Below are positions 1 to 64,000 of a DNA stretch of 64,000 nucleotides, piece after piece. Position 1 is the stretch's first letter. Every line of letters begins with the position of its first letter. The position numbers and the translations under genes are program-made. The notes under the pieces are model-generated. The model searched no databases. It was not told where the DNA came from and worked only from the letters and a program-made list of their open reading frames with translations. The stretch is taken from assembly GCA_009917695.1 (NCBI GenBank), contig JAACJG010000010.1:1-64000 (forward strand). The letters are read 5' to 3'. This DNA comes from Candidatus Rifleibacterium amylolyticum. GTDB taxonomy: Bacteria > Muiribacteriota > Ozemobacteria > Ozemobacterales > Ozemobacteraceae.

Positions 1-96
1 CAATGACCGAGATTAGCTTATTCACCTTCCTTCTTTCTACCTGAAGCTTATCGGTAGAAAGCTCCTTACAAATCAATGTTCATGGACATGCAGCAC

Positions 97-122
97 ATAT
101 ATTCACCACAAGGTGAATATAT
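97..122. repeat. Perfect 11-bp inverted repeat with ACAA loop
   Basis: An 11-bp arm (ATATATTCACC) is followed by a 4-base loop and its exact complement. There is no T-run on either side, so it is not a normal intrinsic terminator. A second dyad (CTTTCTACC / GGTAGAAAG, about 36-64) lies just upstream, and a third (around 150-183, GCGACTGCGC-type arms) lies just downstream. The first 290 bases hold no convincing gene. The element could be an operator or a small dispersed palindrome. Confidence 0.5.
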
Positions 123-293
123 AATGACTGAAACGTGGCCGATCGTTATCCTGCGCGGAGCGAAGCGCAGTCGCAGGATCCAGACCTGCTTTTCACCCGG
201 TATTAGTTGCCGATTGAAGTTTGTATCTGTTCTGGAGAATCTGCTGTGATATATTTATTTAGAGACAGCTTTATCTTTTTTTGAGGAATACTG

Positions 294-1454
294 ATGAGTA
301 TTGCTGATAATCCAACTATTGCCATTATTATCGGCGTGATTTTTGTTGTTCTGTTTATCTGGGCAAATCGTTGTTCAAATTGTGGCAAGCTGTTTACCTG
401 CGAGCTCAGAAGTCGCAGTCTGACTTCAGAAGGCTATAGAAGCTCATGGAAATATGACGAGGACTCAAAAAGGTCAAAGCATGTCAGAGAGTATACCTAC
501 AGCTACAGAGAAACTTATGTCTGTAGCAAGTGCGGCCACAGTTACAGCAGCACTACATCAAGTTCATATTCAAAACCCTGTGGTTCGTTTCTTTCAGCTG
601 CCGAAAGAAAAGCTCAGGCCGAGGCAGAACCGCCAAAACCACGCAGCTGGTATAATCCTCTGCGCTGGCTTGCCTGGCTGTCTTTTAAAAGAGTGTTCGT
701 TGCGGCAGTCATCTTTTTCATCGTTTTCACCGCCGGTTTTCTGATCCATGATCCTGAAGTTCTCCAGTATCCAGGCCACTTTCAGCCCTATCTTGAATAT
801 TATGTCGAATCGTTGCTCGAAACGTTTTCAAGCAATAAAACGGTCAGACGGCGCACGCAGGTTGAGGTTGTTGCCGGCAACTGGAAGACAGAGCGCACTG
901 TCTATGAGTATCAGCAATTTGAGAGGGAAGGCTGGGCCAAAGATATGCCTGCCGGCTCCACTGTCATTGAGAAAACAACGAAAATGCGACCTGTCAGAAA
1001 TTATCCGTACAGCATCAACAATATTGGCAGAGAAGAGCCAGCCGAATGGGCAAAATACACTTATGACACATGGGTGAATGTCGATATTCTCACTGCTTCA
1101 GGAACCGAACTACCCGTCGTTTACCCTGACAACCCATGCAAAACAGTGCTCACAGCCGAAGCGACCGGTGAAACCGTCGGTGAAATCGCATACGGCACCC
1201 GCAAGGCAGATAGAACTTCAGTCGCATTTTACGTTACCCTGCGCGAGATAGCGACCGGACTTACAGTGACAACGAGTGAGGCCAAATATATGCGTATTTC
1301 TGACCGTGATTTCAAGCTTGTCAGCGAAATGAGTGAAGCCGATTACCGCTACCTGATGGCGCAGCGCGGTAAACCTCTCACCGCCAGACTGGTCAAATAC
1401 TCTTTTTCGAGCGATACCGATTTCTGGATCTACGTCGACGAATACCCGCAATGA
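294..1454 (+). CDS. Membrane protein with N-terminal zinc ribbon, unknown function
   Basis: A 386-residue protein of no recognised family. It starts with a hydrophobic segment (about residues 8-24), immediately followed by CxxC (C27, C30) and a second CxxC (C77, C80), the layout of a zinc ribbon exposed at the membrane. The stretch between the two is rich in Ser, Arg and Tyr. A second membrane segment lies at about residues 130-152, and the C-terminal 230 residues are a soluble domain with alternating charged and aromatic residues. The start ATG has a GAGGAA ribosome-binding site 5-6 bases upstream. The gene stands alone between palindromic repeats and the ncRNA region, so context gives no functional hint. 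The zinc ribbon is read from the cysteine spacing only. Confidence 0.75.
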   Translation: MSIADNPTIAIIIGVIFVVLFIWANRCSNCGKLFTCELRSRSLTSEGYRSSWKYDEDSKRSKHVREYTYSYRETYVCSKCGHSYSSTTSSSYSKPCGSFLSAAERKAQAEAEPPKPRSWYNPLRWLAWLSFKRVFVAAVIFFIVFTAGFLIHDPEVLQYPGHFQPYLEYYVESLLETFSSNKTVRRRTQVEVVAGNWKTERTVYEYQQFEREGWAKDMPAGSTVIEKTTKMRPVRNYPYSINNIGREEPAEWAKYTYDTWVNVDILTASGTELPVVYPDNPCKTVLTAEATGETVGEIAYGTRKADRTSVAFYVTLREIATGLTVTTSEAKYMRISDRDFKLVSEMSEADYRYLMAQRGKPLTARLVKYSFSSDTDFWIYVDEYPQ

Positions 1455-1484
1455 AGATTCCAGTCCTCTGCCAATGGGTGTATC

Positions 1485-1520
1485 TGTCATTGCGAGCGCA
1501 GCGAAGCAATCTCACAGACA
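1485..1520. repeat. Half copy of the ATTGCGAG/GAAGCAATC dispersed repeat
   Basis: The segment TGTCATTGCGAGCGCAGCGAAGCAATC matches the inner half of the MITE-like repeats seen at about 4.65, 10.8, 46.1, 48.9 and 54.7 kb, but lacks the mirrored half and the terminal inverted repeats. The rest of 1455-1690 is AT-rich and has no recognisable gene. Confidence 0.7.
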
Positions 1521-1695
1521 GATGAATGGCCTTATTCGAATCGTGCTTGCTATTCTTAATCGTAATGACCAGGCTCGATTTTTCTCCGGCTGATACATTT
1601 CTTAGCTTCAGCGAAAATTGCTGGTTGTAAATTGCGCTTGTTTGTTGCTGCTTATATGGGTTTGCGGGGGTTTAAAAATATTTTTATAAAAATGT

Positions 1696-1725
1696 TTGAC
1701 TTTAGATAGTGCTTTGCGATAAGAT
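1696..1725 (+). promoter_or_regulatory. Sigma70-type promoter for the ncRNA candidate
   Basis: TTGACT (1696-1701) and TAAGAT (1720-1725) are separated by 18 bases in an AT-rich context. Transcription would start near 1732. There is no convincing reading frame behind it for 1.2 kb, so it most likely drives the structured RNA that ends at the terminator at 2793-2822. Confidence 0.65.
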
Positions 1726-1731
1726 AAAAAA

Positions 1732-2822
1732 GTTGAACGAAGCAGATCTTTGACAATAGAATCGGTGGCCGCAAGGCAAATACTTCTGAGCTCCGGCAGG
1801 TTTCAGGCAGTTATCTAAAGAAGGGCGCAGATGTCTGGTGACAGGCAAAACGAACCTGAAGGGAACAAATAACCTCGGGTAACGTGAAACTGAAGAAGAA
1901 GTATGGGTCGAAAGGCGCAAAATCCATGGGGGGAGGGCTCCGCATCGTCGGAGAAACCAACTGGGACAGCAGAAAAACTCTAAGAGGGCTTCAAACCCTG
2001 AAAGAGGAAGGATTTATCCAGGGCTGTAACAGCCAGATACCCCGAAGGACAAAAGGTCAGGAGAGTTGTAATCGCGGTGCCGGGGTGATACCTGGTAACG
2101 TAGGAGACGCTCTGAACCGGGAGCAAAGCTTCAAGGTTTGACTGAATCTCAAGATGGAAACCGGCTGCTTGCAGCAAGGGGCCAGAAAGAGCCAGGGTCG
2201 GGTGAACGTAAGTTCGACGGCCAGGCAGTGGGAACTGCCAGTAATTTCTGGAAGAAGACCGTGTAGAGACAGTAACGACGAAGGAGCATGACAGCTGGAA
2301 ACAGTTGTCGATCGGCTCAGGGTAAAGCTCTGTAGATCATGACCCTGCAAGTGCCAGTGGGGTGGAATAAACCCACAAGCTATCAAAGACGCAGGTTCTG
2401 CTGAGAGGTTGAGAAAACCTGGGAGCGGAACGCGACAGGGCCGGAATCCTGTCTGTCACGTCCGGTAGTGAAGGCGCTAAGAGGGAGAGAACCTAAGAAG
2501 GCGTTGGTGTTATCCAGCCAATGAAAGTGTGTGTTGAACCTTGAAGTCGGCAGAAGTCAAAAAGAGGATAGAAAGACTTGTTAACTCCAGTCTGGTGATT
2601 GTATCGAAGGCCTCGAAGGCGATGAACGCCTGAGGCTTGGCGTAACCAATGTGCGTCATAGTGCAATTGCGTTAAAACTCTAGATGGCATGTAACGACAA
2701 GAAGGGGTAACCGGAAGCGGTGACGCAACTGGTAACCATCCACTGATAGGTCTTCAGGAAGGGAAACCGATTCTAATCTGCAAGTTCAATAAAGTCCCCG
2801 GTCAAACGGGGACTTTTCTATT
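1732..2822 (+). ncRNA. Candidate large structured non-coding RNA, about 1.1 kb
   Basis: The region is bounded by a promoter and a strong terminator and contains no credible protein gene. It holds many local hairpins that can be checked by eye. Examples are GACAGCTG-GAAA-CAGTTGTC (about 2289-2308), GGCAGT-GGGA-ACTGCC (about 2224-2239), GAAC-GTAA-GTTC (about 2203-2214), GCTG-CTTG-CAGC (about 2165-2176), GACAGG/CCTGTC (about 2434-2453) and GCCTC-GAAGGCG/CGCCTGAGGC (about 2610-2636). Loops are frequently GNRA (GAAA, GTAA, GCAA, GAGA), typical of RNAs with tertiary contacts. Stretches such as CACGTCCGGT (about 2458) and GTCGGCAGAAGTCA (about 2545) remind me of domains I-IV of bacterial group II introns. 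No reverse transcriptase is present and the typical GUGYG intron start was not seen. It could be a group II-derived RNA, a member of a known giant RNA class (OLE, ROOL, GOLLD), or a new class. Confidence 0.65.
2793..2822 (+). terminator. Rho-independent terminator of the ncRNA candidate
   Basis: A perfect 8-bp stem AGTCCCCG / CGGGGACT with a 6-base loop is followed by TTTTCTATTT. It closes the 1.1-kb structured region and lies 165 bases before the ACT-domain gene, which therefore has its own transcription start. Confidence 0.9.
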
Positions 2823-2834
2823 TCCCTTACTTTC

Positions 2835-2903
2835 GTGCTCGTAATCGTAATCGTCTTCGTAATCGATTTCTCGTTTTCCGATTACGATTACGCGAACGAG
2901 CAC
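2835..2903. repeat. CGTAATCG-type inverted repeat
   Basis: GTGCTCG plus repeated TAATCG units on the left are mirrored by CGATTA units and CGAACGAGCAC on the right, giving a long imperfect hairpin. The same GTGCTCGTAATCG vocabulary recurs at about 30.26, 33.01 and 38.26-38.37 kb, so this is a dispersed intergenic element. It sits between the ncRNA terminator and the ACT gene. Confidence 0.7.
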
Positions 2904-2987
2904 GATTTGGGCAGAGAAGATTCTTTACCTTGTCGAAACTATCTGATATATTGCCTCAGTACAATAGTGACAACAGGGGGATTCCCG

Positions 2988-3272
2988 GTGAACAACAACA
3001 AGGAACAGGTCGTTATAACCGTGCTCGGCGCCAATAAACCCGGTATTCTAGCCGGTATTACCCGTACCATAGCCGACTCGAACGTAAATGTCGAAGACGT
3101 CAGCCAGAAAATCATGCAGGATCTCTTTGCCCTGATGATGATGACCGATTTTTCTGCAGCCAACTGCAGCTTCGAAGAGTTCCAGAACCGCATGCAGGCG
3201 ATGGCCGACCAGCTTCGCGTCAAGGTTTTCATTCAACACGAAGATGTGTTCAGATATCAGCATCGTCTCTGA
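2988..3272 (+). CDS. ACT domain protein, UPF0237 family
   Basis: A 94-residue protein consisting of a single ACT domain pair-forming unit: beta strand VVITVLGANKPGI, helix ITRTIADSNVN, and a second beta-alpha-beta half. The family (UPF0237, similar to the ACT half of GcvR) is small, cytoplasmic and thought to bind amino acids or similar ligands. The GTG start at 2988 was chosen because GGGGG lies 7-11 bases upstream and the ACT fold begins right after it; the longer frame would run into the repeat. It is followed after 19 bases by the DUF711/PFL gene, a pairing common in Firmicutes and other bacteria, so the ACT protein is probably its regulatory subunit. Confidence 0.88.
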   Translation: MNNNKEQVVITVLGANKPGILAGITRTIADSNVNVEDVSQKIMQDLFALMMMTDFSAANCSFEEFQNRMQAMADQLRVKVFIQHEDVFRYQHRL

Positions 3273-3291
3273 TGCCGGCTGGAGGCCATAA

Positions 3292-4653
3292 ATGCTCTTT
3301 TCGTTAGAAGAAGTCATCGAAACCATCAGCGCGGTAGGTGTAGAAACCTTCGATATACGCACGATCTCATGCGGTATCAACATCATGAGCTGTGCTGATG
3401 CAGACGTTCACAAATGTGCTGCAAAGGTCTACGACAAAGTAATCAAAGTCGCCCGCGATCTGGTGCCGACCGCCCGCACCCTCGAAAAAAAATACGGCAT
3501 TCCCATTGTTAACAAGCGCATCTCGGTCACACCCGTATCCATGCTTGCCAACGCCTTTACCGAGCCCACTGCGGTACCGATAGCCATTGCTCTCGATAAC
3601 GCCGCCAAAGAACTCGGAATCGACTATATCGCCGGTTTCGGTGCCCTGATTCAGAAGGGCTTCACCCGTGGCGATCAGATTCTTCTCAATTCGATTCCCG
3701 ATGCTCTGTGCAGCACCGACCGCGTCTGTTCAAGCGTTAACATCGGCAGTTCGCAGTCAGGTATCAATATGGACGGCGTCTATCGCATGGCCGAAATCGT
3801 CAAGGAAGCGGCCGAACGTTCGCGCGATAAGAACGGGCTGGCCTGCGCCAAGCTGGTTGTCTTCTGCAACGCAGTTGAAGATAACCCCTTTATTGCCGGT
3901 TCTTTTCTTGGACCAGGTGAAGCAGAAGCCATACTTAACGTTGGTATATCCGGCCCCGGCGTCGTACGCGCCGCACTTGAACGTGCCCATGATCTGTCGT
4001 TCGGTGAGCTTTCCGAGCTTATCAAAAAAGTCAGCTTCAAGATCACCCGCACCGGCGAACTCGTTGGTCGCGAAGCCTCCCGCATGATGGGTATTCCGTT
4101 CGGTATCATCGATCTCTCGCTGGCTCCAACTCCGGCTAAAGGAGACTCGATATCTGATATTCTCGAACTCATGGGTCTCGAACGCACCGGCTGCCACGGC
4201 ACCACCGCCGCGCTCGCCATGCTCAACGATGCTGTTAAAAAGGGCGGCATGATGGCGGCGACTTATGCCGGAGGCTTGAGCGGCGCTTTTATACCGGTTA
4301 CCGAAGATGATGGCATGTGTCGTGCCATTGAAGCCGGCGCTCTCAACATTCAAAAACTCGAAGCCATGACCTGCGTTTGCTCGGTCGGCCTCGATATGGT
4401 CGCAATACCTGGCGATACACCGGTCGATGTCATTGCCGGTATAATCGCTGATGAAGCCGCTATCGGCATGATCAACCACAAGACCACCGCCTGCCGTCTG
4501 ATTCCGGTACCCGGTATGAAAGCCGGCGATGTCGTAGATTTCGGCGGGCTGCTCGGCAAAGGCCCGATCATGGAAGTCGGCCGCCACTCTCCTTCTGTGT
4601 TCGTGCGCCGCGGCGGCCGAATCCCAGCCCCCGTCCACAGCATGAAAAACTAG
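3292..4653 (+). CDS. DUF711 / PFL family protein, UPF0210
   Basis: A 453-residue protein, the usual length of the UPF0210 (DUF711) family, whose structures resemble the pyruvate-formate-lyase barrel but whose reaction is not established. It is glycine-rich with long alpha/beta repeats; segments such as GFGALIQKGFT and NIGSSQSGINMDG are typical of the family. The start has a GGAGG ribosome-binding site (about 3281-3285). It forms an operon with the preceding ACT-domain gene. The stop codon TAG is the first base triplet of an inserted MITE-like repeat. Confidence 0.9.
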   Translation: MLFSLEEVIETISAVGVETFDIRTISCGINIMSCADADVHKCAAKVYDKVIKVARDLVPTARTLEKKYGIPIVNKRISVTPVSMLANAFTEPTAVPIAIALDNAAKELGIDYIAGFGALIQKGFTRGDQILLNSIPDALCSTDRVCSSVNIGSSQSGINMDGVYRMAEIVKEAAERSRDKNGLACAKLVVFCNAVEDNPFIAGSFLGPGEAEAILNVGISGPGVVRAALERAHDLSFGELSELIKKVSFKITRTGELVGREASRMMGIPFGIIDLSLAPTPAKGDSISDILELMGLERTGCHGTTAALAMLNDAVKKGGMMAATYAGGLSGAFIPVTEDDGMCRAIEAGALNIQKLEAMTCVCSVGLDMVAIPGDTPVDVIAGIIADEAAIGMINHKTTACRLIPVPGMKAGDVVDFGGLLGKGPIMEVGRHSPSVFVRRGGRIPAPVHSMKN

Positions 4654-4805
4654 TCGTTTGTCAACATTGAATCTGGGTATTATCGTCATTGCGACTGCGA
4701 GGCATAGCCGAAGCAGGAAGCAATCTCACAGACGGAAGGATTGCTTCGTCGCTACGCTTCTCGCAATGACCATTTTTAAACATACATTAAACTTTGACAG
4801 ACCAC
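4651..4805. repeat. MITE-like element, copy 1
   Basis: The left end reads TAGTCGTTTGTCAACATTGAAT and the right end AACTTTGACAGACCAC, near-complementary terminal repeats. Inside is the ATTGCGAG...GAAGCAATC / GATTGCTTCG...CGCAATGAC palindrome. The left TA lies in CTAG and is part of the stop codon of the PFL gene. The right flank reads CA instead of TA, so this end may have mutated. Confidence 0.8.
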
Positions 4806-4824
4806 CAGGATGAACTTTTTCAAG

Positions 4825-4857
4825 GCCCTGAAAGCTGCCAGGCTCTCAGGGCTTTTT
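4825..4857 (+). terminator. Intrinsic terminator or attenuator just upstream of the cyclase cluster
   Basis: GCCCTGA and TCAGGGC form a 7-bp stem around a 14-base loop and are followed by TTTTT. The end is only 19 bases from the ATG of the first cyclase gene. It may simply stop transcription from the PFL operon, or act as a leader attenuator for the cyclase operon. Confidence 0.65.
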
Positions 4858-4876
4858 ACAAGGTGTTCACCACGCA

Positions 4877-7816
4877 ATGACCAGGAATAGAGAGTTTAAT
4901 CTGCGTTTTTCGATCAGCCTGGTTTTTGCCATTGTCATTTTTTTGCCTTTGTTTTTTATCAGCGCCGATCTTGGCAATATTTCCGTGCGACTCTGGCAGC
5001 AGCAACTCGCAACCGCACAACAGGATCTCAAGGAAGAACTCGCAGATTTTCGAAACAGCCTGATTCCACGCCAGTTTATCGAGAATCTGATCAAGCGGGC
5101 AGAGAATCGTCTGGGGCTCGTTTCGACAACCATGCATCATCCGGTGTTTCCGCATAATCAGGAAGCCGGCATCTTTACGGTGGCGACCATAGGTCAGTTG
5201 CGCGAGTTTTATCGAAATGAAGCAGATATACAGCCTCTGGTGCTGGTAACTTTCAATACCGATTATTCAGACGTCTGGATCTGGTTCAACCAGAATTACG
5301 CTGAGATTCGCAACTTGTCGGCTTATGATCACAAACGTTTCGAGACCCTGGTGCCGTTCATGGTGGCTGATACCGCTACTTTCAGCACGGTAATTGCCAA
5401 CAACCACAAGGCTCGCGCCGCTCTTGAGAACTTCAGACGTGAACTTCAGTTGACAGGCAAGCGCGACAGCACCTATCACAAGTTTTTTTACGACTATGTC
5501 GGTGATCTCAGCTATCGGCCGCCACACTACGGCATAGTCTATGAAATGGCGACAAATCGCCTGGAAAGCCGGCGCTTTTTTGTCTACAGCATGCCGGTAA
5601 AAGCCGGAGAACTAGTTTATGGGGGGTATTTTGTCATTTTTGCCAGCCGTGATGTCACGCCGGACAAGATTCTTAAATTGGCGGCAAAACCGACACGGCC
5701 GCGAACAAAGAGATATTTCTCTGCTTCTGCAAAGTCTCCCGGTCACATCAGTCACGCTTCACTTTCGTTACAACAGCCATTTCCCAATGAGTTTTCTGCA
5801 TACAGCAATCTTGCCGGTTACCGGAAGAAGTTACCACAGGCAATTGGAGTCGAGTTGTCGATCGCTGAAATGCAACAGGATCGCGCAGCAAGACAGAACT
5901 ATCTTGCTTTCAGCTGCCGCTTTATCATTATCGTTACTCTGGCACTGGTGGTTTATTTTCTGCTTTTTGGTTTCCCCACCTCTTTTCGCCTGCGTCTGCG
6001 CATGCTGGCTATTCTTGTGATAGCAGTCTGTCTGCCAATGGCGGTCTTGGGTTACTTTTGTCTAAGTCTGTTCGACAGCTTTCAGAATCTGGCTGGTCAT
6101 GAACTGCGTGCTGAAGCCACGAGTTCCATGTATCGCATCATCAGCTACTATTATGACCAGAAACTGCAGCAGAATCTTGAGATTCTAAAGACGAAGCAAC
6201 GCATGCTCGAACATGTAACCAGGCCAGCTGATGAGCTCGACCAGATGAATTCGCACAAGATAGTGACACCCGAAAACTATCTTGAACTGTTCCTGTTTCG
6301 AGATGACGGTATGACACGCACATTCAGAAGTCGCCATCCGACCAGCACCAATTCGCGGCGCATCGACTGTTATCTGGCGGTCAGATATCTCGATAATCTT
6401 GGCGTACTCGACCGCAGCATTTCGGCTAATCGTAAGTATCTTGAACATGGTGACTATGCGGCGGGGTTCATGTATTCATATTATCTTACTTATTCTGAGC
6501 ATCAGATGATGCATCGTGAATGTGTCGAAACCCGTGAATGGAAAAAAGCCGACGAACTTTCGCGCATGGCGTATATGTTGTTGCCCGATACCAGTATTCC
6601 TGATGCTCCTCTGCGCGCCATCGGCAAGACAACAATTCACACTTCGAATCTGACATTGATCAGGCCGTATCTGTTTGCGCCCGAGGTTTATTCGCAACGA
6701 ACCGCGTGGCAGAAGCATGATTTTCTGATCGGTCAGCGCCGGCTTGACGATACGATTCTGCGCTGGTGGCCTGATTATATCAACTCTTCATCGGAACTCA
6801 AGCATCAGTTAGACCTCGCAGCGGGCAGTCGCAGCGGAGGATCTCGCCTGATTCAGACTGGCCGGGAATTTCGTTTCGTCAATCGCCGGTACCTCGATGG
6901 CGAAAGCATGGTGTTTGCCGGCATTTCGACGGCCGCGCCAGATCTCAGACTGGAGCTGCTTTTCTGGGTTTTTCCTTTTGTGCTGCTGGTTCTAGTGCTC
7001 TTGTGTGTGTTTTTGTTCGCAGACCTGCTGGCGGCACTGTTCATCAAACCGGTATCTGGCTTTCAGAAGGCAACAGCTCAAATTACCGGAGGTAACTATC
7101 AGGTCAACGTGCAGATGCCTGATTCAGACGAGTTTTCAAAGTTGGCAAGCTCGTTCAATCGCATGGCAAATGGGCTGGTGCAGCGCGAAAAAATGCGGCG
7201 GTTTGTTTCTGAAAATCTGTTTGAACGTATCGGGCTGAGTGAGGGCGAAAGCACCAGAACCAGTGAGGTTACCCTGCTGGCCAGTGATATCAGAGGTTTT
7301 ACCACGCTCAGCGAGAAGCACGAACCACAGCAGATAGTCAGTCTGCTCAACGACTACTTCACCGAGATGGAAACCGCTATCGAAGAGTCTGGTGGCTTTA
7401 TCGAACGTTTCATCGGCGATGCCGTCGTTGCGGTGTTTTATCACAACGAAACTGGCCGTGCCGAAAATCGTGCTCTGAAGGCGGCTGTTTCGATGCGGGC
7501 CCGTCTGGTTGCGCTCAATCAGCGACGTGCTGTTGCCGGCCTTTTCGTAGTTGACAATGGAATCGGAATTGCCAGCGGCGAGGCTGTTTCTGGCGTTGCC
7601 GGCAGTTCAGAGGGGCGTCAGATCTTTTCTGTCCTGGGCGAAGTTACCAGGGTTGCCGAAAAACTTGAGAGCGCGAGTCGGCACGTGCCCTCGCACATTC
7701 TTATCTGCCCGAAAACAGCGTCGGCCCTCGCGAATACCCAGGGACTGACCGATGTCACTGATTTGTGTGGCATCACTGCTTTTACCCTGATGGATGGCAG
7801 GAGCACTGATGGCTGA
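4877..7816 (+). CDS. Membrane class III cyclase, metal-binding (C1-like) subunit A1
   Basis: A 979-residue protein. It has TM1 at about 14-32, a large extracytoplasmic region, TM2 at about 351-370, TM3 at about 376-398, a second extracytoplasmic region, TM4 at about 693-715, HAMP at about 717-775 and a class III nucleotidyl cyclase domain at about 785-965. In the cyclase domain both metal aspartates are present (D804 in SDIRGF, D848 in IGDAVV). The adenine-contacting Lys is Arg (R844), and the catalytic Asn/Arg of the NxxxR motif are R925 and K929 in GEVTRVAEK. Alone it should not cyclise ATP; it resembles the C1 half of mammalian adenylyl cyclase. The ribosome-binding site is weak (AAGGTG 11-12 bases upstream). 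It overlaps the next gene, which encodes the complementary subunit, so the two are translationally coupled. It is paralogous to the gene at 10949. Confidence 0.9.
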   Translation: MTRNREFNLRFSISLVFAIVIFLPLFFISADLGNISVRLWQQQLATAQQDLKEELADFRNSLIPRQFIENLIKRAENRLGLVSTTMHHPVFPHNQEAGIFTVATIGQLREFYRNEADIQPLVLVTFNTDYSDVWIWFNQNYAEIRNLSAYDHKRFETLVPFMVADTATFSTVIANNHKARAALENFRRELQLTGKRDSTYHKFFYDYVGDLSYRPPHYGIVYEMATNRLESRRFFVYSMPVKAGELVYGGYFVIFASRDVTPDKILKLAAKPTRPRTKRYFSASAKSPGHISHASLSLQQPFPNEFSAYSNLAGYRKKLPQAIGVELSIAEMQQDRAARQNYLAFSCRFIIIVTLALVVYFLLFGFPTSFRLRLRMLAILVIAVCLPMAVLGYFCLSLFDSFQNLAGHELRAEATSSMYRIISYYYDQKLQQNLEILKTKQRMLEHVTRPADELDQMNSHKIVTPENYLELFLFRDDGMTRTFRSRHPTSTNSRRIDCYLAVRYLDNLGVLDRSISANRKYLEHGDYAAGFMYSYYLTYSEHQMMHRECVETREWKKADELSRMAYMLLPDTSIPDAPLRAIGKTTIHTSNLTLIRPYLFAPEVYSQRTAWQKHDFLIGQRRLDDTILRWWPDYINSSSELKHQLDLAAGSRSGGSRLIQTGREFRFVNRRYLDGESMVFAGISTAAPDLRLELLFWVFPFVLLVLVLLCVFLFADLLAALFIKPVSGFQKATAQITGGNYQVNVQMPDSDEFSKLASSFNRMANGLVQREKMRRFVSENLFERIGLSEGESTRTSEVTLLASDIRGFTTLSEKHEPQQIVSLLNDYFTEMETAIEESGGFIERFIGDAVVAVFYHNETGRAENRALKAAVSMRARLVALNQRRAVAGLFVVDNGIGIASGEAVSGVAGSSEGRQIFSVLGEVTRVAEKLESASRHVPSHILICPKTASALANTQGLTDVTDLCGITAFTLMDGRSTDG

Positions 7817-10724
7817 AAACCGTGGACAGACAACAATCAATATTGAGCGGCGGATCAGCGCTTCGATAATGCTTGCAATCTGGCTGGCTGTATTCGTTTT
7901 GCCGGTAGCTCTGCTGCAGCTGAGTCTGGATTATCTGTTCAAACTGACGCGACAGGCCAATATGCGTGCAGTTACCGTCAGAATGACCAACGAAATGAAC
8001 CGTTTTCGCAACGACCTTGAAATAGAAAGTTATTTACAGCGGACATGCGAAGAATTTTTTCTGGCTTCGGCTTCGCGGCAGATAGAAAATCCTCTTGCAC
8101 TGGCGGCCTGTTTGCGCACAAAAACCGGTATTTCGGCAGCCGGGGTGATGACCCACACGGCTGATACGCAGACCGTCGATTTCTGGTTCAGCGAGGAACT
8201 CAATGCTCTGGCCAACATGTCGCGCACTCTTGGTCGGCGCTGGTTCGTTTCGGTTAACGAACAGCAGCTTTACCATTTTTACAGCACAGCCGCCAAGGCG
8301 GCAGTCGATGCGATTTTTCGCTTCAGCAACCCTGTTAAGGCGAAAAAAGACGCCGATCTGTTTTTCAGACGCATGTTCTCTCTTATCGCTGAAATCCCGG
8401 TGGTGCCAGGCCGTGTCAGCCGATCGCTTTCGGCAAAACTTGGCGGCCCGGTCTTTTTTTATTACCATCCCTTCCGCGAAATGCGTGCGGGCTTTACCTA
8501 TATAGACGGCGGTTGCCTGCTGATCATACGTGGCCGTGATATTCCCTGGCATCAGGCTGCCCGAGCCGCTGCAAACCGTGGCGCTCCCGGTCTGCAGCGC
8601 AACTTTTCACGATTCTCGCAATCGCTATGGGAACAGCAGACTGCTGTGCAGACGCCGATAACTCGCTTTTTTGAAACTGAACAGGGCTATCATCTGCAGT
8701 CAACCATGTCGCGCGGCAGTATGATCGACTTTGTTCAGGACGGCACCTTGGTGCCGGCTCGGCTGCAGGAGTTTGCCAGGACTATGCCACTTCTTCAGGT
8801 CTCTGTGTCCGAATCACAGTTACAACATCCACTTTTCCAGTATCGCAGCAGTATCAGTTTTATCTGCCGCCTCTTTTTACTGGCTGGCACCATGCTGTTG
8901 ATGAACCTGTATCTGTTCGGCTTCGATTTTAAAGCCGGGATAACCAGTAAAGTTGTTGCCGGCACCGCATTTATTCTGGTTCTGCCCTTTATATTGCTGG
9001 CTTCTGGTTTTATCAGCTGGAATCAGATCAACCAGGTGAGCGGGCGTTACCGTCTCGAGTTGCAGCAGCACCAGTTGTTCACCGATTTCACCGAGGGATT
9101 GGCTGATTATATGCTCGATCTACAGCGCTCAACCTGCGATCTTGCCCAAGAAATCGAGGAAAACCTGGACTGTGGCCAGGATGAAAAACTGCGCGCCATC
9201 TTTGCCCGCCATCTCAGGCAGAATCCGGTTACCGCCGAACTCAGGCTCGACCGCAAGTTTTCCGAGGGGCTGTACATAAGTTCGCCTTTCCTGCCAGACA
9301 GCATAAACAAAGGTGAAGAATCGAGCATGCGGCTTTTTGCTGCGACGATAATGCATGGATTCGACGATGCCGGCGTGCTCAGTAATGTGAGTTCCACCGG
9401 TGAAGAAGAGAGCTTTACAAGCATGAATGCCAGTTTTATCAACAAGGTGGTAAACCGGTGTGGTGGAGTTTACAAGTTTGCAGCTTTCGGCAGCGACAAG
9501 CGATTTTCGTCGGTATATTTCAATTTTCCTGGAAAAAACAGTATAAGCGGCATTCTTACAGCAGTTTTCGACCGCGACACACTGCTGGCTAATTTTGTCC
9601 GTAAGCACATAATGGGTGAAACCGCTATGCGTCAACGCTTTTTCATCATGCGTGAAGATTCAGGACTTCCCCGCTTTTATGATCTTGCCGATAACCGTGA
9701 AGTTTCAGATGCGCGCTTGCTCGAACAACTCAAACTTGCTTCGATTTCTGGTCATAACCTCTACGAAACACCAGCAGACGGCTTGACTCAGATTTTTTCG
9801 ATGATCGACATGTCTTTGTTCATGATGGTCCAGGGAAAAGGTGTGGTTGGTGAACGAGTAAAGGCTGGCTATCTGCTGCTTTTACCGCTTTACGGTCTTT
9901 TGTTGATGCTGCTGATTCTGCTGGTTTTCAAACTCATCTACCTGCGGCCGATCGAAGAATTCATAAGGGTAACCGAGTCTGTGGCGGCCGGTGACTACCA
10001 GCAGCGAGTCGATCTGAACGGAGCTGACGAGTTTGGTGAACTCAAGGTGGCATTTGACGAAATGGTTGCCGGGCTCGAGCAACGTCGATGCCTTTCTCAC
10101 TTTCTGTCGAGTGAAGCCATGCGGGCGGTCGAAGACGATTCAGACGAAAGCATGGCGCCGGGTGGCGTGCGCATCGAGGCCAGCATTGCCTTTGTGAAGC
10201 TGCACGATCTGCACGGGAAGGCCCGTACTCCAGAGTCCGTGTTCAAGGCTCTGGGCAGTTTTATCGACGCGGCCGACCGCTCTGCCATGCGGCATGGCGG
10301 TGTCGTCGATAAGCTTGTCGAAGATACTCTGATGCTGGTTTTTCGCAGCAGCGTTAACAGCAAAGACCATGCCTTTTCGTCTGTCAGCGCTATTTTAGAT
10401 CTGGTAGTAAGCATGCGCAAACGCGGCTTTCAGCTTCAAGGTGCTATTGCCAGTGGTTCTGTCGTTTCCGGCCGCATCGGTTCACGTCTCGGCAAACTCG
10501 ATTTCACCGTAATCGGTGACACAGTTAATCTGGCTGCCCGTCTCAAAGCCGAGGCGCACAGAACGACGCAGACCGGCATCATCGTCGCGCCCTCGACGAT
10601 TCGCCTGTTGCGCGGCCGCGCCCGCGTCAGCTTCATCGCCCGCACCGAAATAAAAGGCAAAAGCCGCGAATACCCGCTTTATGAGCTCACCGCCCTGCGT
10701 CAGCCATGCGCTTATTCGCCGTGA
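7809..10724 (+). CDS. Membrane class III cyclase, substrate-binding (C2-like) subunit B1
   Basis: A 971-residue protein with the same plan as its upstream neighbour: TM1 about 20-42, TM2 about 350-372, TM3 about 380-403, TM4 about 686-710, HAMP to about 765 and a cyclase domain at about 785-950. The first metal Asp is replaced by Lys (K797 in AFVKLH), and the GD motif reads ED (D839). The adenine Lys (K835), Thr (T900) and NxxxR (N907, R911 in VNLAAR) are intact. It therefore carries the residues that the A1 subunit lacks, and an active site would form only between the two. The start at 7809 was preferred over 7794 because AGGAG (7799-7803) lies 5 bases before it. It shares ATGGCTGA with the end of A1. 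Paralogue at 13893. Confidence 0.9.
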   Translation: MAENRGQTTINIERRISASIMLAIWLAVFVLPVALLQLSLDYLFKLTRQANMRAVTVRMTNEMNRFRNDLEIESYLQRTCEEFFLASASRQIENPLALAACLRTKTGISAAGVMTHTADTQTVDFWFSEELNALANMSRTLGRRWFVSVNEQQLYHFYSTAAKAAVDAIFRFSNPVKAKKDADLFFRRMFSLIAEIPVVPGRVSRSLSAKLGGPVFFYYHPFREMRAGFTYIDGGCLLIIRGRDIPWHQAARAAANRGAPGLQRNFSRFSQSLWEQQTAVQTPITRFFETEQGYHLQSTMSRGSMIDFVQDGTLVPARLQEFARTMPLLQVSVSESQLQHPLFQYRSSISFICRLFLLAGTMLLMNLYLFGFDFKAGITSKVVAGTAFILVLPFILLASGFISWNQINQVSGRYRLELQQHQLFTDFTEGLADYMLDLQRSTCDLAQEIEENLDCGQDEKLRAIFARHLRQNPVTAELRLDRKFSEGLYISSPFLPDSINKGEESSMRLFAATIMHGFDDAGVLSNVSSTGEEESFTSMNASFINKVVNRCGGVYKFAAFGSDKRFSSVYFNFPGKNSISGILTAVFDRDTLLANFVRKHIMGETAMRQRFFIMREDSGLPRFYDLADNREVSDARLLEQLKLASISGHNLYETPADGLTQIFSMIDMSLFMMVQGKGVVGERVKAGYLLLLPLYGLLLMLLILLVFKLIYLRPIEEFIRVTESVAAGDYQQRVDLNGADEFGELKVAFDEMVAGLEQRRCLSHFLSSEAMRAVEDDSDESMAPGGVRIEASIAFVKLHDLHGKARTPESVFKALGSFIDAADRSAMRHGGVVDKLVEDTLMLVFRSSVNSKDHAFSSVSAILDLVVSMRKRGFQLQGAIASGSVVSGRIGSRLGKLDFTVIGDTVNLAARLKAEAHRTTQTGIIVAPSTIRLLRGRARVSFIARTEIKGKSREYPLYELTALRQPCAYSP

Positions 10725-10730
10725 GCCCTC

Positions 10731-10868
10731 CATAAGCAGAGAGTCACAGATTGAATTCTTGAACTCTTATGTGACAGCCGGCCAGCCCTCTGTTAAGATT
10801 GAATGTGGGTTTTATCTGTCATTGCGACTGCGAGGCCAGGCCGAAGCAGGAAGCAATCTCATAGACAG
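10731..10868. repeat. Incomplete MITE-like repeats between the two cyclase pairs
   Basis: A mini-element of about 45 bases (ACAGATTGAATTCTTGAACTC...TGTGACAG) nearly identical to one at 48862-48900 is followed by the left end and half of the inner palindrome (CATTGCGACTGCGAGG...GAAGCAATCTC) of the larger repeat. The right half is missing. The remaining gap to 10948 is AT-rich (TAATCTTTTAATC) and probably contains the promoter of the second pair, but no clear -35/-10 pair stands out. Confidence 0.7.
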
Positions 10869-10948
10869 TCAGAATAATCTGCGATAATCTTTTAATCTGC
10901 GGATAACTCTTCAAAAACCATAAAATCAGTCGATAAAGGCTGATAAGA

Positions 10949-13900
10949 ATGACTACAGACGGTATCGGTGACAGAACTCTGCGACTGCTTATCGCAGTCA
11001 TTTTTGCCGTTCTCGTTTTTCTGCCGCTGCTTTTTGTCAGCCACGACCTGAATAATCTGGCAGCTCTTAGATACAATCAGGAACTTGAAGACGCCAGATT
11101 GAAACTGATCGACGAAGTCAACTCATGCAAAGATGAGCTGGTGCCGAGGCTTTACATCGAAAAGCTGGCCAAAGCCGGCGATGCCCATATCGGGCTGGTG
11201 TCTGAAACGGCCGACAAACCGGTTTTTCAGAAAAATGTCGATCCGCAGCTGATCACTGCCTCCACCAACGCTCAACTGCGCTCGTTTTACCAGCAACAAG
11301 CCGGTCTTGAACCGCTGATTCAGGTCGCTTTTGCCGTAGACTGCCGGCAGATCTGGTCGTGGTACAGCCCGCAAATGCCGGCATTGTCAGTTCAGGAACG
11401 CGAAATCATCGATTTAACTCTGGCGCATTACGCTGCCGACAAAGATCTGTGCGAACCGGTCATGCAAAGCGACCCGCTCGCTTTGAATAATTATTACAGA
11501 ACACTACAGATCGCTAAAAGAAACTATAGCGGCATTTCAACTGCCATGCAGGCCACTTTATACCAGCATTTTTCCGATTTGTCGTTTACGCAAAACAATC
11601 AGGGAGTCTGTTACGAAATGGCCGCGAATCGCTTTGGATCGCGCAATCTCTATTGCTATTACCGGGCGATCAAAGACGGCAAATCGTTTTATGGCGGATA
11701 TTTTGTAATTTTTGCCAGTGCCGGCCTCAAAAGCAGCGATATTCTCGAAGCCGCTAAAAAACCTTCCAGCAAAGACTTTCAGAGAAGCTTTTCCGCAGAA
11801 TCTTCCTTTCAACTGAACTGCATCGAACAGGACGGTGACAAGCTGCAACTGACAAGTCTGTTGCCGACTGAACTTGCCGGCTTTAACCGGGTCACCGGAA
11901 GTTTATCGGCATTGCCGCGCTATCTTACAGTTTCCCTTTCCATCCGTGATATTAATCAGGTTTATCGGAAAAGCCTTCTGCAGATCGCTGCTGTTGGCCG
12001 AATGACTGCCCTTGCCACCTTTCTGCTGATGACGTATTTCGTGCTGTTTGGATTTCCGGGAATTTTGCGCCTGCGCCTGCGCATGCTGACGGTAATAGCT
12101 CTTGTTCTGCTTATTCCTTACTTTCTGCTTGGCTATTTCTGTCTTGGACTGCTCAACAGCATACAAAACCTTGAAAAACATGAGCTCAAAGCTGAAGGCG
12201 AAAGTTTGATGTATCGCGTCAGGAATTACTTTATCGACCAGAAACTGCAGATGGTGCTGCACATGCTCAAGAGCAAGCACCGTCTGGCGCATGCCATGCA
12301 GCGCAGCGGTGATGAAATATTACAGATGAATGTGCACGATGTTCTTAACGCCGGTAGTTTTGCTGATATGACTTTCTTTCGAGATGATGGCACTGCAAGA
12401 AACTTTAGAGACCGTGACGTTGCCAATAGCAAAATCGCTATGATCGACAGCCTCCTGTCAGTAAAATATCTCGATAATCTTGGGGTGTTACAGCGGCAGG
12501 AACCCCGAGTTAAAAAGCTGCTCGAACAGGTAGTGCTGGCCGATGGCTTTATCTCTACACTCAAGCGTGATTACTACGAGCACTACATAATGCAGAACGA
12601 GGCGGTCGAGTCGGCTGATGTCAGAAAGGTCGACAACTTTGCCCGCATGATTTATTACCTGATTCCAGATGCTGCTCAGGCTGGTTTGCCGGTGCGCGCC
12701 ATGGCGATGACCAATATTTCGAATTCCGGTTATATGATGATAAATCCTCAGAACTTCACTCCCGAAATTTACTCTGAAACGACCGGCCGGGCTCGTCATC
12801 ATTTTGCTCTCGGCCAGCGTCGTATCGATGACACGGTTCTTCGCTGGTGGCCAGAATATCTCAGCCCTGATTCTCGGCTCAGGCAGTTGCTCGATAATGC
12901 TTTGACCCGCCGTTCGAATGGCTTCAGAGTGAGATCGCAGAACGGTCGCCTTGAATTCGAACACTATCGCTTCGAAAAGGATCAGCCGGTAGTAATCAGT
13001 GGAGTTTCTCAGAGTATGCCAGATCTCATGCTGCATCTTCTGGTCAGAAGCTTTCCTCTGCTGATGTTTGCGCTGGTTTTTCTCAGTCTGTTTCTGTTTG
13101 CCGATGTTCTTGCTGTTTTATTTATCGTTCCGGTCAAAGGATTTCAGCAGGCTGCCGCTCAGATCGGCCGTGGAAACCTGCAGACACGTGTCGAAATCGC
13201 CAGAACCGATGAGTTTGCATTACTTGCAGATTCTTTCAACCGTATGGGTACCGGGTTACAACAGCGCGAAAAAATTCGGCGCTTCGTTTCCGAAGATCTT
13301 TATCAGCAGCTTGGCCAGCGAACGGTCGCGGAAACCCCCAGGCTTGAACGTGTCAGCATGCTGGCCAGTGATATTCGAGGTTTCACCAGCCTCAGCGAAA
13401 AAACTGATCCACAGCTGGTCGTCAGTCTTCTCAACGATTATTTCACCGAGATGGAAGCGGCAATCACTTCATGTGGCGGCTTTGTCGAGCGCCTGGTCGG
13501 CGATGCAGTGGTTGCGGTCTTTTATCATGCCGAAGGGCGCAGCTGCGAACAGCAGGCGGTGCTGGCGGCCTGGCAGATGCGGGCCCGCCTGGCGCAGCTC
13601 AATGCCCGTCGTGCTGTCGCCGGCCTTTTTACGGTTGATAACGGAATAGGTATCGCCAGCGGTCGAGTGTTTGCCGGCATCGCCGGGGCAAAATCCGGTC
13701 GCCGCATTTATTCAGTAATTGGTGAGGTTGTGCAGCTTGCCGAAGAAATCGAGAGCCTGACCCGCACTGTTCCTTCACGTATTCTGTTGTGCTCTGCTAC
13801 TGCAGCCAGACTCGACGAACGCTACAAACTTTCCGAAGTCTCGGGGCCGACCGGCGTCAGAGCTTTCGCCCTGGTAGCCTGTGAGGTCGCCGATGTCTGA
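10949..13900 (+). CDS. Membrane class III cyclase, metal-binding (C1-like) subunit A2
   Basis: A 983-residue paralogue of the gene at 4877 with the same order: one N-terminal TM, extracytoplasmic region, two TMs around residues 350-405, second extracytoplasmic region, TM4 about 695-718, HAMP and C-terminal cyclase domain. Many segments are near-identical to A1, such as FGFPG and SLLNDYFTEMEA. Both metal aspartates are kept (D808, D852). The Lys position is Arg (R848), and NxxxR is Q929/E933 in GEVVQLAEE, so the catalytic Asn and Arg are gone by different substitutions than in A1. The loss is therefore constrained in A-type proteins, not a single accident. Start ATG follows a weak GGCTGATAAG leader. 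It overlaps the next gene by ATGTCTGA. Confidence 0.9.
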   Translation: MTTDGIGDRTLRLLIAVIFAVLVFLPLLFVSHDLNNLAALRYNQELEDARLKLIDEVNSCKDELVPRLYIEKLAKAGDAHIGLVSETADKPVFQKNVDPQLITASTNAQLRSFYQQQAGLEPLIQVAFAVDCRQIWSWYSPQMPALSVQEREIIDLTLAHYAADKDLCEPVMQSDPLALNNYYRTLQIAKRNYSGISTAMQATLYQHFSDLSFTQNNQGVCYEMAANRFGSRNLYCYYRAIKDGKSFYGGYFVIFASAGLKSSDILEAAKKPSSKDFQRSFSAESSFQLNCIEQDGDKLQLTSLLPTELAGFNRVTGSLSALPRYLTVSLSIRDINQVYRKSLLQIAAVGRMTALATFLLMTYFVLFGFPGILRLRLRMLTVIALVLLIPYFLLGYFCLGLLNSIQNLEKHELKAEGESLMYRVRNYFIDQKLQMVLHMLKSKHRLAHAMQRSGDEILQMNVHDVLNAGSFADMTFFRDDGTARNFRDRDVANSKIAMIDSLLSVKYLDNLGVLQRQEPRVKKLLEQVVLADGFISTLKRDYYEHYIMQNEAVESADVRKVDNFARMIYYLIPDAAQAGLPVRAMAMTNISNSGYMMINPQNFTPEIYSETTGRARHHFALGQRRIDDTVLRWWPEYLSPDSRLRQLLDNALTRRSNGFRVRSQNGRLEFEHYRFEKDQPVVISGVSQSMPDLMLHLLVRSFPLLMFALVFLSLFLFADVLAVLFIVPVKGFQQAAAQIGRGNLQTRVEIARTDEFALLADSFNRMGTGLQQREKIRRFVSEDLYQQLGQRTVAETPRLERVSMLASDIRGFTSLSEKTDPQLVVSLLNDYFTEMEAAITSCGGFVERLVGDAVVAVFYHAEGRSCEQQAVLAAWQMRARLAQLNARRAVAGLFTVDNGIGIASGRVFAGIAGAKSGRRIYSVIGEVVQLAEEIESLTRTVPSRILLCSATAARLDERYKLSEVSGPTGVRAFALVACEVADV

Positions 13901-16799
13901 ACGAAATATAACGATTCGGCGCGAGATCAGCGCTTTTGTGCTCTTTTCTGTCTGGATTATGGTATTCGTGTTGCCGGCATTTCTGGTGAATTTCAGTCTG
14001 CAATATCTTTTCGATATGACGCAGTCTGCCAACCGGCGCGCATTCAGCAGCGCCATGACCAACGACATGGAAAGCTTCAAGAGCGATCTTGATACTGCCA
14101 GCTGCCTGCAGAAGCGAATCGAGAGCTGTTTTGGCAAACTCACAATCCCGCCTGATTTTGCCAGTCCACAGGATTTTGCCGAGCTGCTGGCCAGAGAAAG
14201 TGGTATAAGACCGGTTGGAATCGTAGCGCATGGCACTGATACTGTAGATATATCTGTATATTTTGCCGAACGTTTCGCCGACAGATTTCGCAATCTTTCG
14301 CGTAATCTCATGCGTCGTTATCTGGTTACATTGAATCAGCAGTATCAGTATGCCTGTCACACAGATGAGAACGCTTCTCTGATCGAGGGTCTGTTTCGTT
14401 TTGTCGAACCGCAGAAGGCGAAAAAAGACTCTGATATGTTTCTGCGTCGGGTATTTGGCTTGATTACTGAAGCGGCAATTCTGCCCGGTCGTGTTTCCAG
14501 ATCGGTTTCTGCGGCATTTGCCGGCCCTCTTTATTTATATTACCAGCCATTTTTTTCAGACCAGTCCGGTATGCGCAGGATTAAGGGTGGTTTTCTGCTG
14601 ATCTTTTCCGGCGCTGATATTCCCTGGAATCTTGTGGCAGCAGATGCCATCGCTGCACCAACTTCAGGTTTGCAGAGAGCCCTTGCCATTTCCAGAACTT
14701 CATACTGGGAAATCAACAGCAACAATCACGACATAGTTACGCGCTTTCAAGAAGACGAAGAGGGTTTTCATCTCTTGTCCACCATCTCTCAGACAGCAAT
14801 TGTCGATCTGATACAGGGTGGCACTTTCATGACGAAAAACATTCGGCAGGTACTTCAGAAAATGCCTCTGTTAAAGGTTTCGGTGCCCTGGTCTGCTTTG
14901 CAGCATCCGCTATCGAGATGGTCTAAACATATCGTTTTTGGCTGCCGCATTTTTGCCATGCTTGGCGCGCTGTTTCTGCTGAATTTTTTCTTTTTTGGCG
15001 TTGAATTCAAAGCCGGCATAGCCAGCAAAGTCGTTACCGGAACTGCTTTTATTCTTCTTTTACCGGTTATTCTGCTGTTCGTGGGTTTTCTGACCTGGCA
15101 TCAATATGGCCGGATATATGCCTGGTACGCCGCCGAAATCCAGCAGCAGAGATTATTTGACGACTTCAATGAAAAGCTGGCTGCGTATCAGCAGGAACTG
15201 CAGCAGAAATCTTTTGACGTTGCCAGCTCGGTTGCAGAGCTTGTCGCAACTGGCAGATACGATGATGTCAGAGAGTGTCTCAGGCAACAACTGGATAGTT
15301 CACTGGCTTCTGAAATTGCTCTGGATCTGCCGGGTGGCCGGGCTGTCAAGGTTGAATCGACAAGCCGCCGAAGCGCGGCATTTGCCGAGGAAGATTCAAA
15401 CCGTCGACTGAGCAGTATCGCGGTTTTCAGTGCATTTAATGATAATGGAATTTTTACCAAAATCACTCATGATAAAAGCGAGCAGGATATCACTGCCATA
15501 GATTCGCGTTTTATTAACGATGTAATCAGCCGTTGGGGCAGATTTTATCAGCTGTTTCGCTTTCATACCGGCAGTCGCTTTTCTTCTATTTACCTGCATA
15601 AACCGGGTCGCAACGATCCGATGGCATTGCTCACCATTAAATACAGCGACGAGCATCTTCTGCGGGCTCTGGTCAGCCGCTATCTCCGCGAATCAGACCG
15701 CGCCCATGACGTTTACGCCCGCTATTACATAATTCGTGATGACGCCGGGGTAAAACGCTATTTTTCTCTTGCCGACAATAGCGAACTGACTGACCCGGAA
15801 ATGATTGGGCGATTCAATCTGGCGGCGGCTTCAGGCCAGTATTCAGTTCGTCAGAATAGCCGTGATCTGCTGCAGATTTTTGCCATGAGTGATTATCCGC
15901 TGATTCTGCTGACCCGCATCGATGCCGTTGCCGGGCAACACGGCAGTCTGTACATTGTCGCAGTTATCCTGCTTTACGCTATGCTGTTGCTGTTGTTCGT
16001 GTTTCTGGTTTTCATACTCATCTATCTGCGGCCTATTCGCGAATTCATCAGGGTAACCGAAAAGGTGGCGGCCGGCGATTATCAGTGCCAGGTCGATCTC
16101 GACCAGACCGACGAATTCGGCGATCTCAAGCAGACCTTCGATACCATGATTCATGGTCTCGAACAGCGGCGTCGCCTGACGCAGTTCGTTTCGAGCGAAG
16201 TTATCAAAGCAGTCGAATCAGATTCAGAAGAGAGCATGGCAGTCGGCGGTGAGCGTGTCGAGGCAACAGTTGCCTTCGTTCAACTCGCCATGCTGCAGCA
16301 TCTCAAAAGCGAAGCCTCGCCCGAAGAAATCTTCGCAACCCTTGGCGACTTTATCGCTGCTGCCGATATCGCAGCCAGCCAGCACGGTGGTGTTGTCGAC
16401 AAACTCGTCGAAGACACACTTATGCTGGTTTTCAGAGCTGACCCGGCCCGGTCCGAGCACGCTCTCGCCGCCAGTGCTGCCGTTCTCGATCTCGAAAGCC
16501 AGATGCGCGAACGCGGTTTACGCATCTGCGCCGGCATCGCCAGCGGTCAGGTCGTTTCCGGCCGCATTGGTTCACGGCTTGGTAAGCTTGACCTTACGGT
16601 TATCGGCGACCCGGTCAACCTCGCCGCCCGCCTCAAAGCTCAGGCTAAAAAAGCAGCCAATACAGGCATCATCATCGCACCCGGCGCCATTCGCATTCTA
16701 AAAGGCCGCGCCCGCGTCACTTTCATCGAGCGCACCGAACTCAAAGGCAAAAGCCGTGAATACCCACTCTACGAGCTCGTCGCCCTGCGCCCCGCCTGA
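13893..16799 (+). CDS. Membrane class III cyclase, substrate-binding (C2-like) subunit B2
   Basis: A 968-residue paralogue of the gene at 7809 with four TM segments, HAMP and a cyclase domain. The first metal Asp is Gln (Q797 in AFVQLA) and the second region reads VED (D841). The Lys (K837), Thr (T902) and NxxxR (N909, R913) are intact. It complements the A2 subunit exactly as B1 complements A1. ATG at 13893 was chosen over GTG at 13881 because TGAGG lies about 6 bases upstream and because it reproduces the 8-base start/stop overlap of the first pair. The gene ends 24 bases before a convergent Uma2 gene, with no obvious terminator between. Confidence 0.9.
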   Translation: MSERNITIRREISAFVLFSVWIMVFVLPAFLVNFSLQYLFDMTQSANRRAFSSAMTNDMESFKSDLDTASCLQKRIESCFGKLTIPPDFASPQDFAELLARESGIRPVGIVAHGTDTVDISVYFAERFADRFRNLSRNLMRRYLVTLNQQYQYACHTDENASLIEGLFRFVEPQKAKKDSDMFLRRVFGLITEAAILPGRVSRSVSAAFAGPLYLYYQPFFSDQSGMRRIKGGFLLIFSGADIPWNLVAADAIAAPTSGLQRALAISRTSYWEINSNNHDIVTRFQEDEEGFHLLSTISQTAIVDLIQGGTFMTKNIRQVLQKMPLLKVSVPWSALQHPLSRWSKHIVFGCRIFAMLGALFLLNFFFFGVEFKAGIASKVVTGTAFILLLPVILLFVGFLTWHQYGRIYAWYAAEIQQQRLFDDFNEKLAAYQQELQQKSFDVASSVAELVATGRYDDVRECLRQQLDSSLASEIALDLPGGRAVKVESTSRRSAAFAEEDSNRRLSSIAVFSAFNDNGIFTKITHDKSEQDITAIDSRFINDVISRWGRFYQLFRFHTGSRFSSIYLHKPGRNDPMALLTIKYSDEHLLRALVSRYLRESDRAHDVYARYYIIRDDAGVKRYFSLADNSELTDPEMIGRFNLAAASGQYSVRQNSRDLLQIFAMSDYPLILLTRIDAVAGQHGSLYIVAVILLYAMLLLLFVFLVFILIYLRPIREFIRVTEKVAAGDYQCQVDLDQTDEFGDLKQTFDTMIHGLEQRRRLTQFVSSEVIKAVESDSEESMAVGGERVEATVAFVQLAMLQHLKSEASPEEIFATLGDFIAAADIAASQHGGVVDKLVEDTLMLVFRADPARSEHALAASAAVLDLESQMRERGLRICAGIASGQVVSGRIGSRLGKLDLTVIGDPVNLAARLKAQAKKAANTGIIIAPGAIRILKGRARVTFIERTELKGKSREYPLYELVALRPA

Positions 16800-16823
16800 T
16801 CGTTTCAATGATTTAAGACACTC

Positions 16824-17450
16824 TCACCCATACTTCGGCGGTGGTGGTGATTTTACCCGTTTAACTTTTGGCAGGGGCGGAAACAGCCGGCGGCAGTCGA
16901 CGCTCAAGCCGGCAAACTGCGCGATCGCAATTTCTGCTGTGTCGTCATAAATCTCCTCGCGTTCGAAGCGGCCGTCTTTGCCGAGTTTGTTCACCCTGAT
17001 CAGGCGTTCGAGCGGGCTTATCAGCCAGAATTCCTTGACGCCGGCCTGCTCGTAGACCCGGCGCTTGATGATGTTGTCTTTCGACGAAGTTGATGGCGAA
17101 ATGATCTCGACCACCAGGTCCGGCGCGCCGACGATGCCGCGCTCTTCGATCTTCTTGGGGTCGCAGACGACCATGATATCAGGCTGTACTACTGTAAACA
17201 CTTCGTCTGATCTGCTGGCATTTTTTGCCAGCAGCACGTCTAGAGGTGCAACGAAAACTTCGCATGGCTTGTTATCAAAAAAATTAGACATCTGCCTGCT
17301 AAGTTCGGTCACAATTCTCTGATGTAAAACACCAGGCGAAGTCATATCGAACACTTCACCGTCGATTATCTCGTAACGATTGTCGTCATCCCAGGTCAGA
17401 TAGTCCGCATAAGAATAGCGCTGCTGCTTTTTTTTGGACGATCCCGCCAT
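16824..17450 (-). CDS. Uma2 family (DUF820) restriction-endonuclease-fold protein, copy 1
   Basis: A 208-residue PD-(D/E)XK-fold protein of the Uma2 family. The core is visible as PDLVVEIISPSTSSKD, a Lys about 19 residues after the Asp, and GVKEFWL. Its cellular role is not established; such genes occur in many copies in cyanobacteria and other phyla. The C-terminus is a basic, proline-rich tail ending in PPPPKYG, shared with the two other copies in this window. Start at 17450 was chosen because GGAGG lies 5-6 bases before it; the longer frame adds only MRAEVF. It is downstream of a RelE-like toxin pair on the same strand. Confidence 0.85.
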   Translation of the reverse strand: MAGSSKKKQQRYSYADYLTWDDDNRYEIIDGEVFDMTSPGVLHQRIVTELSRQMSNFFDNKPCEVFVAPLDVLLAKNASRSDEVFTVVQPDIMVVCDPKKIEERGIVGAPDLVVEIISPSTSSKDNIIKRRVYEQAGVKEFWLISPLERLIRVNKLGKDGRFEREEIYDDTAEIAIAQFAGLSVDCRRLFPPLPKVKRVKSPPPPKYG

Positions 17451-17525
17451 AAAAACCTCCGCCCGCATTTTCCCTATTATACAATGCCCCGCACAGAGAC
17501 ACCAAGCCGCAAAGAGGCCGCCCGT

Positions 17526-17840
17526 TCAGATCCCGTCTGTGCCATCGTGGGGGCCGAGCAAAACAAACTTTATGGTACTACCTGGCATTTTCTCGCAGTC
17601 AGAACATTTCACAATAGCATCGTCCCGCTTTTTCCGGCAGGCTTCGCAATACAGGTAGATGATTATGAAATTTCGCTTGACCGGGCATGAATAAAAACCC
17701 CGAAAATTGCCTTTCAGAGGTTCGCCTGTCGTCAAAGGGCTTGCGATTATCATATCAATTTTCTTTTTAACCAGCTTCTTTATCGAAGCATGCTTCTGCA
17801 AAGCCTTAACGAAAGCCGATTCAAACGTTACATTCATCAA
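17526..17840 (-). CDS. RelE/ParE-superfamily-like toxin with CxxC pairs
   Basis: A 104-residue protein with a RelE-like plan: N-terminal helix ALQKHASIKKLVKKKID, central LKGNFRGFYSCPV and IIIYLY strands, and the ending KFVLLGPHDG that many RelE/YafQ-like toxins share. Two CxxC motifs (CEAC, CSDC) form a probable metal knuckle in the C-terminal half, which is less usual. The gene overlaps the stop of its upstream partner by 4 bases, the normal antitoxin-toxin order. It is predicted to be a ribosome-dependent mRNA nuclease or similar; no catalytic assignment is possible by eye. Its 3' end is duplicated as a remnant at about 18.85 kb. Confidence 0.7.
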   Translation of the reverse strand: MMNVTFESAFVKALQKHASIKKLVKKKIDMIIASPLTTGEPLKGNFRGFYSCPVKRNFIIIYLYCEACRKKRDDAIVKCSDCEKMPGSTIKFVLLGPHDGTDGI

Positions 17841-18094
17841 TCACCAAAGACCTCTTCGTAACTGTGCCACCTGGCTTTGCCGTTTCTAAGCGTTGCCTGG
17901 GCATCCAGCATTGCCTTCTCGAATGCCGGATTACTGAGAATCTTTTCGACCCTGTCGCCTTCTGCCTGCCGCTTGAGTGCGAGCAGATACTGAGTAATCA
18001 TGTCGGCTACCGTAGTGCGGTTCTCGACAGCAAAAAGCCTGACAAAATCGGCTAGATCCTGGTCCAGGCTGATGTTTATTCGGGTTTTTGTCAT
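17837..18094 (-). CDS. Antitoxin with N-terminal ribbon-helix-helix
   Basis: An 85-residue protein beginning with TRINISLDQDLADFVRLFA and followed by a helix with TTVADMITQYL, a good ribbon-helix-helix DNA-binding pattern. The C-terminal part (LSNPAFEKAMLDAQ, then WHSYEEVFGD) is the likely toxin-binding tail. GGAAG lies about 6 bases upstream of the ATG. It is the first gene of a two-gene unit with the RelE-like toxin and probably represses it. Confidence 0.8.
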   Translation of the reverse strand: MTKTRINISLDQDLADFVRLFAVENRTTVADMITQYLLALKRQAEGDRVEKILSNPAFEKAMLDAQATLRNGKARWHSYEEVFGD

Positions 18095-18145
18095 AATATT
18101 CTTCCGTTCCCATTATACACACATCAGGAAATATTGTCTATAACC

Positions 18146-18772
18146 TCACCCATACTTCGGCGGTGGTGGCGATTTTACCCGTTTTACTTTCGGCAGGGGC
18201 GGAAACAGTCGGCGGCAGTCGATGCTCAAACCCGCAAACTGCGCGATCCCGATCTGTGCCGTGTCGTCATAAATGTCTTCACGCCCGAACAACCCGTCTT
18301 TACCGAGTTTGTAGACCCGAATGAGCCGGTCTGTCGGGTGCACCAGCCAGAATTCCTTGACGCCGGCCTGTTCGTAGATTCGGCGCTTGATAATATTGTC
18401 TTTCGATGAAGTTGACGGCGAGATGATCTCGACCACCAGATCGGGCGCGCCGACGATGCCGCGCTCTTCGATCTTTTTGGGATCGCAGACGACCATGATA
18501 TCGGGCTGAACCACCGTAAAAATTTCGTCATTCCTTTTTGCGCTTTTTGTCAGAATCACATCAAAAGGCGCGCATATTACCTCGCACGGTTTCCCATCGA
18601 AAAATATGGCCATTTGTGTTGCCAGTTCAAGGCTTATTTTTTGATGAGTAAACCCGGGAGAGTTCATATCAAACACTTCACCATCGATTATCTCGTAGCG
18701 AATGTCGTCGTCCCAGGTCAGATAGTCTGCATAAGAATAGCGTTGTTGCTTTCGTTTAACCGATCCCGCCAT
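18146..18772 (-). CDS. Uma2 family (DUF820) protein, copy 2
   Basis: A 208-residue paralogue of the copies at 16824 and 19661, with the same PDLVVEIISPSTSSKD core and PPPPKYG tail. It is the most diverged of the three, with differences in the N-terminal third and around residue 150 (LVHPTDRL in place of LISPLERL). GGAGG lies 6 bases before the ATG. It sits between the RelE-like module and the HEPN/MNT module. Conserved acidic and Lys residues of the PD-(D/E)XK fold are intact, so it need not be dead. Confidence 0.85.
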   Translation of the reverse strand: MAGSVKRKQQRYSYADYLTWDDDIRYEIIDGEVFDMNSPGFTHQKISLELATQMAIFFDGKPCEVICAPFDVILTKSAKRNDEIFTVVQPDIMVVCDPKKIEERGIVGAPDLVVEIISPSTSSKDNIIKRRIYEQAGVKEFWLVHPTDRLIRVYKLGKDGLFGREDIYDDTAQIGIAQFAGLSIDCRRLFPPLPKVKRVKSPPPPKYG

Positions 18773-18838
18773 ATAAACCTCCGCCCCGCATTTTCCCTAT
18801 TATACAATACCTCTCACAAAGTCACAAAGCCGCAAAGA

Positions 18839-18938
18839 GGCCGCCCGTTCAGATCCCGTCGGCGCCATCGTGGGTGCCGAGCAAAACAAATTTCAAGGTT
18901 TTATCCGGCGATGGTGGCGATTTTGCCCGTTTAACTTT
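18839..18938 (-). pseudogene. Remnants of a RelE-like toxin 3' end and a Uma2 3' end
   Basis: On the minus strand, 18898-18842 translates to LKFVLLGTHDGADGI followed by a stop, almost the same as the C-terminus of the toxin at 17526. Next to it, 18904-18938 matches the last codons of the Uma2 genes (GGTGGCGATTTTGCCCGTTTAACTTTT). No complete gene remains. The fragments show that Uma2 plus toxin units have recombined here. Confidence 0.7.
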
Positions 18939-19272
18939 TCAGTTCAGATATCGCTTTTTCGATATGTGACTTCAGGGCCGGCAGAGAATCTGCTATGGTT
19001 TGCCAGACAAGCTCATGCTGCACGCCAAAGTAAAAGTGAATGAGTTTATCCCGCATTCTGGCCATGGCTCGCCAGGGAACTTCGGGGTATTTCTGCTGAA
19101 CTTCTACAGGAACCATTTTGGCTGCTTCGCCAATGATTTCGAACTTGCGAATCACCGCGCTCGAGGTCTTGTCGTCAAGTTTGAACCCTTGCAGATCCAT
19201 GTTCTTAACGAATTCTTCAATGGCACGAATGGCGGCAAGAATATCCTCGAGGTATAGAACAAAATTTCTCAC
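18931..19272 (-). CDS. hepT: HEPN domain toxin, HepT-like (DUF86)
   Basis: A 113-residue all-helical HEPN protein with the RxxxxH motif in [11 protein letters not shown], the RNase-type active site of HepT toxins. It starts with GTG inside the stop of the upstream nucleotidyltransferase gene (GTGA overlap), the usual order for the HepT/MntA toxin-antitoxin pair, in which MntA AMPylates HepT at a tyrosine near the active site; Y in HFYFG is the candidate. Its stop lies in a remnant of a Uma2 gene. Confidence 0.9.
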
Positions 19273-19565
19273 AGCATGATTGCCTCTTGCAGAATTGTTT
19301 GCCGTAATTCCGTTCTGATGCCACTTTCTGGCACCAGGTCGATGTTGCGATGCAACTTGTCTTCTAAATAAAGTGTAAGCTCGGCCATATCGAAAAGGTT
19401 CGCAGATGGCAGAAAATCGACGAGAATGTCGATATCGCTGTCCGGGGTTGCTTCAGAGCGGGCGAAAGAACCGAAAACTCCTTTGAGATCAGCCTTGAAT
19501 CGCGCTTTAATTTCGGCTTTCAGGCTTGAAAGAATCCTGATGACCTCAGATACTTCCGGGCTCAT
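19269..19565 (-). CDS. mntA: Minimal nucleotidyltransferase antitoxin, MntA-like
   Basis: A 98-residue protein with the nucleotidyltransferase signature [20 protein letters not shown], in which GSx10DxD supplies the metal-binding acidic residues. It is the antitoxin partner of the overlapping HEPN gene. ATG at 19565 was chosen over a GTG six bases earlier because GGAG is at a better distance. Length is normal for the family. Confidence 0.9.
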
Positions 19566-19660
19566 AAACACATCTCCGCTTGCAAAGTTTCAACGAGAAC
19601 AGCATCGCGTTTTTCAATCTTTATTATATCGCATGTACAACAAACCGCGTCAAGAGAATC

Positions 19661-20287
19661 TCACCCATACTTCGGTGGTGGCGGCGATTTTACCCTTTTT
19701 ACTTTTGGCAGGGGTGGAAACAGCCGGCGGCAGTCGATGCTCAATCCGGCAAACTGCGCGATCGCAATTTCTGCTGTGTCGTCATAAATTTCTTCGCGTT
19801 CGAAGCGGCCGTCTTTGCCGAGTTTGTTCACCCTGATCAGGCGTTCGAGCGGGCTTATCAGCCAGAATTCTTTGACGCCGGCCTGTTCGTAGACCCGGCG
19901 CTTGATGATATTGTCTTTCGACGAAGTTGATGGCGAAATGATCTCGACCACCAGGTCCGGCGCGCCGACGATGCCGCGTTCCTCGATCTTCTTCGGGTCG
20001 CAAACAACCATGATATCAGGCTGAACTACTGTAAACACTTCGTCGGATCTGCTGGCATTTTTTGCCAGCAGCACGTCGAGAGGTGCTGCGAATACTTTAC
20101 ATGGCTTATCTTCAAAATAGTTTGCCATTTGTCTGAACAATTCACCACTTATGCTCTGATGAAGTACGCCAGGCGAAGTCATATCGAACACTTCACCGTC
20201 GATTATCTCGTAACGATTGTCGTCATCCCAGGTCAGATAATCTGCGTAAGAATACTTCTGCTTCTTTTTGCTGGTCGATCCCGCCAT
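19661..20287 (-). CDS. Uma2 family (DUF820) protein, copy 3
   Basis: A 208-residue paralogue very close to copy 1 at 16824: the two agree over nearly all of the C-terminal 130 residues and share the leader MRAEVF before the chosen start. GGAGG is 6 bases before the ATG at 20287. The promoter-proximal sequence CCTATTATACAAT (minus-strand upstream) is the same as in copies 1 and 2, so the three are copies of a whole unit and not only of the reading frame. Active-site residues are intact. Confidence 0.85.
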   Translation of the reverse strand: MAGSTSKKKQKYSYADYLTWDDDNRYEIIDGEVFDMTSPGVLHQSISGELFRQMANYFEDKPCKVFAAPLDVLLAKNASRSDEVFTVVQPDIMVVCDPKKIEERGIVGAPDLVVEIISPSTSSKDNIIKRRVYEQAGVKEFWLISPLERLIRVNKLGKDGRFEREEIYDDTAEIAIAQFAGLSIDCRRLFPPLPKVKRVKSPPPPKYG

Positions 20288-20321
20288 AAAAACCTCCGCC
20301 CGCATTTTCCCTATTATACAA

Positions 20322-20637
20322 TACCCCGCACAGAGACACCAAGCCGCAAAGAAGCAAAGACATTTTTGTCATTCAGCGGAATCGGGCCATTCTGCGCATG
20401 GCCGTCAGGCGAAGTCGCAGAACCAATATTTTCACGCAGAGGCGCAAAGTTCGTCTTTGTCATTGCGAGGAGTTCTGCGTAGCCTTGGCGAAGCAGAACG
20501 ACGACCTGTCCGCCGTAGCCTTGGCGAAGGCGGAAGCAATCTTTTTGGTCGTAAGATTGCTTCAGGACTTCACCCTTCGCAATGACAGTTAATAACCTTT
20601 CAGCGTCTCCGCGTCTCAGCGTGAGGCTCTTCTTTTT
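20322..20637. repeat. Intergenic repeat cluster
   Basis: This gap holds three repeat types. One is ACAGAGACACCAAGCCGCAAAG (20332-20354). The second is a long palindromic ATTGCGAGG...GAAGCAATC / GATTGCTTC...TTCGCAATGACAG element (20460-20587). The third is the CTCCGCGTCTCAGCGTGAGGC motif (20608-20628). No gene is supported; the reading frames through it are low-complexity by-products. Confidence 0.75.
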
Positions 20638-20652
20638 GTTCTTTACATTGAG

Positions 20653-21327
20653 TCAGTAATAAATCGCTTTGGCAAATGATGCGTTACCTTCGATAGGCAT
20701 GTAGCGCCAGCGTTTGAGCTGAATTACCTTACGGGTGAAGTCTATGGCGCAGTCTGCTATGATCTGCGCGGTATAAGTTGCCAGAACCGTTGTCTGGTCT
20801 GCAGCATAGACAAGAAAGCGCCCCTGCGACTTTATCGTATAGCTTGCCGGAATTATGGTTCCGCCACCATCGGTACCTGGATACGAATGCACCCTGAATT
20901 GATAAGGCTTCGTGCTGCTGCCGGTCTCGCCGTAATCAAAAAAACTGAGATTCTCATTAAGGTAAAACCAGTCACTGGCCGTCGCATTGGGAAAACTAAC
21001 CGCACTCAGAGTGGGAATATTTATCAGACTCCAGTCGTTCGAAAGAAAACCCGGCCTCACAAAATAGATTCTCTCTTTAGCTGTGGTCGGGTCGTTAATG
21101 AATGGAATCCTTATGTTTCCACTTTTCTGACTCTGTAAAATCGCTATTGTCATGTTTACGCCTGAAAATGCAGCATCAAGAGCGCGGTCAGAGTTGTCGA
21201 TCATGCCCTGAACCTGTGTTTCTGTCTGCACCATTTTGATGTAAGCCGTCGATATCGAAACCAGCAGTCCGAAAATCAGTATTACCAGTATGGTGCCGGC
21301 CATTCCGCGTGACCTCTGTTGTTTCAT
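20653..21327 (-). CDS. PilX/GspK-like pilus assembly protein
   Basis: A 224-residue protein with a short basic leader (MKQQRSRG) followed by a hydrophobic helix MAGTILVILIFGLL and an amphipathic continuation ending in DNSDRALDAAFSGVNMTIA. This is the pattern of PilX-like minor pilins, which lack the classical G/F(T/S)LxE cleavage site. The rest is a beta-rich domain of unknown detail. It is the last of three consecutive prepilin-type genes, 9 bases after its neighbour, and probably contributes to a type IV pilus or type II secretion pseudopilus tip. Confidence 0.75.
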   Translation of the reverse strand: MKQQRSRGMAGTILVILIFGLLVSISTAYIKMVQTETQVQGMIDNSDRALDAAFSGVNMTIAILQSQKSGNIRIPFINDPTTAKERIYFVRPGFLSNDWSLINIPTLSAVSFPNATASDWFYLNENLSFFDYGETGSSTKPYQFRVHSYPGTDGGGTIIPASYTIKSQGRFLVYAADQTTVLATYTAQIIADCAIDFTRKVIQLKRWRYMPIEGNASFAKAIYY

Positions 21328-21336
21328 GCTGACTCC

Positions 21337-21867
21337 TTAACCTGCACCTGGCGCCATGAATGACAATGTGTCACTGGCGATTATGCGGTAGGTTCCGTCT
21401 TCTTCGGCGACATCGTTATGAATCTGAATATGTATCTGAAGCGTCCAGGTCGAAAGGCGCGTTACGCTGAAAGATGCCACATTTTTTGCGATGCGGTTAT
21501 TCATGGCGGCTACTCCATTCGATAATCGCAACAGCAAATCACTGTCGGTGGCGATTCTTATCGTGAAACTGCCGGGCAGACCGGCTATTCTGTAATTGAG
21601 CAGGGATGTCGGCGTGGCATTTCCACCCAGAACCGCACTTGGTGTGGCGATAGCGACTGCCCGCATCAGATCCTGCCGCAGTATTTCTGTGGTCATGCGC
21701 ATGTAGTTAACGCCAGAAATTTTACTGTAGCCAGACTGCCAGATTTCGCCACTATACTGAATGTAGGCGATGACACTGACCATCAGCATGGTCATGACAA
21801 TGGTCGCCACCACGACTTCAACCATTGAGAATCCCTTGTTCGACCATTGAGTCTTAGCCTTCACCAT
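21337..21867 (-). CDS. Prepilin with type IV methylation motif
   Basis: A 176-residue protein whose N-terminus has a positively charged leader and the cleavage motif KGFSMVEVVVATIV, followed by the long hydrophobic N-terminal pilin helix. The remaining 130 residues form a small head domain. It resembles minor pseudopilins of the PilW/GspJ group by size and position. It overlaps the upstream gene by 7 bases and is processed presumably by a PilD peptidase, which is not in this window. Confidence 0.85.
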   Translation of the reverse strand: MVKAKTQWSNKGFSMVEVVVATIVMTMLMVSVIAYIQYSGEIWQSGYSKISGVNYMRMTTEILRQDLMRAVAIATPSAVLGGNATPTSLLNYRIAGLPGSFTIRIATDSDLLLRLSNGVAAMNNRIAKNVASFSVTRLSTWTLQIHIQIHNDVAEEDGTYRIIASDTLSFMAPGAG

Positions 21868-22463
21868 ATTACCTCGGTATCATCCGTAATGATAACTTCA
21901 TCTGCCGCGTATGATTCTGAGCTGAACACGCCCATGGAAGTAATTATCACCTTGATTCCGGCACTGCCATAATTGAATCCGATATAATATTCGGGAATAG
22001 GCGTTGCGGCAATATTATTGATATTCGGATCTGTATAAATCTGCCCATTTGGCCAGAAATAGAGTGCTGGCGGCAAATCGCTGACTATTTCTGTTTCGAA
22101 AGCGTATTCTTCCTCATCGACATCAACCCAGTTGGTATCTGCATAATCGCTCTCAGGCGTACCTAACGATACTCCGCTGTAGGTCAGGGCCAGGTCGGGG
22201 TCGAATGCCAGATGGGTTTGCACGCGATAGTAGGTGCGGTCGGTAGCAGAAGGAAAAATCAGGCGATACACCGCCTGCTCTTCGATTGCCTTGTAGCGCG
22301 CCAGCCTGACGTTCTGCACGAATATCTCAGCCTCGGCCTTTACCTGCAGACCTGAATAAAAGTTGCTGACACCCGGCAGAACTATGCTTGTCACTATAGA
22401 AACAATGGCAAGCACAGCCAGTACTTCCATCAGCGTGTAACCTTGTTTAATCATAATCTTCAT
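21861..22463 (-). CDS. GspH/FimT-like pseudopilin
   Basis: A 200-residue protein with a short leader and the motif QGYTLMEVLAVLAIVS, then a helix running into QVKAEAEIFVQNVRLARYKAI, the typical GspH/FimT continuation. The head domain is acidic and beta-rich. It heads the three-gene prepilin group and is separated from the giant prepilin at 23246 by a repeat-flanked GxxExxY gene, so the cluster appears to have been split by an insertion. Confidence 0.85.
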   Translation of the reverse strand: MKIMIKQGYTLMEVLAVLAIVSIVTSIVLPGVSNFYSGLQVKAEAEIFVQNVRLARYKAIEEQAVYRLIFPSATDRTYYRVQTHLAFDPDLALTYSGVSLGTPESDYADTNWVDVDEEEYAFETEIVSDLPPALYFWPNGQIYTDPNINNIAATPIPEYYIGFNYGSAGIKVIITSMGVFSSESYAADEVIITDDTEVIW

Positions 22464-22484
22464 AAAGCAACTTTCTCACGCAGA

Positions 22485-22700
22485 GGCGCAGAGCAGATTG
22501 CCACCGTCATTGCGAGGCGTTCTGCGTAGCTTCAGCGAAGCAGAACGACGGAGCAATCTCTCGGTCAGAAAGATTGCTTCAGGGCTTCGCCCTTCGCAAT
22601 GACAGTTTTCAGTCATAATAACCTTTCAGCGTCTCCGCGTCTCAGCGTGAGGTTCTTCTTCTTTGTTCTCACGCAGAGGCGCAGAGTTCGCAGAGGGAGA
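22485..22700. repeat. Repeat block, left flank of the GxxExxY cassette
   Basis: It contains CACGCAGAGGCGCAGAG (22479-22495), a palindromic ATTGCGAGGCG...GAAGCAG / GATTGCTTC...TTCGCAATGAC element (22510-22606), and then TTTCAGCGTCTCCGCGTCTCAGCGTGAGG plus TTCTCACGCAGAGGCGCAGAG (22624-22690). The last part is repeated in the same orientation on the other side of the GxxExxY gene (about 23078-23158). Confidence 0.75.
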
Positions 22701-22731
22701 GTAATTGTTAACAATTCGCTTAAGACCTTCT

Positions 22732-23076
22732 TTATAACCTTGCGGCACCAAAATTGATCAATAAACCAACCTGAAAATCCAGCAGCTTCAGATAGGTTAA
22801 AACTTGCTTGGAATGAACTGGAGCAAGCTTTTCGACAGATTTTAACTCGACAACTACGCAATCTTCAACAATTAAATCAGCTCTGAAGCCCTCGTCGAAG
22901 CAAAGCCCATCAATTTTGACCGGAATACTTCTTTGTCTCTCAACCTTTAATCCCTTTCTCTCAATTTTTGCGGCAAGAACGGTTTCATAAACCGACTCCA
23001 GCAGGCCTGGCCCCAACTGCGTGTGCAATTCATACGCAGAGTCGATAATTTTGCCAGTTATATCGTTAATTTCCAT
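22732..23076 (-). CDS. GxxExxY protein
   Basis: A 114-residue protein of the GxxExxY family: the name-giving motif is seen as GPGLLESVYETVL, and a PD-(D/E)XK-like core as FRADLIVEDCVVVELKSVE. Its function is not established, but the nuclease-like fold and its scattered occurrence suggest a mobile or defence-associated gene. It lies inside a prepilin cluster, flanked on both sides by about 80-bp direct repeats, which supports recent insertion as a cassette. No strong ribosome-binding site was seen. Confidence 0.88.
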   Translation of the reverse strand: MEINDITGKIIDSAYELHTQLGPGLLESVYETVLAAKIERKGLKVERQRSIPVKIDGLCFDEGFRADLIVEDCVVVELKSVEKLAPVHSKQVLTYLKLLDFQVGLLINFGAARL

Positions 23077-23077
23077 A

Positions 23078-23240
23078 TCTTTTCAGTGTCTCCGCGTCTC
23101 AGCGTGAGGCTCTTCGCTCCTGTTCTCACGCAGAGGCGCAGAGTCCGCAGAGGGCGAGCAGTTTAAAGCCTGTTTTATTTTGATCTTTCCAATCTTCATT
23201 TCTTCTCTGTGCCTCCGCGTCTCCGCGTGAGGCTTTTCTC
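23078..23240. repeat. Repeat block, right flank of the GxxExxY cassette
   Basis: TTTTCAGTGTCTCCGCGTCTCAGCGTGAGGC followed by GTTCTCACGCAGAGGCGCAGAG repeats the block at 22624-22690 in direct orientation. A shorter copy (CCTCCGCGTCTCCGCGTGAGGC) follows at about 23211-23233, immediately before the stop of the giant prepilin. Confidence 0.75.
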
Positions 23241-23245
23241 CTGCT

Positions 23246-26200
23246 TTATGGGGTGAACTTGTATACACCTGTTTCGCCCGTCAGGGGTATGAAAAGGTAT
23301 ATAGACGAACCGCATGGTACTGCCGCAATACCTGCCTTTGCCGCCGGTAGATTGCCGAGCGGCCTGACCACCGATGTTTCCGGGTTCCAGGCCACAGCTG
23401 TGCTGGTTGCGGTTGATCCGATCATGCCACCGAAGATGAAGATTTCGTCGCCGAACGAGCAGACCCCGGCATAGGCGGGTTGGGCAAGAGTGACAGTTGT
23501 TCCGGTGATGTTGGTAAACGACGCGACATTGTTGGCTATTGGTGTCCATGAGTTGGCGTCGAAGTCGAATATGTTGATGTTGGTCGCGTTGGTTGTGCCG
23601 CTTGTATATCCACCGATACGATAAAGCTTGCCCTTGTGCCAGATGAGATTGTGCGCAAAAACAGGCGTGCTCAATGGCGGCAGCGAACGGGAGATACCGA
23701 ACGAATGGTTGGTAGCATCTGTATACTCATCGATTGCATGCGGCCAGTAAACTATCGCGGTGTTTGTCGCCGAACCTGTGTAACCACCGGCGACAACGAT
23801 TCCGTAAGGAGTCTGGCAGGCTGCGTTGCTCGATACTGCTATCGATCCACGCGCGTCGGTAATAGTTTTGGTCATTAGAGAGCCAGATAATGGTGAAGCT
23901 GCTCCTGGCTCAGGATGTGTACTGTAATATTGCAGATCCGAAACTTCGACGTCCGAATCTGAGTGAATGCTTTGTACATAAAGTCGATAGTATGTGTAAG
24001 CTGTGGAATTGTCCAGAAAATAGATATATTGGGCTGTAGTGTTTTGGTGTACTCCGACGGTGCTCCCAGCGGAACCACCAATTTTCAGATCGACACTGTC
24101 GGAGAAGTCGGCCTGATTGGCTGCTTTAATAAAAAAATTGTTAACTCGACCTTCTGTGTTACAGCGGATTGAAACAATATCCAGGATGTCTGGCGTGGCT
24201 AAAGTCAGTGTTATATGTTGACCAGAAGTACCGTTGCATGTCCATCGGGTGCTTGCTGGGTCTGAGTCAAAAGCTTTCCACGCCTCCTCGGTACTACTCA
24301 CTGCTCCACTTCTTGTAACTGAATGTGGCCCTGGAGTTGAGGCGCCCGTAAAATCATAGTCAGGCACGGGTCTTACGTTGTCACGAAAAAATTTGATTTC
24401 ACGAGCAGCGTAATCATAGCCCACTCCACCTTGATTTGAGGTAACAGTAAATTTATAGTATTGGTATGCGTCTAAATTTGTAAGCGCAGTTGTCCAATTT
24501 GTTTGGCCGGACGGAACAGAGAAGGATTGAGAATATGGAGTTGTAGAAAAATTGTCGTTACTCCCCGAAATTGTAAAATTCTTTAGGCCACTTTCTGTTG
24601 GAGAAGTATCATTGTTCAGCCAGATCTTATTTACAACAAATCTTAAAGAGCTGTTCCCTGCATTGTAAGTCAAGGATTGATTAGCTATTGTTGGACACCA
24701 AAGTTCACCAGCTGCAATAGAGCCATCAAAAGCTTCGCTGCCAACATCTCCGAGCTGTGTGTTGCCAGAATCGGTAACTACGGTTGGAGTTGGTAATGAA
24801 GACTGGTTATATGAAACCTGAAGATCACCCGGTGGCGGCGGTGAAGGCGGTGGGTCGGCAGACGAAATAACTTCGTCGGTGGCCGGGTCGTAGCGTTGAA
24901 CCCAGCTGGTAGTATCGGTGTTGGTTGAAGTTTTGGCGCCATTGAAGCTGTAGATTTTGCCGTCGTAGGCGACGACCGAGTTGAGTTTAAGGGTCTGGGT
25001 GAGCGTTGCAGTTAATGGTGCAACTGTTGCCGGCGTCATTGGTTTGAAGGCAAAAATCTTGTTGGTCGGGTTACCGTTGGCGTCACTCACGCTGCCGCCC
25101 AAAACGTAAATTGCACCACTGGCGAGTGCCGCCCCGTTGTTTCCATAGACCTGGGCGTTCAATTTGCCGGCCAGTTCGTATTTTCCGAGGCGGGTGGTTG
25201 ATTTGTAAGAGTTGAACGGCATGACGCCCAGTGCCTTCGGCGGTGTGTTACAGGGAACCGTGGTTATCAGGCTGCCAAAGCTAGCCGGAGAGATCGAAGA
25301 CTGAGAAATGGGTGTGCCATCAAAAGCGAAACTGTCGGGATTGCCGATGTTGGTGACAAAGATTCGGTTAGAGCCTGTGTCTTCGGCAAAAATCAGCTTC
25401 TGGCCGTCTGGACTTACTACCAGCTGTTTGTCCGAACAATCGAATGATCCGCCAATATCGATTCGGGTGAATGAGGCACCGGGTTTTAACGCCCAGATGT
25501 CGTCCTGGCCGGGGTCGAGCTGAAACAGTATCGGGTTGGCGAGATCGCGCGAAAATGCCAGCGCGGTATCATGAACCGTGTTACACCCGCTTAACGGATA
25601 AGAGCGCAGAAAAACAGGTTGAAAATTGAGCGGTCTGGTCTCAGAGGCTGTGATATGTTGCCAGTTCGCCGTTGTGCCGTATTTATTTCCTGACACCGAA
25701 GGTTGAGTTATTGTCGATACAGCAGAATCCGTCGTATACATTGGGGCTATGCCTCCATTGCCCGCGCCGTCAGTACCGTGATCAGCCTGTATGAATACGC
25801 TTGTGCTGGCAAGAATCTGTCTTGCACCGGGCCCGTATGGTGTGGTAGCCAGAGACCAGATTTTAAGCAATTCATTGGGCGGTGAGTTATCGACAAAGAG
25901 TCTGGCTACATCCTCTCTGATCAGATAAAACTTATCAACCGTACCTTTTGGCTGAAAATAGCCAAAAACACGTTTGGCGTCAGTGGTGGCGTTGTTATAA
26001 TTCACCGGCTCAGTTTTTAAATATGCCCAGGCGTGGTTGGCGGTGAACGTTTCTCTCAATTTGATTCCGCCTCCGGTAAAGCGGGAGCCGGCTGGAACCG
26101 CCACATTAAAATCGGTGCCGGTATTCCGGTTATCCATGATCAAACCGGGCAGCTGCGTTTCGTGACCGAAATTGTTGGTGGCGAAGTCATAAAGATAGAC

Positions 26201-29128
26201 CACATGGGGAGTTCCGGAAGCTTCAATGGCCAGGAAACCTTCGTCTGGGCTGATCGCGATATTCTGTGCATAGCGTGGCGGGAAAGAACTGGTTACTGGT
26301 AAAGTCCCGGTGAATTTAACCGGGTATTGCCTGTTGGTATCGTTAGGTCCAGAAGTTATGACATGGTTGCCACCAACAATTTGTGCAGAGGTTATGGCTG
26401 TTGGGCCAGCGTTAACGTAGTCTGAGCCATAAGAACCGCCTGTATTGGCATGATCGAATAAGCCCTGTCCAGCGCTGCCTCCGATCTGTCCAAACCAGAA
26501 GCCGACATAATAATTGGACGTTTGAATCAGACCTCCATTGACCTGCCATGAGATTGCGGACGTAATATCAGTAAGGTTCTGGGTTGATGAAATCGATGTT
26601 GCATAGTCTTTAATTGTTTTTACTCCGGCATTTATTTCTACTATCACTGGAGTAAAATATCTTGTGCCGGCAAAGGGACCCGTAGTGTAAGTGACATGGG
26701 TTATTGTCGTGCCAACTGGGAAATTGCTTGCCTGGAGCAATTGAATACACCCAACCGATGTGTCTACATTTCCGGGGTTTCCTGGCTCTGGTGATGTGGG
26801 AAGGGTGGACGGTGCGGATGGACTTATCCAGCGGGCGAAGCGTTGGTATTTGCCTTTGTCGGCGCCCCATTTGATTTTGCCGACCCAGTCGAGCATGGCG
26901 GAACCATCGCTTTTTCTGTAAAGCATGAGAAAGCCGCCGTTCGGCATGGCTTTCATATCCTGTGGAACCCAGGCTACATCCAGGGCACTGTCACCGAAAG
27001 AGCTACCTGGAGAATTTTCGATCCAGTAGCCATTGAACGAACCGCCAGAGCCGTTAACTTCCAGGCTGGCATAAAAATTGGCTGAATATGTTGCAACACC
27101 GCTGGCATGGCGAACGGTTTCGTCATCGGCAGCATAAGAAACTATTCTGCTGTTTCCAGAAAGTTCATCAACTGATATGTTGGAAGAATCTATCATGTTG
27201 TAGGCATCGACGCCTTTTACTACACTGTCATAGCCAACCTTGAATCTGGTGCCCTGCGGACTGACGCCGATGGTTCTCGGTATTCCGCGCAGGCTGCTTA
27301 TTCTTCTGTCTTCGTCGAATCTGAAAGTGTGCAGGTCGAAGAATTCGATCGTACTGTCAGCGGCACTGTTGCCCGCTCCTATCAGCATGTGTTCCGGCAC
27401 GCGCGTTACGATGTCGGCGCAGGGCTTGTTCGAACTGTCGTAGGTCAGAATGCGGTCGGCCGGAATCGAAGATGTGTAGATGTTTGCCGCCAGGCTGGCG
27501 GTATCGATAAAATATAGCTCCGGTTTATCTTTGTTTGTAAAAAGAATGTCATTGCCGGTTGGAGAAAGAACTGAAAGATCAGATTTAAGTTTGTAGGGAT
27601 AGGCCCGGGTCAAGTTTATGCCTGAGGGGGTTGCAGCAAAATCGATTTCATTGACCAATTTGCCGCGCAGGCCTCCAAGATTGGTCGCATCTTTCTTATC
27701 AGTCAGCATAAGATAGCGCGAGTCGTGTGACAGCTTGAAATCTCTGAAATTGTCATCGGAGTTAAACGCAGCTATTCCTATTCTGCTTAAAGGCATAGAA
27801 CTGAATTGCGCGACTTTAGGTTCTTCTTCACTGAGCACGTAAACATATTTGCCGTCATTGGAAGTCCAGACCGAATTGACCTTTTTGTTGTCCACGGGTT
27901 GAACCAGAGTTTCATAGGTCCAGTTGCCGGTAAAAGATTCTGGATACATGGGAAATCTGATAACATTTTTTGTTGATTTCAGTGCCAGATACAGATAGCC
28001 GTCAGACCCGGCAATCAAATCGGTAAAATCATCGTCTTCTGTTTCGGAACTGCCATTTTCTGCGGCTTTAAGCCCGAATCGTCTGATGAAGGTTACCGGT
28101 GGCGGCCACCAGGAAGAGGAGGTGTCTGTCGCGACTTCAATTTGATAAACATATAAGGCTTTATCCTTATGAGCGGTTACAAAAAAATACTTTCCGTCGG
28201 GTCTGAAGACCAATCCGCGGTCTTTTTCGGCTTTTGACGAATCTTTATCTGTTTCTCCATAATAATCGGTTGTCGCAGTTGGGTGAGTAGCAGTAGCCAC
28301 TAGACCTGAGGATTGCTGATAAGAAGAGTGTGACTTGTCTACATTGAGCAATTTGATGTCGAATTTCCCCTGAATGCCTATTAATCGGCGACTTGGATGT
28401 AGATCGATGTTCCAGGGCCTGAAGTCGTCGTGCTCACCTTCGTCTGGAGCTTTATCAAGCTTTGCCGGATTCAGCGGAAGTTGAAATGTTTCGGCAATAG
28501 TGCGTGTACTGGCATCTATCGCCAGAATTCGCAACATGCTCGAGTTGGAAATCCAGATGAACTGGTCGCCGAAACTCGGCACCGTCAGCAGCGAAAAGTA
28601 GCTTATCGAATCAGTCGCTATAACATAAGGGCCGTCGAGCAGTTCGGCATTGACTACTACGGCTTTGAGGCCGCGCGGGGCTTTGAGCATATCGGGATCG
28701 ATACTTGAAGATGTCGTCGCAATAATTACATTTTCTCTGACAGAAACATTGACCTGGTATGAATACATCAGATCGTCGATACCCAGTCCCGAAGGGGAGA
28801 TCAGATCAGGAAAGCTGGCATTATCGGTGGTTATTTCAGCGTCAATAGATACATAGTCTTCACTTACGGGGTGTCTGAATACATAATGGTAGGTCGGCGC
28901 TGAGTTAACGGCGGAATGGTCGAAGGCGCCGGCCGCAAGTTCTTTGTTGAGGCGTGAGCGCGCGAGCAGGCGCAGTTTTTCGCGGTGGTTGAAATTTTCG
29001 GTATGCCTGATGCCACCCTGCATGGTTCCTACAACAGGCAGAATGCAATACCCGGCAATTACTGTCGCTACAAGAATTTCAGCCAGCGTAAAACCGCGGC
29101 GCCTCAGATAAATAAAAATCTGGTACAT
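23246..29128 (-). CDS. Giant prepilin-like surface protein with propeller, discoidin-like and kelch repeats
   Basis: About 1960 residues. The N-terminus is a class III prepilin: basic leader YLRRRGFTLAEILVATV, then a hydrophobic helix. From about residue 180 to 1260 come long repeats with the beta-propeller vocabulary SPDGK, VSPQGTRF, ISPDEGFLAIEAS, as in YVTN/WD40 surface proteins. Kelch-like repeats (AIYVLGGSV, KIYSFNG) lie at about 1290-1420. Two F5/8-type-C (discoidin)-like domains follow at about 1430-1580 and 1600-1740, then more kelch repeats (LYRIGGYTSG, EIFIFGGM) to the end. ATG at 29128 was chosen because GGGGG is 7-11 bases upstream. A pilin anchor carrying such a large head would be a carbohydrate-binding adhesin or secreted sensor; this is inferred. 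Confidence 0.85.
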   Translation of the reverse strand: MYQIFIYLRRRGFTLAEILVATVIAGYCILPVVGTMQGGIRHTENFNHREKLRLLARSRLNKELAAGAFDHSAVNSAPTYHYVFRHPVSEDYVSIDAEITTDNASFPDLISPSGLGIDDLMYSYQVNVSVRENVIIATTSSSIDPDMLKAPRGLKAVVVNAELLDGPYVIATDSISYFSLLTVPSFGDQFIWISNSSMLRILAIDASTRTIAETFQLPLNPAKLDKAPDEGEHDDFRPWNIDLHPSRRLIGIQGKFDIKLLNVDKSHSSYQQSSGLVATATHPTATTDYYGETDKDSSKAEKDRGLVFRPDGKYFFVTAHKDKALYVYQIEVATDTSSSWWPPPVTFIRRFGLKAAENGSSETEDDDFTDLIAGSDGYLYLALKSTKNVIRFPMYPESFTGNWTYETLVQPVDNKKVNSVWTSNDGKYVYVLSEEEPKVAQFSSMPLSRIGIAAFNSDDNFRDFKLSHDSRYLMLTDKKDATNLGGLRGKLVNEIDFAATPSGINLTRAYPYKLKSDLSVLSPTGNDILFTNKDKPELYFIDTASLAANIYTSSIPADRILTYDSSNKPCADIVTRVPEHMLIGAGNSAADSTIEFFDLHTFRFDEDRRISSLRGIPRTIGVSPQGTRFKVGYDSVVKGVDAYNMIDSSNISVDELSGNSRIVSYAADDETVRHASGVATYSANFYASLEVNGSGGSFNGYWIENSPGSSFGDSALDVAWVPQDMKAMPNGGFLMLYRKSDGSAMLDWVGKIKWGADKGKYQRFARWISPSAPSTLPTSPEPGNPGNVDTSVGCIQLLQASNFPVGTTITHVTYTTGPFAGTRYFTPVIVEINAGVKTIKDYATSISSTQNLTDITSAISWQVNGGLIQTSNYYVGFWFGQIGGSAGQGLFDHANTGGSYGSDYVNAGPTAITSAQIVGGNHVITSGPNDTNRQYPVKFTGTLPVTSSFPPRYAQNIAISPDEGFLAIEASGTPHVVYLYDFATNNFGHETQLPGLIMDNRNTGTDFNVAVPAGSRFTGGGIKLRETFTANHAWAYLKTEPVNYNNATTDAKRVFGYFQPKGTVDKFYLIREDVARLFVDNSPPNELLKIWSLATTPYGPGARQILASTSVFIQADHGTDGAGNGGIAPMYTTDSAVSTITQPSVSGNKYGTTANWQHITASETRPLNFQPVFLRSYPLSGCNTVHDTALAFSRDLANPILFQLDPGQDDIWALKPGASFTRIDIGGSFDCSDKQLVVSPDGQKLIFAEDTGSNRIFVTNIGNPDSFAFDGTPISQSSISPASFGSLITTVPCNTPPKALGVMPFNSYKSTTRLGKYELAGKLNAQVYGNNGAALASGAIYVLGGSVSDANGNPTNKIFAFKPMTPATVAPLTATLTQTLKLNSVVAYDGKIYSFNGAKTSTNTDTTSWVQRYDPATDEVISSADPPPSPPPPGDLQVSYNQSSLPTPTVVTDSGNTQLGDVGSEAFDGSIAAGELWCPTIANQSLTYNAGNSSLRFVVNKIWLNNDTSPTESGLKNFTISGSNDNFSTTPYSQSFSVPSGQTNWTTALTNLDAYQYYKFTVTSNQGGVGYDYAAREIKFFRDNVRPVPDYDFTGASTPGPHSVTRSGAVSSTEEAWKAFDSDPASTRWTCNGTSGQHITLTLATPDILDIVSIRCNTEGRVNNFFIKAANQADFSDSVDLKIGGSAGSTVGVHQNTTAQYIYFLDNSTAYTYYRLYVQSIHSDSDVEVSDLQYYSTHPEPGAASPLSGSLMTKTITDARGSIAVSSNAACQTPYGIVVAGGYTGSATNTAIVYWPHAIDEYTDATNHSFGISRSLPPLSTPVFAHNLIWHKGKLYRIGGYTSGTTNATNINIFDFDANSWTPIANNVASFTNITGTTVTLAQPAYAGVCSFGDEIFIFGGMIGSTATSTAVAWNPETSVVRPLGNLPAAKAGIAAVPCGSSIYLFIPLTGETGVYKFTP

Positions 29129-29289
29129 ACTCAACCCCCTTCTCGCCCAACCAGCCTTAATATCGCAACAACCATGCCAGAAGCTGGCAGTGTTTTTAGC
29201 TACCTCTGACTAATTATACACTGTATCTGATATGGGTTGTAGTTAAATCTCGAAAACAACTTTTTACATTCAGAGCAAAATTTTTTGAC

Positions 29290-29530
29290 AAAAGACTTTC
29301 GCACAAAGCCACAAAGCCGCAAAGGCACAAAGATCGAGCCCCTCATTCAGCTGCTGGTGCACAAAGATCGAGCCCCTCATTCAGCTGCTGGTAAATCTGA
29401 ACCTCATTTCTTGATTCCGCGCATCTGCGTCTCTGCGTGAGGCTTCCTCTGAGGTTTTCTTCGTGTCTCTGTGTCTTCGTGCGAGGTTCTTCGGTTTTTT
29501 CTCTTGCCTGCGCCTCTGCCTGAGGCTCTT
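29290..29530. repeat. Dispersed repeats in gap before the methyltransferase remnant
   Basis: The gap holds CACAAAGCCACAAAGCCGCAAAG (about 29300), two direct copies of GCACAAAGATCGAGCCCCTCATTCAGCTGCTGGT (29325-29392), and CATCTGCGTCTCTGCGTGAGGC / GTGTCTCTGTGTCTTCGTGCGAGG (29425-29488). No gene is supported in 29135-29548; the upstream part probably carries the promoter of the giant prepilin. Confidence 0.7.
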
Positions 29531-29548
29531 CTGCTGCCTGCTTTGCAA

Positions 29549-30201
29549 TCAGCGCCAAATTTTGAGCAGCGGAAACAGGCTCGAGTTGTCGTCTGTCCAG
29601 GCCTGACCGGCAAGATCGCCAGACGAATTGACTGCTTCCGCAAGATTCTGCCAGATGATCGAGGAATCCTTTCTCAGACCAGCTGCCAGTTCGGATGATT
29701 TCGTGAATACCACATACTCAGAGACATTGCGTTCAAAATTTTCAGGTGCGTTTTTGTCGAATTCACGGTCGAGAGCACGCAGGGCCTGGTAACCGCTTCT
29801 GCTCAGGATGTTCAGGGCGGGTTTCAGGTCGATGTAGCGGTTGCTTATATGAAAGACGATCGATCCATCGGCAGTCAGGCGTTGTGAATAGATGGCAAGT
29901 GCCTCGCGTGTCAACAGATGAACCGGGATCGAATCGGACGAAAAGGCATCGATGAAGATGGCATTGTAATATTGATCCGGTGCTTGTTCCAGCCTGCGTC
30001 GGCCATCGCCGCAGACGATTCGACAGCGGTCTTTGAATGCTGACAAAAATGCGAAGTAATCAGGATCTTGCGCAATATTAATGATTTCCGGGTCGATTTC
30101 ATAATAGGTGAATTCCTGGCCGGGTTTGGCGTATGCGAGCAGCGAACCTATTCCCAGTCCGAGAAGCCCATATTCCTGATTCTCGATGATAAAAGTTTTT
30201 C
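29549..30201 (-). pseudogene. 5'-truncated spermidine synthase-like methyltransferase
   Basis: The frame is open from 30201 down to 29549. It begins inside the SAM-binding core: GLLGLGIGSLLAYAK, YYEIDPEII, then GDGRRRLEQ and the spermidine-synthase-type IFIDAFSSDSIPVHLLT. The N-terminal domain (in the MFS-fused family also a set of TM segments) is missing, and a TGA stop lies directly upstream without a good start codon. A TTG at 30046 could only yield a fragment lacking the glycine-rich loop. The break coincides with a CGTGCTCG-type repeat and a HicAB module, suggesting that insertion of accessory DNA removed the 5' end. Confidence 0.75.
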
Positions 30202-30311
30202 AGGCCGCATGCAATTACAATAAAATACTGCTGCTCCCCTCCCGAATATCTTATCTTCTAATCGTGCTCGTGCTCGCTATCGATCTTCGATCCCGATTTC
30301 AATTTTTCTGC

Positions 30312-30635
30312 TTATGCCGCCTTTTCATCAAGCACTTCTGCAATCCATTTGTTGATGCTTTTCCCGGCCTGAAGAGCTGCGCAGGCTATTTTCCGATGCA
30401 ATTCCGTATTCAGGCGCAATATCAGTTTTCCAGAAAATGGTTTTTCAGGCGCTCTTTTGTGTTTCTTGCACATTTCCAGGTAATCATCTACCGAATCTTC
30501 CATTGCCTGGCGGAGCTCAGAAACCGATTCTCCTTGAAATGTGATTACATCGCGAATACCAATGATTTCTCCATGGAAAATGCTCGCTTCATCATCAAAT
30601 TCTACCTGTCCGATATAGCCTTTGTACTTCAGCAT
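30312..30635 (-). CDS. hicB: HicB family antitoxin
   Basis: A 107-residue protein with the partial RNase H-like HicB fold (YKGYIGQVEFDDEASIFHGEIIGIRDVITFQGESV) and a C-terminal DNA-binding segment of ribbon-helix-helix type (GKLILRLNTELHRKIACAALQAGKSINKWIAEVL). It overlaps the upstream HicA gene by 7 bases. It neutralises HicA and probably represses the operon. Confidence 0.92.
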   Translation of the reverse strand: MLKYKGYIGQVEFDDEASIFHGEIIGIRDVITFQGESVSELRQAMEDSVDDYLEMCKKHKRAPEKPFSGKLILRLNTELHRKIACAALQAGKSINKWIAEVLDEKAA

Positions 30636-30886
30636 GACTTTACCCCCGCATTCATTAAAAACCGCTTTACCGATGTGACAGCTCCCCGGTCTGCTTCTTT
30701 ATGGGGATGCGGCCGATGAAATGTCGCAAAAACCCCGTTTAGAATAAATCTTACCCGTGAGCCATGACCTTCTTCTTTGTCAGCGCCAAGCGATATCAGC
30801 AATGCCTCAATATCTTTCCATGGAATATTCGCTCTGACTGGAGTTTCAAAGATAAACTTCAGGGTCTTTGCATGTTTGCTGTTCAT
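30629..30886 (-). CDS. hicA: HicA family mRNA interferase toxin
   Basis: An 85-residue HicA-type double-stranded-RNA-binding-fold toxin, in the larger subfamily with GHGSRVRFILNG and TFHRPHPHKE, ending RFLMNAGV. These toxins cleave mRNA independently of or on ribosomes. Gene order HicA then HicB on the same strand is canonical. The catalytic His of the shorter HicA proteins cannot be assigned with confidence here. Confidence 0.88.
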   Translation of the reverse strand: MNSKHAKTLKFIFETPVRANIPWKDIEALLISLGADKEEGHGSRVRFILNGVFATFHRPHPHKEADRGAVTSVKRFLMNAGVKSC

Positions 30887-30978
30887 AATCTTATGATACT
30901 GTAAATAAGTATCATTGTAAAGCAGCCGAAATATGATATTTTCAGGGTGTCATGGGTGCGGAATGATGGCTATGATCG

Positions 30979-31173
30979 TCATTTATACACGCTTTTTCGA
31001 TGACCGATGCCGACAACTAGAATTATCAGAACATCGTCCCGCCTCTGAAATATCACGCGATAATCCCTGACCCGCAGTCTGTATTTGCCGGCATGGTTTC
31101 CTTTGAGAGCTTTAATGTCGTTTTTCAGCTGTCCGGGTTTGCCTGCCAGAATCTCAAGCTTGCTTTTGATCAT
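30979..31173 (-). CDS. Short RelE/ParE-like toxin, possibly truncated
   Basis: A 64-residue protein with the RelE signature: IKALKGNHAGKYRLRVRDYRVIF and LIILVVGIGHRKSVYK. Typical family members are about 85 residues; the N-terminal helix is shortened here and a TAG stop precedes the start by eight codons. No antitoxin gene is seen on either side, so it is an orphan. It may be a decayed toxin or a small active one. Confidence 0.65.
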   Translation of the reverse strand: MIKSKLEILAGKPGQLKNDIKALKGNHAGKYRLRVRDYRVIFQRRDDVLIILVVGIGHRKSVYK

Positions 31174-31279
31174 TTTTTGAACGACAAAATCCAGCTTCTA
31201 ATTATACTGGCTGTTTTCCGCAGATTGTATTGAGGTTGTTACTGCTTACCGGATTTTGTGAGAGTCTATTCTTCTTTTC

Positions 31280-31380
31280 TTTTCAGCGGCTCAGCGCCTT
31301 AGCGTCTTTGCGTGAGACTCTTCTGCCCTAAGACCAAAGTTTTTCTTCGTGTCTCTGCGTCTTCGCGCGAGTCTCTTCCG
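31280..31380. repeat. Dispersed GTCTCAGCG / GCGTGAGAC repeats
   Basis: CTTTTCAGCGGCTCAGCGCCTTAGCGTCTTTGCGTGAGACTCTTC and CTTCGTGTCTCTGCGTCTTCGCGCGAGTCTC are variants of the intergenic repeat that becomes a tandem array at 34.63-35.02 kb. They end directly at the stop codon of hipA. Confidence 0.7.
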
Positions 31381-31384
31381 ATTT

Positions 31385-32602
31385 TCAGCTCAGATCAGCG
31401 AGGCGCTTTTCAATAGTTTTGAAGAGCAGAGACTTCTGTTTGTCGGTCATCGGAATCTGTTCAAGAAGCTGTTTATGCCTGTCGAATTTCTGCACCAGAC
31501 GGTTGAGCATCGATTCTACCGCCGGTTGAGCGATACTGAAGCGTTCGGCAAACCCGATAATGGTTTTGCGGCTGATGTTGTCATCACGACCATCAATTTT
31601 AACCGCCATTTTATGGTCACCGTAAATCAGGGTGCAGATGATGTCATACGCCGGTGCCAGCTCGACGAGTGAACTGCCCGACCTGACCAGCAGGCTGATG
31701 TTTTTGCCGTGCAGATCGCCATTGCCGATCAGATAAGAAAAACAGTAAAGCTGCAGCAGCCCGAGAAGCAGCGCTTCGGCAGCTGATGCCAGTTCGCTTA
31801 TTCCCTGCGCGATATCGTTGAGTGAAATACGGTATTTCTCAGCGGGATAGAGGTCGAGAAACTGGCAGGCGTCTTCCTGATGGTGCATCAAAAGGTGATT
31901 TTGCCGGGTGTCGTATTCGCGGTCAAAGCGTTCGACCAGCAGGCCGGCGTTGCAGCTGCCGTCGCGCACCAGCTTGACACGTGCTGTCTGCAGCCCGCAC
32001 TTTTTTGCCAGTTCCATGCAATACAGTTCGTTCTCGATGAGACCAGGCTTGTCGGCCGGGTCGAGCTTGAGAATATAAGAACGATGTTGCCGGGCAATAT
32101 TTACCGGAAAACTGATCATCGAAGCCGAAATCTTTTCCTGAACGCCGGCGATACTGTCTTCGCCAGAAGAATAACTGTTGAACGACAGCAGTTTCTGAAA
32201 ATACTCGTAGAAATCTGTCTGTCTGAGTTTTGGCGGCAGATCAGCCGGCGGCAGTCGTTTGTCTTCGGTTGCCAGGGCGTAGACATCGCCAATTACGTGG
32301 TTGCCGGCGGCGGCGAAAAGACTGAAAAGATCGTCAGGTGAAGTTTTAAGGTTGCGCACCAGACTGTTGAGGCGCCGACCTTCCGGCAGAAGCCCGGCAA
32401 AGAAAGGATGCAGATTGCCTGCTGCCAGTTCGATCGGCTGTTTTGATTTTTTCAGGCGCAGCGACAGCCATTGATAGCGCGGACTGGTAATAAAGTCATC
32501 GTTGAAGACGAGGCGACAGCCGTTGGCCGTACGTTCGAGAATTCCGGCCGGGGTTTTTTCACGCCATATTTCCAGGTGCGTGACATCTTTCGGGTGTTTC
32601 AT
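31385..32602 (-). CDS. hipA: HipA family serine/threonine kinase toxin
   Basis: A 405-residue HipA homologue with the N-terminal HipA_N region (about 1-110, WREKTPAGILE, FFAGLLPEGRRLNSL) and the kinase-like C-terminal domain (HRSYILKLDPADKP; the catalytic NGDLHGKNISLL and APAYDIICT). HipA proteins phosphorylate aminoacyl-tRNA synthetases and cause growth arrest. The GNGDLHGKN loop with its catalytic Asp is intact. It overlaps hipB by 4 bases. A copy of its last codons lies at about 33.27 kb. Confidence 0.92.
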   Translation of the reverse strand: MKHPKDVTHLEIWREKTPAGILERTANGCRLVFNDDFITSPRYQWLSLRLKKSKQPIELAAGNLHPFFAGLLPEGRRLNSLVRNLKTSPDDLFSLFAAAGNHVIGDVYALATEDKRLPPADLPPKLRQTDFYEYFQKLLSFNSYSSGEDSIAGVQEKISASMISFPVNIARQHRSYILKLDPADKPGLIENELYCMELAKKCGLQTARVKLVRDGSCNAGLLVERFDREYDTRQNHLLMHHQEDACQFLDLYPAEKYRISLNDIAQGISELASAAEALLLGLLQLYCFSYLIGNGDLHGKNISLLVRSGSSLVELAPAYDIICTLIYGDHKMAVKIDGRDDNISRKTIIGFAERFSIAQPAVESMLNRLVQKFDRHKQLLEQIPMTDKQKSLLFKTIEKRLADLS

Positions 32603-32880
32603 CTTTTGAGAAACTCATCTTTGAAAAAAATGCGGTCGCTGCCGTTGTCGAGAACGAAGTGCAGGCCAAGTACGGCGAGCAGGTCGAGAAGCTTAGCAGT
32701 CTGCACGGTCGTTTTGCCGCTTTCGATCTGGCAGACGAGATTTTTGCTGATACCGGCCATCGCGGCAAGATCGCTCTGTGTCAGTCGCAGAATTTTGCGG
32801 CGCTGCCTGATTGCCTGGCCGAGCATCTGTATTGCCTTCCGGCTGGCAGATTCTTTTATGTTTTTCAGATTTTTTACCAT
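32599..32880 (-). CDS. hipB: HipB family helix-turn-helix antitoxin
   Basis: A 93-residue protein with an XRE-type helix-turn-helix (RRKILRLTQSDLAAMAGISKNLVCQIESGKT). It lies directly upstream of hipA with the start/stop overlap usual for hipBA operons and is expected to bind HipA and repress the operon. The AT-rich sequence at about 32.89-32.95 kb is its likely promoter region. Confidence 0.92.
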   Translation of the reverse strand: MVKNLKNIKESASRKAIQMLGQAIRQRRKILRLTQSDLAAMAGISKNLVCQIESGKTTVQTAKLLDLLAVLGLHFVLDNGSDRIFFKDEFLKR

Positions 32881-33009
32881 GTTCGTTGTATTTTAACCTT
32901 ATATATATTTAATTCTATAAGATTTTACTAAAAAATACAACGATCGTAGTAAATTTGTTTGCTTATTCTAAGCCATCAATTCCCGCTGCTAATTATGTTG
33001 GTTTATCCT

Positions 33010-33235
33010 TCGTGCTCGTAATCGCCTGCCCTGCGTAGCCTTGGCAAAGATTATTTTCAGGTTGTAATTGTTCGCACAGAGCCACAAAGCCACAAAGATC
33101 AGGAAGAGAATCTCAATCATAATGTGTTTTGCTCGGTCATTCTACGCGTAGCAAAGCGAAGTCGCAGAATCCATGTTTTTTCTTTCTGTTCTGAATCCTG
33201 CGACTGCGCGCAGGATGACTGATTTGCGCCTCGGC
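33010..33235. repeat. Mixed intergenic repeats upstream of the ATPase gene
   Basis: The segment holds CGTGCTCGTAATCG (33010-33024), CACAGAGCCACAAAGCCACAAAG (about 33074-33096), and a dyad GTAGCAAAGCGAAGTCGCAGAATCC ... GAATCCTGCGACTGCGCGCAGG (about 33147-33206), the last also similar to the sequence at 150-183. No gene is supported between 32881 and 33253. Confidence 0.65.
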
Positions 33236-33253
33236 GTGATACTTTTCAAGTCT

Positions 33254-33291
33254 TCAGCCCAGGTTGATGAGGCGTTTCTCGATGGTTTTGA
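33254..33291 (-). pseudogene. Remnant of a hipA 3' end
   Basis: On the minus strand these bases read FKTIEKRLINLG plus stop, matching the C-terminus FKTIEKRLADLS of the HipA at 31385. Only this tail is left. It suggests an earlier duplication or recombination of a hipBA unit, or replacement of a second hipA by the ATPase gene that follows. Confidence 0.65.
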
Positions 33292-33381
33292 ACTTTGTAT
33301 TGTTGTGACTATAATAGAAGTTGACTTTAAAAATAGTCATGTTAAATTTAAAACAAGATTGCCTGACCGGGGAGAAAAATA

Positions 33382-34554
33382 GTGTTTAAACGCTGGCTGG
33401 AACTGAAAAGTGGGCGAAGTGCTCTGATTATCGGGCCACGGCGTTGTGGCAAGACAACTTTTCTCAAAAACCGTTTTTCAGAATTCAAATATGCGACGCT
33501 CGATGATTTTGATTTTTACGACTGGGCGCAGAAAGACCCGAAGGGCATGGTGGCCGACCTTGGCCGGCAGTTCATAATAGATGAGATCCAGAGGGTTCCG
33601 AAGCTGACGGTAGCGGTAAAATACGCCGTCGATAACGAAAATGCACTGGCGATCATGACCGGGTCAAGTTCTATTGGTCTTTTGGGCAGTGCTGCCGACA
33701 CCCTCGCCGGCAGAATAAACCTGTATTCTCTTCCTACGGCCTGCTGGGGCGAAAAAGACGGCCCGCCGCAACACGACGTTTTTACCGAAACAGCCTCGCT
33801 GAAAACCCTCAAACAAGGCAGCAGAGAGCTTGAATCGGCAATGCTCTACGGCATGTTTCCTGAAGTTTTAATGGCCGCTTCCGCAACCGAAAAAGAAGAG
33901 ATTCTTAAAAATTACCGCAATACCTATTTTCTGCGCGATATTCTACAGATGGCCAATCTTGAAAACCAGGAGGGTCTCTACGCCATTTTTCAGAATCTCT
34001 GCCGGAGTCTCGGGTCGCATCTTGAAGTCAGCAACTTTGCCAGGGAAGCGGCTTTAAGCATGCCGACAGCAAAGAAATACCTCAACACTCTGCAGATGTC
34101 GCAGCTCACCTTCAAGTTATACGGCTGGCAGTTCGGCCCGGCCAAAAGATATATCAGGGCGGCCAAAACCTACTTTACCGACAACGGAATCATTCAGGCT
34201 TTTGCGGCCAAGGTCAGCCAGGGGCAGCTGCTCGAAAATTTCGTCATTTCTGAGCTCGAAAAACGCAGAAAGCTTGGGTTTATAAATGCAGATCAGTTCT
34301 ATTATTACAAAACCCCGGCAGGAAAGGAGATCGATCTGGTTTTTGCAGCAGGTGGCGTTGTGTATGCCGTTGAGATCAAAGCGGCAAAAGCTCCTTCAGT
34401 CAAAGACATCGGTTCAGTCAGAGATTTTGTTCAGAGCTCAGAGCAGCCAGCTCGTGGTTTTATTTTCTATCTCGGCGAAAATTACGACGAAATCGATGGA
34501 ATAAGACTTGTTCCGGTCACCGCTCTTTTCACAAGTCGCGGCTTAACGGGATAA
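33382..34554 (+). CDS. AAA family ATPase with DUF4143
   Basis: A 390-residue protein with an N-terminal AAA_14-type ATPase domain: Walker A GPRRCGKTT (about residues 18-26), Walker B-like QFIIDEIQ, and sensor region AIMTGSS. A DUF4143 C-terminal domain follows, with a PD-(D/E)XK-like EIDLVF...YAVEIKAAKA segment. Such proteins are common single genes in accessory regions and their role is unknown. GTG start with GGGGAG about 8 bases upstream. It stands alone in repeat-rich DNA, preceded by a hipA remnant. Confidence 0.88.
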   Translation: MFKRWLELKSGRSALIIGPRRCGKTTFLKNRFSEFKYATLDDFDFYDWAQKDPKGMVADLGRQFIIDEIQRVPKLTVAVKYAVDNENALAIMTGSSSIGLLGSAADTLAGRINLYSLPTACWGEKDGPPQHDVFTETASLKTLKQGSRELESAMLYGMFPEVLMAASATEKEEILKNYRNTYFLRDILQMANLENQEGLYAIFQNLCRSLGSHLEVSNFAREAALSMPTAKKYLNTLQMSQLTFKLYGWQFGPAKRYIRAAKTYFTDNGIIQAFAAKVSQGQLLENFVISELEKRRKLGFINADQFYYYKTPAGKEIDLVFAAGGVVYAVEIKAAKAPSVKDIGSVRDFVQSSEQPARGFIFYLGENYDEIDGIRLVPVTALFTSRGLTG

Positions 34555-34627
34555 TCGGTATCGCACACCACAAAGCCACCGCCAGACTCAGCTGCTGATA
34601 ATGTTGAAGCTCTCTTCTAATTTCTGC

Positions 34628-35017
34628 GTCTCAGCGGCTTAGCGTGAGACTCTTCTGCCCTAAGGCTAAAGGCCTTCTTAGTGTCTTTGTGTCTTCGTGC
34701 GAGTATCTTCAGCTCTAAGACTTTCTTCGTGTCTCAGCACCTTAGCGTGAGACTCTTCTGCCCAAGGCTAAAGGCCTTCTTAGTGTCTTTGTGTCTTCGT
34801 GCGAGTATCTTCAGCTCTAAGACTTTCTTCGTGTCTCAGCACCTTAGCGTGAGACTCTTCTGCCCTAAGGCTAAAGGCCTTCTTAGTGTCTTGTGTCTTC
34901 GTGCGAGTATCTTCAGCTCTAAGACTTTCTTCGTGTCTCAGCACCTTAGCGTGAGACTCTTCTGCCCTAAGGCTAAAGGCCTTCTTAGTGTCTTTGTGTC
35001 TTCGTGCGAGTATCTTA
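34628..35017. repeat. Tandem repeat array, unit about 102-103 bp, close to four copies
   Basis: The AAGGCTAAAGGCCTT landmark recurs at 34662, 34764, 34867 and 34969. Each unit carries GTGTCTTTGTGTCTTCGTGCGAG, CAGCTCTAAGACTTTC and GTGTCTCAGCACCTTAGCGTGAGAC. Units are nearly identical with single-base indels. The array ends at the stop codon of the DUF3806 gene. Units are built from the same motifs as the single dispersed repeats elsewhere in the window. The open frame through it is a by-product of the repeat and is not annotated. Confidence 0.9.
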
Positions 35018-35440
35018 TTTGTGGCTTTTCTCAAGATGGGCGGCGATCATCTGCCACATCGGCGCAAAAAATGGCTGTTTCTGCAGCTCGGGTTCGATGC
35101 GTTTGTACACTGCATTGACCGGCATGACGATGCTGCCGGTTTTTTCTTCGAGCAGAGCCGGTTCGCGGCCAAGATCGTCTTCGACCTGAACCCAGTTGAA
35201 ACTGAAACTTCGTTGCAGCAGTTCTCCGAACAGGCTGCCGAGGCCACTGGCTATGTCATCAGCGGTGAACTCGGATGTTTGCGACGAGGAGCCGGCCCAG
35301 AGCACGAATACGCGATCGAGCGCAGCAGCATCGAGGCCGCTTTCCGCAGAATAGTGTGTACAAATGGCGCGACCGCGCTCAAGGCTGCGTGCCAGCCACT
35401 GGCGGTCGGCGTTGCTGAATGGATGTATCTGTGTCTGCAT
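35015..35440 (-). CDS. DUF3806-like protein
   Basis: A 141-residue soluble protein starting MQTQIHPFSNADRQWL, with TADDIASGLGSLFGELL and FNWVQVEDDLGREPAL in the middle, a pattern I associate with DUF3806 (a domain of unknown function often linked to immunity-like or stress proteins). ATG at 35440 was chosen because AGGGAAAG lies 9-16 bases upstream; the longer frame runs into the acetate kinase promoter. It is divergent from ackA. The TAA stop overlaps the last bases of the tandem repeat. Confidence 0.65.
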   Translation of the reverse strand: MQTQIHPFSNADRQWLARSLERGRAICTHYSAESGLDAAALDRVFVLWAGSSSQTSEFTADDIASGLGSLFGELLQRSFSFNWVQVEDDLGREPALLEEKTGSIVMPVNAVYKRIEPELQKQPFFAPMWQMIAAHLEKSHK

Positions 35441-35598
35441 GATTTTTTGCTTTCCCTGGGGAGAATGTGGTAAATATAATACCAGATATATGGGGCCGCA
35501 ACTACGTTCAGTTATTGTGCGACCGCAATAAAATCTTGACACAATGCAGCAAAATGCGATAACATCTGCCGGACAAAGGGAATGAAAGGGAGGCCACC

Positions 35599-36891
35599 AT
35601 GGTCGCTGAAGATGATGCAAAAGTAATTCTGGTGCTCAACTGCGGAAGTTCGTCGCTCAAATACGATCTGATCAAAATGCCGCATCGGCTGAGTCTTGGC
35701 CGCGGTATCGTCGAGCGCATCGGCGAAGAGAAGGGAATGCTCGACCAGCGTTGCGGTGAGAAGAAGTTTGTCATCGAGCAGAAGATCAAGGATCATAAAG
35801 AAGCTCTCGAACTGGTCATGCGCGCTATTACTGACCCTGACGAGGGCATTATCAAAAGCGTCGCTGAAATTTCCGGTATCGGCCATCGCGTTGTCCACGG
35901 CGGCGACAAGTATTCGTCTTCGGTTATCATCGACCAGAGCGTGGTCGATGCGGTCGAAGAATTCATCGAACTGGCGCCCCTGCATAATCCGCCCAACCTC
36001 ACCGGTATTCTGGTTGCCCGCGAGCTGATGCCGAAAGTGCAGCAGGTAGCGGTTTTCGATACCGCCTTTCATCAGACCATGCCGCCGCATGCCTATCTTT
36101 ACGGTCTGCCGCGCAAGTTTTTTGACGAACTCAAGATCAGGCGCTATGGCTTTCATGGCACCAGTCATCGTTATGTGTCGGCTCGCGCCATGCATCTCTG
36201 CCATCGCCATCCGATCAATACCAACCTGATTTCGTGCCATCTTGGCAACGGCGCTTCGCTTACCGCCATTGCGCACGGCAAGTCGATCGACACCTCGATG
36301 GGCTTCACGCCGCTCGAAGGTATCATGATGGGAACGCGTTCGGGCGATATCGACCCGGCAATTTTCGGTTATCTCATGGATCGCGGCTATTCGGCCAAAG
36401 ATCTCATGAAAATCCTCAACAAGCAGAGTGGGCTTGTCGGCCTAAGCGGTATTTCCAACGATATGCGCGATCTCGAAAAGGCCGCCGCCGAGGGGAACCG
36501 GCGCGCCAAGGAAGCGATAGAATGCTACGCTTATCGGGTGCGCAAATACATTGGAGCCTATGCTGCCAATCTGGTCAAGCTCGATATGCTGGTTTTCACC
36601 GGTGGTATCGGTCAGCACGGCTGGCGCATGCGCGAGCGCATCTGTCACCGTCTCGAAAATCTCGGAATCTGCATGAACTATAAATTAAACAAGGAGAAAG
36701 GATCGAACGAAGGAATAGTGTCTGAAGCCCACTCGCCGGTTACTGTGGTTGTGGTGCCGACAAACGAGGAGCTGCAGATCGCTATCGACGTCTATGAGCT
36801 GGTGTTCGGCAAGGAATCAGAATTCCGCCGGCGCCGCAGCGATATCGTGGTTGGTATCGAACAGGCGGTTGGTTGTTCAGATCCTGTGTAG
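35599..36891 (+). CDS. ackA: Acetate kinase homologue with Glu-to-Gln change in the active site
   Basis: A 430-residue ASKHA-fold kinase, about 30 residues longer than usual because of the C-terminus. Signatures are LNCGSSSLKY, GHRVVHGG, FDTAFHQTMP, RYGFHGTSH, SCHLGNGAS and MMGTRSGDIDP, all intact. Acetate kinase makes ATP and acetate from acetyl phosphate and ADP. The last motif, normally GGIGENS with the essential magnesium-binding Glu (E384 in Methanosarcina thermophila), reads GGIGQHG. No phosphotransacetylase is adjacent. GGGAGG lies 5-10 bases before the ATG. Activity is therefore uncertain. It may use a different residue for metal binding or act on another substrate. Confidence 0.88.
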   Translation: MVAEDDAKVILVLNCGSSSLKYDLIKMPHRLSLGRGIVERIGEEKGMLDQRCGEKKFVIEQKIKDHKEALELVMRAITDPDEGIIKSVAEISGIGHRVVHGGDKYSSSVIIDQSVVDAVEEFIELAPLHNPPNLTGILVARELMPKVQQVAVFDTAFHQTMPPHAYLYGLPRKFFDELKIRRYGFHGTSHRYVSARAMHLCHRHPINTNLISCHLGNGASLTAIAHGKSIDTSMGFTPLEGIMMGTRSGDIDPAIFGYLMDRGYSAKDLMKILNKQSGLVGLSGISNDMRDLEKAAAEGNRRAKEAIECYAYRVRKYIGAYAANLVKLDMLVFTGGIGQHGWRMRERICHRLENLGICMNYKLNKEKGSNEGIVSEAHSPVTVVVVPTNEELQIAIDVYELVFGKESEFRRRRSDIVVGIEQAVGCSDPV

Positions 36892-36895
36892 CAGG

Positions 36896-37507
36896 ATGAA
36901 ACAGAGGACTATCGATTATTACGAAAAAAATGCGACTGAATTGTGTGAGCGCTACGAAAGTGTAAGTCTTGATTCATTTCATCAGACTCTTAAAGAAAAT
37001 TTCGAGCCGGGAAGCTGCCTGCTCGAAATCGGCTGCGGTTCGGGGCGTGATGCGGCCAGAGCTGTCAGCAGCGGATTTGATGTGGCGGCCATCGATGCTT
37101 CACGTCAGCTGCTGACGGAGGCACAAAAGCTTCATCCTGAGCTTGAAGGTCGACTGTTTCAGATGGCCCTGCCCTGCCAGCTGCCTTTTGCCGACAAGAC
37201 TTTTGCAGGTTTCTACAGCGTTGCCTGTCTGATGCATCTGCCGTCAAACGATCTGTACAGTGCGCTGAGCGAAATTCATCGCGTGGTGAGACATGGTGGG
37301 CTCGTTTCGCTGCCGGTCTGTCGTCCTGATGTCAACAGTTCGGGTCTCGACGAGCATGGCCGGGTTTTCAACCTGATGCCGGTGGAGGAATGGAAGCGAG
37401 TCTTTGCCGCCAGCGGCTTTGACGCGAAAGTCGGCAGCGTCGAAGCAGACAGCCTCGGCCGTGAGGGCGTCAGCTGGGTGACGATCAGTCTGAAAAACCG
37501 GACCTGA
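36896..37507 (+). CDS. SAM-dependent methyltransferase, class I
   Basis: A 203-residue methyltransferase with motif I LLEIGCGSGRD (about residues 39-49), an acidic residue at the end of strand 2 (AAIDAS), and LPFADKTFAGFYSVACLMHLP as post-I/motif II. The substrate cannot be told. ATG at 36896 is four bases after the ackA stop and has AGG only 1-3 bases upstream; coupled translation with ackA is likely. The longer frame overlapping ackA is a shadow. Confidence 0.85.
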   Translation: MKQRTIDYYEKNATELCERYESVSLDSFHQTLKENFEPGSCLLEIGCGSGRDAARAVSSGFDVAAIDASRQLLTEAQKLHPELEGRLFQMALPCQLPFADKTFAGFYSVACLMHLPSNDLYSALSEIHRVVRHGGLVSLPVCRPDVNSSGLDEHGRVFNLMPVEEWKRVFAASGFDAKVGSVEADSLGREGVSWVTISLKNRT

Positions 37508-37511
37508 GCGG

Positions 37512-38141
37512 TCAGGATTTGGGCGCTTTCGGCAGCACGTTGTGCAGAACGATCATAACGCCGACCGATAATACGCCGAGAACTATCAGAACGAAGACCA
37601 TGGTGTTATCTGAATTGTTGCCGGGAGCACGCACCTTTGGCGTGTAACCGGAAGCTGTTCGCAGACCGTCACGATCTTCAGGCAGACATCCGTGATAATC
37701 GCAGTAAATTATACCCACATCGCTGATATCGCCATAACTGCGCAGGTGGCAACCGGGTTCGACCTGATACAGAGGGTTTTTCAGGTATTTACCCGTGACC
37801 AGCAGTCCGCCCGGATCGGCAACATCTGAGTAAACCAGGGTTTTATACATGGTTACGTTGTCCATGTTGTACATTTCAATGGCGCCGAGTGCGACGCGCT
37901 GATTGGCGTAGCATGCTTTGGTTCTTGCCTGAATGCCATGCCGGCTGCTGTTGCCGCCGAAAATCCGGGCAAGCAGCGAACCCTTTTCTCTGGCGATCGC
38001 TTCTTCTACAGGCGGATCCAGAATGGCCTCCGGAACCGGTCCATACTTAGTGATCATCTCAGTATAGTCTGTCTGATAAGCATTGCCGGCGCCGGCCAGC
38101 AGCATGCACAACAAAATCAGTGACAATATTTTTACGCGCAT
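37512..38141 (-). CDS. Secreted, tail-anchored protein with pilin-head-like motif
   Basis: A 209-residue protein with a Sec signal peptide (LILLCMLLAGAGNA), a mature region and a C-terminal TM segment (about 180-201, TMVFVLIVLGVLSVGVMIVL). The middle contains CYANQRVALGAIEMYNMDN and later GCHLRSYGD...IIYCDYHG. This is the Cys/Asn-rich helix plus disulfide-loop pattern found in heads of several type IV pilin-like proteins, yet the N-terminal pilin helix is absent. Function is unknown. It may be a membrane-anchored partner of pilin-type complexes. Confidence 0.7.
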   Translation of the reverse strand: MRVKILSLILLCMLLAGAGNAYQTDYTEMITKYGPVPEAILDPPVEEAIAREKGSLLARIFGGNSSRHGIQARTKACYANQRVALGAIEMYNMDNVTMYKTLVYSDVADPGGLLVTGKYLKNPLYQVEPGCHLRSYGDISDVGIIYCDYHGCLPEDRDGLRTASGYTPKVRAPGNNSDNTMVFVLIVLGVLSVGVMIVLHNVLPKAPKS

Positions 38142-38230
38142 AGACGATCCCTCCCAACGCTCTAATGATAATCCAATTCAGAGTTGTGAACAAACAAAAA
38201 GTGCGGTGGGATTAGCCCGTCGCCATAGAA

Positions 38231-38408
38231 TGTACTAAGTTAAGCCGAAAGTTTCTGCAAATCGTGCTCGTGCTCGGTATTCGTAATCGTAATCGTAATC
38301 GATAAGGGTGCCAATTTTTCGATTACGAGTACCGCTTTGCTGATTACGAGTACCGCTTCGCTGAGCACGAGTCAAACATCTGAGTTTAGACCTTTCGTTA
38401 ACTTAGTG
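38231..38408. repeat. Repeat element with terminal inverted repeats and CGTAATCG core
   Basis: ACTAAGTTAAGCCGAAAG at the left and CTTTCGTTAACTTAGT at the right are near-perfect complements. Between them lie ATCGTGCTCGTGCTCG, several CGTAATCG units, and mirrored CGATTACGAG units ending CTGAGCACGAG. It is about 178 bp long and lacks any reading frame. The core also occurs at 2835-2903, about 30262-30300 and 33010-33024 without these ends. Confidence 0.7.
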
Positions 38409-38425
38409 CCATTCCGGTCACCATA

Positions 38426-39964
38426 TCAATCTGTGTTTTCGAGGGCGATGCGGTTGCGTTCGAGCAGAGAGCCGTCGGCTCTGAACAGCTCGATGATTGC
38501 GTTGGTGTATTCTACAGCAGCCTGGACTTCGGCAATGCGGGCGGCGGTAAGGTCGCGCTGCGCCTGGGCCACCTGAAATGAGGTCGTCTTGCCGACACTG
38601 AAGCGGACTTCTTCGACGCGCAGCTTTTCGAGCTGTTTCTGGGAAGTGGCGGCGGTTGCGGTCATCTGCTGAACCGTGCGTTTGACTTCGATGAACGCGT
38701 TGATGACGTCTTCCTGAATCACCTGTTCGAGATTTCTGATCGCTTCGAGACGCATTGCGTGTGAGATTCTGGCCCGTTTTAATTCAGCTTTTTCGGCGCG
38801 GCGACCGCGGCTGATTTCGTAGACAAAACCGGCGCTGATATCGTAAGTATCTCTGCCGCCAATTTTGCTGAACGATCTGCCTGAGCTGGTTGCGTAACCA
38901 GTTGTGCCAATGGTCGCAAAGAAGTCTAGCCGCGGCAGCAGGCCATTTTCGCTCTCGACTATGTCGAGCGCATCCTGTTCGCTGAGCAGGCGAGCCTGTG
39001 CGAGTTCAGGCCGTTTCTGCATGGCCGTGGCAATATGGCTGCAGAGATCGAGCTGCTCTATCTGCTTGAGCAGCGGGGCATCGGTCAGTTCAGGACGCAG
39101 CGACCAGAACCTTTCGCTGTCGTGGTTGATGGCACGCAACAAAGCAACAGCGGCAGTTACCGCCTGGCTTTCGGCATTGATCTGTTCTTCGTAGCGCAGT
39201 GCCACTTCGGCTTCGGCCGCTGCCGCTTCTGATTCTGGTATACTGCCGGCTTCGATGCGGCGCCCGGTTTCTTCGCGCTGCTGCTCGGCGAGCTGCAGCG
39301 ATTCTTTGACGATTTCGAGCTGGCGCAGACGCAGATAATACTGCCAGTAAAGCGTTTCAACCCGGGCGGTCAATGCCAGCACGAAGCCCTGCAGCTCGTA
39401 TTCTGACCAGTCGAGCTCAAGCTCAGCTTTGCGAAGAGAAACCAGATTAACGCTGCGGCCGGCGCCCCGGCGCAGCGGGTGTTGAAGTTCGAAGCCGAAG
39501 CGGGTGTTGTAGAGATCGTCTGTCGTGGCCGAACGGCTGCGCGACTGGCTCAGAGAAATAGCTGTCCGGGTGCCGGAGGTAGACAGCTGGCTGACAGCTG
39601 CTTCGGCTGCAGTCGAGTTGCTGATTGAATCATTCAGTCTGCGTTGTTGTGAGAGAGATCTGCCAACGCGCTCACTGCTCGACAATTCGGTGCTGAAGGT
39701 CGGGTCGAAGCGCGCCTTTTCACTTTCGATCCCGGTTTCACTTATTTGTGGTTTGAAATTTTCGACACTGAGAGCAATGTTGTTGCGCAGGGCACTGTTT
39801 ATCGCGTCATCGAGCGAGATCATCAGCGCAGCGGAGTCGCTGGCGAAGACGCTTACGGCACCAAATTCGCGGCAGCCAGTTTTTGGCAGTTCAGTTTCCT
39901 CGGCTGTCAGCGGGGCAAGAGTCGTCAGTATCAGAAGCGTTGCGGTCAGACAGAGTTTGTTCAT
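38426..39964 (-). CDS. TolC family outer-membrane efflux protein
   Basis: A 512-residue protein with signal peptide (CLTATLLILTTLAPLTA) and two outer membrane efflux protein (OEP) repeats: helices such as ALRNNIALSVENFKPQISE, ALTARVETLYWQYYLRLRQLEIVKESL and QEDVINAFIEVKRTVQQM. It forms the trimeric outer-membrane channel and periplasmic helical barrel of a tripartite pump. It is the last gene of the operon and overlaps the RND gene by ATGA. Confidence 0.92.
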   Translation of the reverse strand: MNKLCLTATLLILTTLAPLTAEETELPKTGCREFGAVSVFASDSAALMISLDDAINSALRNNIALSVENFKPQISETGIESEKARFDPTFSTELSSSERVGRSLSQQRRLNDSISNSTAAEAAVSQLSTSGTRTAISLSQSRSRSATTDDLYNTRFGFELQHPLRRGAGRSVNLVSLRKAELELDWSEYELQGFVLALTARVETLYWQYYLRLRQLEIVKESLQLAEQQREETGRRIEAGSIPESEAAAAEAEVALRYEEQINAESQAVTAAVALLRAINHDSERFWSLRPELTDAPLLKQIEQLDLCSHIATAMQKRPELAQARLLSEQDALDIVESENGLLPRLDFFATIGTTGYATSSGRSFSKIGGRDTYDISAGFVYEISRGRRAEKAELKRARISHAMRLEAIRNLEQVIQEDVINAFIEVKRTVQQMTATAATSQKQLEKLRVEEVRFSVGKTTSFQVAQAQRDLTAARIAEVQAAVEYTNAIIELFRADGSLLERNRIALENTD

Positions 39965-42900
39965 GAGTCAGCCTCTTTTTCTGCGGGTTTGCTGCGGAAC
40001 GCCACGTCGAATTCATAATACACTATTGGTATGATCAGCAGCGAAATGAAGGTCGCGCACAGCAGCCCGCCAATAACGGCACGCGCCATGGGAGCCTGCA
40101 CTTCGCCGCCTTCGCCGATTCCGATAGCCAGCGGCAGCAGGCCGAGCATGGTGGTGAGCGCTGTCATCATGATCGGTCGGCAGCGGTCACGGGTAGCTTC
40201 TTTGATTACACTCATCAGATCGAGGTCGCCATGGCCGCGTATGTCGTTGATATGATCGACGAGCAGGATCGAGTTGTTGACGACTATGCCGCCAAGCATG
40301 ATGCAGCCGATGAAAGACTGCACGTTAAACGTGGTGCCGGTAAAATAAAGCAGTGGGATGACACCGAGCAGCGAGAAGGGCACGGTGAACATGACGATGA
40401 CCGGGTCATACAGCGATTCGTATTGCACTGCCATAACCATGTATACCAGCACGAGGGCGAGAAAAAAGCTGAACAGCAGTTCGCGGAACGATTTCTGCTG
40501 CTCTTCGTAATCACCGGACATGACAATGCTGAAGTTGGCGGGTAACGGAATTTCGCGCAGCTTTTCCTGCGCTTCAGCTATGACAAAGCCGATTGCTCGC
40601 CCTTCGATATTGGCTTCAACATTGAGTACGCGTTCCTGATCGCGGCGTTCGATCTGGGTCGGGCCCATCTGGCTTTCGATGTGTGCGACATTGCGCAACA
40701 TGACCTGGCGCCCGGCCGAGTTGGTTATGGTCAGGTTGAGGATTTCTTCGAGTTTGAGAAATTCGGCGTTTCTGGCTTTGACCTGAATACGATACTCGTC
40801 GCCGCCTTCGCGCAGATTGCCGGCACTGCTGCCTGACATCATGGTTTCGAGAAATGACGAAATTTTCGATACCGTCAGTTTCTGGTCGGCCGCCTTGGCG
40901 CGGTCGATGACGATAAGTCGCTCGGGCACGCCTTTCTCGCGCGAAAGCTGCACGTCGGTAATGCCATCGATACTTTCGAGAACTTTTTTGACCGCTTCAC
41001 CAAGAAGATCGGCGGTTTTAAGGTCATAACCACGTATCTGTACGGCAAGTTCATCACCTGAACCTGATCCCATGCGCATTATGAATAAACCCTGGCCTTC
41101 TCTGATTCTGACGATCGAGCCGGGAGTGGCACTCAGTCGTTTGCGCAGTTCAGCCGAAACCTCGGCGCTGCTGCGTTTGCGTGCGTCGCTGCTCTTCAGC
41201 GGAACTCTGATCGAACCGCTGTTCAATGAACCGCCACCACCGCCCATGCCGCCGCCGACATTTGTAAATACAGTTTCAGCCTCAGGCACCGCCGCCATGA
41301 TAATCTCTTCGACGTTGCTGAAAATGCGCTCGGTCAGGCTCAGACGAGTGCCTTCCTCAAGCTCGATATTGACTCGGACTTCGCCTTCATCAGCAGTTGG
41401 CATCAGTTCGGTGCCGATGTTTTTTGCCAGGCCGAGAGCCAGCGCCGAGAGAATGCCAAGAACGAATACCGTCTTGCGGCGATGGTTCAGGACGAAGTCG
41501 AGCGCTTTGCTGTGAAATGTGAGAATCACATTTATCATTTTTTCTGAAATTCGCCGAAATATGCTGCGGTTGCCATTGCCGATGCGCAGATATCGCGAGG
41601 TCAGCATTGGCACTATCGTCAGGGCTATCAGCATCGAACACAGCAGCGAAAACGCAACTATATATGCCAGTTGCTTGAACATGACCCCGGTCATGCCTTC
41701 GACGAAAAGCAGCGGCAGAAAGATGACGACTGTGGTCAAAGTGCTTGCCAGCACCGGCATGGCAACCTCTGAGCTGCCCAGAATGGCCGCTTCCATCATA
41801 CCCATACCTTTTTCGCGGTGTCTGAAAATATTTTCGAGCACGACGATCGAGTTGTCGACGAGCATGCCAATGCCGAGTGCAACGCCGCCGAGTGACATGA
41901 TGTTGAGGGTAAAACCGAAATAATACATCAGTGCGAAGGTGGCGATAATCGAAACCGGTATTGCTGTGGCAATGATTCCGGTGCTGGCAACATTGCCGAG
42001 AAAGAACTGTAGAATGATAATGGCGAGAAGCCCGCCATAAAGTGCGGAAGAACTGACGTTATTGATCGAACGTTCGATATACTTCGAGCTGTCGACGATT
42101 GGCGCCAGTCGCAGCTGCGGGATTTCTTCGTTAATCTTTTCGATTTCGCTTTTAACCGCCTGCGCAACCGCGACAGTATTACTGCCAGACTGCTTGTTGA
42201 TCATGATGCGCACGCCTGGTTTCCCGTTGATACGCACTATGCTGCGCTGTTTCTCCCAGAGGTCGAGCACTTCGGCAACATCGCGTAATCTGATCAGTTT
42301 GCCGGCGGTTTCGCCGATTACCAGACGTTCGATTTCTTTGACATCTTTGAATTCACCTGGTGTGCGCAGGCGCAGCTCGTAGTTGCCTGACTCGATCATG
42401 CCGGCGGGCAGGTTGATGTTCTCGGCGCGAAGCCGGCTGATAACCTGATCGGGCGCTATTTTTAGCGCCCTGACCTTGTTGATGTCGATGTTGACCTGAA
42501 TTTCGCGCTGGTTGCCACCCATGACATCGAGCGCGGCGACGCCGGGAATGCGCTCGATACGATATTTCACCTGGTCGTCGATGAGGTTGAGCATCTGAAC
42601 CGGGTCTAGATCGCTGGCTGCTCCAATGATCAGTATCGGAAAGGCTGCTGCATCGAACTTGCGAATGGTTGGCCGGTCGACGTCTTCGGGAAACCGCGAA
42701 AGAATGCGGTCGATACGGTCGCGCAGATCGTTCGAGGCGGCGTCGAGATCGGTGCCCCAGGTGAATGAAACGCGCACCCGGCTTCGGCCTTCGGTCGAGG
42801 TCGAATTGATTTCTTCGACGCCGGGAATGGCAGCGACAGCCTGTTCTATCGGTCTGGTGATCAGCGTTTCGACTTCAGTCGGGCTGGCGTTCGAATAGCT

Positions 42901-43047
42901 CGCCATGACCGTTATCGTCGGGTAGGTAATGTCCGGCATCAGGTCTACCGGCAGCTTATACAGCGAAATGGCACCGAAGATGATCACAATGCACATGATC
43001 ATCGTCACGCCGATCGGGCGCCTTACCGAAACATGAGCGAGAATCAT
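39961..43047 (-). CDS. RND family efflux transporter permease, HAE1-like
   Basis: A 1028-residue inner-membrane pump of normal family length. It has the N-terminal TM ([21 protein letters not shown]), a porter region with [14 protein letters not shown], twelve TM segments in two halves, and TM4 with [20 protein letters not shown], where the Asp is the conserved proton-relay position. It exports hydrophobic or amphiphilic compounds by proton antiport with the adaptor and TolC-like proteins encoded on both sides. It overlaps both neighbours by four bases, so all three are one translationally coupled operon (order adaptor, pump, channel). Confidence 0.94.
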
Positions 43048-44270
43048 GGCTGGCGACCACCTTTCGTGGCACCCTGGCCTTTACCTTTCTTTGTCACTTT
43101 CTCAGCTGGCTGACTCTTTCCTGACAGAATGATGCTCATACCATCTTCGAGCAGATGGTGGCCAAGCGTTACGACATCGCCGGAAATAGTTGGTGACGCG
43201 ATTTCGACGAATTCACCTTCGGTGAAACCCTTTTCGATAGGTATGAAGTCTGCTTTTTCGTTGGCGTGGTCGATCAGAAATACACCTTCGCGTTCGTTTC
43301 GCCTGGCCATGGCCGAAGCCGGAACCACCGTCGCATCGTGATGCTCAGCGAAAATGATGCGGGCTTTGATGAACATGCCGGGTTTGAGCTGATAATCGCT
43401 GTTGGTGAGCTCAAGTTCGATGCGTGCCTGACGGGAAGCTTCATCGAGCATTGGCGCTATGCGTGAAATCCTGGCCTGATAAATGCGGCCTGGTATGGCT
43501 GATGATTCAATTTCGGCGGTCAGCCCGGTTTTTAATTTGAAATAGTCCTGTTCGACTGCATCGATCACTGCGGTAATCGTAGCTATGTCGATGACCGAAA
43601 CGATTGGCGTGTTGGCTGAAATCATCGCGCCCTCGTTGAGAAAGCGTTCGGCAATGAAGCGCCCGTTCGCGCCATCGCTCCATGAAGCGGTGACCCGGGC
43701 GTAAGACAGTCTGACCCTGGCGGTTTCGAGAGCTGCCTCTTTCTGACTCAACAGCGCCCGGTTGACCTGATGTCTGGCCTGACGGGTCTTGTGGGCCGCC
43801 TGTGCATTCTCGACATCGACTTCAGACGATACTTTCTGTTGTCGCATGGTTTTGACACGGTCAAGCTCGCGCTGCGAGATTTCGAGCAGTTCAGCGCTTT
43901 CGGTAAAGTTGGCGCGGGCGATTTCGAGATCGGCCTCAGCCTGTTTAACTGCCAGCAGCAGCTCTTCATCGTCGAGAAACGCTATGGTATCGCCATTGTT
44001 GATGCTGTCGCCAATATCGACGAGCAGCTGTTTAAGCCGCCCGGAAATCTTGGGAGCGACCATGAATTTTGATTTTGATTCGAGCGAACCGACGAAACGC
44101 CCTTCATCAACGAGATCGGCGATCTTCACCGGTGTGGTCTCAACCGCAACTTTTGCAACGCCAGGCCCGCGTCGGCCGCCAGATTTCGCGACCTGCCTTC
44201 CCTGTATCGTATAAACAATGGCTCCGGCAATTGCCAGTCCAAGAATGAATGTCAGCGCAAACTTTTTCAT
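43044..44270 (-). CDS. RND efflux periplasmic adaptor (membrane fusion protein)
   Basis: A 408-residue protein with an N-terminal TM/signal segment (FALTFILGLAIAGAIVY), the lipoyl halves VAPKISGRLKQLLVDIGDSI and GRFIAERFLNEGAMISANTPI, a coiled-coil hairpin between them and a C-terminal beta-barrel region. The C-terminus is Lys/Gly-rich. ATG at 44270 was chosen because AGGAG lies 7-11 bases upstream; the longer frame adds an implausible Cys-rich leader. It is the first gene of the efflux operon. The gap to 44507 shows no clear regulator or operator. Confidence 0.92.
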   Translation of the reverse strand: MKKFALTFILGLAIAGAIVYTIQGRQVAKSGGRRGPGVAKVAVETTPVKIADLVDEGRFVGSLESKSKFMVAPKISGRLKQLLVDIGDSINNGDTIAFLDDEELLLAVKQAEADLEIARANFTESAELLEISQRELDRVKTMRQQKVSSEVDVENAQAAHKTRQARHQVNRALLSQKEAALETARVRLSYARVTASWSDGANGRFIAERFLNEGAMISANTPIVSVIDIATITAVIDAVEQDYFKLKTGLTAEIESSAIPGRIYQARISRIAPMLDEASRQARIELELTNSDYQLKPGMFIKARIIFAEHHDATVVPASAMARRNEREGVFLIDHANEKADFIPIEKGFTEGEFVEIASPTISGDVVTLGHHLLEDGMSIILSGKSQPAEKVTKKGKGQGATKGGRQP

Positions 44271-44507
44271 CGTGCTCTCCTGCTGGTGTCTACAATAGAG
44301 ACAGTCCCCGATTTTTTTACTGCAACAATATATCACGTTGAAACAACTGCATGAACCGTCTTTACATTTATTAACAGAAATATCATAACCCTCATCCGGC
44401 GCGACCTGTCGTCATAAATTTGAGATTCGCCGGGATGACTGTTGAAACGCCGGCAAATGATGTAAAATTGTACATATGAAGCTTGAGTTGCTGGCAGGAG
44501 TTAAACT

Positions 44508-45533
44508 ATGAAAAAGCCGATTTTATCTGTAATCTTGATGCTGTCGTTTGCGTGCTCGCTTCTGGCCCAGGCGGGCGGGCCTTTCGAAGTCAACGTCAGC
44601 GATGTCGATGCAAAGGCGTCGGTCATCGCAACCGCTACTGCCAATACCGCTGATACCGCCGAAGATAAAGCCGCCAGGAAGGGACTGCTCGCAAAAATAC
44701 TCGACCTGCTTGGCTCGGTAGCCTCAGCCCTGTTTGGCGTTTCGAACGCCGAAGCCGGAACGCTCGACGCTCTCGATCGTTCGCTGGCCAACATGCAGCA
44801 ACAGGAAAAAACGGCCGGTTCTGCGGCAAAGGGCGCAGTCGCATCAGTTACTGCAGCCATCGACAAGAAACTGGCAGACCTCAAAACGAAGGCGCCGGCG
44901 CTGGTCAGGCACGAATCGACCGGCGGCAGCAGTGCCACCGTTGGCTCTAAAGATTTCAAAAGCTGGTTCGCTGCTGCGGCAAAATTCAGCTCCGGCTGGA
45001 ATTTCCCCGACGTTACCAATAAATACGGTCAGAAGATCAGCCGCGAGGATTATCTGCGCGCTATCATCTGGATCGAAAGCCGTGGTGTTCACAAAGACAG
45101 TCGCGGCCGCGTTACCAAAAGCTGGGCCGGCGCTCTTGGGTTCATGCAGTTGATGCCCAACACCGCGAAGGGCCTCGGAGTAAATGCCTCTGACCCCGCC
45201 CAGAACCTCAAGGGCGGTTCCAGATATCTTGGCGAAATTTTCAACAGCGGCCATGTCAGCAAAAAAAGCGGCGCTGAAAAGCTGATAATGGGAGCATGCG
45301 CCTATAACCTCGGGCCATTTTCCAAAAGTATGAAAAAGTCCTGGGAAGAATTCAAAACCGCTAAAATGCCGGTTGAAACCAGGTCATACGGCCTCAAAAT
45401 GAAAATGGCACTGGGACTCGAACTGAGTGCTGACGAAAAGAAGCTTGCCGCCAAGTGGTTCGTGCCTTCGCATCAAACAGTTGACGAATTTACCGATGAG
45501 TTTTACGCTCATGCACAGGGAATTGCCAGATAA
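44508..45533 (+). CDS. Secreted lytic transglycosylase (SLT domain)
   Basis: A 341-residue protein with a signal peptide (ILSVILMLSFACSLLAQA), an Ala-rich coiled region of about 130 residues and an SLT-type lysozyme-like domain from about residue 160. The catalytic Glu is E190 in IIWIESRG, followed by GALGFMQLMPNTAKGLGV and ACAYNLGP. The loop HKDSRGRVTKSW between the catalytic Glu and GALG is longer than in Slt70-like enzymes. It cleaves peptidoglycan, perhaps to let pilus, secretion or flagellar structures pass. GGAG lies 9-12 bases before the ATG. It is followed after 9 bases by a small secreted protein. Confidence 0.9.
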   Translation: MKKPILSVILMLSFACSLLAQAGGPFEVNVSDVDAKASVIATATANTADTAEDKAARKGLLAKILDLLGSVASALFGVSNAEAGTLDALDRSLANMQQQEKTAGSAAKGAVASVTAAIDKKLADLKTKAPALVRHESTGGSSATVGSKDFKSWFAAAAKFSSGWNFPDVTNKYGQKISREDYLRAIIWIESRGVHKDSRGRVTKSWAGALGFMQLMPNTAKGLGVNASDPAQNLKGGSRYLGEIFNSGHVSKKSGAEKLIMGACAYNLGPFSKSMKKSWEEFKTAKMPVETRSYGLKMKMALGLELSADEKKLAAKWFVPSHQTVDEFTDEFYAHAQGIAR

Positions 45534-45542
45534 GGAAAAATT

Positions 45543-46061
45543 ATGAAAAAATTCATCTTTTCAGTTCTGATTGTGTTGTTATCGAGTATCAATGCGGGCT
45601 ACGCCCAGCCTTCAGAGCGTTCGATCATCGCCGAAATGCCGCATGGCAAGCTGGTTCTCGAACGCACGGCCATCCCGGACGGGCTGGCTTTCAACGATCG
45701 CATAACGCTTGAACAGGGAGATGAAGTCATCGAAGTTTTCGAGTCGGAAGGCCGCGCGATTCAGCAGGTGCTGCACGAAGATCTCGACGGCGACGGCATC
45801 GGCGAACTGCTCATTCAGATGGATCTCGGCGGCTCAGGCGGCTATCGCGAGTTTGAACTGCTGCATTACAAAGAAGGCGTTTATCTGCCGGTCTGGCTCG
45901 AAACCGGCTATGCCGCCGGCGAAGCTTCGATTGAAGACCGCGACGGCACCGGTCATAAGCTGGTTTACATCGCCTACACCGACACCGATGTCGAACCCGA
46001 GGTCGAAGACACGGCCATTTTCGACTTCACCGACGGCACCCTGAAGCGCCGCCAGAAGTGA
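45543..46061 (+). CDS. Small secreted protein with DxDGDG motif
   Basis: A 172-residue protein with a clear signal peptide (FIFSVLIVLLSSINAGYA). The mature part has DLDGDGIGELLIQMDLGGSGG, an FG-GAP or EF-hand-like calcium-binding loop, and a second acidic segment near the C-terminus (DTDVEPEVEDTA). It is probably periplasmic or exported. AAGGAAAA lies just before the start. It is coupled to the transglycosylase gene and may serve the same cell-wall process. Confidence 0.75.
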   Translation: MKKFIFSVLIVLLSSINAGYAQPSERSIIAEMPHGKLVLERTAIPDGLAFNDRITLEQGDEVIEVFESEGRAIQQVLHEDLDGDGIGELLIQMDLGGSGGYREFELLHYKEGVYLPVWLETGYAAGEASIEDRDGTGHKLVYIAYTDTDVEPEVEDTAIFDFTDGTLKRRQK

Positions 46062-46103
46062 ATGCTGGAGACATCCGCAGATCCCGCCGATTTAACCGAT
46101 TAT

Positions 46104-46257
46104 TAGTGGTCTGTCAACATTGAATCGCATGGTAAAAAATGGTCATTGCGAGGAGCGTAGCGACGAAGCAATCCTTATGCCAACAGGATTGCTTCGTCGG
46201 GCTGGCGCCCTACTCGCAATGACGGCAAACTACACGTTCAACTTTGGCAGAGCATTA
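46104..46257. repeat. MITE-like element, copy 2
   Basis: Flanked by TTAGT on both sides (46103-46107 and 46255-46259), consistent with a TA target duplication. The left end GTGGTCTGTCAACATTGAAT is complemented by a right end TTCAACTTTGGCAGAGCA. The inner part is the ATTGCGAGGAGCG...GAAGCAATC / GATTGCTTCG...CTCGCAATGAC palindrome, which can fold into a long hairpin. Confidence 0.85.
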
Positions 46258-46293
46258 GTCCTCTGTCTAAAAAAGAGCGGACGACCTTAGCTA

Positions 46294-48855
46294 ATGATGC
46301 AAACATCGCGCGGGTTTCCGGTAGAAGAGAGTCTGCCGCAGATAAGGGCCGCTCTTGCCGCTAATCGCGATGTGATTCTGTCAGCGGCCCCGGGTGCCGG
46401 CAAGTCAACGATAGTGCCGCTGGCGCTTAAAGACGAAACCTGGCTGGCCGGAAAGCGCATCCTGATTCTGCAACCGCGCCGTATCGCTGCCGTGGCCCTG
46501 GCCCGGCGCATGGCCAGCCTCGATGGCTCGCCACCGGGCGCCGTGATTGGTCATAAGGTGCGTTTTGACAGCAATATTACCGCAACGACACGTATCGAAG
46601 TCCTCACCGAAGGCATTTTAACCCGTCGTCTCCAGAAAGACCCGCTGCTCGAAGATGTCGCTCTGGTAATCTTCGATGAGTTTCATGAACGTTCGGTTCA
46701 CACTGATCTCTGTCTGGCCCTGTGTCGCGAGATAAAGCGTGAAGTGAGGCCTGACCTCAGGCTGATGCTGATGTCGGCGACTGCCGATCTCGAACTGGCA
46801 GCAAGCTTTCTCGATCAGCCTGAACTGGTAGAAGGCAAGGGCTTCTTATATCCGGTAGACATAATCTATCGGTCTTTTGCTGGCGGCCGCAATCGCCTGG
46901 ATGAGCTGGCCCGGGCGATCGCAGCGATAATAGAAGAAGCCGGGCCGGCCGAAGAGTTCCTCGTATTTCTGCCGGGAATGGGCGAAATAATGCGGGTTGC
47001 CGACTATCTGGCCGCGCGCACGGCGACGCGTGAAATCATGATACTGCACGGCTCGCTGCCGGTGAACGAGCAGGAAAAGGTTCTGCAGCCATCAACCAGG
47101 CAACGCATCATTTTGAGCACCAACATTGCCGAAACTTCACTGACCATAGACGGAATAACAGTTGTTATCGACTCCGGCGAGGCGCGCTGGCTGGAAATCG
47201 ATCAGCAGAGCGGCCTTGAACAGCTTAAACTGCATCGCATCAGCCGCTCTTCGGCAGCACAGCGTGCCGGCCGTGCCGGACGCCTCAAGCCCGGCAGGGC
47301 TTATCGTCTCTGGAGCCAGCCAGAACAGCAGCAGCTGGCCGAAAATGACCCGCCCGAAATTCTCAGAATCGACCCGGTTTCGGCCGTTCTGGAGCTTTTT
47401 GCCTGGGGTTGCCGCGACCCGTTGCAGTTCAACTGGTTACAGTCACCCGGCTCCGAAAGAATCGGGCGCGCCGTCGAACTTTTGCAAATGCTCGAAGCAG
47501 TAGATGATGACGGCCGAATCACGGCGACCGGTCGCAAAATGGCGGAACTGCCGGTTGAGCCCCGCCTGGCGCGTATGTTGCTCGTCGCGGCTGAGCTTGG
47601 GGTCATAGAAGCAGCAGCTCTGGCTGCCGCCGTGATTTCAGAAAAAGACTTTATCAGGCCTGCGACTGGCTCTGAAAGCAGCCGCCCGCAGAGAATAGAT
47701 GCTGACCTTGAATGGCGACTTGAGGTTCTGGCTGATCGCACCAGTCTGCAGGGCGGCTTCGATATCGACAGGAATGCGGTCAGAAGAGTGTTCGATGTGC
47801 AAAGGCAGCTGTTAGATCTGCTCGGCAGAAGAGCGAAACCATCGTCTCAGGCTGGTGGCGGCCGCTCGTTACGGCGGGCATTGCTTGCAGCATTCCCGGA
47901 TCGGGTCTGTCTCAGGCGCAGCGAAGAGCGCTCAGGCAACTATACCATCTGCACCGGTCAGGGTTTCGTTATCAGCGAAAGTGGTCTGCTGCCGGGCGAA
48001 ACGCTGATTCTGGCCCTGCGTCTCGATCAGTCGCAGCGGGCTGGAGACGGCAGAATTTTTCTGGCCTGTGCGCTCGAAGAATCTCTGCTGGCTGGCCAGC
48101 ATCTTTATCAGCGTCGCCGCGAACTGTTTTTCAGCCGGTCGCATTCTCGTGTCATGGCACGTGAGCGAATTTTTTACGGCAAACTCATGTTGCGCGAAAA
48201 TGAGACCGCTGTCAGATCAGACGAGACAGACGAAGCCACTGAAATTCTTGTCGCTGCCGCGCTTGCCGAACCAGAAAAGGCGCTGGCAATGGATAGTGAC
48301 GAAAACCGAAATTTCGTTAACCGTGTCGCCACTCTCAAAAGCTGCCCGGCCGGCGCCGATTTTCCAGAAATAGATGAAGACTGGCTGGCAGCGCAGATTT
48401 ACGAACTGGCTGCGTCTTCGCGCGGGTATTCCGACATGCAGCGACAGAAGCTTGAGCAGTTGTATCTGCAGCAGCTGAGCTGGAAAGACCGCGAGAAGTT
48501 CGAAAAACTGGTGCCCGAGCGCTTTGTTGTGCCTTCTGGCAGCGCCCTGCGCCTTAAGTATCAGGCTGAAGGCGCACCGATTCTGGCGGTAAAGATTCAG
48601 GAACTTTTCGGTATGGCCCAGACGCCTGCCATCTGCGCCGGTCAGTGCCGCTTGCTGGTACATCTGCTGTCGCCGGCGGGGCGGCCGGTGCAGATAACCG
48701 CCGATCTCGCCTCATTCTGGCAGACCAGCTATCCGCAGGTGATAAAAGAGCTCAAGGGCCGCTACCCGAAACACCCATGGCCTGACGATCCCGGCAGCGC
48801 CACCGCCAGCCGCGGCACCAAAAAGCAGATCGCCCGCCGTATGCCGAAGGCATAA
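46294..48855 (+). CDS. hrpB: ATP-dependent RNA helicase HrpB
   Basis: An 853-residue DEAH-type helicase of the HrpB subfamily. Motifs: Walker A SAAPGAGKST (about residues 30-39), QPRRIAAVALARRMA, DEFHER (motif II), MSATAD (motif III), STNIAETSLTIDGI and QRAGRAGR (motif VI). The helicase-associated domains and the HrpB-specific C-terminal domain ending in PKHPWPDDP follow. The role in bacteria is not firmly known, although HrpB-type enzymes unwind RNA. No clear ribosome-binding site precedes the ATG. It is flanked on both sides by MITE-like repeats. Confidence 0.94.
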   Translation: MMQTSRGFPVEESLPQIRAALAANRDVILSAAPGAGKSTIVPLALKDETWLAGKRILILQPRRIAAVALARRMASLDGSPPGAVIGHKVRFDSNITATTRIEVLTEGILTRRLQKDPLLEDVALVIFDEFHERSVHTDLCLALCREIKREVRPDLRLMLMSATADLELAASFLDQPELVEGKGFLYPVDIIYRSFAGGRNRLDELARAIAAIIEEAGPAEEFLVFLPGMGEIMRVADYLAARTATREIMILHGSLPVNEQEKVLQPSTRQRIILSTNIAETSLTIDGITVVIDSGEARWLEIDQQSGLEQLKLHRISRSSAAQRAGRAGRLKPGRAYRLWSQPEQQQLAENDPPEILRIDPVSAVLELFAWGCRDPLQFNWLQSPGSERIGRAVELLQMLEAVDDDGRITATGRKMAELPVEPRLARMLLVAAELGVIEAAALAAAVISEKDFIRPATGSESSRPQRIDADLEWRLEVLADRTSLQGGFDIDRNAVRRVFDVQRQLLDLLGRRAKPSSQAGGGRSLRRALLAAFPDRVCLRRSEERSGNYTICTGQGFVISESGLLPGETLILALRLDQSQRAGDGRIFLACALEESLLAGQHLYQRRRELFFSRSHSRVMARERIFYGKLMLRENETAVRSDETDEATEILVAAALAEPEKALAMDSDENRNFVNRVATLKSCPAGADFPEIDEDWLAAQIYELAASSRGYSDMQRQKLEQLYLQQLSWKDREKFEKLVPERFVVPSGSALRLKYQAEGAPILAVKIQELFGMAQTPAICAGQCRLLVHLLSPAGRPVQITADLASFWQTSYPQVIKELKGRYPKHPWPDDPGSATASRGTKKQIARRMPKA

Positions 48856-48859
48856 GCGG

Positions 48860-49045
48860 ATTCTCTCAGATTGAATTCTTGAACTCATGTGTGACAGAGG
48901 ACTAGTCCTCTGTCACATTTGAATGTGTGCTTAAAAACTGTCATTGCGAGGAGCGGAGCGACGAAGCAATCTCTATGACAATGGGATTGCTTCGCTCCGC
49001 TCGCAATGACAGATAATACCCAGATTCAATGTTGACAGACCACTA
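48860..49045. repeat. Two adjacent MITE-like elements, mini form plus copy 3
   Basis: A mini-element of about 45 bases (TCTCAGATTGAATTCTTGAACTC...GTGACAGAGGAC) abuts a full copy whose left end is GTCCTCTGTCACATTTGAAT and right end ATTCAATGTTGACAGACCAC. The junction is a perfect 26-bp palindrome centred on ACTAGT (48892-48917). The full copy is bordered by CTAGT on both sides, a TA duplication. The right CTAG supplies the stop codon of the cyclase gene at 49043. Confidence 0.85.
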
Positions 49046-50902
49046 GTCGGCTGGCTTTTCTTCGAGCATTTCCAGCAGTTCGTATACTTCCTGCGGGCGG
49101 CTTTTACCTTTCAGCACCAGCGGTTCGAGCTCGTTGAATTTGACGAGATGACCGATTTCGCGCCAGACAGCGTCAGAAAACAGTATCTGACCGGGAAGCG
49201 CCTTGCTTTCGAGCCTGGCAGCAGTGTTTACAGCATCGCCCAGCGCGGTGTATTCCTTGTGGTTGTCGGAACCGAGGTTGCCGACGAAGGCCTCGCCACT
49301 ATGAATGCCGATACCGATGTCGAATACCTGACCCCTGGCTTTCTGCCAGCTTTTTCGCAGATTTTTCAATTCTTCGCGCATTTCGCAGGCAGTCTTAACC
49401 GCGCGGAAAGCAGCGTCAGCCTGTGATATCGGTGCTCCGAAAAGAATCATGATCGCATCACCGATGAACTTGTCGATCGTGCCGCCATTGCGAAAGATTA
49501 TCTCGGTCATTTTGTTGAAATATTCGTTGAGCAGCTTGCTGATCTCCCAGGGATCCATGTGTTCAGACATATGGGTGAACCCTCTGATATCTGAAAAGAC
49601 GACAGTGATGACTTTCTTTTCACCCTGTGCGGTTTTTTCGTATTCATTGCGGGTGATGAGTTTGGCTACTTCTGGCGAAACATACTTCTGTAGTATGGCA
49701 AAGAGGTTCTGCTGCTCGATTCGGGCCTGTCGGTATTTGGCGAATGCCGACCACAGGTATATTGCGAGCAGGCTGGTTGCCAGAAGAAAATAATTGATCA
49801 GCAGCCCGGAAGAAAAAAACAGGTAAAAGGCCAAGAACAGGCATGACAAAAGAACCGTCAGCAGCAGAGCGAAACTGGCCAACGGGCTGATCATAGCAGT
49901 TATTGCAGCGAATGCGGCGTTGCCAAGCAACATGCCTGAAAATGCCAGGGTCGGAGAGGGTGCGCGGATGACTTTGTTGTTGAGAAGGTTTTCGATGACA
50001 TTGGCGAGAATGACGACGCCGTATTCCTGTTTGCGTTTTGGAAACAGACTGAAAGACAGAGCTGGAATATCCTGAAAATCACGGTATAGCGGATCAATTA
50101 CACCGACCAGAACGATTCTGTTTTCGATGAGCTTTTCATGGATCTTTCTTTGCGCCTCGCCCGCTTCGATGAATTCAGAAAAAGGAATGACATAAAAGTT
50201 ATTGATATCGCCTATGTAGTTTATGAAACTGTAGCCTTCATACAGCTTCAACTTTGTCGTCAGCCTGTTTTCAGGTCGCCGGTAAAAGGAAAGCTCGTTG
50301 CTTTCGCTGTTTAACTCCAGTTTCCCGAGTCTTTCCATTATTGCGAGGGGCAGCGAGTAGATCGTGTCATTGCCCAGTCTTTTGAAAGGCAGGTAGCGTC
50401 TGCGTATTGAGTCTGTGTCGTCTCTAATACCTCTGAAAATATTGACGTAGCCATGTGACAGCAGGTCATTGCCGATTTCTTTCCAGGGTTCGATATAGAT
50501 TTCCTGTTGGTCAGACCCGGTCGAGGCCTGAAACGTAGAGCTCATGACAATTGAACCGGGATAGGAAGCAAGACTGCCGATAAGAGCAGCATCGTCGTCG
50601 CTGCTGAGTCGTCGTTCGAAAATAACATCGAAAGCCAGAACCGCCGGTCGCAGATCGGCGGTTCTGTTGATGAGCTCAGCATAGACGCTTCGTGGAATGA
50701 CGCCGGAACGGCTGATGTCGTATTTGTTGAAAGAATCACTGTCGATGCCGATTATAACGACATCATCCGATCTGGCTGCGAAATTCTTCAGGTTGATCAG
50801 AATATCGTACGAATAATTCATCAGATAATTATTCGCACTTGAGAAGTAAAGCAGGCACAGCACAAAAAGCGACTGCAGGAGAGGATATAGAACTTTTCTC
50901 AC
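49043..50902 (-). CDS. CHASE2-domain class III adenylate/guanylate cyclase
   Basis: A 619-residue protein: N-terminal TM, extracytoplasmic CHASE2 sensor (about residues 40-310, DVVIIGIDSDSF, PAVLAFDVIF), three TM segments at about 315-390 and a cyclase domain at about 425-600. All catalytic positions are present: metal D438 (SDIRGF) and D482 (KFIGDAIM), Lys K478, and N559/R563 in VNTAAR, so it can form active homodimers. Product is probably cAMP (Lys/Thr pattern). It follows a FecR-like lipoprotein gene by 7 bases at the end of a prepilin operon. The stop TAG is provided by a MITE-like repeat. Confidence 0.92.
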   Translation of the reverse strand: MRKVLYPLLQSLFVLCLLYFSSANNYLMNYSYDILINLKNFAARSDDVVIIGIDSDSFNKYDISRSGVIPRSVYAELINRTADLRPAVLAFDVIFERRLSSDDDAALIGSLASYPGSIVMSSTFQASTGSDQQEIYIEPWKEIGNDLLSHGYVNIFRGIRDDTDSIRRRYLPFKRLGNDTIYSLPLAIMERLGKLELNSESNELSFYRRPENRLTTKLKLYEGYSFINYIGDINNFYVIPFSEFIEAGEAQRKIHEKLIENRIVLVGVIDPLYRDFQDIPALSFSLFPKRKQEYGVVILANVIENLLNNKVIRAPSPTLAFSGMLLGNAAFAAITAMISPLASFALLLTVLLSCLFLAFYLFFSSGLLINYFLLATSLLAIYLWSAFAKYRQARIEQQNLFAILQKYVSPEVAKLITRNEYEKTAQGEKKVITVVFSDIRGFTHMSEHMDPWEISKLLNEYFNKMTEIIFRNGGTIDKFIGDAIMILFGAPISQADAAFRAVKTACEMREELKNLRKSWQKARGQVFDIGIGIHSGEAFVGNLGSDNHKEYTALGDAVNTAARLESKALPGQILFSDAVWREIGHLVKFNELEPLVLKGKSRPQEVYELLEMLEEKPAD

Positions 50903-50909
50903 AGGTTTC

Positions 50910-51593
50910 TTACTGTCTGCCTTCCAGGTTTATGTCGGTTTTGAGTGATTCTTTGTCGCGTGAATAGAGCTTGTCATCATCGGCATTCGCTGGATCATAG
51001 GGCCGTATTTCTGGTGCGCCGCGCGTCTCTTTGTTGTAAACCCATTGCTGGTTGGCTTCTACCGACAACTTTGAATCTGCCAGGCTGACGCCGACCTTTC
51101 CGCGTACCAGCGCAACCGAAATTTCGGCCTTTGTGTTCTCAACGCGGCCCATGGTCTGATAAATCGATACAACCACTTCATCGGTGGTGATTTCAAAGTT
51201 GCTGGAGCGGTTTTCGACCGGAGGCACGAAGAATGTCATCAGTCCGCTGACCAGATTAACGACAAAGGTCTTGCCGTCATTTTTGAGCGGTTTGATTACC
51301 AGTTTGCTGTTGGCACTGTTTTTTTCGCTGTAAAAGAGGTTAACTTTTGAATTGTCATGCAGATAGCTGATGGTTGCCATTGAATCTTTGCCGACTTCGA
51401 TGCTGTCATTCTCTTTGAGCTGCTGATCTTTAACCGCTGCAACAGAATTTACCTTCACTTCGCCGGTAAAATCACTGATTTTTGCCAGAATCGAAGAAGA
51501 GCCGCTGCCGGCTTCGCACCCGGTGAATCCGAGCAGAGCCACAAGCAAAAATAGACTGACAGTGACATTCAGAAACAGACTTTTGTTTTTCAT
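50910..51593 (-). CDS. FecR domain lipoprotein
   Basis: A 227-residue exported protein with a lipoprotein-type signal (LLVALLGFTGC) and a FecR domain: ISDFTGEVKVNS, LKENDSIEVGKDSMATI, TFVVNLVSGLMTF and VALVRGKVGVS. In many bacteria FecR-like periplasmic proteins stand next to CHASE2 cyclases and are thought to bind or tune the sensor. Here the cyclase gene follows directly. It is preceded by a 48-base gap with GAGGAAAAGG as ribosome-binding site. Confidence 0.9.
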   Translation of the reverse strand: MKNKSLFLNVTVSLFLLVALLGFTGCEAGSGSSSILAKISDFTGEVKVNSVAAVKDQQLKENDSIEVGKDSMATISYLHDNSKVNLFYSEKNSANSKLVIKPLKNDGKTFVVNLVSGLMTFFVPPVENRSSNFEITTDEVVVSIYQTMGRVENTKAEISVALVRGKVGVSLADSKLSVEANQQWVYNKETRGAPEIRPYDPANADDDKLYSRDKESLKTDINLEGRQ

Positions 51594-51641
51594 AACCTTT
51601 TCCTCCTCGATTTGGCTGACTCATCACTGAATCAGTGTTTA

Positions 51642-53447
51642 CTAATCTCGCAATGATGCCTCATACTGAAGGCGGCAACGCTCGAGATACTCGGTCACCG
51701 CCTGTCGTCCTCTGCTTAGATAGACATCACACAGCTCATCCATATTGACATCGTAGGGCGCCGAAACAAGATTGACGCTTTGGGCACCTCTGGCCACCGC
51801 GTCTATTTTGCTCAACTCAGCCTTCAGCTGGTTGAGTTTACCACCCAGAGTGTTGAACTTCTGAATCTTTTTGATCAATTCTTTGAGTCTGGTGGCAGAA
51901 AAACTGTTGAATTGCAGCAGTTTCTGTCTTTCGCACTCAACGAACTCGACACCGGCAAGATAATTGTTATCGCTGTAGAAACTGTGCAACAGGCTGAGGG
52001 TGGCGCTGGCCTGCTGTGTCAGTTCAGATGCCGACCGGCGCGGTCCCGAAACAGTGAGACGGGAACTGTTAATGCTGGCCAGTTGATAGAAAGACAGCAT
52101 GCTTCTGCTGTATTTCTGCAGCTGCCGGGGTGTCAGCTTTCGGTAGTCAGACTGCAGAAGCCCGTTAACGCGGGTAAATGCTTCCTGCATGCTTTGCGAA
52201 TATTCCTGCGGCAGACTTTCAGAAATGGCGACGAAGCGGCTGATCCGCGTGCTGTCGCGGTCTTTTTCTGAGGCAGAAAGCAGATAACGCATCGCCATTA
52301 TGGGAACCTGATAATTGAACATGGCATCAGGGCTGGGAGGAGCTATGCCGGCGGGTTTCAACGCCACAAGAATATCGTCGATCGGATCGATTATCACTTC
52401 CAGAACCTGCAGGGCCCATTGTGCTTTCTGCACCGAATTGTCCATGACCTTAACCGTAGAAACCACATCATCTTGATCGCCAATCTGTGCCAGTTCGGAG
52501 TTCAGCTCGGAGATAGCTTCCTGATATAGTTCCAGGGCGCAATGCAGAACAAGAATCTGTTTGAAGGCGGCCTCGGCCCGTGGGCGGTCCGGAGCATTTT
52601 CGGGCATGCCGAGATCCACTATTTTCATGGTGCTGAAGGTTGATGCCTTGCAGTCTCTCTCAATACCGGCAACAAGTGCACTCAATGAAAAGCCGCCTCT
52701 GGACAGATCGGCTTCGATGCTGGTGTAGATGTCGCTGGCAATTTCCTTGAAGAGATTCTTCTGTATCTCCTCGTAAGTAGCTGATGACATGCTGCTGACC
52801 GGGCAAACGATTTTGGTTGCCAGCTTGAAAGGGTTCGGGTCGGGCTGGCTGAGGCCATTATATCTGACGGTCACCTCGATAATTTTTACGAGCCCGACCG
52901 GTTTTGCCTGAGAGTCGTTGCTTATCTTGAGATCGTATGAATACTTTTCCAGCTCATTGACATTGAGAAACGTCTTGAAGCCGCTTTCACTGCCTCTGAA
53001 CATGTCATTCTCAGGTTTGAATTCTATGATTCCGAAATAGAAACCGGACTCTTTATCGGCGTCGGTATAACTGATAACCGGAATATCGCTAAGCTCAACC
53101 TTGTAATCAGGCTTGTTCAGCAGCTGGTTAAAGTTGATACTCGATGAAATCGGGTTGACCAGACATGAACTCCGGTCAGGTGTGGTGTTGCTGCTGAGAT
53201 TGTTGATACCGGCGAGAAAGTTGGGGTTGACCTCGATGCGCTCTTTCATCAGCTTTATGACTACATCTGCGATATAGGCGCGGGTCAGATATTCTGAATT
53301 CATGTGATGCTGCTTTTTGGTCGACACAAAGCTGTTGGCAATGAAATAAATGAAAAAAGCCAGCAACACCACGGCAAAAATCATTTCAATGATGGTAAAA
53401 CCGCGACACGGCCCGATAATTGCCTTGTTTGAACGAATGCTATTCAT
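51642..53447 (-). CDS. Large prepilin-like protein (601 residues)
   Basis: The leader CRGFTIIEMIFAVVLLAFFIYFI is a class III prepilin signal and membrane helix. The remaining ~550 residues are mostly helical with heptad-like stretches (about 320-560), far larger than normal pilins, and match no family I recognise. It overlaps the preceding PilX-like gene by ATGA and is followed by fecR and the CHASE2 cyclase, so it belongs to a five-gene operon. It may be a minor pilin whose head reports to the FecR/cyclase pair; that is speculation. Confidence 0.8.
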   Translation of the reverse strand: MNSIRSNKAIIGPCRGFTIIEMIFAVVLLAFFIYFIANSFVSTKKQHHMNSEYLTRAYIADVVIKLMKERIEVNPNFLAGINNLSSNTTPDRSSCLVNPISSSINFNQLLNKPDYKVELSDIPVISYTDADKESGFYFGIIEFKPENDMFRGSESGFKTFLNVNELEKYSYDLKISNDSQAKPVGLVKIIEVTVRYNGLSQPDPNPFKLATKIVCPVSSMSSATYEEIQKNLFKEIASDIYTSIEADLSRGGFSLSALVAGIERDCKASTFSTMKIVDLGMPENAPDRPRAEAAFKQILVLHCALELYQEAISELNSELAQIGDQDDVVSTVKVMDNSVQKAQWALQVLEVIIDPIDDILVALKPAGIAPPSPDAMFNYQVPIMAMRYLLSASEKDRDSTRISRFVAISESLPQEYSQSMQEAFTRVNGLLQSDYRKLTPRQLQKYSRSMLSFYQLASINSSRLTVSGPRRSASELTQQASATLSLLHSFYSDNNYLAGVEFVECERQKLLQFNSFSATRLKELIKKIQKFNTLGGKLNQLKAELSKIDAVARGAQSVNLVSAPYDVNMDELCDVYLSRGRQAVTEYLERCRLQYEASLRD

Positions 53448-54040
53448 GTCTGGCTCAACTCAGGCGGCAGATCTTCTGATGCTGTGCCGCTGCTTTCTGT
53501 CTCATCGACGAACAACGACACACCTTCGCCAATAGTGTCGATGAGATCGCGCTTGTAGACTTCATAGTACTTATGGCGGCAGATCATGTCGCCCGTTCTG
53601 CGATTTTCAATAATCACTGAAATTATGATTATCTTCTGATCGTCTTGCACTGTCGAGCTTATATCGCCGCGGTAATCGAGGTTTGCCGCCAGCCAGGGGT
53701 CGCTTTTGTACATTTCGGCGATCGAGGCCTGCAGGTTACCTGCCCAGGTTCCGGCGCCTGCGCCGGTAGCCGGGAACGTCTGCTTTTCCTTGAAAAACCG
53801 CTCGCTCCAGGGCGCGCTGTAGGCTTGCGCTGTCAGAAACACGTGAATTGCGTCGGCCATTAATGCTGCTTTGGTGTTGACCACGAAATTTTTGCTGGAA
53901 CCTCTTTCCTGGTTAGTTATTATCCATAGCGAAAAGATGCCGATAGAAAGTGTCGAAAACAGAACGAGAACGACAGGCAGAGCCATACCGCAGCGACTTC
54001 TGCGGTTATGGCTGCTATTAATATCTGACTGCTCTTGCAT
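53444..54040 (-). CDS. PilX-like pilus assembly protein
   Basis: A 198-residue protein with basic leader (NRRSRCG) and a hydrophobic helix MALPVVLVLFSTLSIGIFSLWII followed by TNQERGSSKNFVVNTKAALMADAIHVFL, the PilX-like pattern without the canonical FTLxE. It overlaps both neighbours (23 and 4 bases), so translation is coupled. C-terminal third is acidic and rich in Ser and Glu. Confidence 0.75.
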   Translation of the reverse strand: MQEQSDINSSHNRRSRCGMALPVVLVLFSTLSIGIFSLWIITNQERGSSKNFVVNTKAALMADAIHVFLTAQAYSAPWSERFFKEKQTFPATGAGAGTWAGNLQASIAEMYKSDPWLAANLDYRGDISSTVQDDQKIIIISVIIENRRTGDMICRHKYYEVYKRDLIDTIGEGVSLFVDETESSGTASEDLPPELSQT

Positions 54041-54581
54041 TCTTCAACCTCACCAGAAATACGCTCCCGCCGGAGTCTGCCATTTCCAGGCCAAATCCGG
54101 AATCACGATCTTTGCCGCTGCCGAATTTAAGTTTTATCATGACCGAAGCCGGGCTCATCACCGTGAACTCAACCATCTCAACGTCGCGCAGATTTATCGG
54201 CCGGATGCCTGGTTTGGCCATATCAATCTCGGGCGTGCCGTTCTCCCTGAACGAACGCAGAAAGCCATTATGCAGCCGGACTTTGATCCATTCATTGTCG
54301 GTATCTCGAAAAACCAGTTCCTCTGAAGTTTTGACCGGATCCGGGTTGATTATTTCAGCGCCGCGGGCGATCCGGTTCGCCAGCAGGGCATCTGCCAGTC
54401 TGAGGCTCTGGTGTAGTGAGACTTCCTGGGTGAGTCCAGGCAGTCTCCGCGAAAACACAGAATAAACCTGAATTACTCCGGCCAGCACTATTGAAAAAAT
54501 GCCCAGAGCGATAAGAACTTCAACAATAGTGAAGCCCTGGTAAGGTGCCGGTGTGCGCTTCAGCAGAGATTTCAGAAACAT
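54018..54581 (-). CDS. Prepilin, PilW/GspJ-like
   Basis: A 187-residue protein with prepilin motif YQGFTIVEVLIALGIFSIVLAGVIQVY and a head domain. The spacing and the following SLRLADALLANRIARGAEII are typical of PilW/GspJ pseudopilins. It is the first gene of the operon prepilin - PilX-like - large prepilin - FecR - CHASE2 cyclase. The gap upstream (54582-54674) should hold the operon promoter, but no clear -35/-10 was recognised. Confidence 0.85.
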   Translation of the reverse strand: MFLKSLLKRTPAPYQGFTIVEVLIALGIFSIVLAGVIQVYSVFSRRLPGLTQEVSLHQSLRLADALLANRIARGAEIINPDPVKTSEELVFRDTDNEWIKVRLHNGFLRSFRENGTPEIDMAKPGIRPINLRDVEMVEFTVMSPASVMIKLKFGSGKDRDSGFGLEMADSGGSVFLVRLKNARAVRY

Positions 54582-54674
54582 ACTCCCATAGCAGAACCAT
54601 CAGTGATTCTATCAGTGTACTGCGATTCCTTTGCTATGGCCAGTTGTATTGTTATCTTACGATCGATTGCAGGC

Positions 54675-54891
54675 TAGAACTTTGTCAACATTGAACGTGT
54701 GGTTTCCGTCATTGCGAGCGAAGCGAAGCAATCCCATTGTCATCAGAGGGATTAGCTCAGAGCTGGCTTTTTGGCCATGGATGGCCTTATACATTTGCGC
54801 CACAGGAATGGCGCGCAAATGTGATGCCTGCGGCATACCGCTTCGTCGCTACGCTCCTCGCAATGACTATTTCAACTTTGACAGACCACTA
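54675..54891. repeat. MITE-like element, copy 4 (long form)
   Basis: Both flanks read CTAGAACT, and the right CTAG is the stop codon of the gene at 54889. The left end TTTGTCAACATTGAACG pairs with the right end TTCAACTTTGACAGACCAC. The interior is longer than in other copies: between the ATTGCGAGCG...GAAGCAATCCC arm and the CTTCGTCGCTACGCTCCTCGCAATGAC arm lies about 90 bases with a second dyad (ATTTGCGCCACAGG / TGGCGCGCAAAT). Confidence 0.8.
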
Positions 54892-56241
54892 GAACTCTGT
54901 GCCCTTCATGAATTCGTTTTTGATGAAGTTGTAGCGTTCGGGATTAACCTGCTTGAGCCAGTCTTTGGCGCCAAAGTAACCGACTACCGCCTGTTGCATG
55001 TCGATATAGGCATCGTAACTGCTCTGGTTTTTGTCAAAGGTGTCTTTCCATTTCTGGGTGACTTCGGGGTGGTAATAGAGGAAGCGCAGCGCCATTTCGC
55101 GCATGAGAATCTCTTTGAAGCGCTTGCCGCGCGCGGCATCGTCGAGCTCGACGAATGACGGCATGAACCATGAGTTCTGAGTAACGAAAACGAAACCCTC
55201 GGCCGAAAATGCGGTTTCGGTATCGGTAGTCGGCATGTAGGCGATAGCCTGGGTGCAGGTTGAGAAAAACTTGGGCAGTACTTCGAAAAGCTCGGCGATT
55301 GCGCTTTTGAGAAGATCTGGCGCTGTTTTCCACTCTGCCGGCAGGCTGGCGGCGGCAGTGCCCACATCTACCTCGGTGACGATCGGCATGTAGTCACCGG
55401 CTGGTATTTCAGGGGCGCCACTGGCCGTAGGAACTTCGACATTGTTACCCGGATCGTTGCCGGGGTCGGTGGTACCAGACGCAGTGTCGTCGACCGGCTT
55501 GTAATCCCAGCCAGAGATGGTTGCGCCACCCATGATGTTGTTTTTTACGAAGTCGTAACGAGCTTTGGACTTACTTTGCAGACTGGATGGAGCGGCACAG
55601 TATTCGCCGATGGCAAAGGCAAGATCGATCATCAACGGGGTTTTGCCTGGCAATACAACCATGTTGGCTTCGGCGCCGGGCCCGTAGACTCTGGTCGGGT
55701 AATCACCATAGGTGATCGTCTGCCCGTAAGCCTTGAAAATATCGGGGTTCTCTTGAATGAAGCTGTAGGCCATGCCTCTGGCCAGGATATATTTGAAACG
55801 CGCAACCTTTTCGGCGCTCGAAGGCATACGGTTATAGGTAGCCTTGAACTTGTTCGTATAAACTGACGACGGAAACATTGAACCGTGGCTCATCTGAACT
55901 ATGCCATACTGATCGTTGAAGCCGTTGTATTTAACCTCGAAATCGAGGTTGCTGGGCTCGAGATAGATCATTCTGGTAGCTTTGCGGAAGCTGGCGGGAA
56001 GCGCTGTCAGCACAGCCTTTACTGCATTGAGCCAGTCTTCTGACCAGCGATGAACATCAGGGTCATCGGCGATTTCGATCTCGAACTGATCGCGAATGCT
56101 GTTTTTGAGGGTTTCTATCGGATCAGTGTCGCTGGCGTTGTCGTAGACCTGGTAAACCGCGTCGAGATAGCTTTCTGACTGGCTCCAGGCGGGAACTGAA
56201 AGAGCCACAAGAACCGCTAATAGCAATGCAAGTCTGTTCAT
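54889..56241 (-). CDS. Secreted protein with two degenerate copies of a metalloprotease-like domain
   Basis: A 450-residue protein with signal peptide (LALLLAVLVALSVPAWS). Two repeats (about 40-245 and 285-450) each match the C-terminal domain of the neighbour at 56255: LPASFRKATRMIY and LPKFFSTCTQAIAY against LPSFFRKCTDTVY, and ARYDFVKNNIM and ERYNFIKNEFM against ERYNFIKKYIM. The zinc motif HEMTHCFQ of the neighbour is RGMAYSFI (about 156) and REMALRFL (about 379) here, and the Glu ligand is lost, so both copies are catalytically dead by inspection. A spacer rich in Asp, Gly and Pro joins them. It is 13 bases downstream of the protease gene in one operon and could be an inhibitor, chaperone or binding decoy. 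Confidence 0.8.
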   Translation of the reverse strand: MNRLALLLAVLVALSVPAWSQSESYLDAVYQVYDNASDTDPIETLKNSIRDQFEIEIADDPDVHRWSEDWLNAVKAVLTALPASFRKATRMIYLEPSNLDFEVKYNGFNDQYGIVQMSHGSMFPSSVYTNKFKATYNRMPSSAEKVARFKYILARGMAYSFIQENPDIFKAYGQTITYGDYPTRVYGPGAEANMVVLPGKTPLMIDLAFAIGEYCAAPSSLQSKSKARYDFVKNNIMGGATISGWDYKPVDDTASGTTDPGNDPGNNVEVPTASGAPEIPAGDYMPIVTEVDVGTAAASLPAEWKTAPDLLKSAIAELFEVLPKFFSTCTQAIAYMPTTDTETAFSAEGFVFVTQNSWFMPSFVELDDAARGKRFKEILMREMALRFLYYHPEVTQKWKDTFDKNQSSYDAYIDMQQAVVGYFGAKDWLKQVNPERYNFIKNEFMKGTEF

Positions 56242-56254
56242 CGGCTTGTTCCTT

Positions 56255-57478
56255 TCAGTTCAGGTATTCTTTGCCATCCATGATGTACTTTTTGATGAAG
56301 TTGTAGCGCTCGAGATCCATGGTAGCACCACTTCTCGAAACGAAGACGCCGTTTCTGATCGAGCCGCCGGTCCAGTAGGTGGCTACTGACTCAGACATGT
56401 CTTCGACTGGCTGGGTGCGACCATAACCGGTTGGACACTGACCGACCAGGCGTCCGCCCGGCCAGAACTTCTGGCTCCAGGTCTGCATTACCTGCGGATA
56501 GGTGTTCTGGAAACAGTGTGTCATTTCATGAACGAGAGTGCGTTTGAAATTATGCTTGAGATAAGCCATCTGTTCTTCGGTGGTCGGAGCGCGGCCATAG
56601 GCGGCAACCAACGAATTATAGGCACCCTGCGTCATCTGGGCGCTGAGGTCGAGCATGTGAACCTTGTGCTGCGGCACTATTACGTAGGCAGCTGCGCTGG
56701 GCGGTATTCTCGGGTCGTATGGCGGTCCGTCACGATAAACGGTGTCAGTGCATTTGCGGAAGAACGATGGCAATGAAGCCAGGGCCTCGTCGGCGGCACG
56801 CAGCTGGTTTTCGCTCCAGGTCTGATTCTGACCGTCGGCAGCATTGATGCCGTATTTGTCTTTAATGGCCGCGCGAACCGCTTCTTTGCCGGTGGCGGTG
56901 CCTGTTCCGGTGGAGGTTGCTGTTGCCGTCGAGGTTCCGGTAGAGGTTGCCGTACTGGTCGCTGTTCGTGTGCCAGTAGAAGTTGCGGTAGAAGTCGAAG
57001 TACCGGTTGAGGTTCTAGTTGCGGTAGCGGTGGAAGTCGAGGTCGAAGTGCTGGTCGCAGTTCTGGTGCCGGTTGAAGTGGCCGTTGAGGTGGAGGTTGA
57101 AGTTGCAGTAGAAGTGCCAGTAACCGGGGGTTTGGGTTTCGGCACGATTCTTTCGCATGGAATCACCACCACGACAACCCTGGCGCCGCACATTTTGCCG
57201 CCAAGAATTCGCATGATCTGGTTGATAACGTTCTGCAGGCGTTCGAGCGCTTTCTGTTGCGCCGGATCGCCGGTCGGATCGGGAACATCGACGACTTTCG
57301 GAGGAGTGTTGGTGTCGTCGTCAGTGACGTAACGAGCATCAGGTTCGTCAGCAACAGCTGAGGTGCCTTGATCATCGGCACTGTAGATACTGTCGAGATA
57401 ACTGCCACTTTGCCCATAAACCGGTGCAAATGCCGTAAAAATCAGTATGCTGACCAGAACCAGCCATTTCTGTATCAT
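56255..57478 (-). CDS. Secreted HExxH zinc metalloprotease candidate with Ser/Thr-rich linker
   Basis: A 407-residue protein: signal peptide (1-22), acidic region, helix, Pro/Lys boundary at about 113-118, an almost pure Ser/Thr/Ala/Gly linker at about 120-197, and a C-terminal domain (198-407). The domain has VHEMTHCFQ (H317, E318, H321) and, about 40 residues later, EDMSESVATYW, giving E359 or E363 as third zinc ligand. This is the gluzincin-type layout, reminiscent of the anthrax-lethal-factor-like (M34/ATLF) group, but family assignment is tentative. The linker is encoded by imperfect GTAGCGGTGGAAGTCGAGG-like DNA repeats. An identical SGSYLDSIY-type mature N-terminus is shared with the next gene. 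Confidence 0.8.
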   Translation of the reverse strand: MIQKWLVLVSILIFTAFAPVYGQSGSYLDSIYSADDQGTSAVADEPDARYVTDDDTNTPPKVVDVPDPTGDPAQQKALERLQNVINQIMRILGGKMCGARVVVVVIPCERIVPKPKPPVTGTSTATSTSTSTATSTGTRTATSTSTSTSTATATRTSTGTSTSTATSTGTRTATSTATSTGTSTATATSTGTGTATGKEAVRAAIKDKYGINAADGQNQTWSENQLRAADEALASLPSFFRKCTDTVYRDGPPYDPRIPPSAAAYVIVPQHKVHMLDLSAQMTQGAYNSLVAAYGRAPTTEEQMAYLKHNFKRTLVHEMTHCFQNTYPQVMQTWSQKFWPGGRLVGQCPTGYGRTQPVEDMSESVATYWTGGSIRNGVFVSRSGATMDLERYNFIKKYIMDGKEYLN

Positions 57479-57557
57479 ATAAATACCTCCCCCTGTACAT
57501 TCACCTGTATAATTATACGCAATTTTTCTTCAATCTGTTGCAAAAAAATGATGAGGG

Positions 57558-58139
57558 TCAGGGCGAGTTGAGCTGGCGGTTGAGGCGAGCCGGAAAAATA
57601 GAGGTTTTCAGGGTAAAGGGCTTTTCGTCGCCGCTTCGCATTTTTAGCTGAATGTCGAGGCCGATGCTGAGTCTGACGGTGCCGGAACCAGTGCTTTCCG
57701 GTTCGAGAAAACGTTCTAGCTCGGTCTGCCAGGTGAGCGAAGCAACGCGGTCTTTGATCAGTTCCCGCTCTTTTTCGCTGCCTTCGCGGCGGAAGATGCT
57801 GCCGCCATTTTCTGCTGCCAGATAGCGGTAGACTACCGGCATTGTTCTAGCTTCGCGACTGCTGTAAACTATGAAACTCAACTGGTCGGGAGTAGCGCTG
57901 AGCTGTGCTGGAGCGCCTCCACTTGAATCAGGTGCGATCACTGCATTATTGAGGTCGGTGCGCAGACGCGCAATAAATAACGCGCCGTCCTGCAGCAGTA
58001 CAGCTGTTCCTTCACTTCGGCTGTAGCCACGGCGGAAGTTGGTGAACAGCAGAATCGCTGTGCCCAGAAATACCGATACTATGCCGCAGACGACAAGAAT
58101 TTCGACAAGGGTAAAAGCCTGGGTTTTACAGGGTTTCAT
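57558..58139 (-). CDS. Prepilin, PilW/GspJ-like
   Basis: A 193-residue protein with prepilin motif TQAFTLVEILVVCGIVSVFLGTAILLF and then FRRGYSRSEGTAVLLQDGALFIARLRTDLNNAVI, typical of GspJ/PilW minor pseudopilins. It is last in a three-gene operon and overlaps the upstream gene by 14 bases. Confidence 0.85.
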   Translation of the reverse strand: MKPCKTQAFTLVEILVVCGIVSVFLGTAILLFTNFRRGYSRSEGTAVLLQDGALFIARLRTDLNNAVIAPDSSGGAPAQLSATPDQLSFIVYSSREARTMPVVYRYLAAENGGSIFRREGSEKERELIKDRVASLTWQTELERFLEPESTGSGTVRLSIGLDIQLKMRSGDEKPFTLKTSIFPARLNRQLNSP

Positions 58140-58572
58140 TGGCCACCAGCGTTTTCATGAAAAATTCGCGGATACGATCTGAACCGGGTGCCGCGGCAAA
58201 CTTTATGGTAACTGTAATCTTTTTAAAGAGAACCCTGCCGTCGCGCTTTATGTCTTCGATCTTCATCGTGCGCCACAGATCGTCGGCAGTTGTGATCTTG
58301 TACAAGACGGGGCCGTTGGCGAACTGCCCGCCATCGACGATCGCATTGCTGTCATATTCGCCGCTTGTGATTTTCCCGAAGGGTAGCGATACTATTTGTT
58401 CCATCAGTTCTATTGCAGCCGTGTGAGCTCTGAATTCGGCATCGGTCAGCTGAATGTTGCGGTTGCCGGTCGAAAATGTCATGAACACCGGCAGCATGAT
58501 CAGAGCCAGTATGCCGATCGAGAAGACGATTTCGAGCATCGATAAGCCGTGGCGTTGGTGATGTTTATTCAT
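58126..58572 (-). CDS. Prepilin, GspI/PilV-like
   Basis: A 148-residue protein with leader KHHQRHGLSMLEIVFSIGILALIMLPVFMTF, the cleavage site LSMLE after Gly, and a short head domain with AAIELMEQIVSLPFGKI. By size and by helix sequence it resembles GspI/PilV. It overlaps both neighbours by 8 and 14 bases. Confidence 0.82.
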   Translation of the reverse strand: MNKHHQRHGLSMLEIVFSIGILALIMLPVFMTFSTGNRNIQLTDAEFRAHTAAIELMEQIVSLPFGKITSGEYDSNAIVDGGQFANGPVLYKITTADDLWRTMKIEDIKRDGRVLFKKITVTIKFAAAPGSDRIREFFMKTLVANETL

Positions 58573-60670
58573 TCCAGAATGAGTCCCTGGGGTCGATGAA
58601 AACTTTGTAATAGCGGTTGTAACCTGAAGAGGTCGGATCCTGTCCCGGTCTGAACCTCACAATACCGCCCTGAAAGCGGTGATCGGCATAGATCGAGCCA
58701 AGGCAGAGTGAGCCGTAAATGTCGAATTTCGAGCCGTAACCAAGCTCTGCATTTGGAGCTACAATATTTACATGATTAGGCTGCGTCGAAGAGAAGCTGA
58801 CTGAGCCATTGCCGGCAAGAGCTACAGTTAGCGCCTCGTCAGGAGATGTACAGGTAATGCCACGTAGCACCAGGTTGCCCTGTTTGAGCAGAATGATACC
58901 GCCGCCTTTGACTACCATCGGTTGCGGTTTTCCGGCGGCTGGAATCTGCATGTCGAGCTGGCGCGAGTTTTTAATGCTGACTATGGCGTTGAGTTCCAGT
59001 TCACCGCGTTCGTTGAGAAAACGCTTCCAAAAATCGCTGATAGAATCGACTTCGATCTGCGTTCGGTTCTCTATCACCTGCAGCAGCCCCTGCGCGGTTG
59101 GCCGGCCTTTGAAAAACACATGGGCGTTACGGACAATTTCGACATTGAGTCCGGTATCCATGGCGAGAATGCCGGAGTCTGACGGAAAAACCCGGTTGGC
59201 TTTATTGCTGTAGACATCCTGCATGCTGTTATAAGACTCGGCATAGGGCAGTTCGCTGATTCGGCTCATCAGCTGCGCATAATCGGCGTAGCTGCGGCAG
59301 AGCATGCCGGACTGCAGCAGGGGGCCGCCGAACTGGCGTCCCATGATGTCCTGGATCATTATTGAATTGTGCCAGGCGCTTTCTGATATCGAAGGCAGCA
59401 GATAAAGCGGCGGTGGGTTTACAGCGGCAAACAGGGCCTCGACATCAGGCTCGTCTGTTTTTACTTCAAGACTGGCATAGCGGGGAAATGCGATGTGAAC
59501 GTTGCCGAATACGCGGGTGCGTGACTGATAGCCTTTGCGGGCATCTCCAAACAGGTGCAGAATCGATGATTTTGATGTGTATGCGTTTTTTTCGCCGCTT
59601 GACAGGATGTTGCCTTCATACATGGCGTCGCTTTCCTTGCGGTTGCTGCGGTCGTGAAAGCCGTCGAGCACGAAACTGTGTCCGAATTTGTAACTGACCT
59701 GACGCACCGACGAAGAACTTTTATCCCACGGGATCAGCAGAGATGACGAAAAAGCCTCAGGCAAAGCCGCCTGCGGCGTAGAAAATTTGACCGGCGAAAA
59801 AATGTTGGGGTTGCTGACGTCGTAAAAATGAAAGATTTCGCCAAGATCGCCGGCGCCGGAACAGAGATTGAGACGGCTGCGGCGTCCGCCCATCCAGATC
59901 CAGCCGCGGCGCTGCCAGACCTCTGCTTCGACTTCCTCGCGCAGAATATCACTCATGTTGCCGGCTTCAAAAGGCGCGTCGGGCGTGGCATGATTGTAGA
60001 CGATCAGCGGCTTCGGGCCATCGGTTATCATGCCGCGGTAATCATTGCGGATAAGATTGAAACCGCCTTCGCCAGCGCGCGCGGCATCATTGACGAACAG
60101 GCTGAATTTGCTCAACCAGGCTGGAACTGTGCTTCCCACCCTTATTCGGCGTTTGATCAGAATTATCCGGCTGGTTCCCTTGAAGGTGCCGGTAGACTCG
60201 ATGACGAGATAGCCATCTTTGGCAATCGGGTCAGCCCAGCTGCTCGGGGCGGTTTCGCAGATCTTCAGATCCCTGAGCCAGACATCGACTTTGATCGAGG
60301 CGTCTTTGTCCATCTCGCGCGCAAATGCTTCGAGATCGGTGTTCCAGCTGGCATCGAGCATGTCATTGATGCAGACATCTTCGAGATCGCCGGGTTTGAG
60401 CAGGATTTCGTTGAGCTGCTGGTTACCGGAAGTGCCCGACATAATTTTGGCGACCGCCTCGCGCACTGAGCCTATACTGCTGTTGATGCCCGCTTCGGCA
60501 AGAAAATGGGCGATTTCGCCATTGACGATGCTCTGGATTCCGGTGTGCTGGTGCCCGACAAATGAATAAAGCGACACCGCCAGTATCAGCATGACGGTGC
60601 CGATGATAACGGCAAACATTATGGCAAAGCCATTTCGTTGCGATAAATTTGACGGGACTGATGAGTGCAT
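58565..60670 (-). CDS. Large PilX-like pilus tip or assembly protein
   Basis: A 701-residue protein with the PilX-type start LSQRNGFAIMFAVIIGTVMLILAVSLYSFV, a helix ending FLAEAGINSSIGSVREAV and a very long exported domain with no recognised family. PilX-like proteins are normally below 250 residues, so most of this is an added head that may act like a tip adhesin. It leads the operon with two prepilins. The start is close to the divergent small secreted protein gene, so 60671-60773 must hold promoters for both directions. Confidence 0.78.
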   Translation of the reverse strand: MHSSVPSNLSQRNGFAIMFAVIIGTVMLILAVSLYSFVGHQHTGIQSIVNGEIAHFLAEAGINSSIGSVREAVAKIMSGTSGNQQLNEILLKPGDLEDVCINDMLDASWNTDLEAFAREMDKDASIKVDVWLRDLKICETAPSSWADPIAKDGYLVIESTGTFKGTSRIILIKRRIRVGSTVPAWLSKFSLFVNDAARAGEGGFNLIRNDYRGMITDGPKPLIVYNHATPDAPFEAGNMSDILREEVEAEVWQRRGWIWMGGRRSRLNLCSGAGDLGEIFHFYDVSNPNIFSPVKFSTPQAALPEAFSSSLLIPWDKSSSSVRQVSYKFGHSFVLDGFHDRSNRKESDAMYEGNILSSGEKNAYTSKSSILHLFGDARKGYQSRTRVFGNVHIAFPRYASLEVKTDEPDVEALFAAVNPPPLYLLPSISESAWHNSIMIQDIMGRQFGGPLLQSGMLCRSYADYAQLMSRISELPYAESYNSMQDVYSNKANRVFPSDSGILAMDTGLNVEIVRNAHVFFKGRPTAQGLLQVIENRTQIEVDSISDFWKRFLNERGELELNAIVSIKNSRQLDMQIPAAGKPQPMVVKGGGIILLKQGNLVLRGITCTSPDEALTVALAGNGSVSFSSTQPNHVNIVAPNAELGYGSKFDIYGSLCLGSIYADHRFQGGIVRFRPGQDPTSSGYNRYYKVFIDPRDSFWNE

Positions 60671-60773
60671 ACTTAAATAATCTCAACCTCGGGCATGATT
60701 GTCAACGCTTTTACCTATAACGAAAAACTGTTACAATATTCAGGTAAGCTGATGCCGGTCGATGGAGGAAAGT

Positions 60774-61250
60774 ATGAAAAGAACCGCTCTGACACTGTTA
60801 ATGGTGATGTTATGCCTGGGAGGATATGCAATGATCGAAACTTTGAGCCTCGAACAGCTGGCACATGGTGCCGATCTGATCGTGACCGGAAAGATCGCCG
60901 GCGTTCGCGCCGTGGAAAAGCAGGCTGATGGCGTAGATGTCGTGGCAAACCTTTTTGAAATAAAGGAGTGCCTCAAAGGCAGTATTGCCGCCGGTGAAAA
61001 AATTAAAATCAAGACCTGGCGCGGTATCGAAGACAGCGTCGAGTTTGGCGAAGGCAGAAGCTACCTGCTGTTTTTGCGCAGTGTTGATGGCAATTACGAA
61101 GTGTTCAACTCACCCCAGGGTTGCTGGCCTGTCGAAAGCGATGGCAGTTTCTCGGCAATGGGGCATGGCAAAACTATCGAGCAGGTTAAGAATGCAATAG
61201 AAAGTCGCCCGCTTAAGTTTCAGCCGGAGTTCAAGCCTCTCTCGCTGTAA
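60774..61250 (+). CDS. Small secreted protein, unknown
   Basis: A 158-residue protein with signal peptide (TALTLLMVMLCLGGYA) and a beta-rich domain containing ADLIVTGKIAGV and IKIKTWRGIE, then EFGEGRSYLLFL. The pattern of a small OB-like barrel is possible but not certain. ATG at 60774 was chosen over 60762 because GGAGG ends 5 bases before it. It is divergent from the prepilin operon and convergent with the flagellin gene, whose end lies 8 bases away without a visible terminator. Confidence 0.8.
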   Translation: MKRTALTLLMVMLCLGGYAMIETLSLEQLAHGADLIVTGKIAGVRAVEKQADGVDVVANLFEIKECLKGSIAAGEKIKIKTWRGIEDSVEFGEGRSYLLFLRSVDGNYEVFNSPQGCWPVESDGSFSAMGHGKTIEQVKNAIESRPLKFQPEFKPLSL

Positions 61251-61258
61251 AATTGCGC

Positions 61259-62044
61259 TCAGCCGTCGATGAGTTTGAGAACCGTCGCGCGGTTTTCGTC
61301 CTGCATTTTGAAAGCCTGAATGGCAGCTTTTGACTGTAACGCCTGCAGATTCATGTTGATCAGTTCAGCTGCGATATCGGCGTCTTCGATGCGCGACTTT
61401 GCTGCAGTGGCATTGATAACTTCGGTCTGCAGCTCAGCTATCTGCGAGCTTATGCCATTGATGGCGGCGCCTATAGTACCGCGTTGCGTCGAAACGCTGT
61501 TAATTGCCTGGCCTACCTGATTGATTGCCTGACCGGCATTGCCGGTGAGATCGAGTGAACTGATGCCAAGCGCTTCGGCGTTGGCGGCTGGCAGTGCCAT
61601 GGTTTCACCGCCCTGCAGTTCGATGCTGAAACTGCCGTCGAGCAGCTTCTTATCGTTATAGACAGTATTGTTGGCGGTCTGATTGACCTGTTGCGCCAGC
61701 TGATCGATTTCGAGCTGTATGTTGCCGCGATCTTCGCTGGTCAGAGTGCCGTTGGCAGCCTGAACCGCAAGTTCGTTCATACGCTGAAGGATGTCGCCTG
61801 TCGAAGACAAAGCGCCCTCAGCTGTCTGTAACAGAGAAATTTCGTCCTGGCGATTGTTTATGCCCATCAGCAGACCTCGTGTCTGCGATTCGAGGCTCAT
61901 TACCATTGCCAGTCCGGCCGGGTCGTCACTGGCGCTGTTGATTCTTTTACCAGAAGCCAGCCGGTTAAGGGTTTTGCCCTTTGCCTCTTCACTTTTGATC
62001 AGGTTGCTGTGCAGCCTGTCGGAACTTGTTGCCTTGATAACCAC
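61259..62044 (-). CDS. fliC: Flagellin
   Basis: A 261-residue flagellin consisting of the conserved D0/D1 N-terminal part (LNRLASGKRINSASDDPAGLAM, ISLLQTAEGALSSTGDILQRM) and C-terminal part (SRIEDADIAAELINMN, QSKAAIQAFKM), with only a short middle and no D2/D3 domains. It builds the flagellar filament. The start is GTG with a strong AAGGAGGT site 5-6 bases upstream. The usual final LL or LLR is replaced by LKLIDG. The 71-base leader contains TAAATCATATATATTTA, a dyad that may be regulatory; no clear sigma28 promoter was seen. Confidence 0.93.
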   Translation of the reverse strand: MVIKATSSDRLHSNLIKSEEAKGKTLNRLASGKRINSASDDPAGLAMVMSLESQTRGLLMGINNRQDEISLLQTAEGALSSTGDILQRMNELAVQAANGTLTSEDRGNIQLEIDQLAQQVNQTANNTVYNDKKLLDGSFSIELQGGETMALPAANAEALGISSLDLTGNAGQAINQVGQAINSVSTQRGTIGAAINGISSQIAELQTEVINATAAKSRIEDADIAAELINMNLQALQSKAAIQAFKMQDENRATVLKLIDG

Positions 62045-62115
62045 TTTAAGACCTCCTTGTCTTTTCGTGTACCTGTTCTAAATATATATGATTTACTGCT
62101 TTTCGTCCATGTTTG

Positions 62116-62463
62116 TCAGCGCATCGCTGCGACTGCTTCTGATTCGCTTTCGAAGGGGTTTCCCATTTGCAGCAGGCCAACCATCTTGAAGACGCCATAG
62201 GTAAGGTCGCTGAGACCGACAAAAGCGAGTTCTCCGCCCTTATCATCGACGATGATTTCGCTGAGCTCGATCAGTTGCGCGATGCCCTGAGAGTTGATCA
62301 CCGGCGATTCTTTGAGATTGAGAATAACTTTGTGACAGTCAGCCGGAAGATTTTTTTGAACGGCTTCAAAAACTGCGGCACCGCCGCCTTCGTCGAGATA
62401 GCCGTTTGAACGTACGATAAAAATATCGTTGTTGCTCTCTGTATTTACTGAAAAATTGCTCAT
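62116..62463 (-). CDS. STAS domain anti-sigma factor antagonist-like protein
   Basis: A 115-residue STAS protein (core IVRSNGYLDEGGGAAVFEAVQ, KVILNLKESPVINSQGIAQLIELSE). Ser in VINSQGIA is the position phosphorylated by anti-sigma kinases in SpoIIAA/RsbV. It probably takes part in a partner-switching circuit. It lies directly upstream of the flagellin gene on the same strand, so control of motility is an obvious guess. ATG at 62463 is favoured over an upstream in-frame start because the fold begins right there; neither has a strong ribosome-binding site. Confidence 0.82.
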   Translation of the reverse strand: MSNFSVNTESNNDIFIVRSNGYLDEGGGAAVFEAVQKNLPADCHKVILNLKESPVINSQGIAQLIELSEIIVDDKGGELAFVGLSDLTYGVFKMVGLLQMGNPFESESEAVAAMR

Positions 62464-62516
62464 AGGCAAAATATATAGCCTTTTCGTCGGCAAGTCAATT
62501 CAAAAGCGCCGGTTCG

Positions 62517-64000
62517 TCAGAAGGCGGTCAGAAATTCGGCAGCTATTTCGCCACTGCCATCTTTTTCGGCTTTGACCTGGGCCTGAAATTTCGAGCCAGG
62601 CTTTGGCATATTGCCATAAGCTTCGGGCAGTTTCATTTTGTACAACTTGCCAGGCTCTGTTTCTATCGCGACGGTGCGTTGTGTCTCGTCAGAAATAACA
62701 ACGCGCCCCTTAATGGAAATGGTTTCCATTACCTTGCGTGCTTTCACGGTCTTGGGTCTGGCATCTGAAACTGCTGGCGGAGCCGGTGCGAGAAAGAGAA
62801 ACCAGATCAATGCGGTCAACACGGCGCCAACTGCATAGGCTCCAACCGTGAAGCGAACCAGCGAAGCGTCAAAAACCACGTTTTTGTCGGCGCTTTCTCT
62901 TATTTTCTGTATTTTCTCGAGTTTGTAAGCGGCGCGTTCGGTCTTTTTACGTTCTTCTTCGGCTACCAGTTCTTCTCCGGCTGAGAACAGCGCTTCTATC
63001 GTGCGGCCAGGCTCGCTTTCAACTATTTTTGCGGCGAGTTCCCGGCACAGTTTTTCGTAATCGTCCTTTTTTGATGATTTACAGGCTTTGTAATCGACAT
63101 AAATTCTGAAAAACGTGTCTTCATCGGCGTTTGAGCGCAGAATCGAGCTGATCTGCTGCAGGTTTTCGCTGTCATTTTCGCTTTTGAAAGCACTTATGAG
63201 AGTCTGACTCACCGAATGAAAATCGAAACTGCTGAGGCAGAATATGGCGGTCTGTCTTTGCGCCGGCTTGATTGACAACAGCATGTTTTCGACGAGCGAG
63301 ATCGCCTGCTTTTTGTCGAACAGCGAAAAAACCTTGATAGCAGCCAGCTTTACTTCATCATAACGGTGTTTGATGAGCTGTGGCAGATATGGATGCAGCG
63401 CTTCGGGGTTGATGACGCTAAGGGCCTCAATTGCTGATTCCAGAATGTTTTCATCATCGCTTTGCAGACATCCGATCAGAAGTTCAGAATCTGACTGGCT
63501 GCCGAATCTTTCGATGCGTTTGATCACGGCTATCTGCTCGTTTACATCCATGTCCCTGAAAAATGGCCGGATAACAGCCATATATTGTTCATAATTATCT
63601 GCGGTAATGGCAGCGATAAAACTCTGTCGTTCCCTGGCTGTGTATTCCTGCAGGGGGCGTTTTTCTTCTGCCTTTGCTGCCGGTTTTTCTGTGGGTTTGT
63701 CGGCTTGAACAACAGTGGGCTTTGTTTGAGCTTCAGCTGCCGGTTCAGTTATGACTGTTACCCTGGTTTTTTCTGGTTTTGCCGGCTGTGTCGGCTTTTC
63801 TGGCTCAGAGGCCTTGTGAACTTCGAGCTGTCCGGTTTCAATAAATAATCGGATTTTTCTGACGTTATTGAGATCGCGTTCTCGCGGCAGGTAAGCCTCG
63901 ACGACCTGTCTGGCTTCATCCATACCTCTTCTTGCCAGATCGCTGAGCTTGAGGGCAGATTGCAGGCGAACATTTGCCTCTGGCGATTTAAGTGCATTAC
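62517..64000 (-). CDS. HEAT-repeat membrane protein, 5' end outside the window
   Basis: The frame stays open to the window edge: bases 63924-63998 translate to NALKSPEANVRLQSALKLSD and on, without a stop, so at least 493 residues are present and the true start is beyond 64000. Order: HEAT-like helices, a Pro/Glu/Lys-rich linker (EKPTQPAKPEKT...), HEAT/PBS-type repeats over about 200 residues, a charged helix, one TM segment (VGAYAVGAVLTALIWFLFLA) and a small C-terminal domain that looks OB-like (VVISDETQRTVAIE). It seems to be a scaffold with a single-pass anchor. The gene before it is not visible. Confidence 0.8.
   Translation of the reverse strand, partial: NALKSPEANVRLQSALKLSDLARRGMDEARQVVEAYLPRERDLNNVRKIRLFIETGQLEVHKASEPEKPTQPAKPEKTRVTVITEPAAEAQTKPTVVQADKPTEKPAAKAEEKRPLQEYTARERQSFIAAITADNYEQYMAVIRPFFRDMDVNEQIAVIKRIERFGSQSDSELLIGCLQSDDENILESAIEALSVINPEALHPYLPQLIKHRYDEVKLAAIKVFSLFDKKQAISLVENMLLSIKPAQRQTAIFCLSSFDFHSVSQTLISAFKSENDSENLQQISSILRSNADEDTFFRIYVDYKACKSSKKDDYEKLCRELAAKIVESEPGRTIEALFSAGEELVAEEERKKTERAAYKLEKIQKIRESADKNVVFDASLVRFTVGAYAVGAVLTALIWFLFLAPAPPAVSDARPKTVKARKVMETISIKGRVVISDETQRTVAIETEPGKLYKMKLPEAYGNMPKPGSKFQAQVKAEKDGSGEIAAEFLTAF

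Follow-up and report, generated by a model that had tools for sequence, protein, structure and literature searches.

The window, as the whole 64,000-nucleotide stretch analyzed here is called, carries two pairs of genes for receptor-like class III cyclases in which no single subunit has all the catalytic residues. Are these proteins degenerate, or do the two members of each pair, designated A and B, build one active site between them? The comparisons below favor the second answer. A and B very probably form an obligate heterodimeric, receptor-type adenylyl cyclase with one composite ATP site, the other site being dead. No biochemical data are available, and activity, 1:1 assembly in vivo, the use of ATP as the substrate, and signal integration are all inferred.

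Overlapping gene pairs and their catalytic residues

The first pair comprises the metal-binding (C1-like) subunit A1 (979 aa; 4877..7816, plus strand; assigned from the ORF, Pfam, and hydropathy) and the base/transition-state (C2-like) subunit B1 (976 aa; 7794..10724, plus strand), which starts at 7794 or at an internal ATG at 7809 (971 aa). A1 is laid out as four transmembrane (TM) segments, two large presumed extracytoplasmic regions, a HAMP domain (PF00672; residues 717-768, 7025..7180, from Pfam), and a class III cyclase domain (7250..7738); its TM helices, at approximately residues 11-29, 349-367, 377-395, and 694-712, were predicted from hydropathy only. The same 4TM-HAMP-cyclase layout was seen in B1, with the HAMP domain at residues 717-763 (9942..10082, from Pfam) and the cyclase domain at 10161..10664. 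The second pair, also on the plus strand, consists of A2 (983 aa, 43% identity to A1; 10949..13900; cyclase domain, 13337..13840) and B2 (972 aa from a GTG at 13881 or 968 aa from an ATG at 13893, 44% identity to B1; 13881..16799; cyclase domain, 16260..16757). All four cyclase domains were located by Pfam and residue reading on the plus strand. The start of each B gene lies within the 3' end of its A partner, giving an overlap of a few codons.

PF00211 and HAMP exceeded the Pfam cut-off in all four proteins, and hydropathy gave the same four TM segments and two loops of approximately 300 residues in each. The two catalytic domains of a pair are the products of separate genes and not parts of one polypeptide. 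With about four TM segments and a HAMP domain per protein, no six-TM block precedes the cyclase domain, as judged from hydropathy only. A Pfam search found no AAA or TPR domain in the window proteins, and their ectodomains matched no Pfam family, including dCache_1 (PF02743). Just downstream of the cyclase pairs, three genes of the Uma2 endonuclease family (PF05685) stand in a row (16824-20305, minus strand). A gene for a 1962-aa kelch-repeat protein (23246-29134, minus strand) lies near a prepilin-like gene (21337-21867).

The earlier note on this DNA had claimed that the A proteins keep both metal-binding Asp residues and have R/K or Q/E for the transition-state Asn and Arg, and that the B proteins have Lys or Gln for the first metal Asp and keep Lys, Thr, Asn, and Arg. 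Direct codon reading bore out both claims. A1 retains D804 (7286-7288) and D848 (7418-7420) and has R844, S918, R925, and K929 in place of Lys, Thr, Asn, and Arg, respectively. A2 retains D808 and D852, and the corresponding replacements are R848, S922, Q929, and E933. On the other hand, B1 (numbered from 7809) has K797 at the position of the first metal Asp (metal-Asp-1), with D839, K835, T900, N907, and R911 intact, and B2 (numbered from 13893) has Q797 there, with D841, K837, T902, N909, and R913 intact. Since D839 and D841 represent the second metal Asp (metal-Asp-2), the loss in B1 and B2 is limited to metal-Asp-1. The full set of two Asp, Lys, Thr/Asp, Asn, and Arg is obtained only when A and B are combined; the criterion of a C1-type half with both metal Asp residues and a C2-type half with Lys, Asn, and Arg is satisfied, for one site. 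A lone CHASE2-cyclase in the same window (49043..50902, minus strand; assigned from Pfam and residue reading) served as an internal control and was intact, as had been stated, with D, D, K, T, N, and R all present.

Class III domains are divergent, and B1 alone matched PF00211 with an E value of only 4e-8, from profile position 25. It might therefore be supposed that the apparent loss of residues is an alignment artefact. We regard this as almost certainly wrong, because two independent alignments, a MAFFT alignment of the domains and the HMM match columns, concur, and because metal-Asp-1 sits in a recognizable strand whose surroundings match among A, B, and complete enzymes, with substitution invariably at one and the same column.

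Complementary couples in the source genome and its relatives

A profile search of the window's own Candidatus Riflebacteria assembly (5.4 Mb) detected 61 PF00211 domains, 36 of which belong to 13 adjacent gene pairs (approximately 930-1020 aa per product) and five fused proteins (approximately 2000 aa; C1:333888-345907, C1:380459-386509, and C23:12750-24790 of G000). In each fused protein, a single chain contains about eight TM segments and two halves linked through HAMP, with cyclase domains that are unlike each other. All 13 pairs overlap or abut at the stop and start codons. When A-type was defined by retention of both metal Asp residues with loss of Asn and/or Arg, and B-type by retention of Lys, Thr, Asn, and Arg, every one of the 18 couples proved complementary, with one member of each type. 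Metal-Asp-1 is missing in 17 of the 18 B members, including C3_78390, which has a gap at that column; the exceptional B, C2_229595, keeps metal-Asp-1 and has Glu at metal-Asp-2. The order is A-B in ten pairs and in all five fusions, and B-A in three pairs. If 18 A and 18 B members were re-paired at random, all 18 couples would be complementary with a probability of 2^18/C(36,18), or approximately 3e-5, a value that ignores shared ancestry. Because of that ancestry the couples are not independent trials, and the case stands on long-term conservation rather than on the raw probability.

The six positions are all present in 23 of the remaining 25 domains; the other two are degenerate. The genome also encodes 19 cNMP-binding domains, which are candidate receptors, and one of them adjoins the C1_275524 pair. 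Two lone cyclase domains (C2:424405-426669 and C6:151854-152939 of G000) have lost most of the catalytic residues and have no adjacent partner. Several relatives in the same phylum have 50-63 class III cyclase domains each; up to 30 class III cyclases per strain have been mentioned in a review (PMC9552081).

In other genomes, 60 regions around unfused A-type matches were collected; they were chosen by the A member, and the partner was not preselected. The 60 clean further pairs consisted of 47 A-B, nine B-A, three A-B*, in which B keeps metal-Asp-1 and has Glu at metal-Asp-2 as in C2_229595, and one A with a B gapped at metal-Asp-1. Thus, 59 of the 60 were complementary, the last partner was unreadable at one position, and no pair was non-complementary. 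C2_229595 and its orthologues constitute one pair lineage with metal-Asp-1 kept in B. The named matches to the fused proteins came mostly from Candidatus Riflebacteria MAGs, and approximately 30 fused proteins from named genomes all have A first and B second. In one of the fused proteins (L061:13976-20137), Asn and Arg are still present in the A half, yet this half shows further A-type traits, among them Ser for Thr and the absence of a Lys-Gly loop. Contigs labelled Erysipelotrichia and Methylomirabilis (L065 and L069) bear typical Riflebacteria fused A-B cyclases; the contigs have probably been mislabelled or misbinned, unless the genes moved by transfer.

Both fused and paired forms were found throughout the window's family. 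Two further Riflebacteria families, f3 (L218, L221, and L240) and f6 (L245), contain complementary pairs as well, and many other matches in such families are complete single enzymes. The f6 pair (L245:1794-6144 of G028, minus strand; Pfam) carries dCache_1 sensors, and only in this distant pair was a dCache ligand-binding domain recognizable; a profile of ectodomain 2 did not match a dCache-bearing pair. The f6 pair is possibly a separate origin of the split cyclase, and it is the best lead toward a ligand. In family f7, sAC/ADCY10-like C1-C2-AAA-TPR proteins with complementary catalytic residues are encoded at L238:493-5142 and L239:3920-8212 (G029, minus strand), and L238 finds its best PDB match in human ADCY10 (E value, 9e-41). 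The top matches outside the window's family are complete and had pointed to a split confined to that family, a supposition refuted by the weaker matches, that is, the f3 and f6 pairs and the f7 tandems. Outside the phylum, the adjacent cyclases in L104 and L121 were both complete in each case, and in 247 genomes of one other phylum, with only two candidates per genome scored, all matches were to single HAMP-cyclases; given this limit on scoring, absence elsewhere is not shown.

The earlier note had named the alignment of homologous pairs as a check on its proposal. The complementary substitutions were conserved across the 13 pairs and five fusions of the source genome, the 60 further pairs, and the approximately 30 fused relatives.

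Active-site columns and modeling of the proposed A-B unit

The catalytic columns of 123 A, 120 B, and 54 complete domains were compared. Asp, Thr, and Asp are present in 100% of A, and Lys, Asn, and Arg in 100% of B. Columns outside the naming criteria are also split. Thr five residues past metal-Asp-1 is found in 123 of 123 A domains versus 6% of B, Glu nine residues past metal-Asp-1 in 100% versus 17%, and the adenine-pocket Thr in 21% versus 99%. The C-terminal Lys-Gly loop, which we take to be the equivalent of the triphosphate-binding Lys loop of mammalian C2, occurs in 3 of 123 A and 101 of 120 B domains. At metal-Asp-1, B has G (42), A (21), S (21), H (9), and other residues. The Lys site of A holds K in 86 domains (70%), Q in 16, and R in 15. 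The Arg that the earlier note reported at this site is therefore true of A1 and A2 but local to the window's pair type. Judged from these columns, the productive side is fixed and the opposite side drifts, and the retention of Lys in 70% of A, and of either Asn or Arg in 20 of 123, indicates that the dead site is unevenly degraded.

These data bear on two other explanations. In the first, A and B are degenerate pseudo-enzymes whose inactive homodimers act as a scaffold for signal binding or as a regulator of complete cyclases. Essential residues are indeed missing in each subunit alone, and complete cyclases are plentiful in the same genome. However, across a set of over 100 diverged sequences, one composite site is near-invariant and the other decays, and complementary halves would not be expected to persist in a dead pair, so that this explanation is very improbable. 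In the second, heterodimers form, but homodimers of A or B are usefully active and pairing modulates activity rather than creating it. Some A domains do have Lys with one of Asn and Arg, many B domains have metal-Asp-2, and fungal rhodopsin cyclases need heterodimers although their residues are present (PMC8815786). Nevertheless, Asn and Arg are both missing in 103 of 123 A domains, and 116 of 120 B domains lack metal-Asp-1, the other four lacking metal-Asp-2. We consider useful homodimer activity very unlikely.

An AlphaFold2 model was built for the last 1200 residues of a natural fused protein (L071) from a 31-row alignment (pLDDT, 79.9; pTM, 0.56). Its best PDB matches were human AC5 and AC9, with TM-scores on the query of 0.27-0.29 versus 0.14-0.17 for single cyclases, and the overall rmsd exceeded 30 Å. 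The scores suggest that the two cyclase domains of the model superpose together. As this docking is inferred from TM-scores, with such an rmsd and a pTM of only 0.56, the A-B arrangement is supported but not shown. A full-length model of A1 was poor in the sensor (pLDDT, 55), and the matches in a fold search with it were dominated by the cyclase domain. Because many relatives carry A and B as a single fused chain, a 1:1 A:B unit is hard to avoid.

The heterodimeric reading may be stated as follows. A and B would be translated from overlapping genes as two unlike halves of one receptor and would assemble 1:1 through their HAMP and cyclase regions, with only one productive ATP site, located at the interface of the dimer. 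To this site A would contribute the two metal-binding Asp residues and a triphosphate-binding loop; from B would come Lys and Thr for the adenine, Asn and Arg for the transition state, and the C-terminal Lys-Gly loop. The pseudo-symmetric counterpart of this site would be dead. ATP as the substrate is inferred from Lys and Thr in the adenine pocket. As each subunit has its own pair of predicted extracytoplasmic regions, cAMP output would be set by the state of both sensors. With HAMP-linked ectodomains on both halves, two inputs meeting at one site is the natural reading, and coincidence detection is plausible, its AND logic and ligands being untested. The single composite site that had been proposed from the window alone thus gains support from the complementary conservation, the additional split columns, the fusions, and the AC5/AC9-like model; activity only in the mixture remains an inference.

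Origin of the split form and its significance

In a tree built without the catalytic columns, complete, A, and B cyclases formed separate groups, with the fused A halves joining a subset of A and the fused B halves on a long branch. The AU test rejected neither a single A clade (p = 0.56) nor a single B clade including the fused halves (p = 0.35). Distance matrices of A and B were strongly correlated, both in the sensors (Mantel r = 0.86-0.90) and in the catalytic part (Mantel r = 0.82-0.84; p = 1e-4 for both), indicating that the pairs duplicated and diverged as units. The best PDB sequence matches of A1 were bacterial Cya2, CyaB, and photoactivated cyclases, with weak matches to mammalian AC5 and AC8, and those of B1 were photoactivated cyclases, Cya2, and CyaB. 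Since the closest sequences are bacterial cyclases, the mammalian-like division is probably convergent.

Eukaryotes are known to have heterodimeric class III cyclases with complementary sites, and tmAC is cited as such in PMC8815786. Like mammalian AC1-AC9 (class IIIa), the Riflebacteria enzymes have two unlike cyclase domains that are inferred to give one productive and one dead site, metal Asp residues from one half and Lys, Asn, and Arg from the other, and a membrane module before each cyclase domain, and their fused relatives share the TM-cyclase-TM-cyclase order. They differ in having four TM segments, large ectodomains, and HAMP instead of 6TM blocks, in being encoded by two separate genes in the window, in having Thr at the second adenine position, where the mammalian enzymes have Asp, and in being closest in sequence to CyaB/CyaC/Cya2-type domains of bacteria, for which reason the split looks independently evolved. 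Soluble guanylyl cyclase likewise combines homologous alpha and beta subunits from different genes into one working site, but it is a cytosolic, eukaryotic haem receptor that uses GTP. ADCY10 and its bacterial relatives, represented in Riflebacteria by L238 and L239, share the asymmetric C1-C2 couple but are cytosolic single C1-C2-AAA-TPR chains without TM sensors. The fungal RGC1/2-NeoR system also joins two membrane receptors with different inputs in one cyclase dimer (PMC8815786), whereas the catalytic residues of RGC1 and RGC2 are all reported to be present and the sensors are fungal light sensors. Rv1625c/Cya and other bacterial homodimers are alike in catalytic fold and chemistry but have one gene and two identical sites (PMC9552081).

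A review of the evolution of adenylyl cyclases, published in 2022, gave fused dimeric cyclases of class III as unknown in bacteria, assigned duplication and fusion to early eukaryotes, and raised the question of what advantage fusion brings (PMC9552081). A literature search, which did not cover most subscription journals, found no description of Riflebacteria cyclases or of the split receptor form. Since the f7 proteins indicate that asymmetric bacterial tandems are not confined to the membrane type, asymmetry itself is not new; the new element is the receptor-type form, two-gene or fused, together with its expansion. We lean, with some reserve, toward the broader view that Riflebacteria independently evolved mammalian-style pseudo-heterodimeric membrane adenylyl cyclases, as two-gene A+B pairs first and as eight-helix fusions later, and expanded them to approximately 18 per genome. 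On this view, each would combine two signals from outside the cell at one site, and its dead site could evolve into a regulatory pocket resembling the forskolin site.

Three forms coexist in one bacterial lineage: complete enzymes of the homodimeric type, heterodimers encoded by two genes, and pseudo-heterodimers made by fusion. With all three at hand, the question of why a cyclase becomes asymmetric can be put to the test, since natural parts can be swapped, split, and fused. In addition, the pairs suggest a general design for two-input receptors and offer new heterodimeric parts for sensor engineering.
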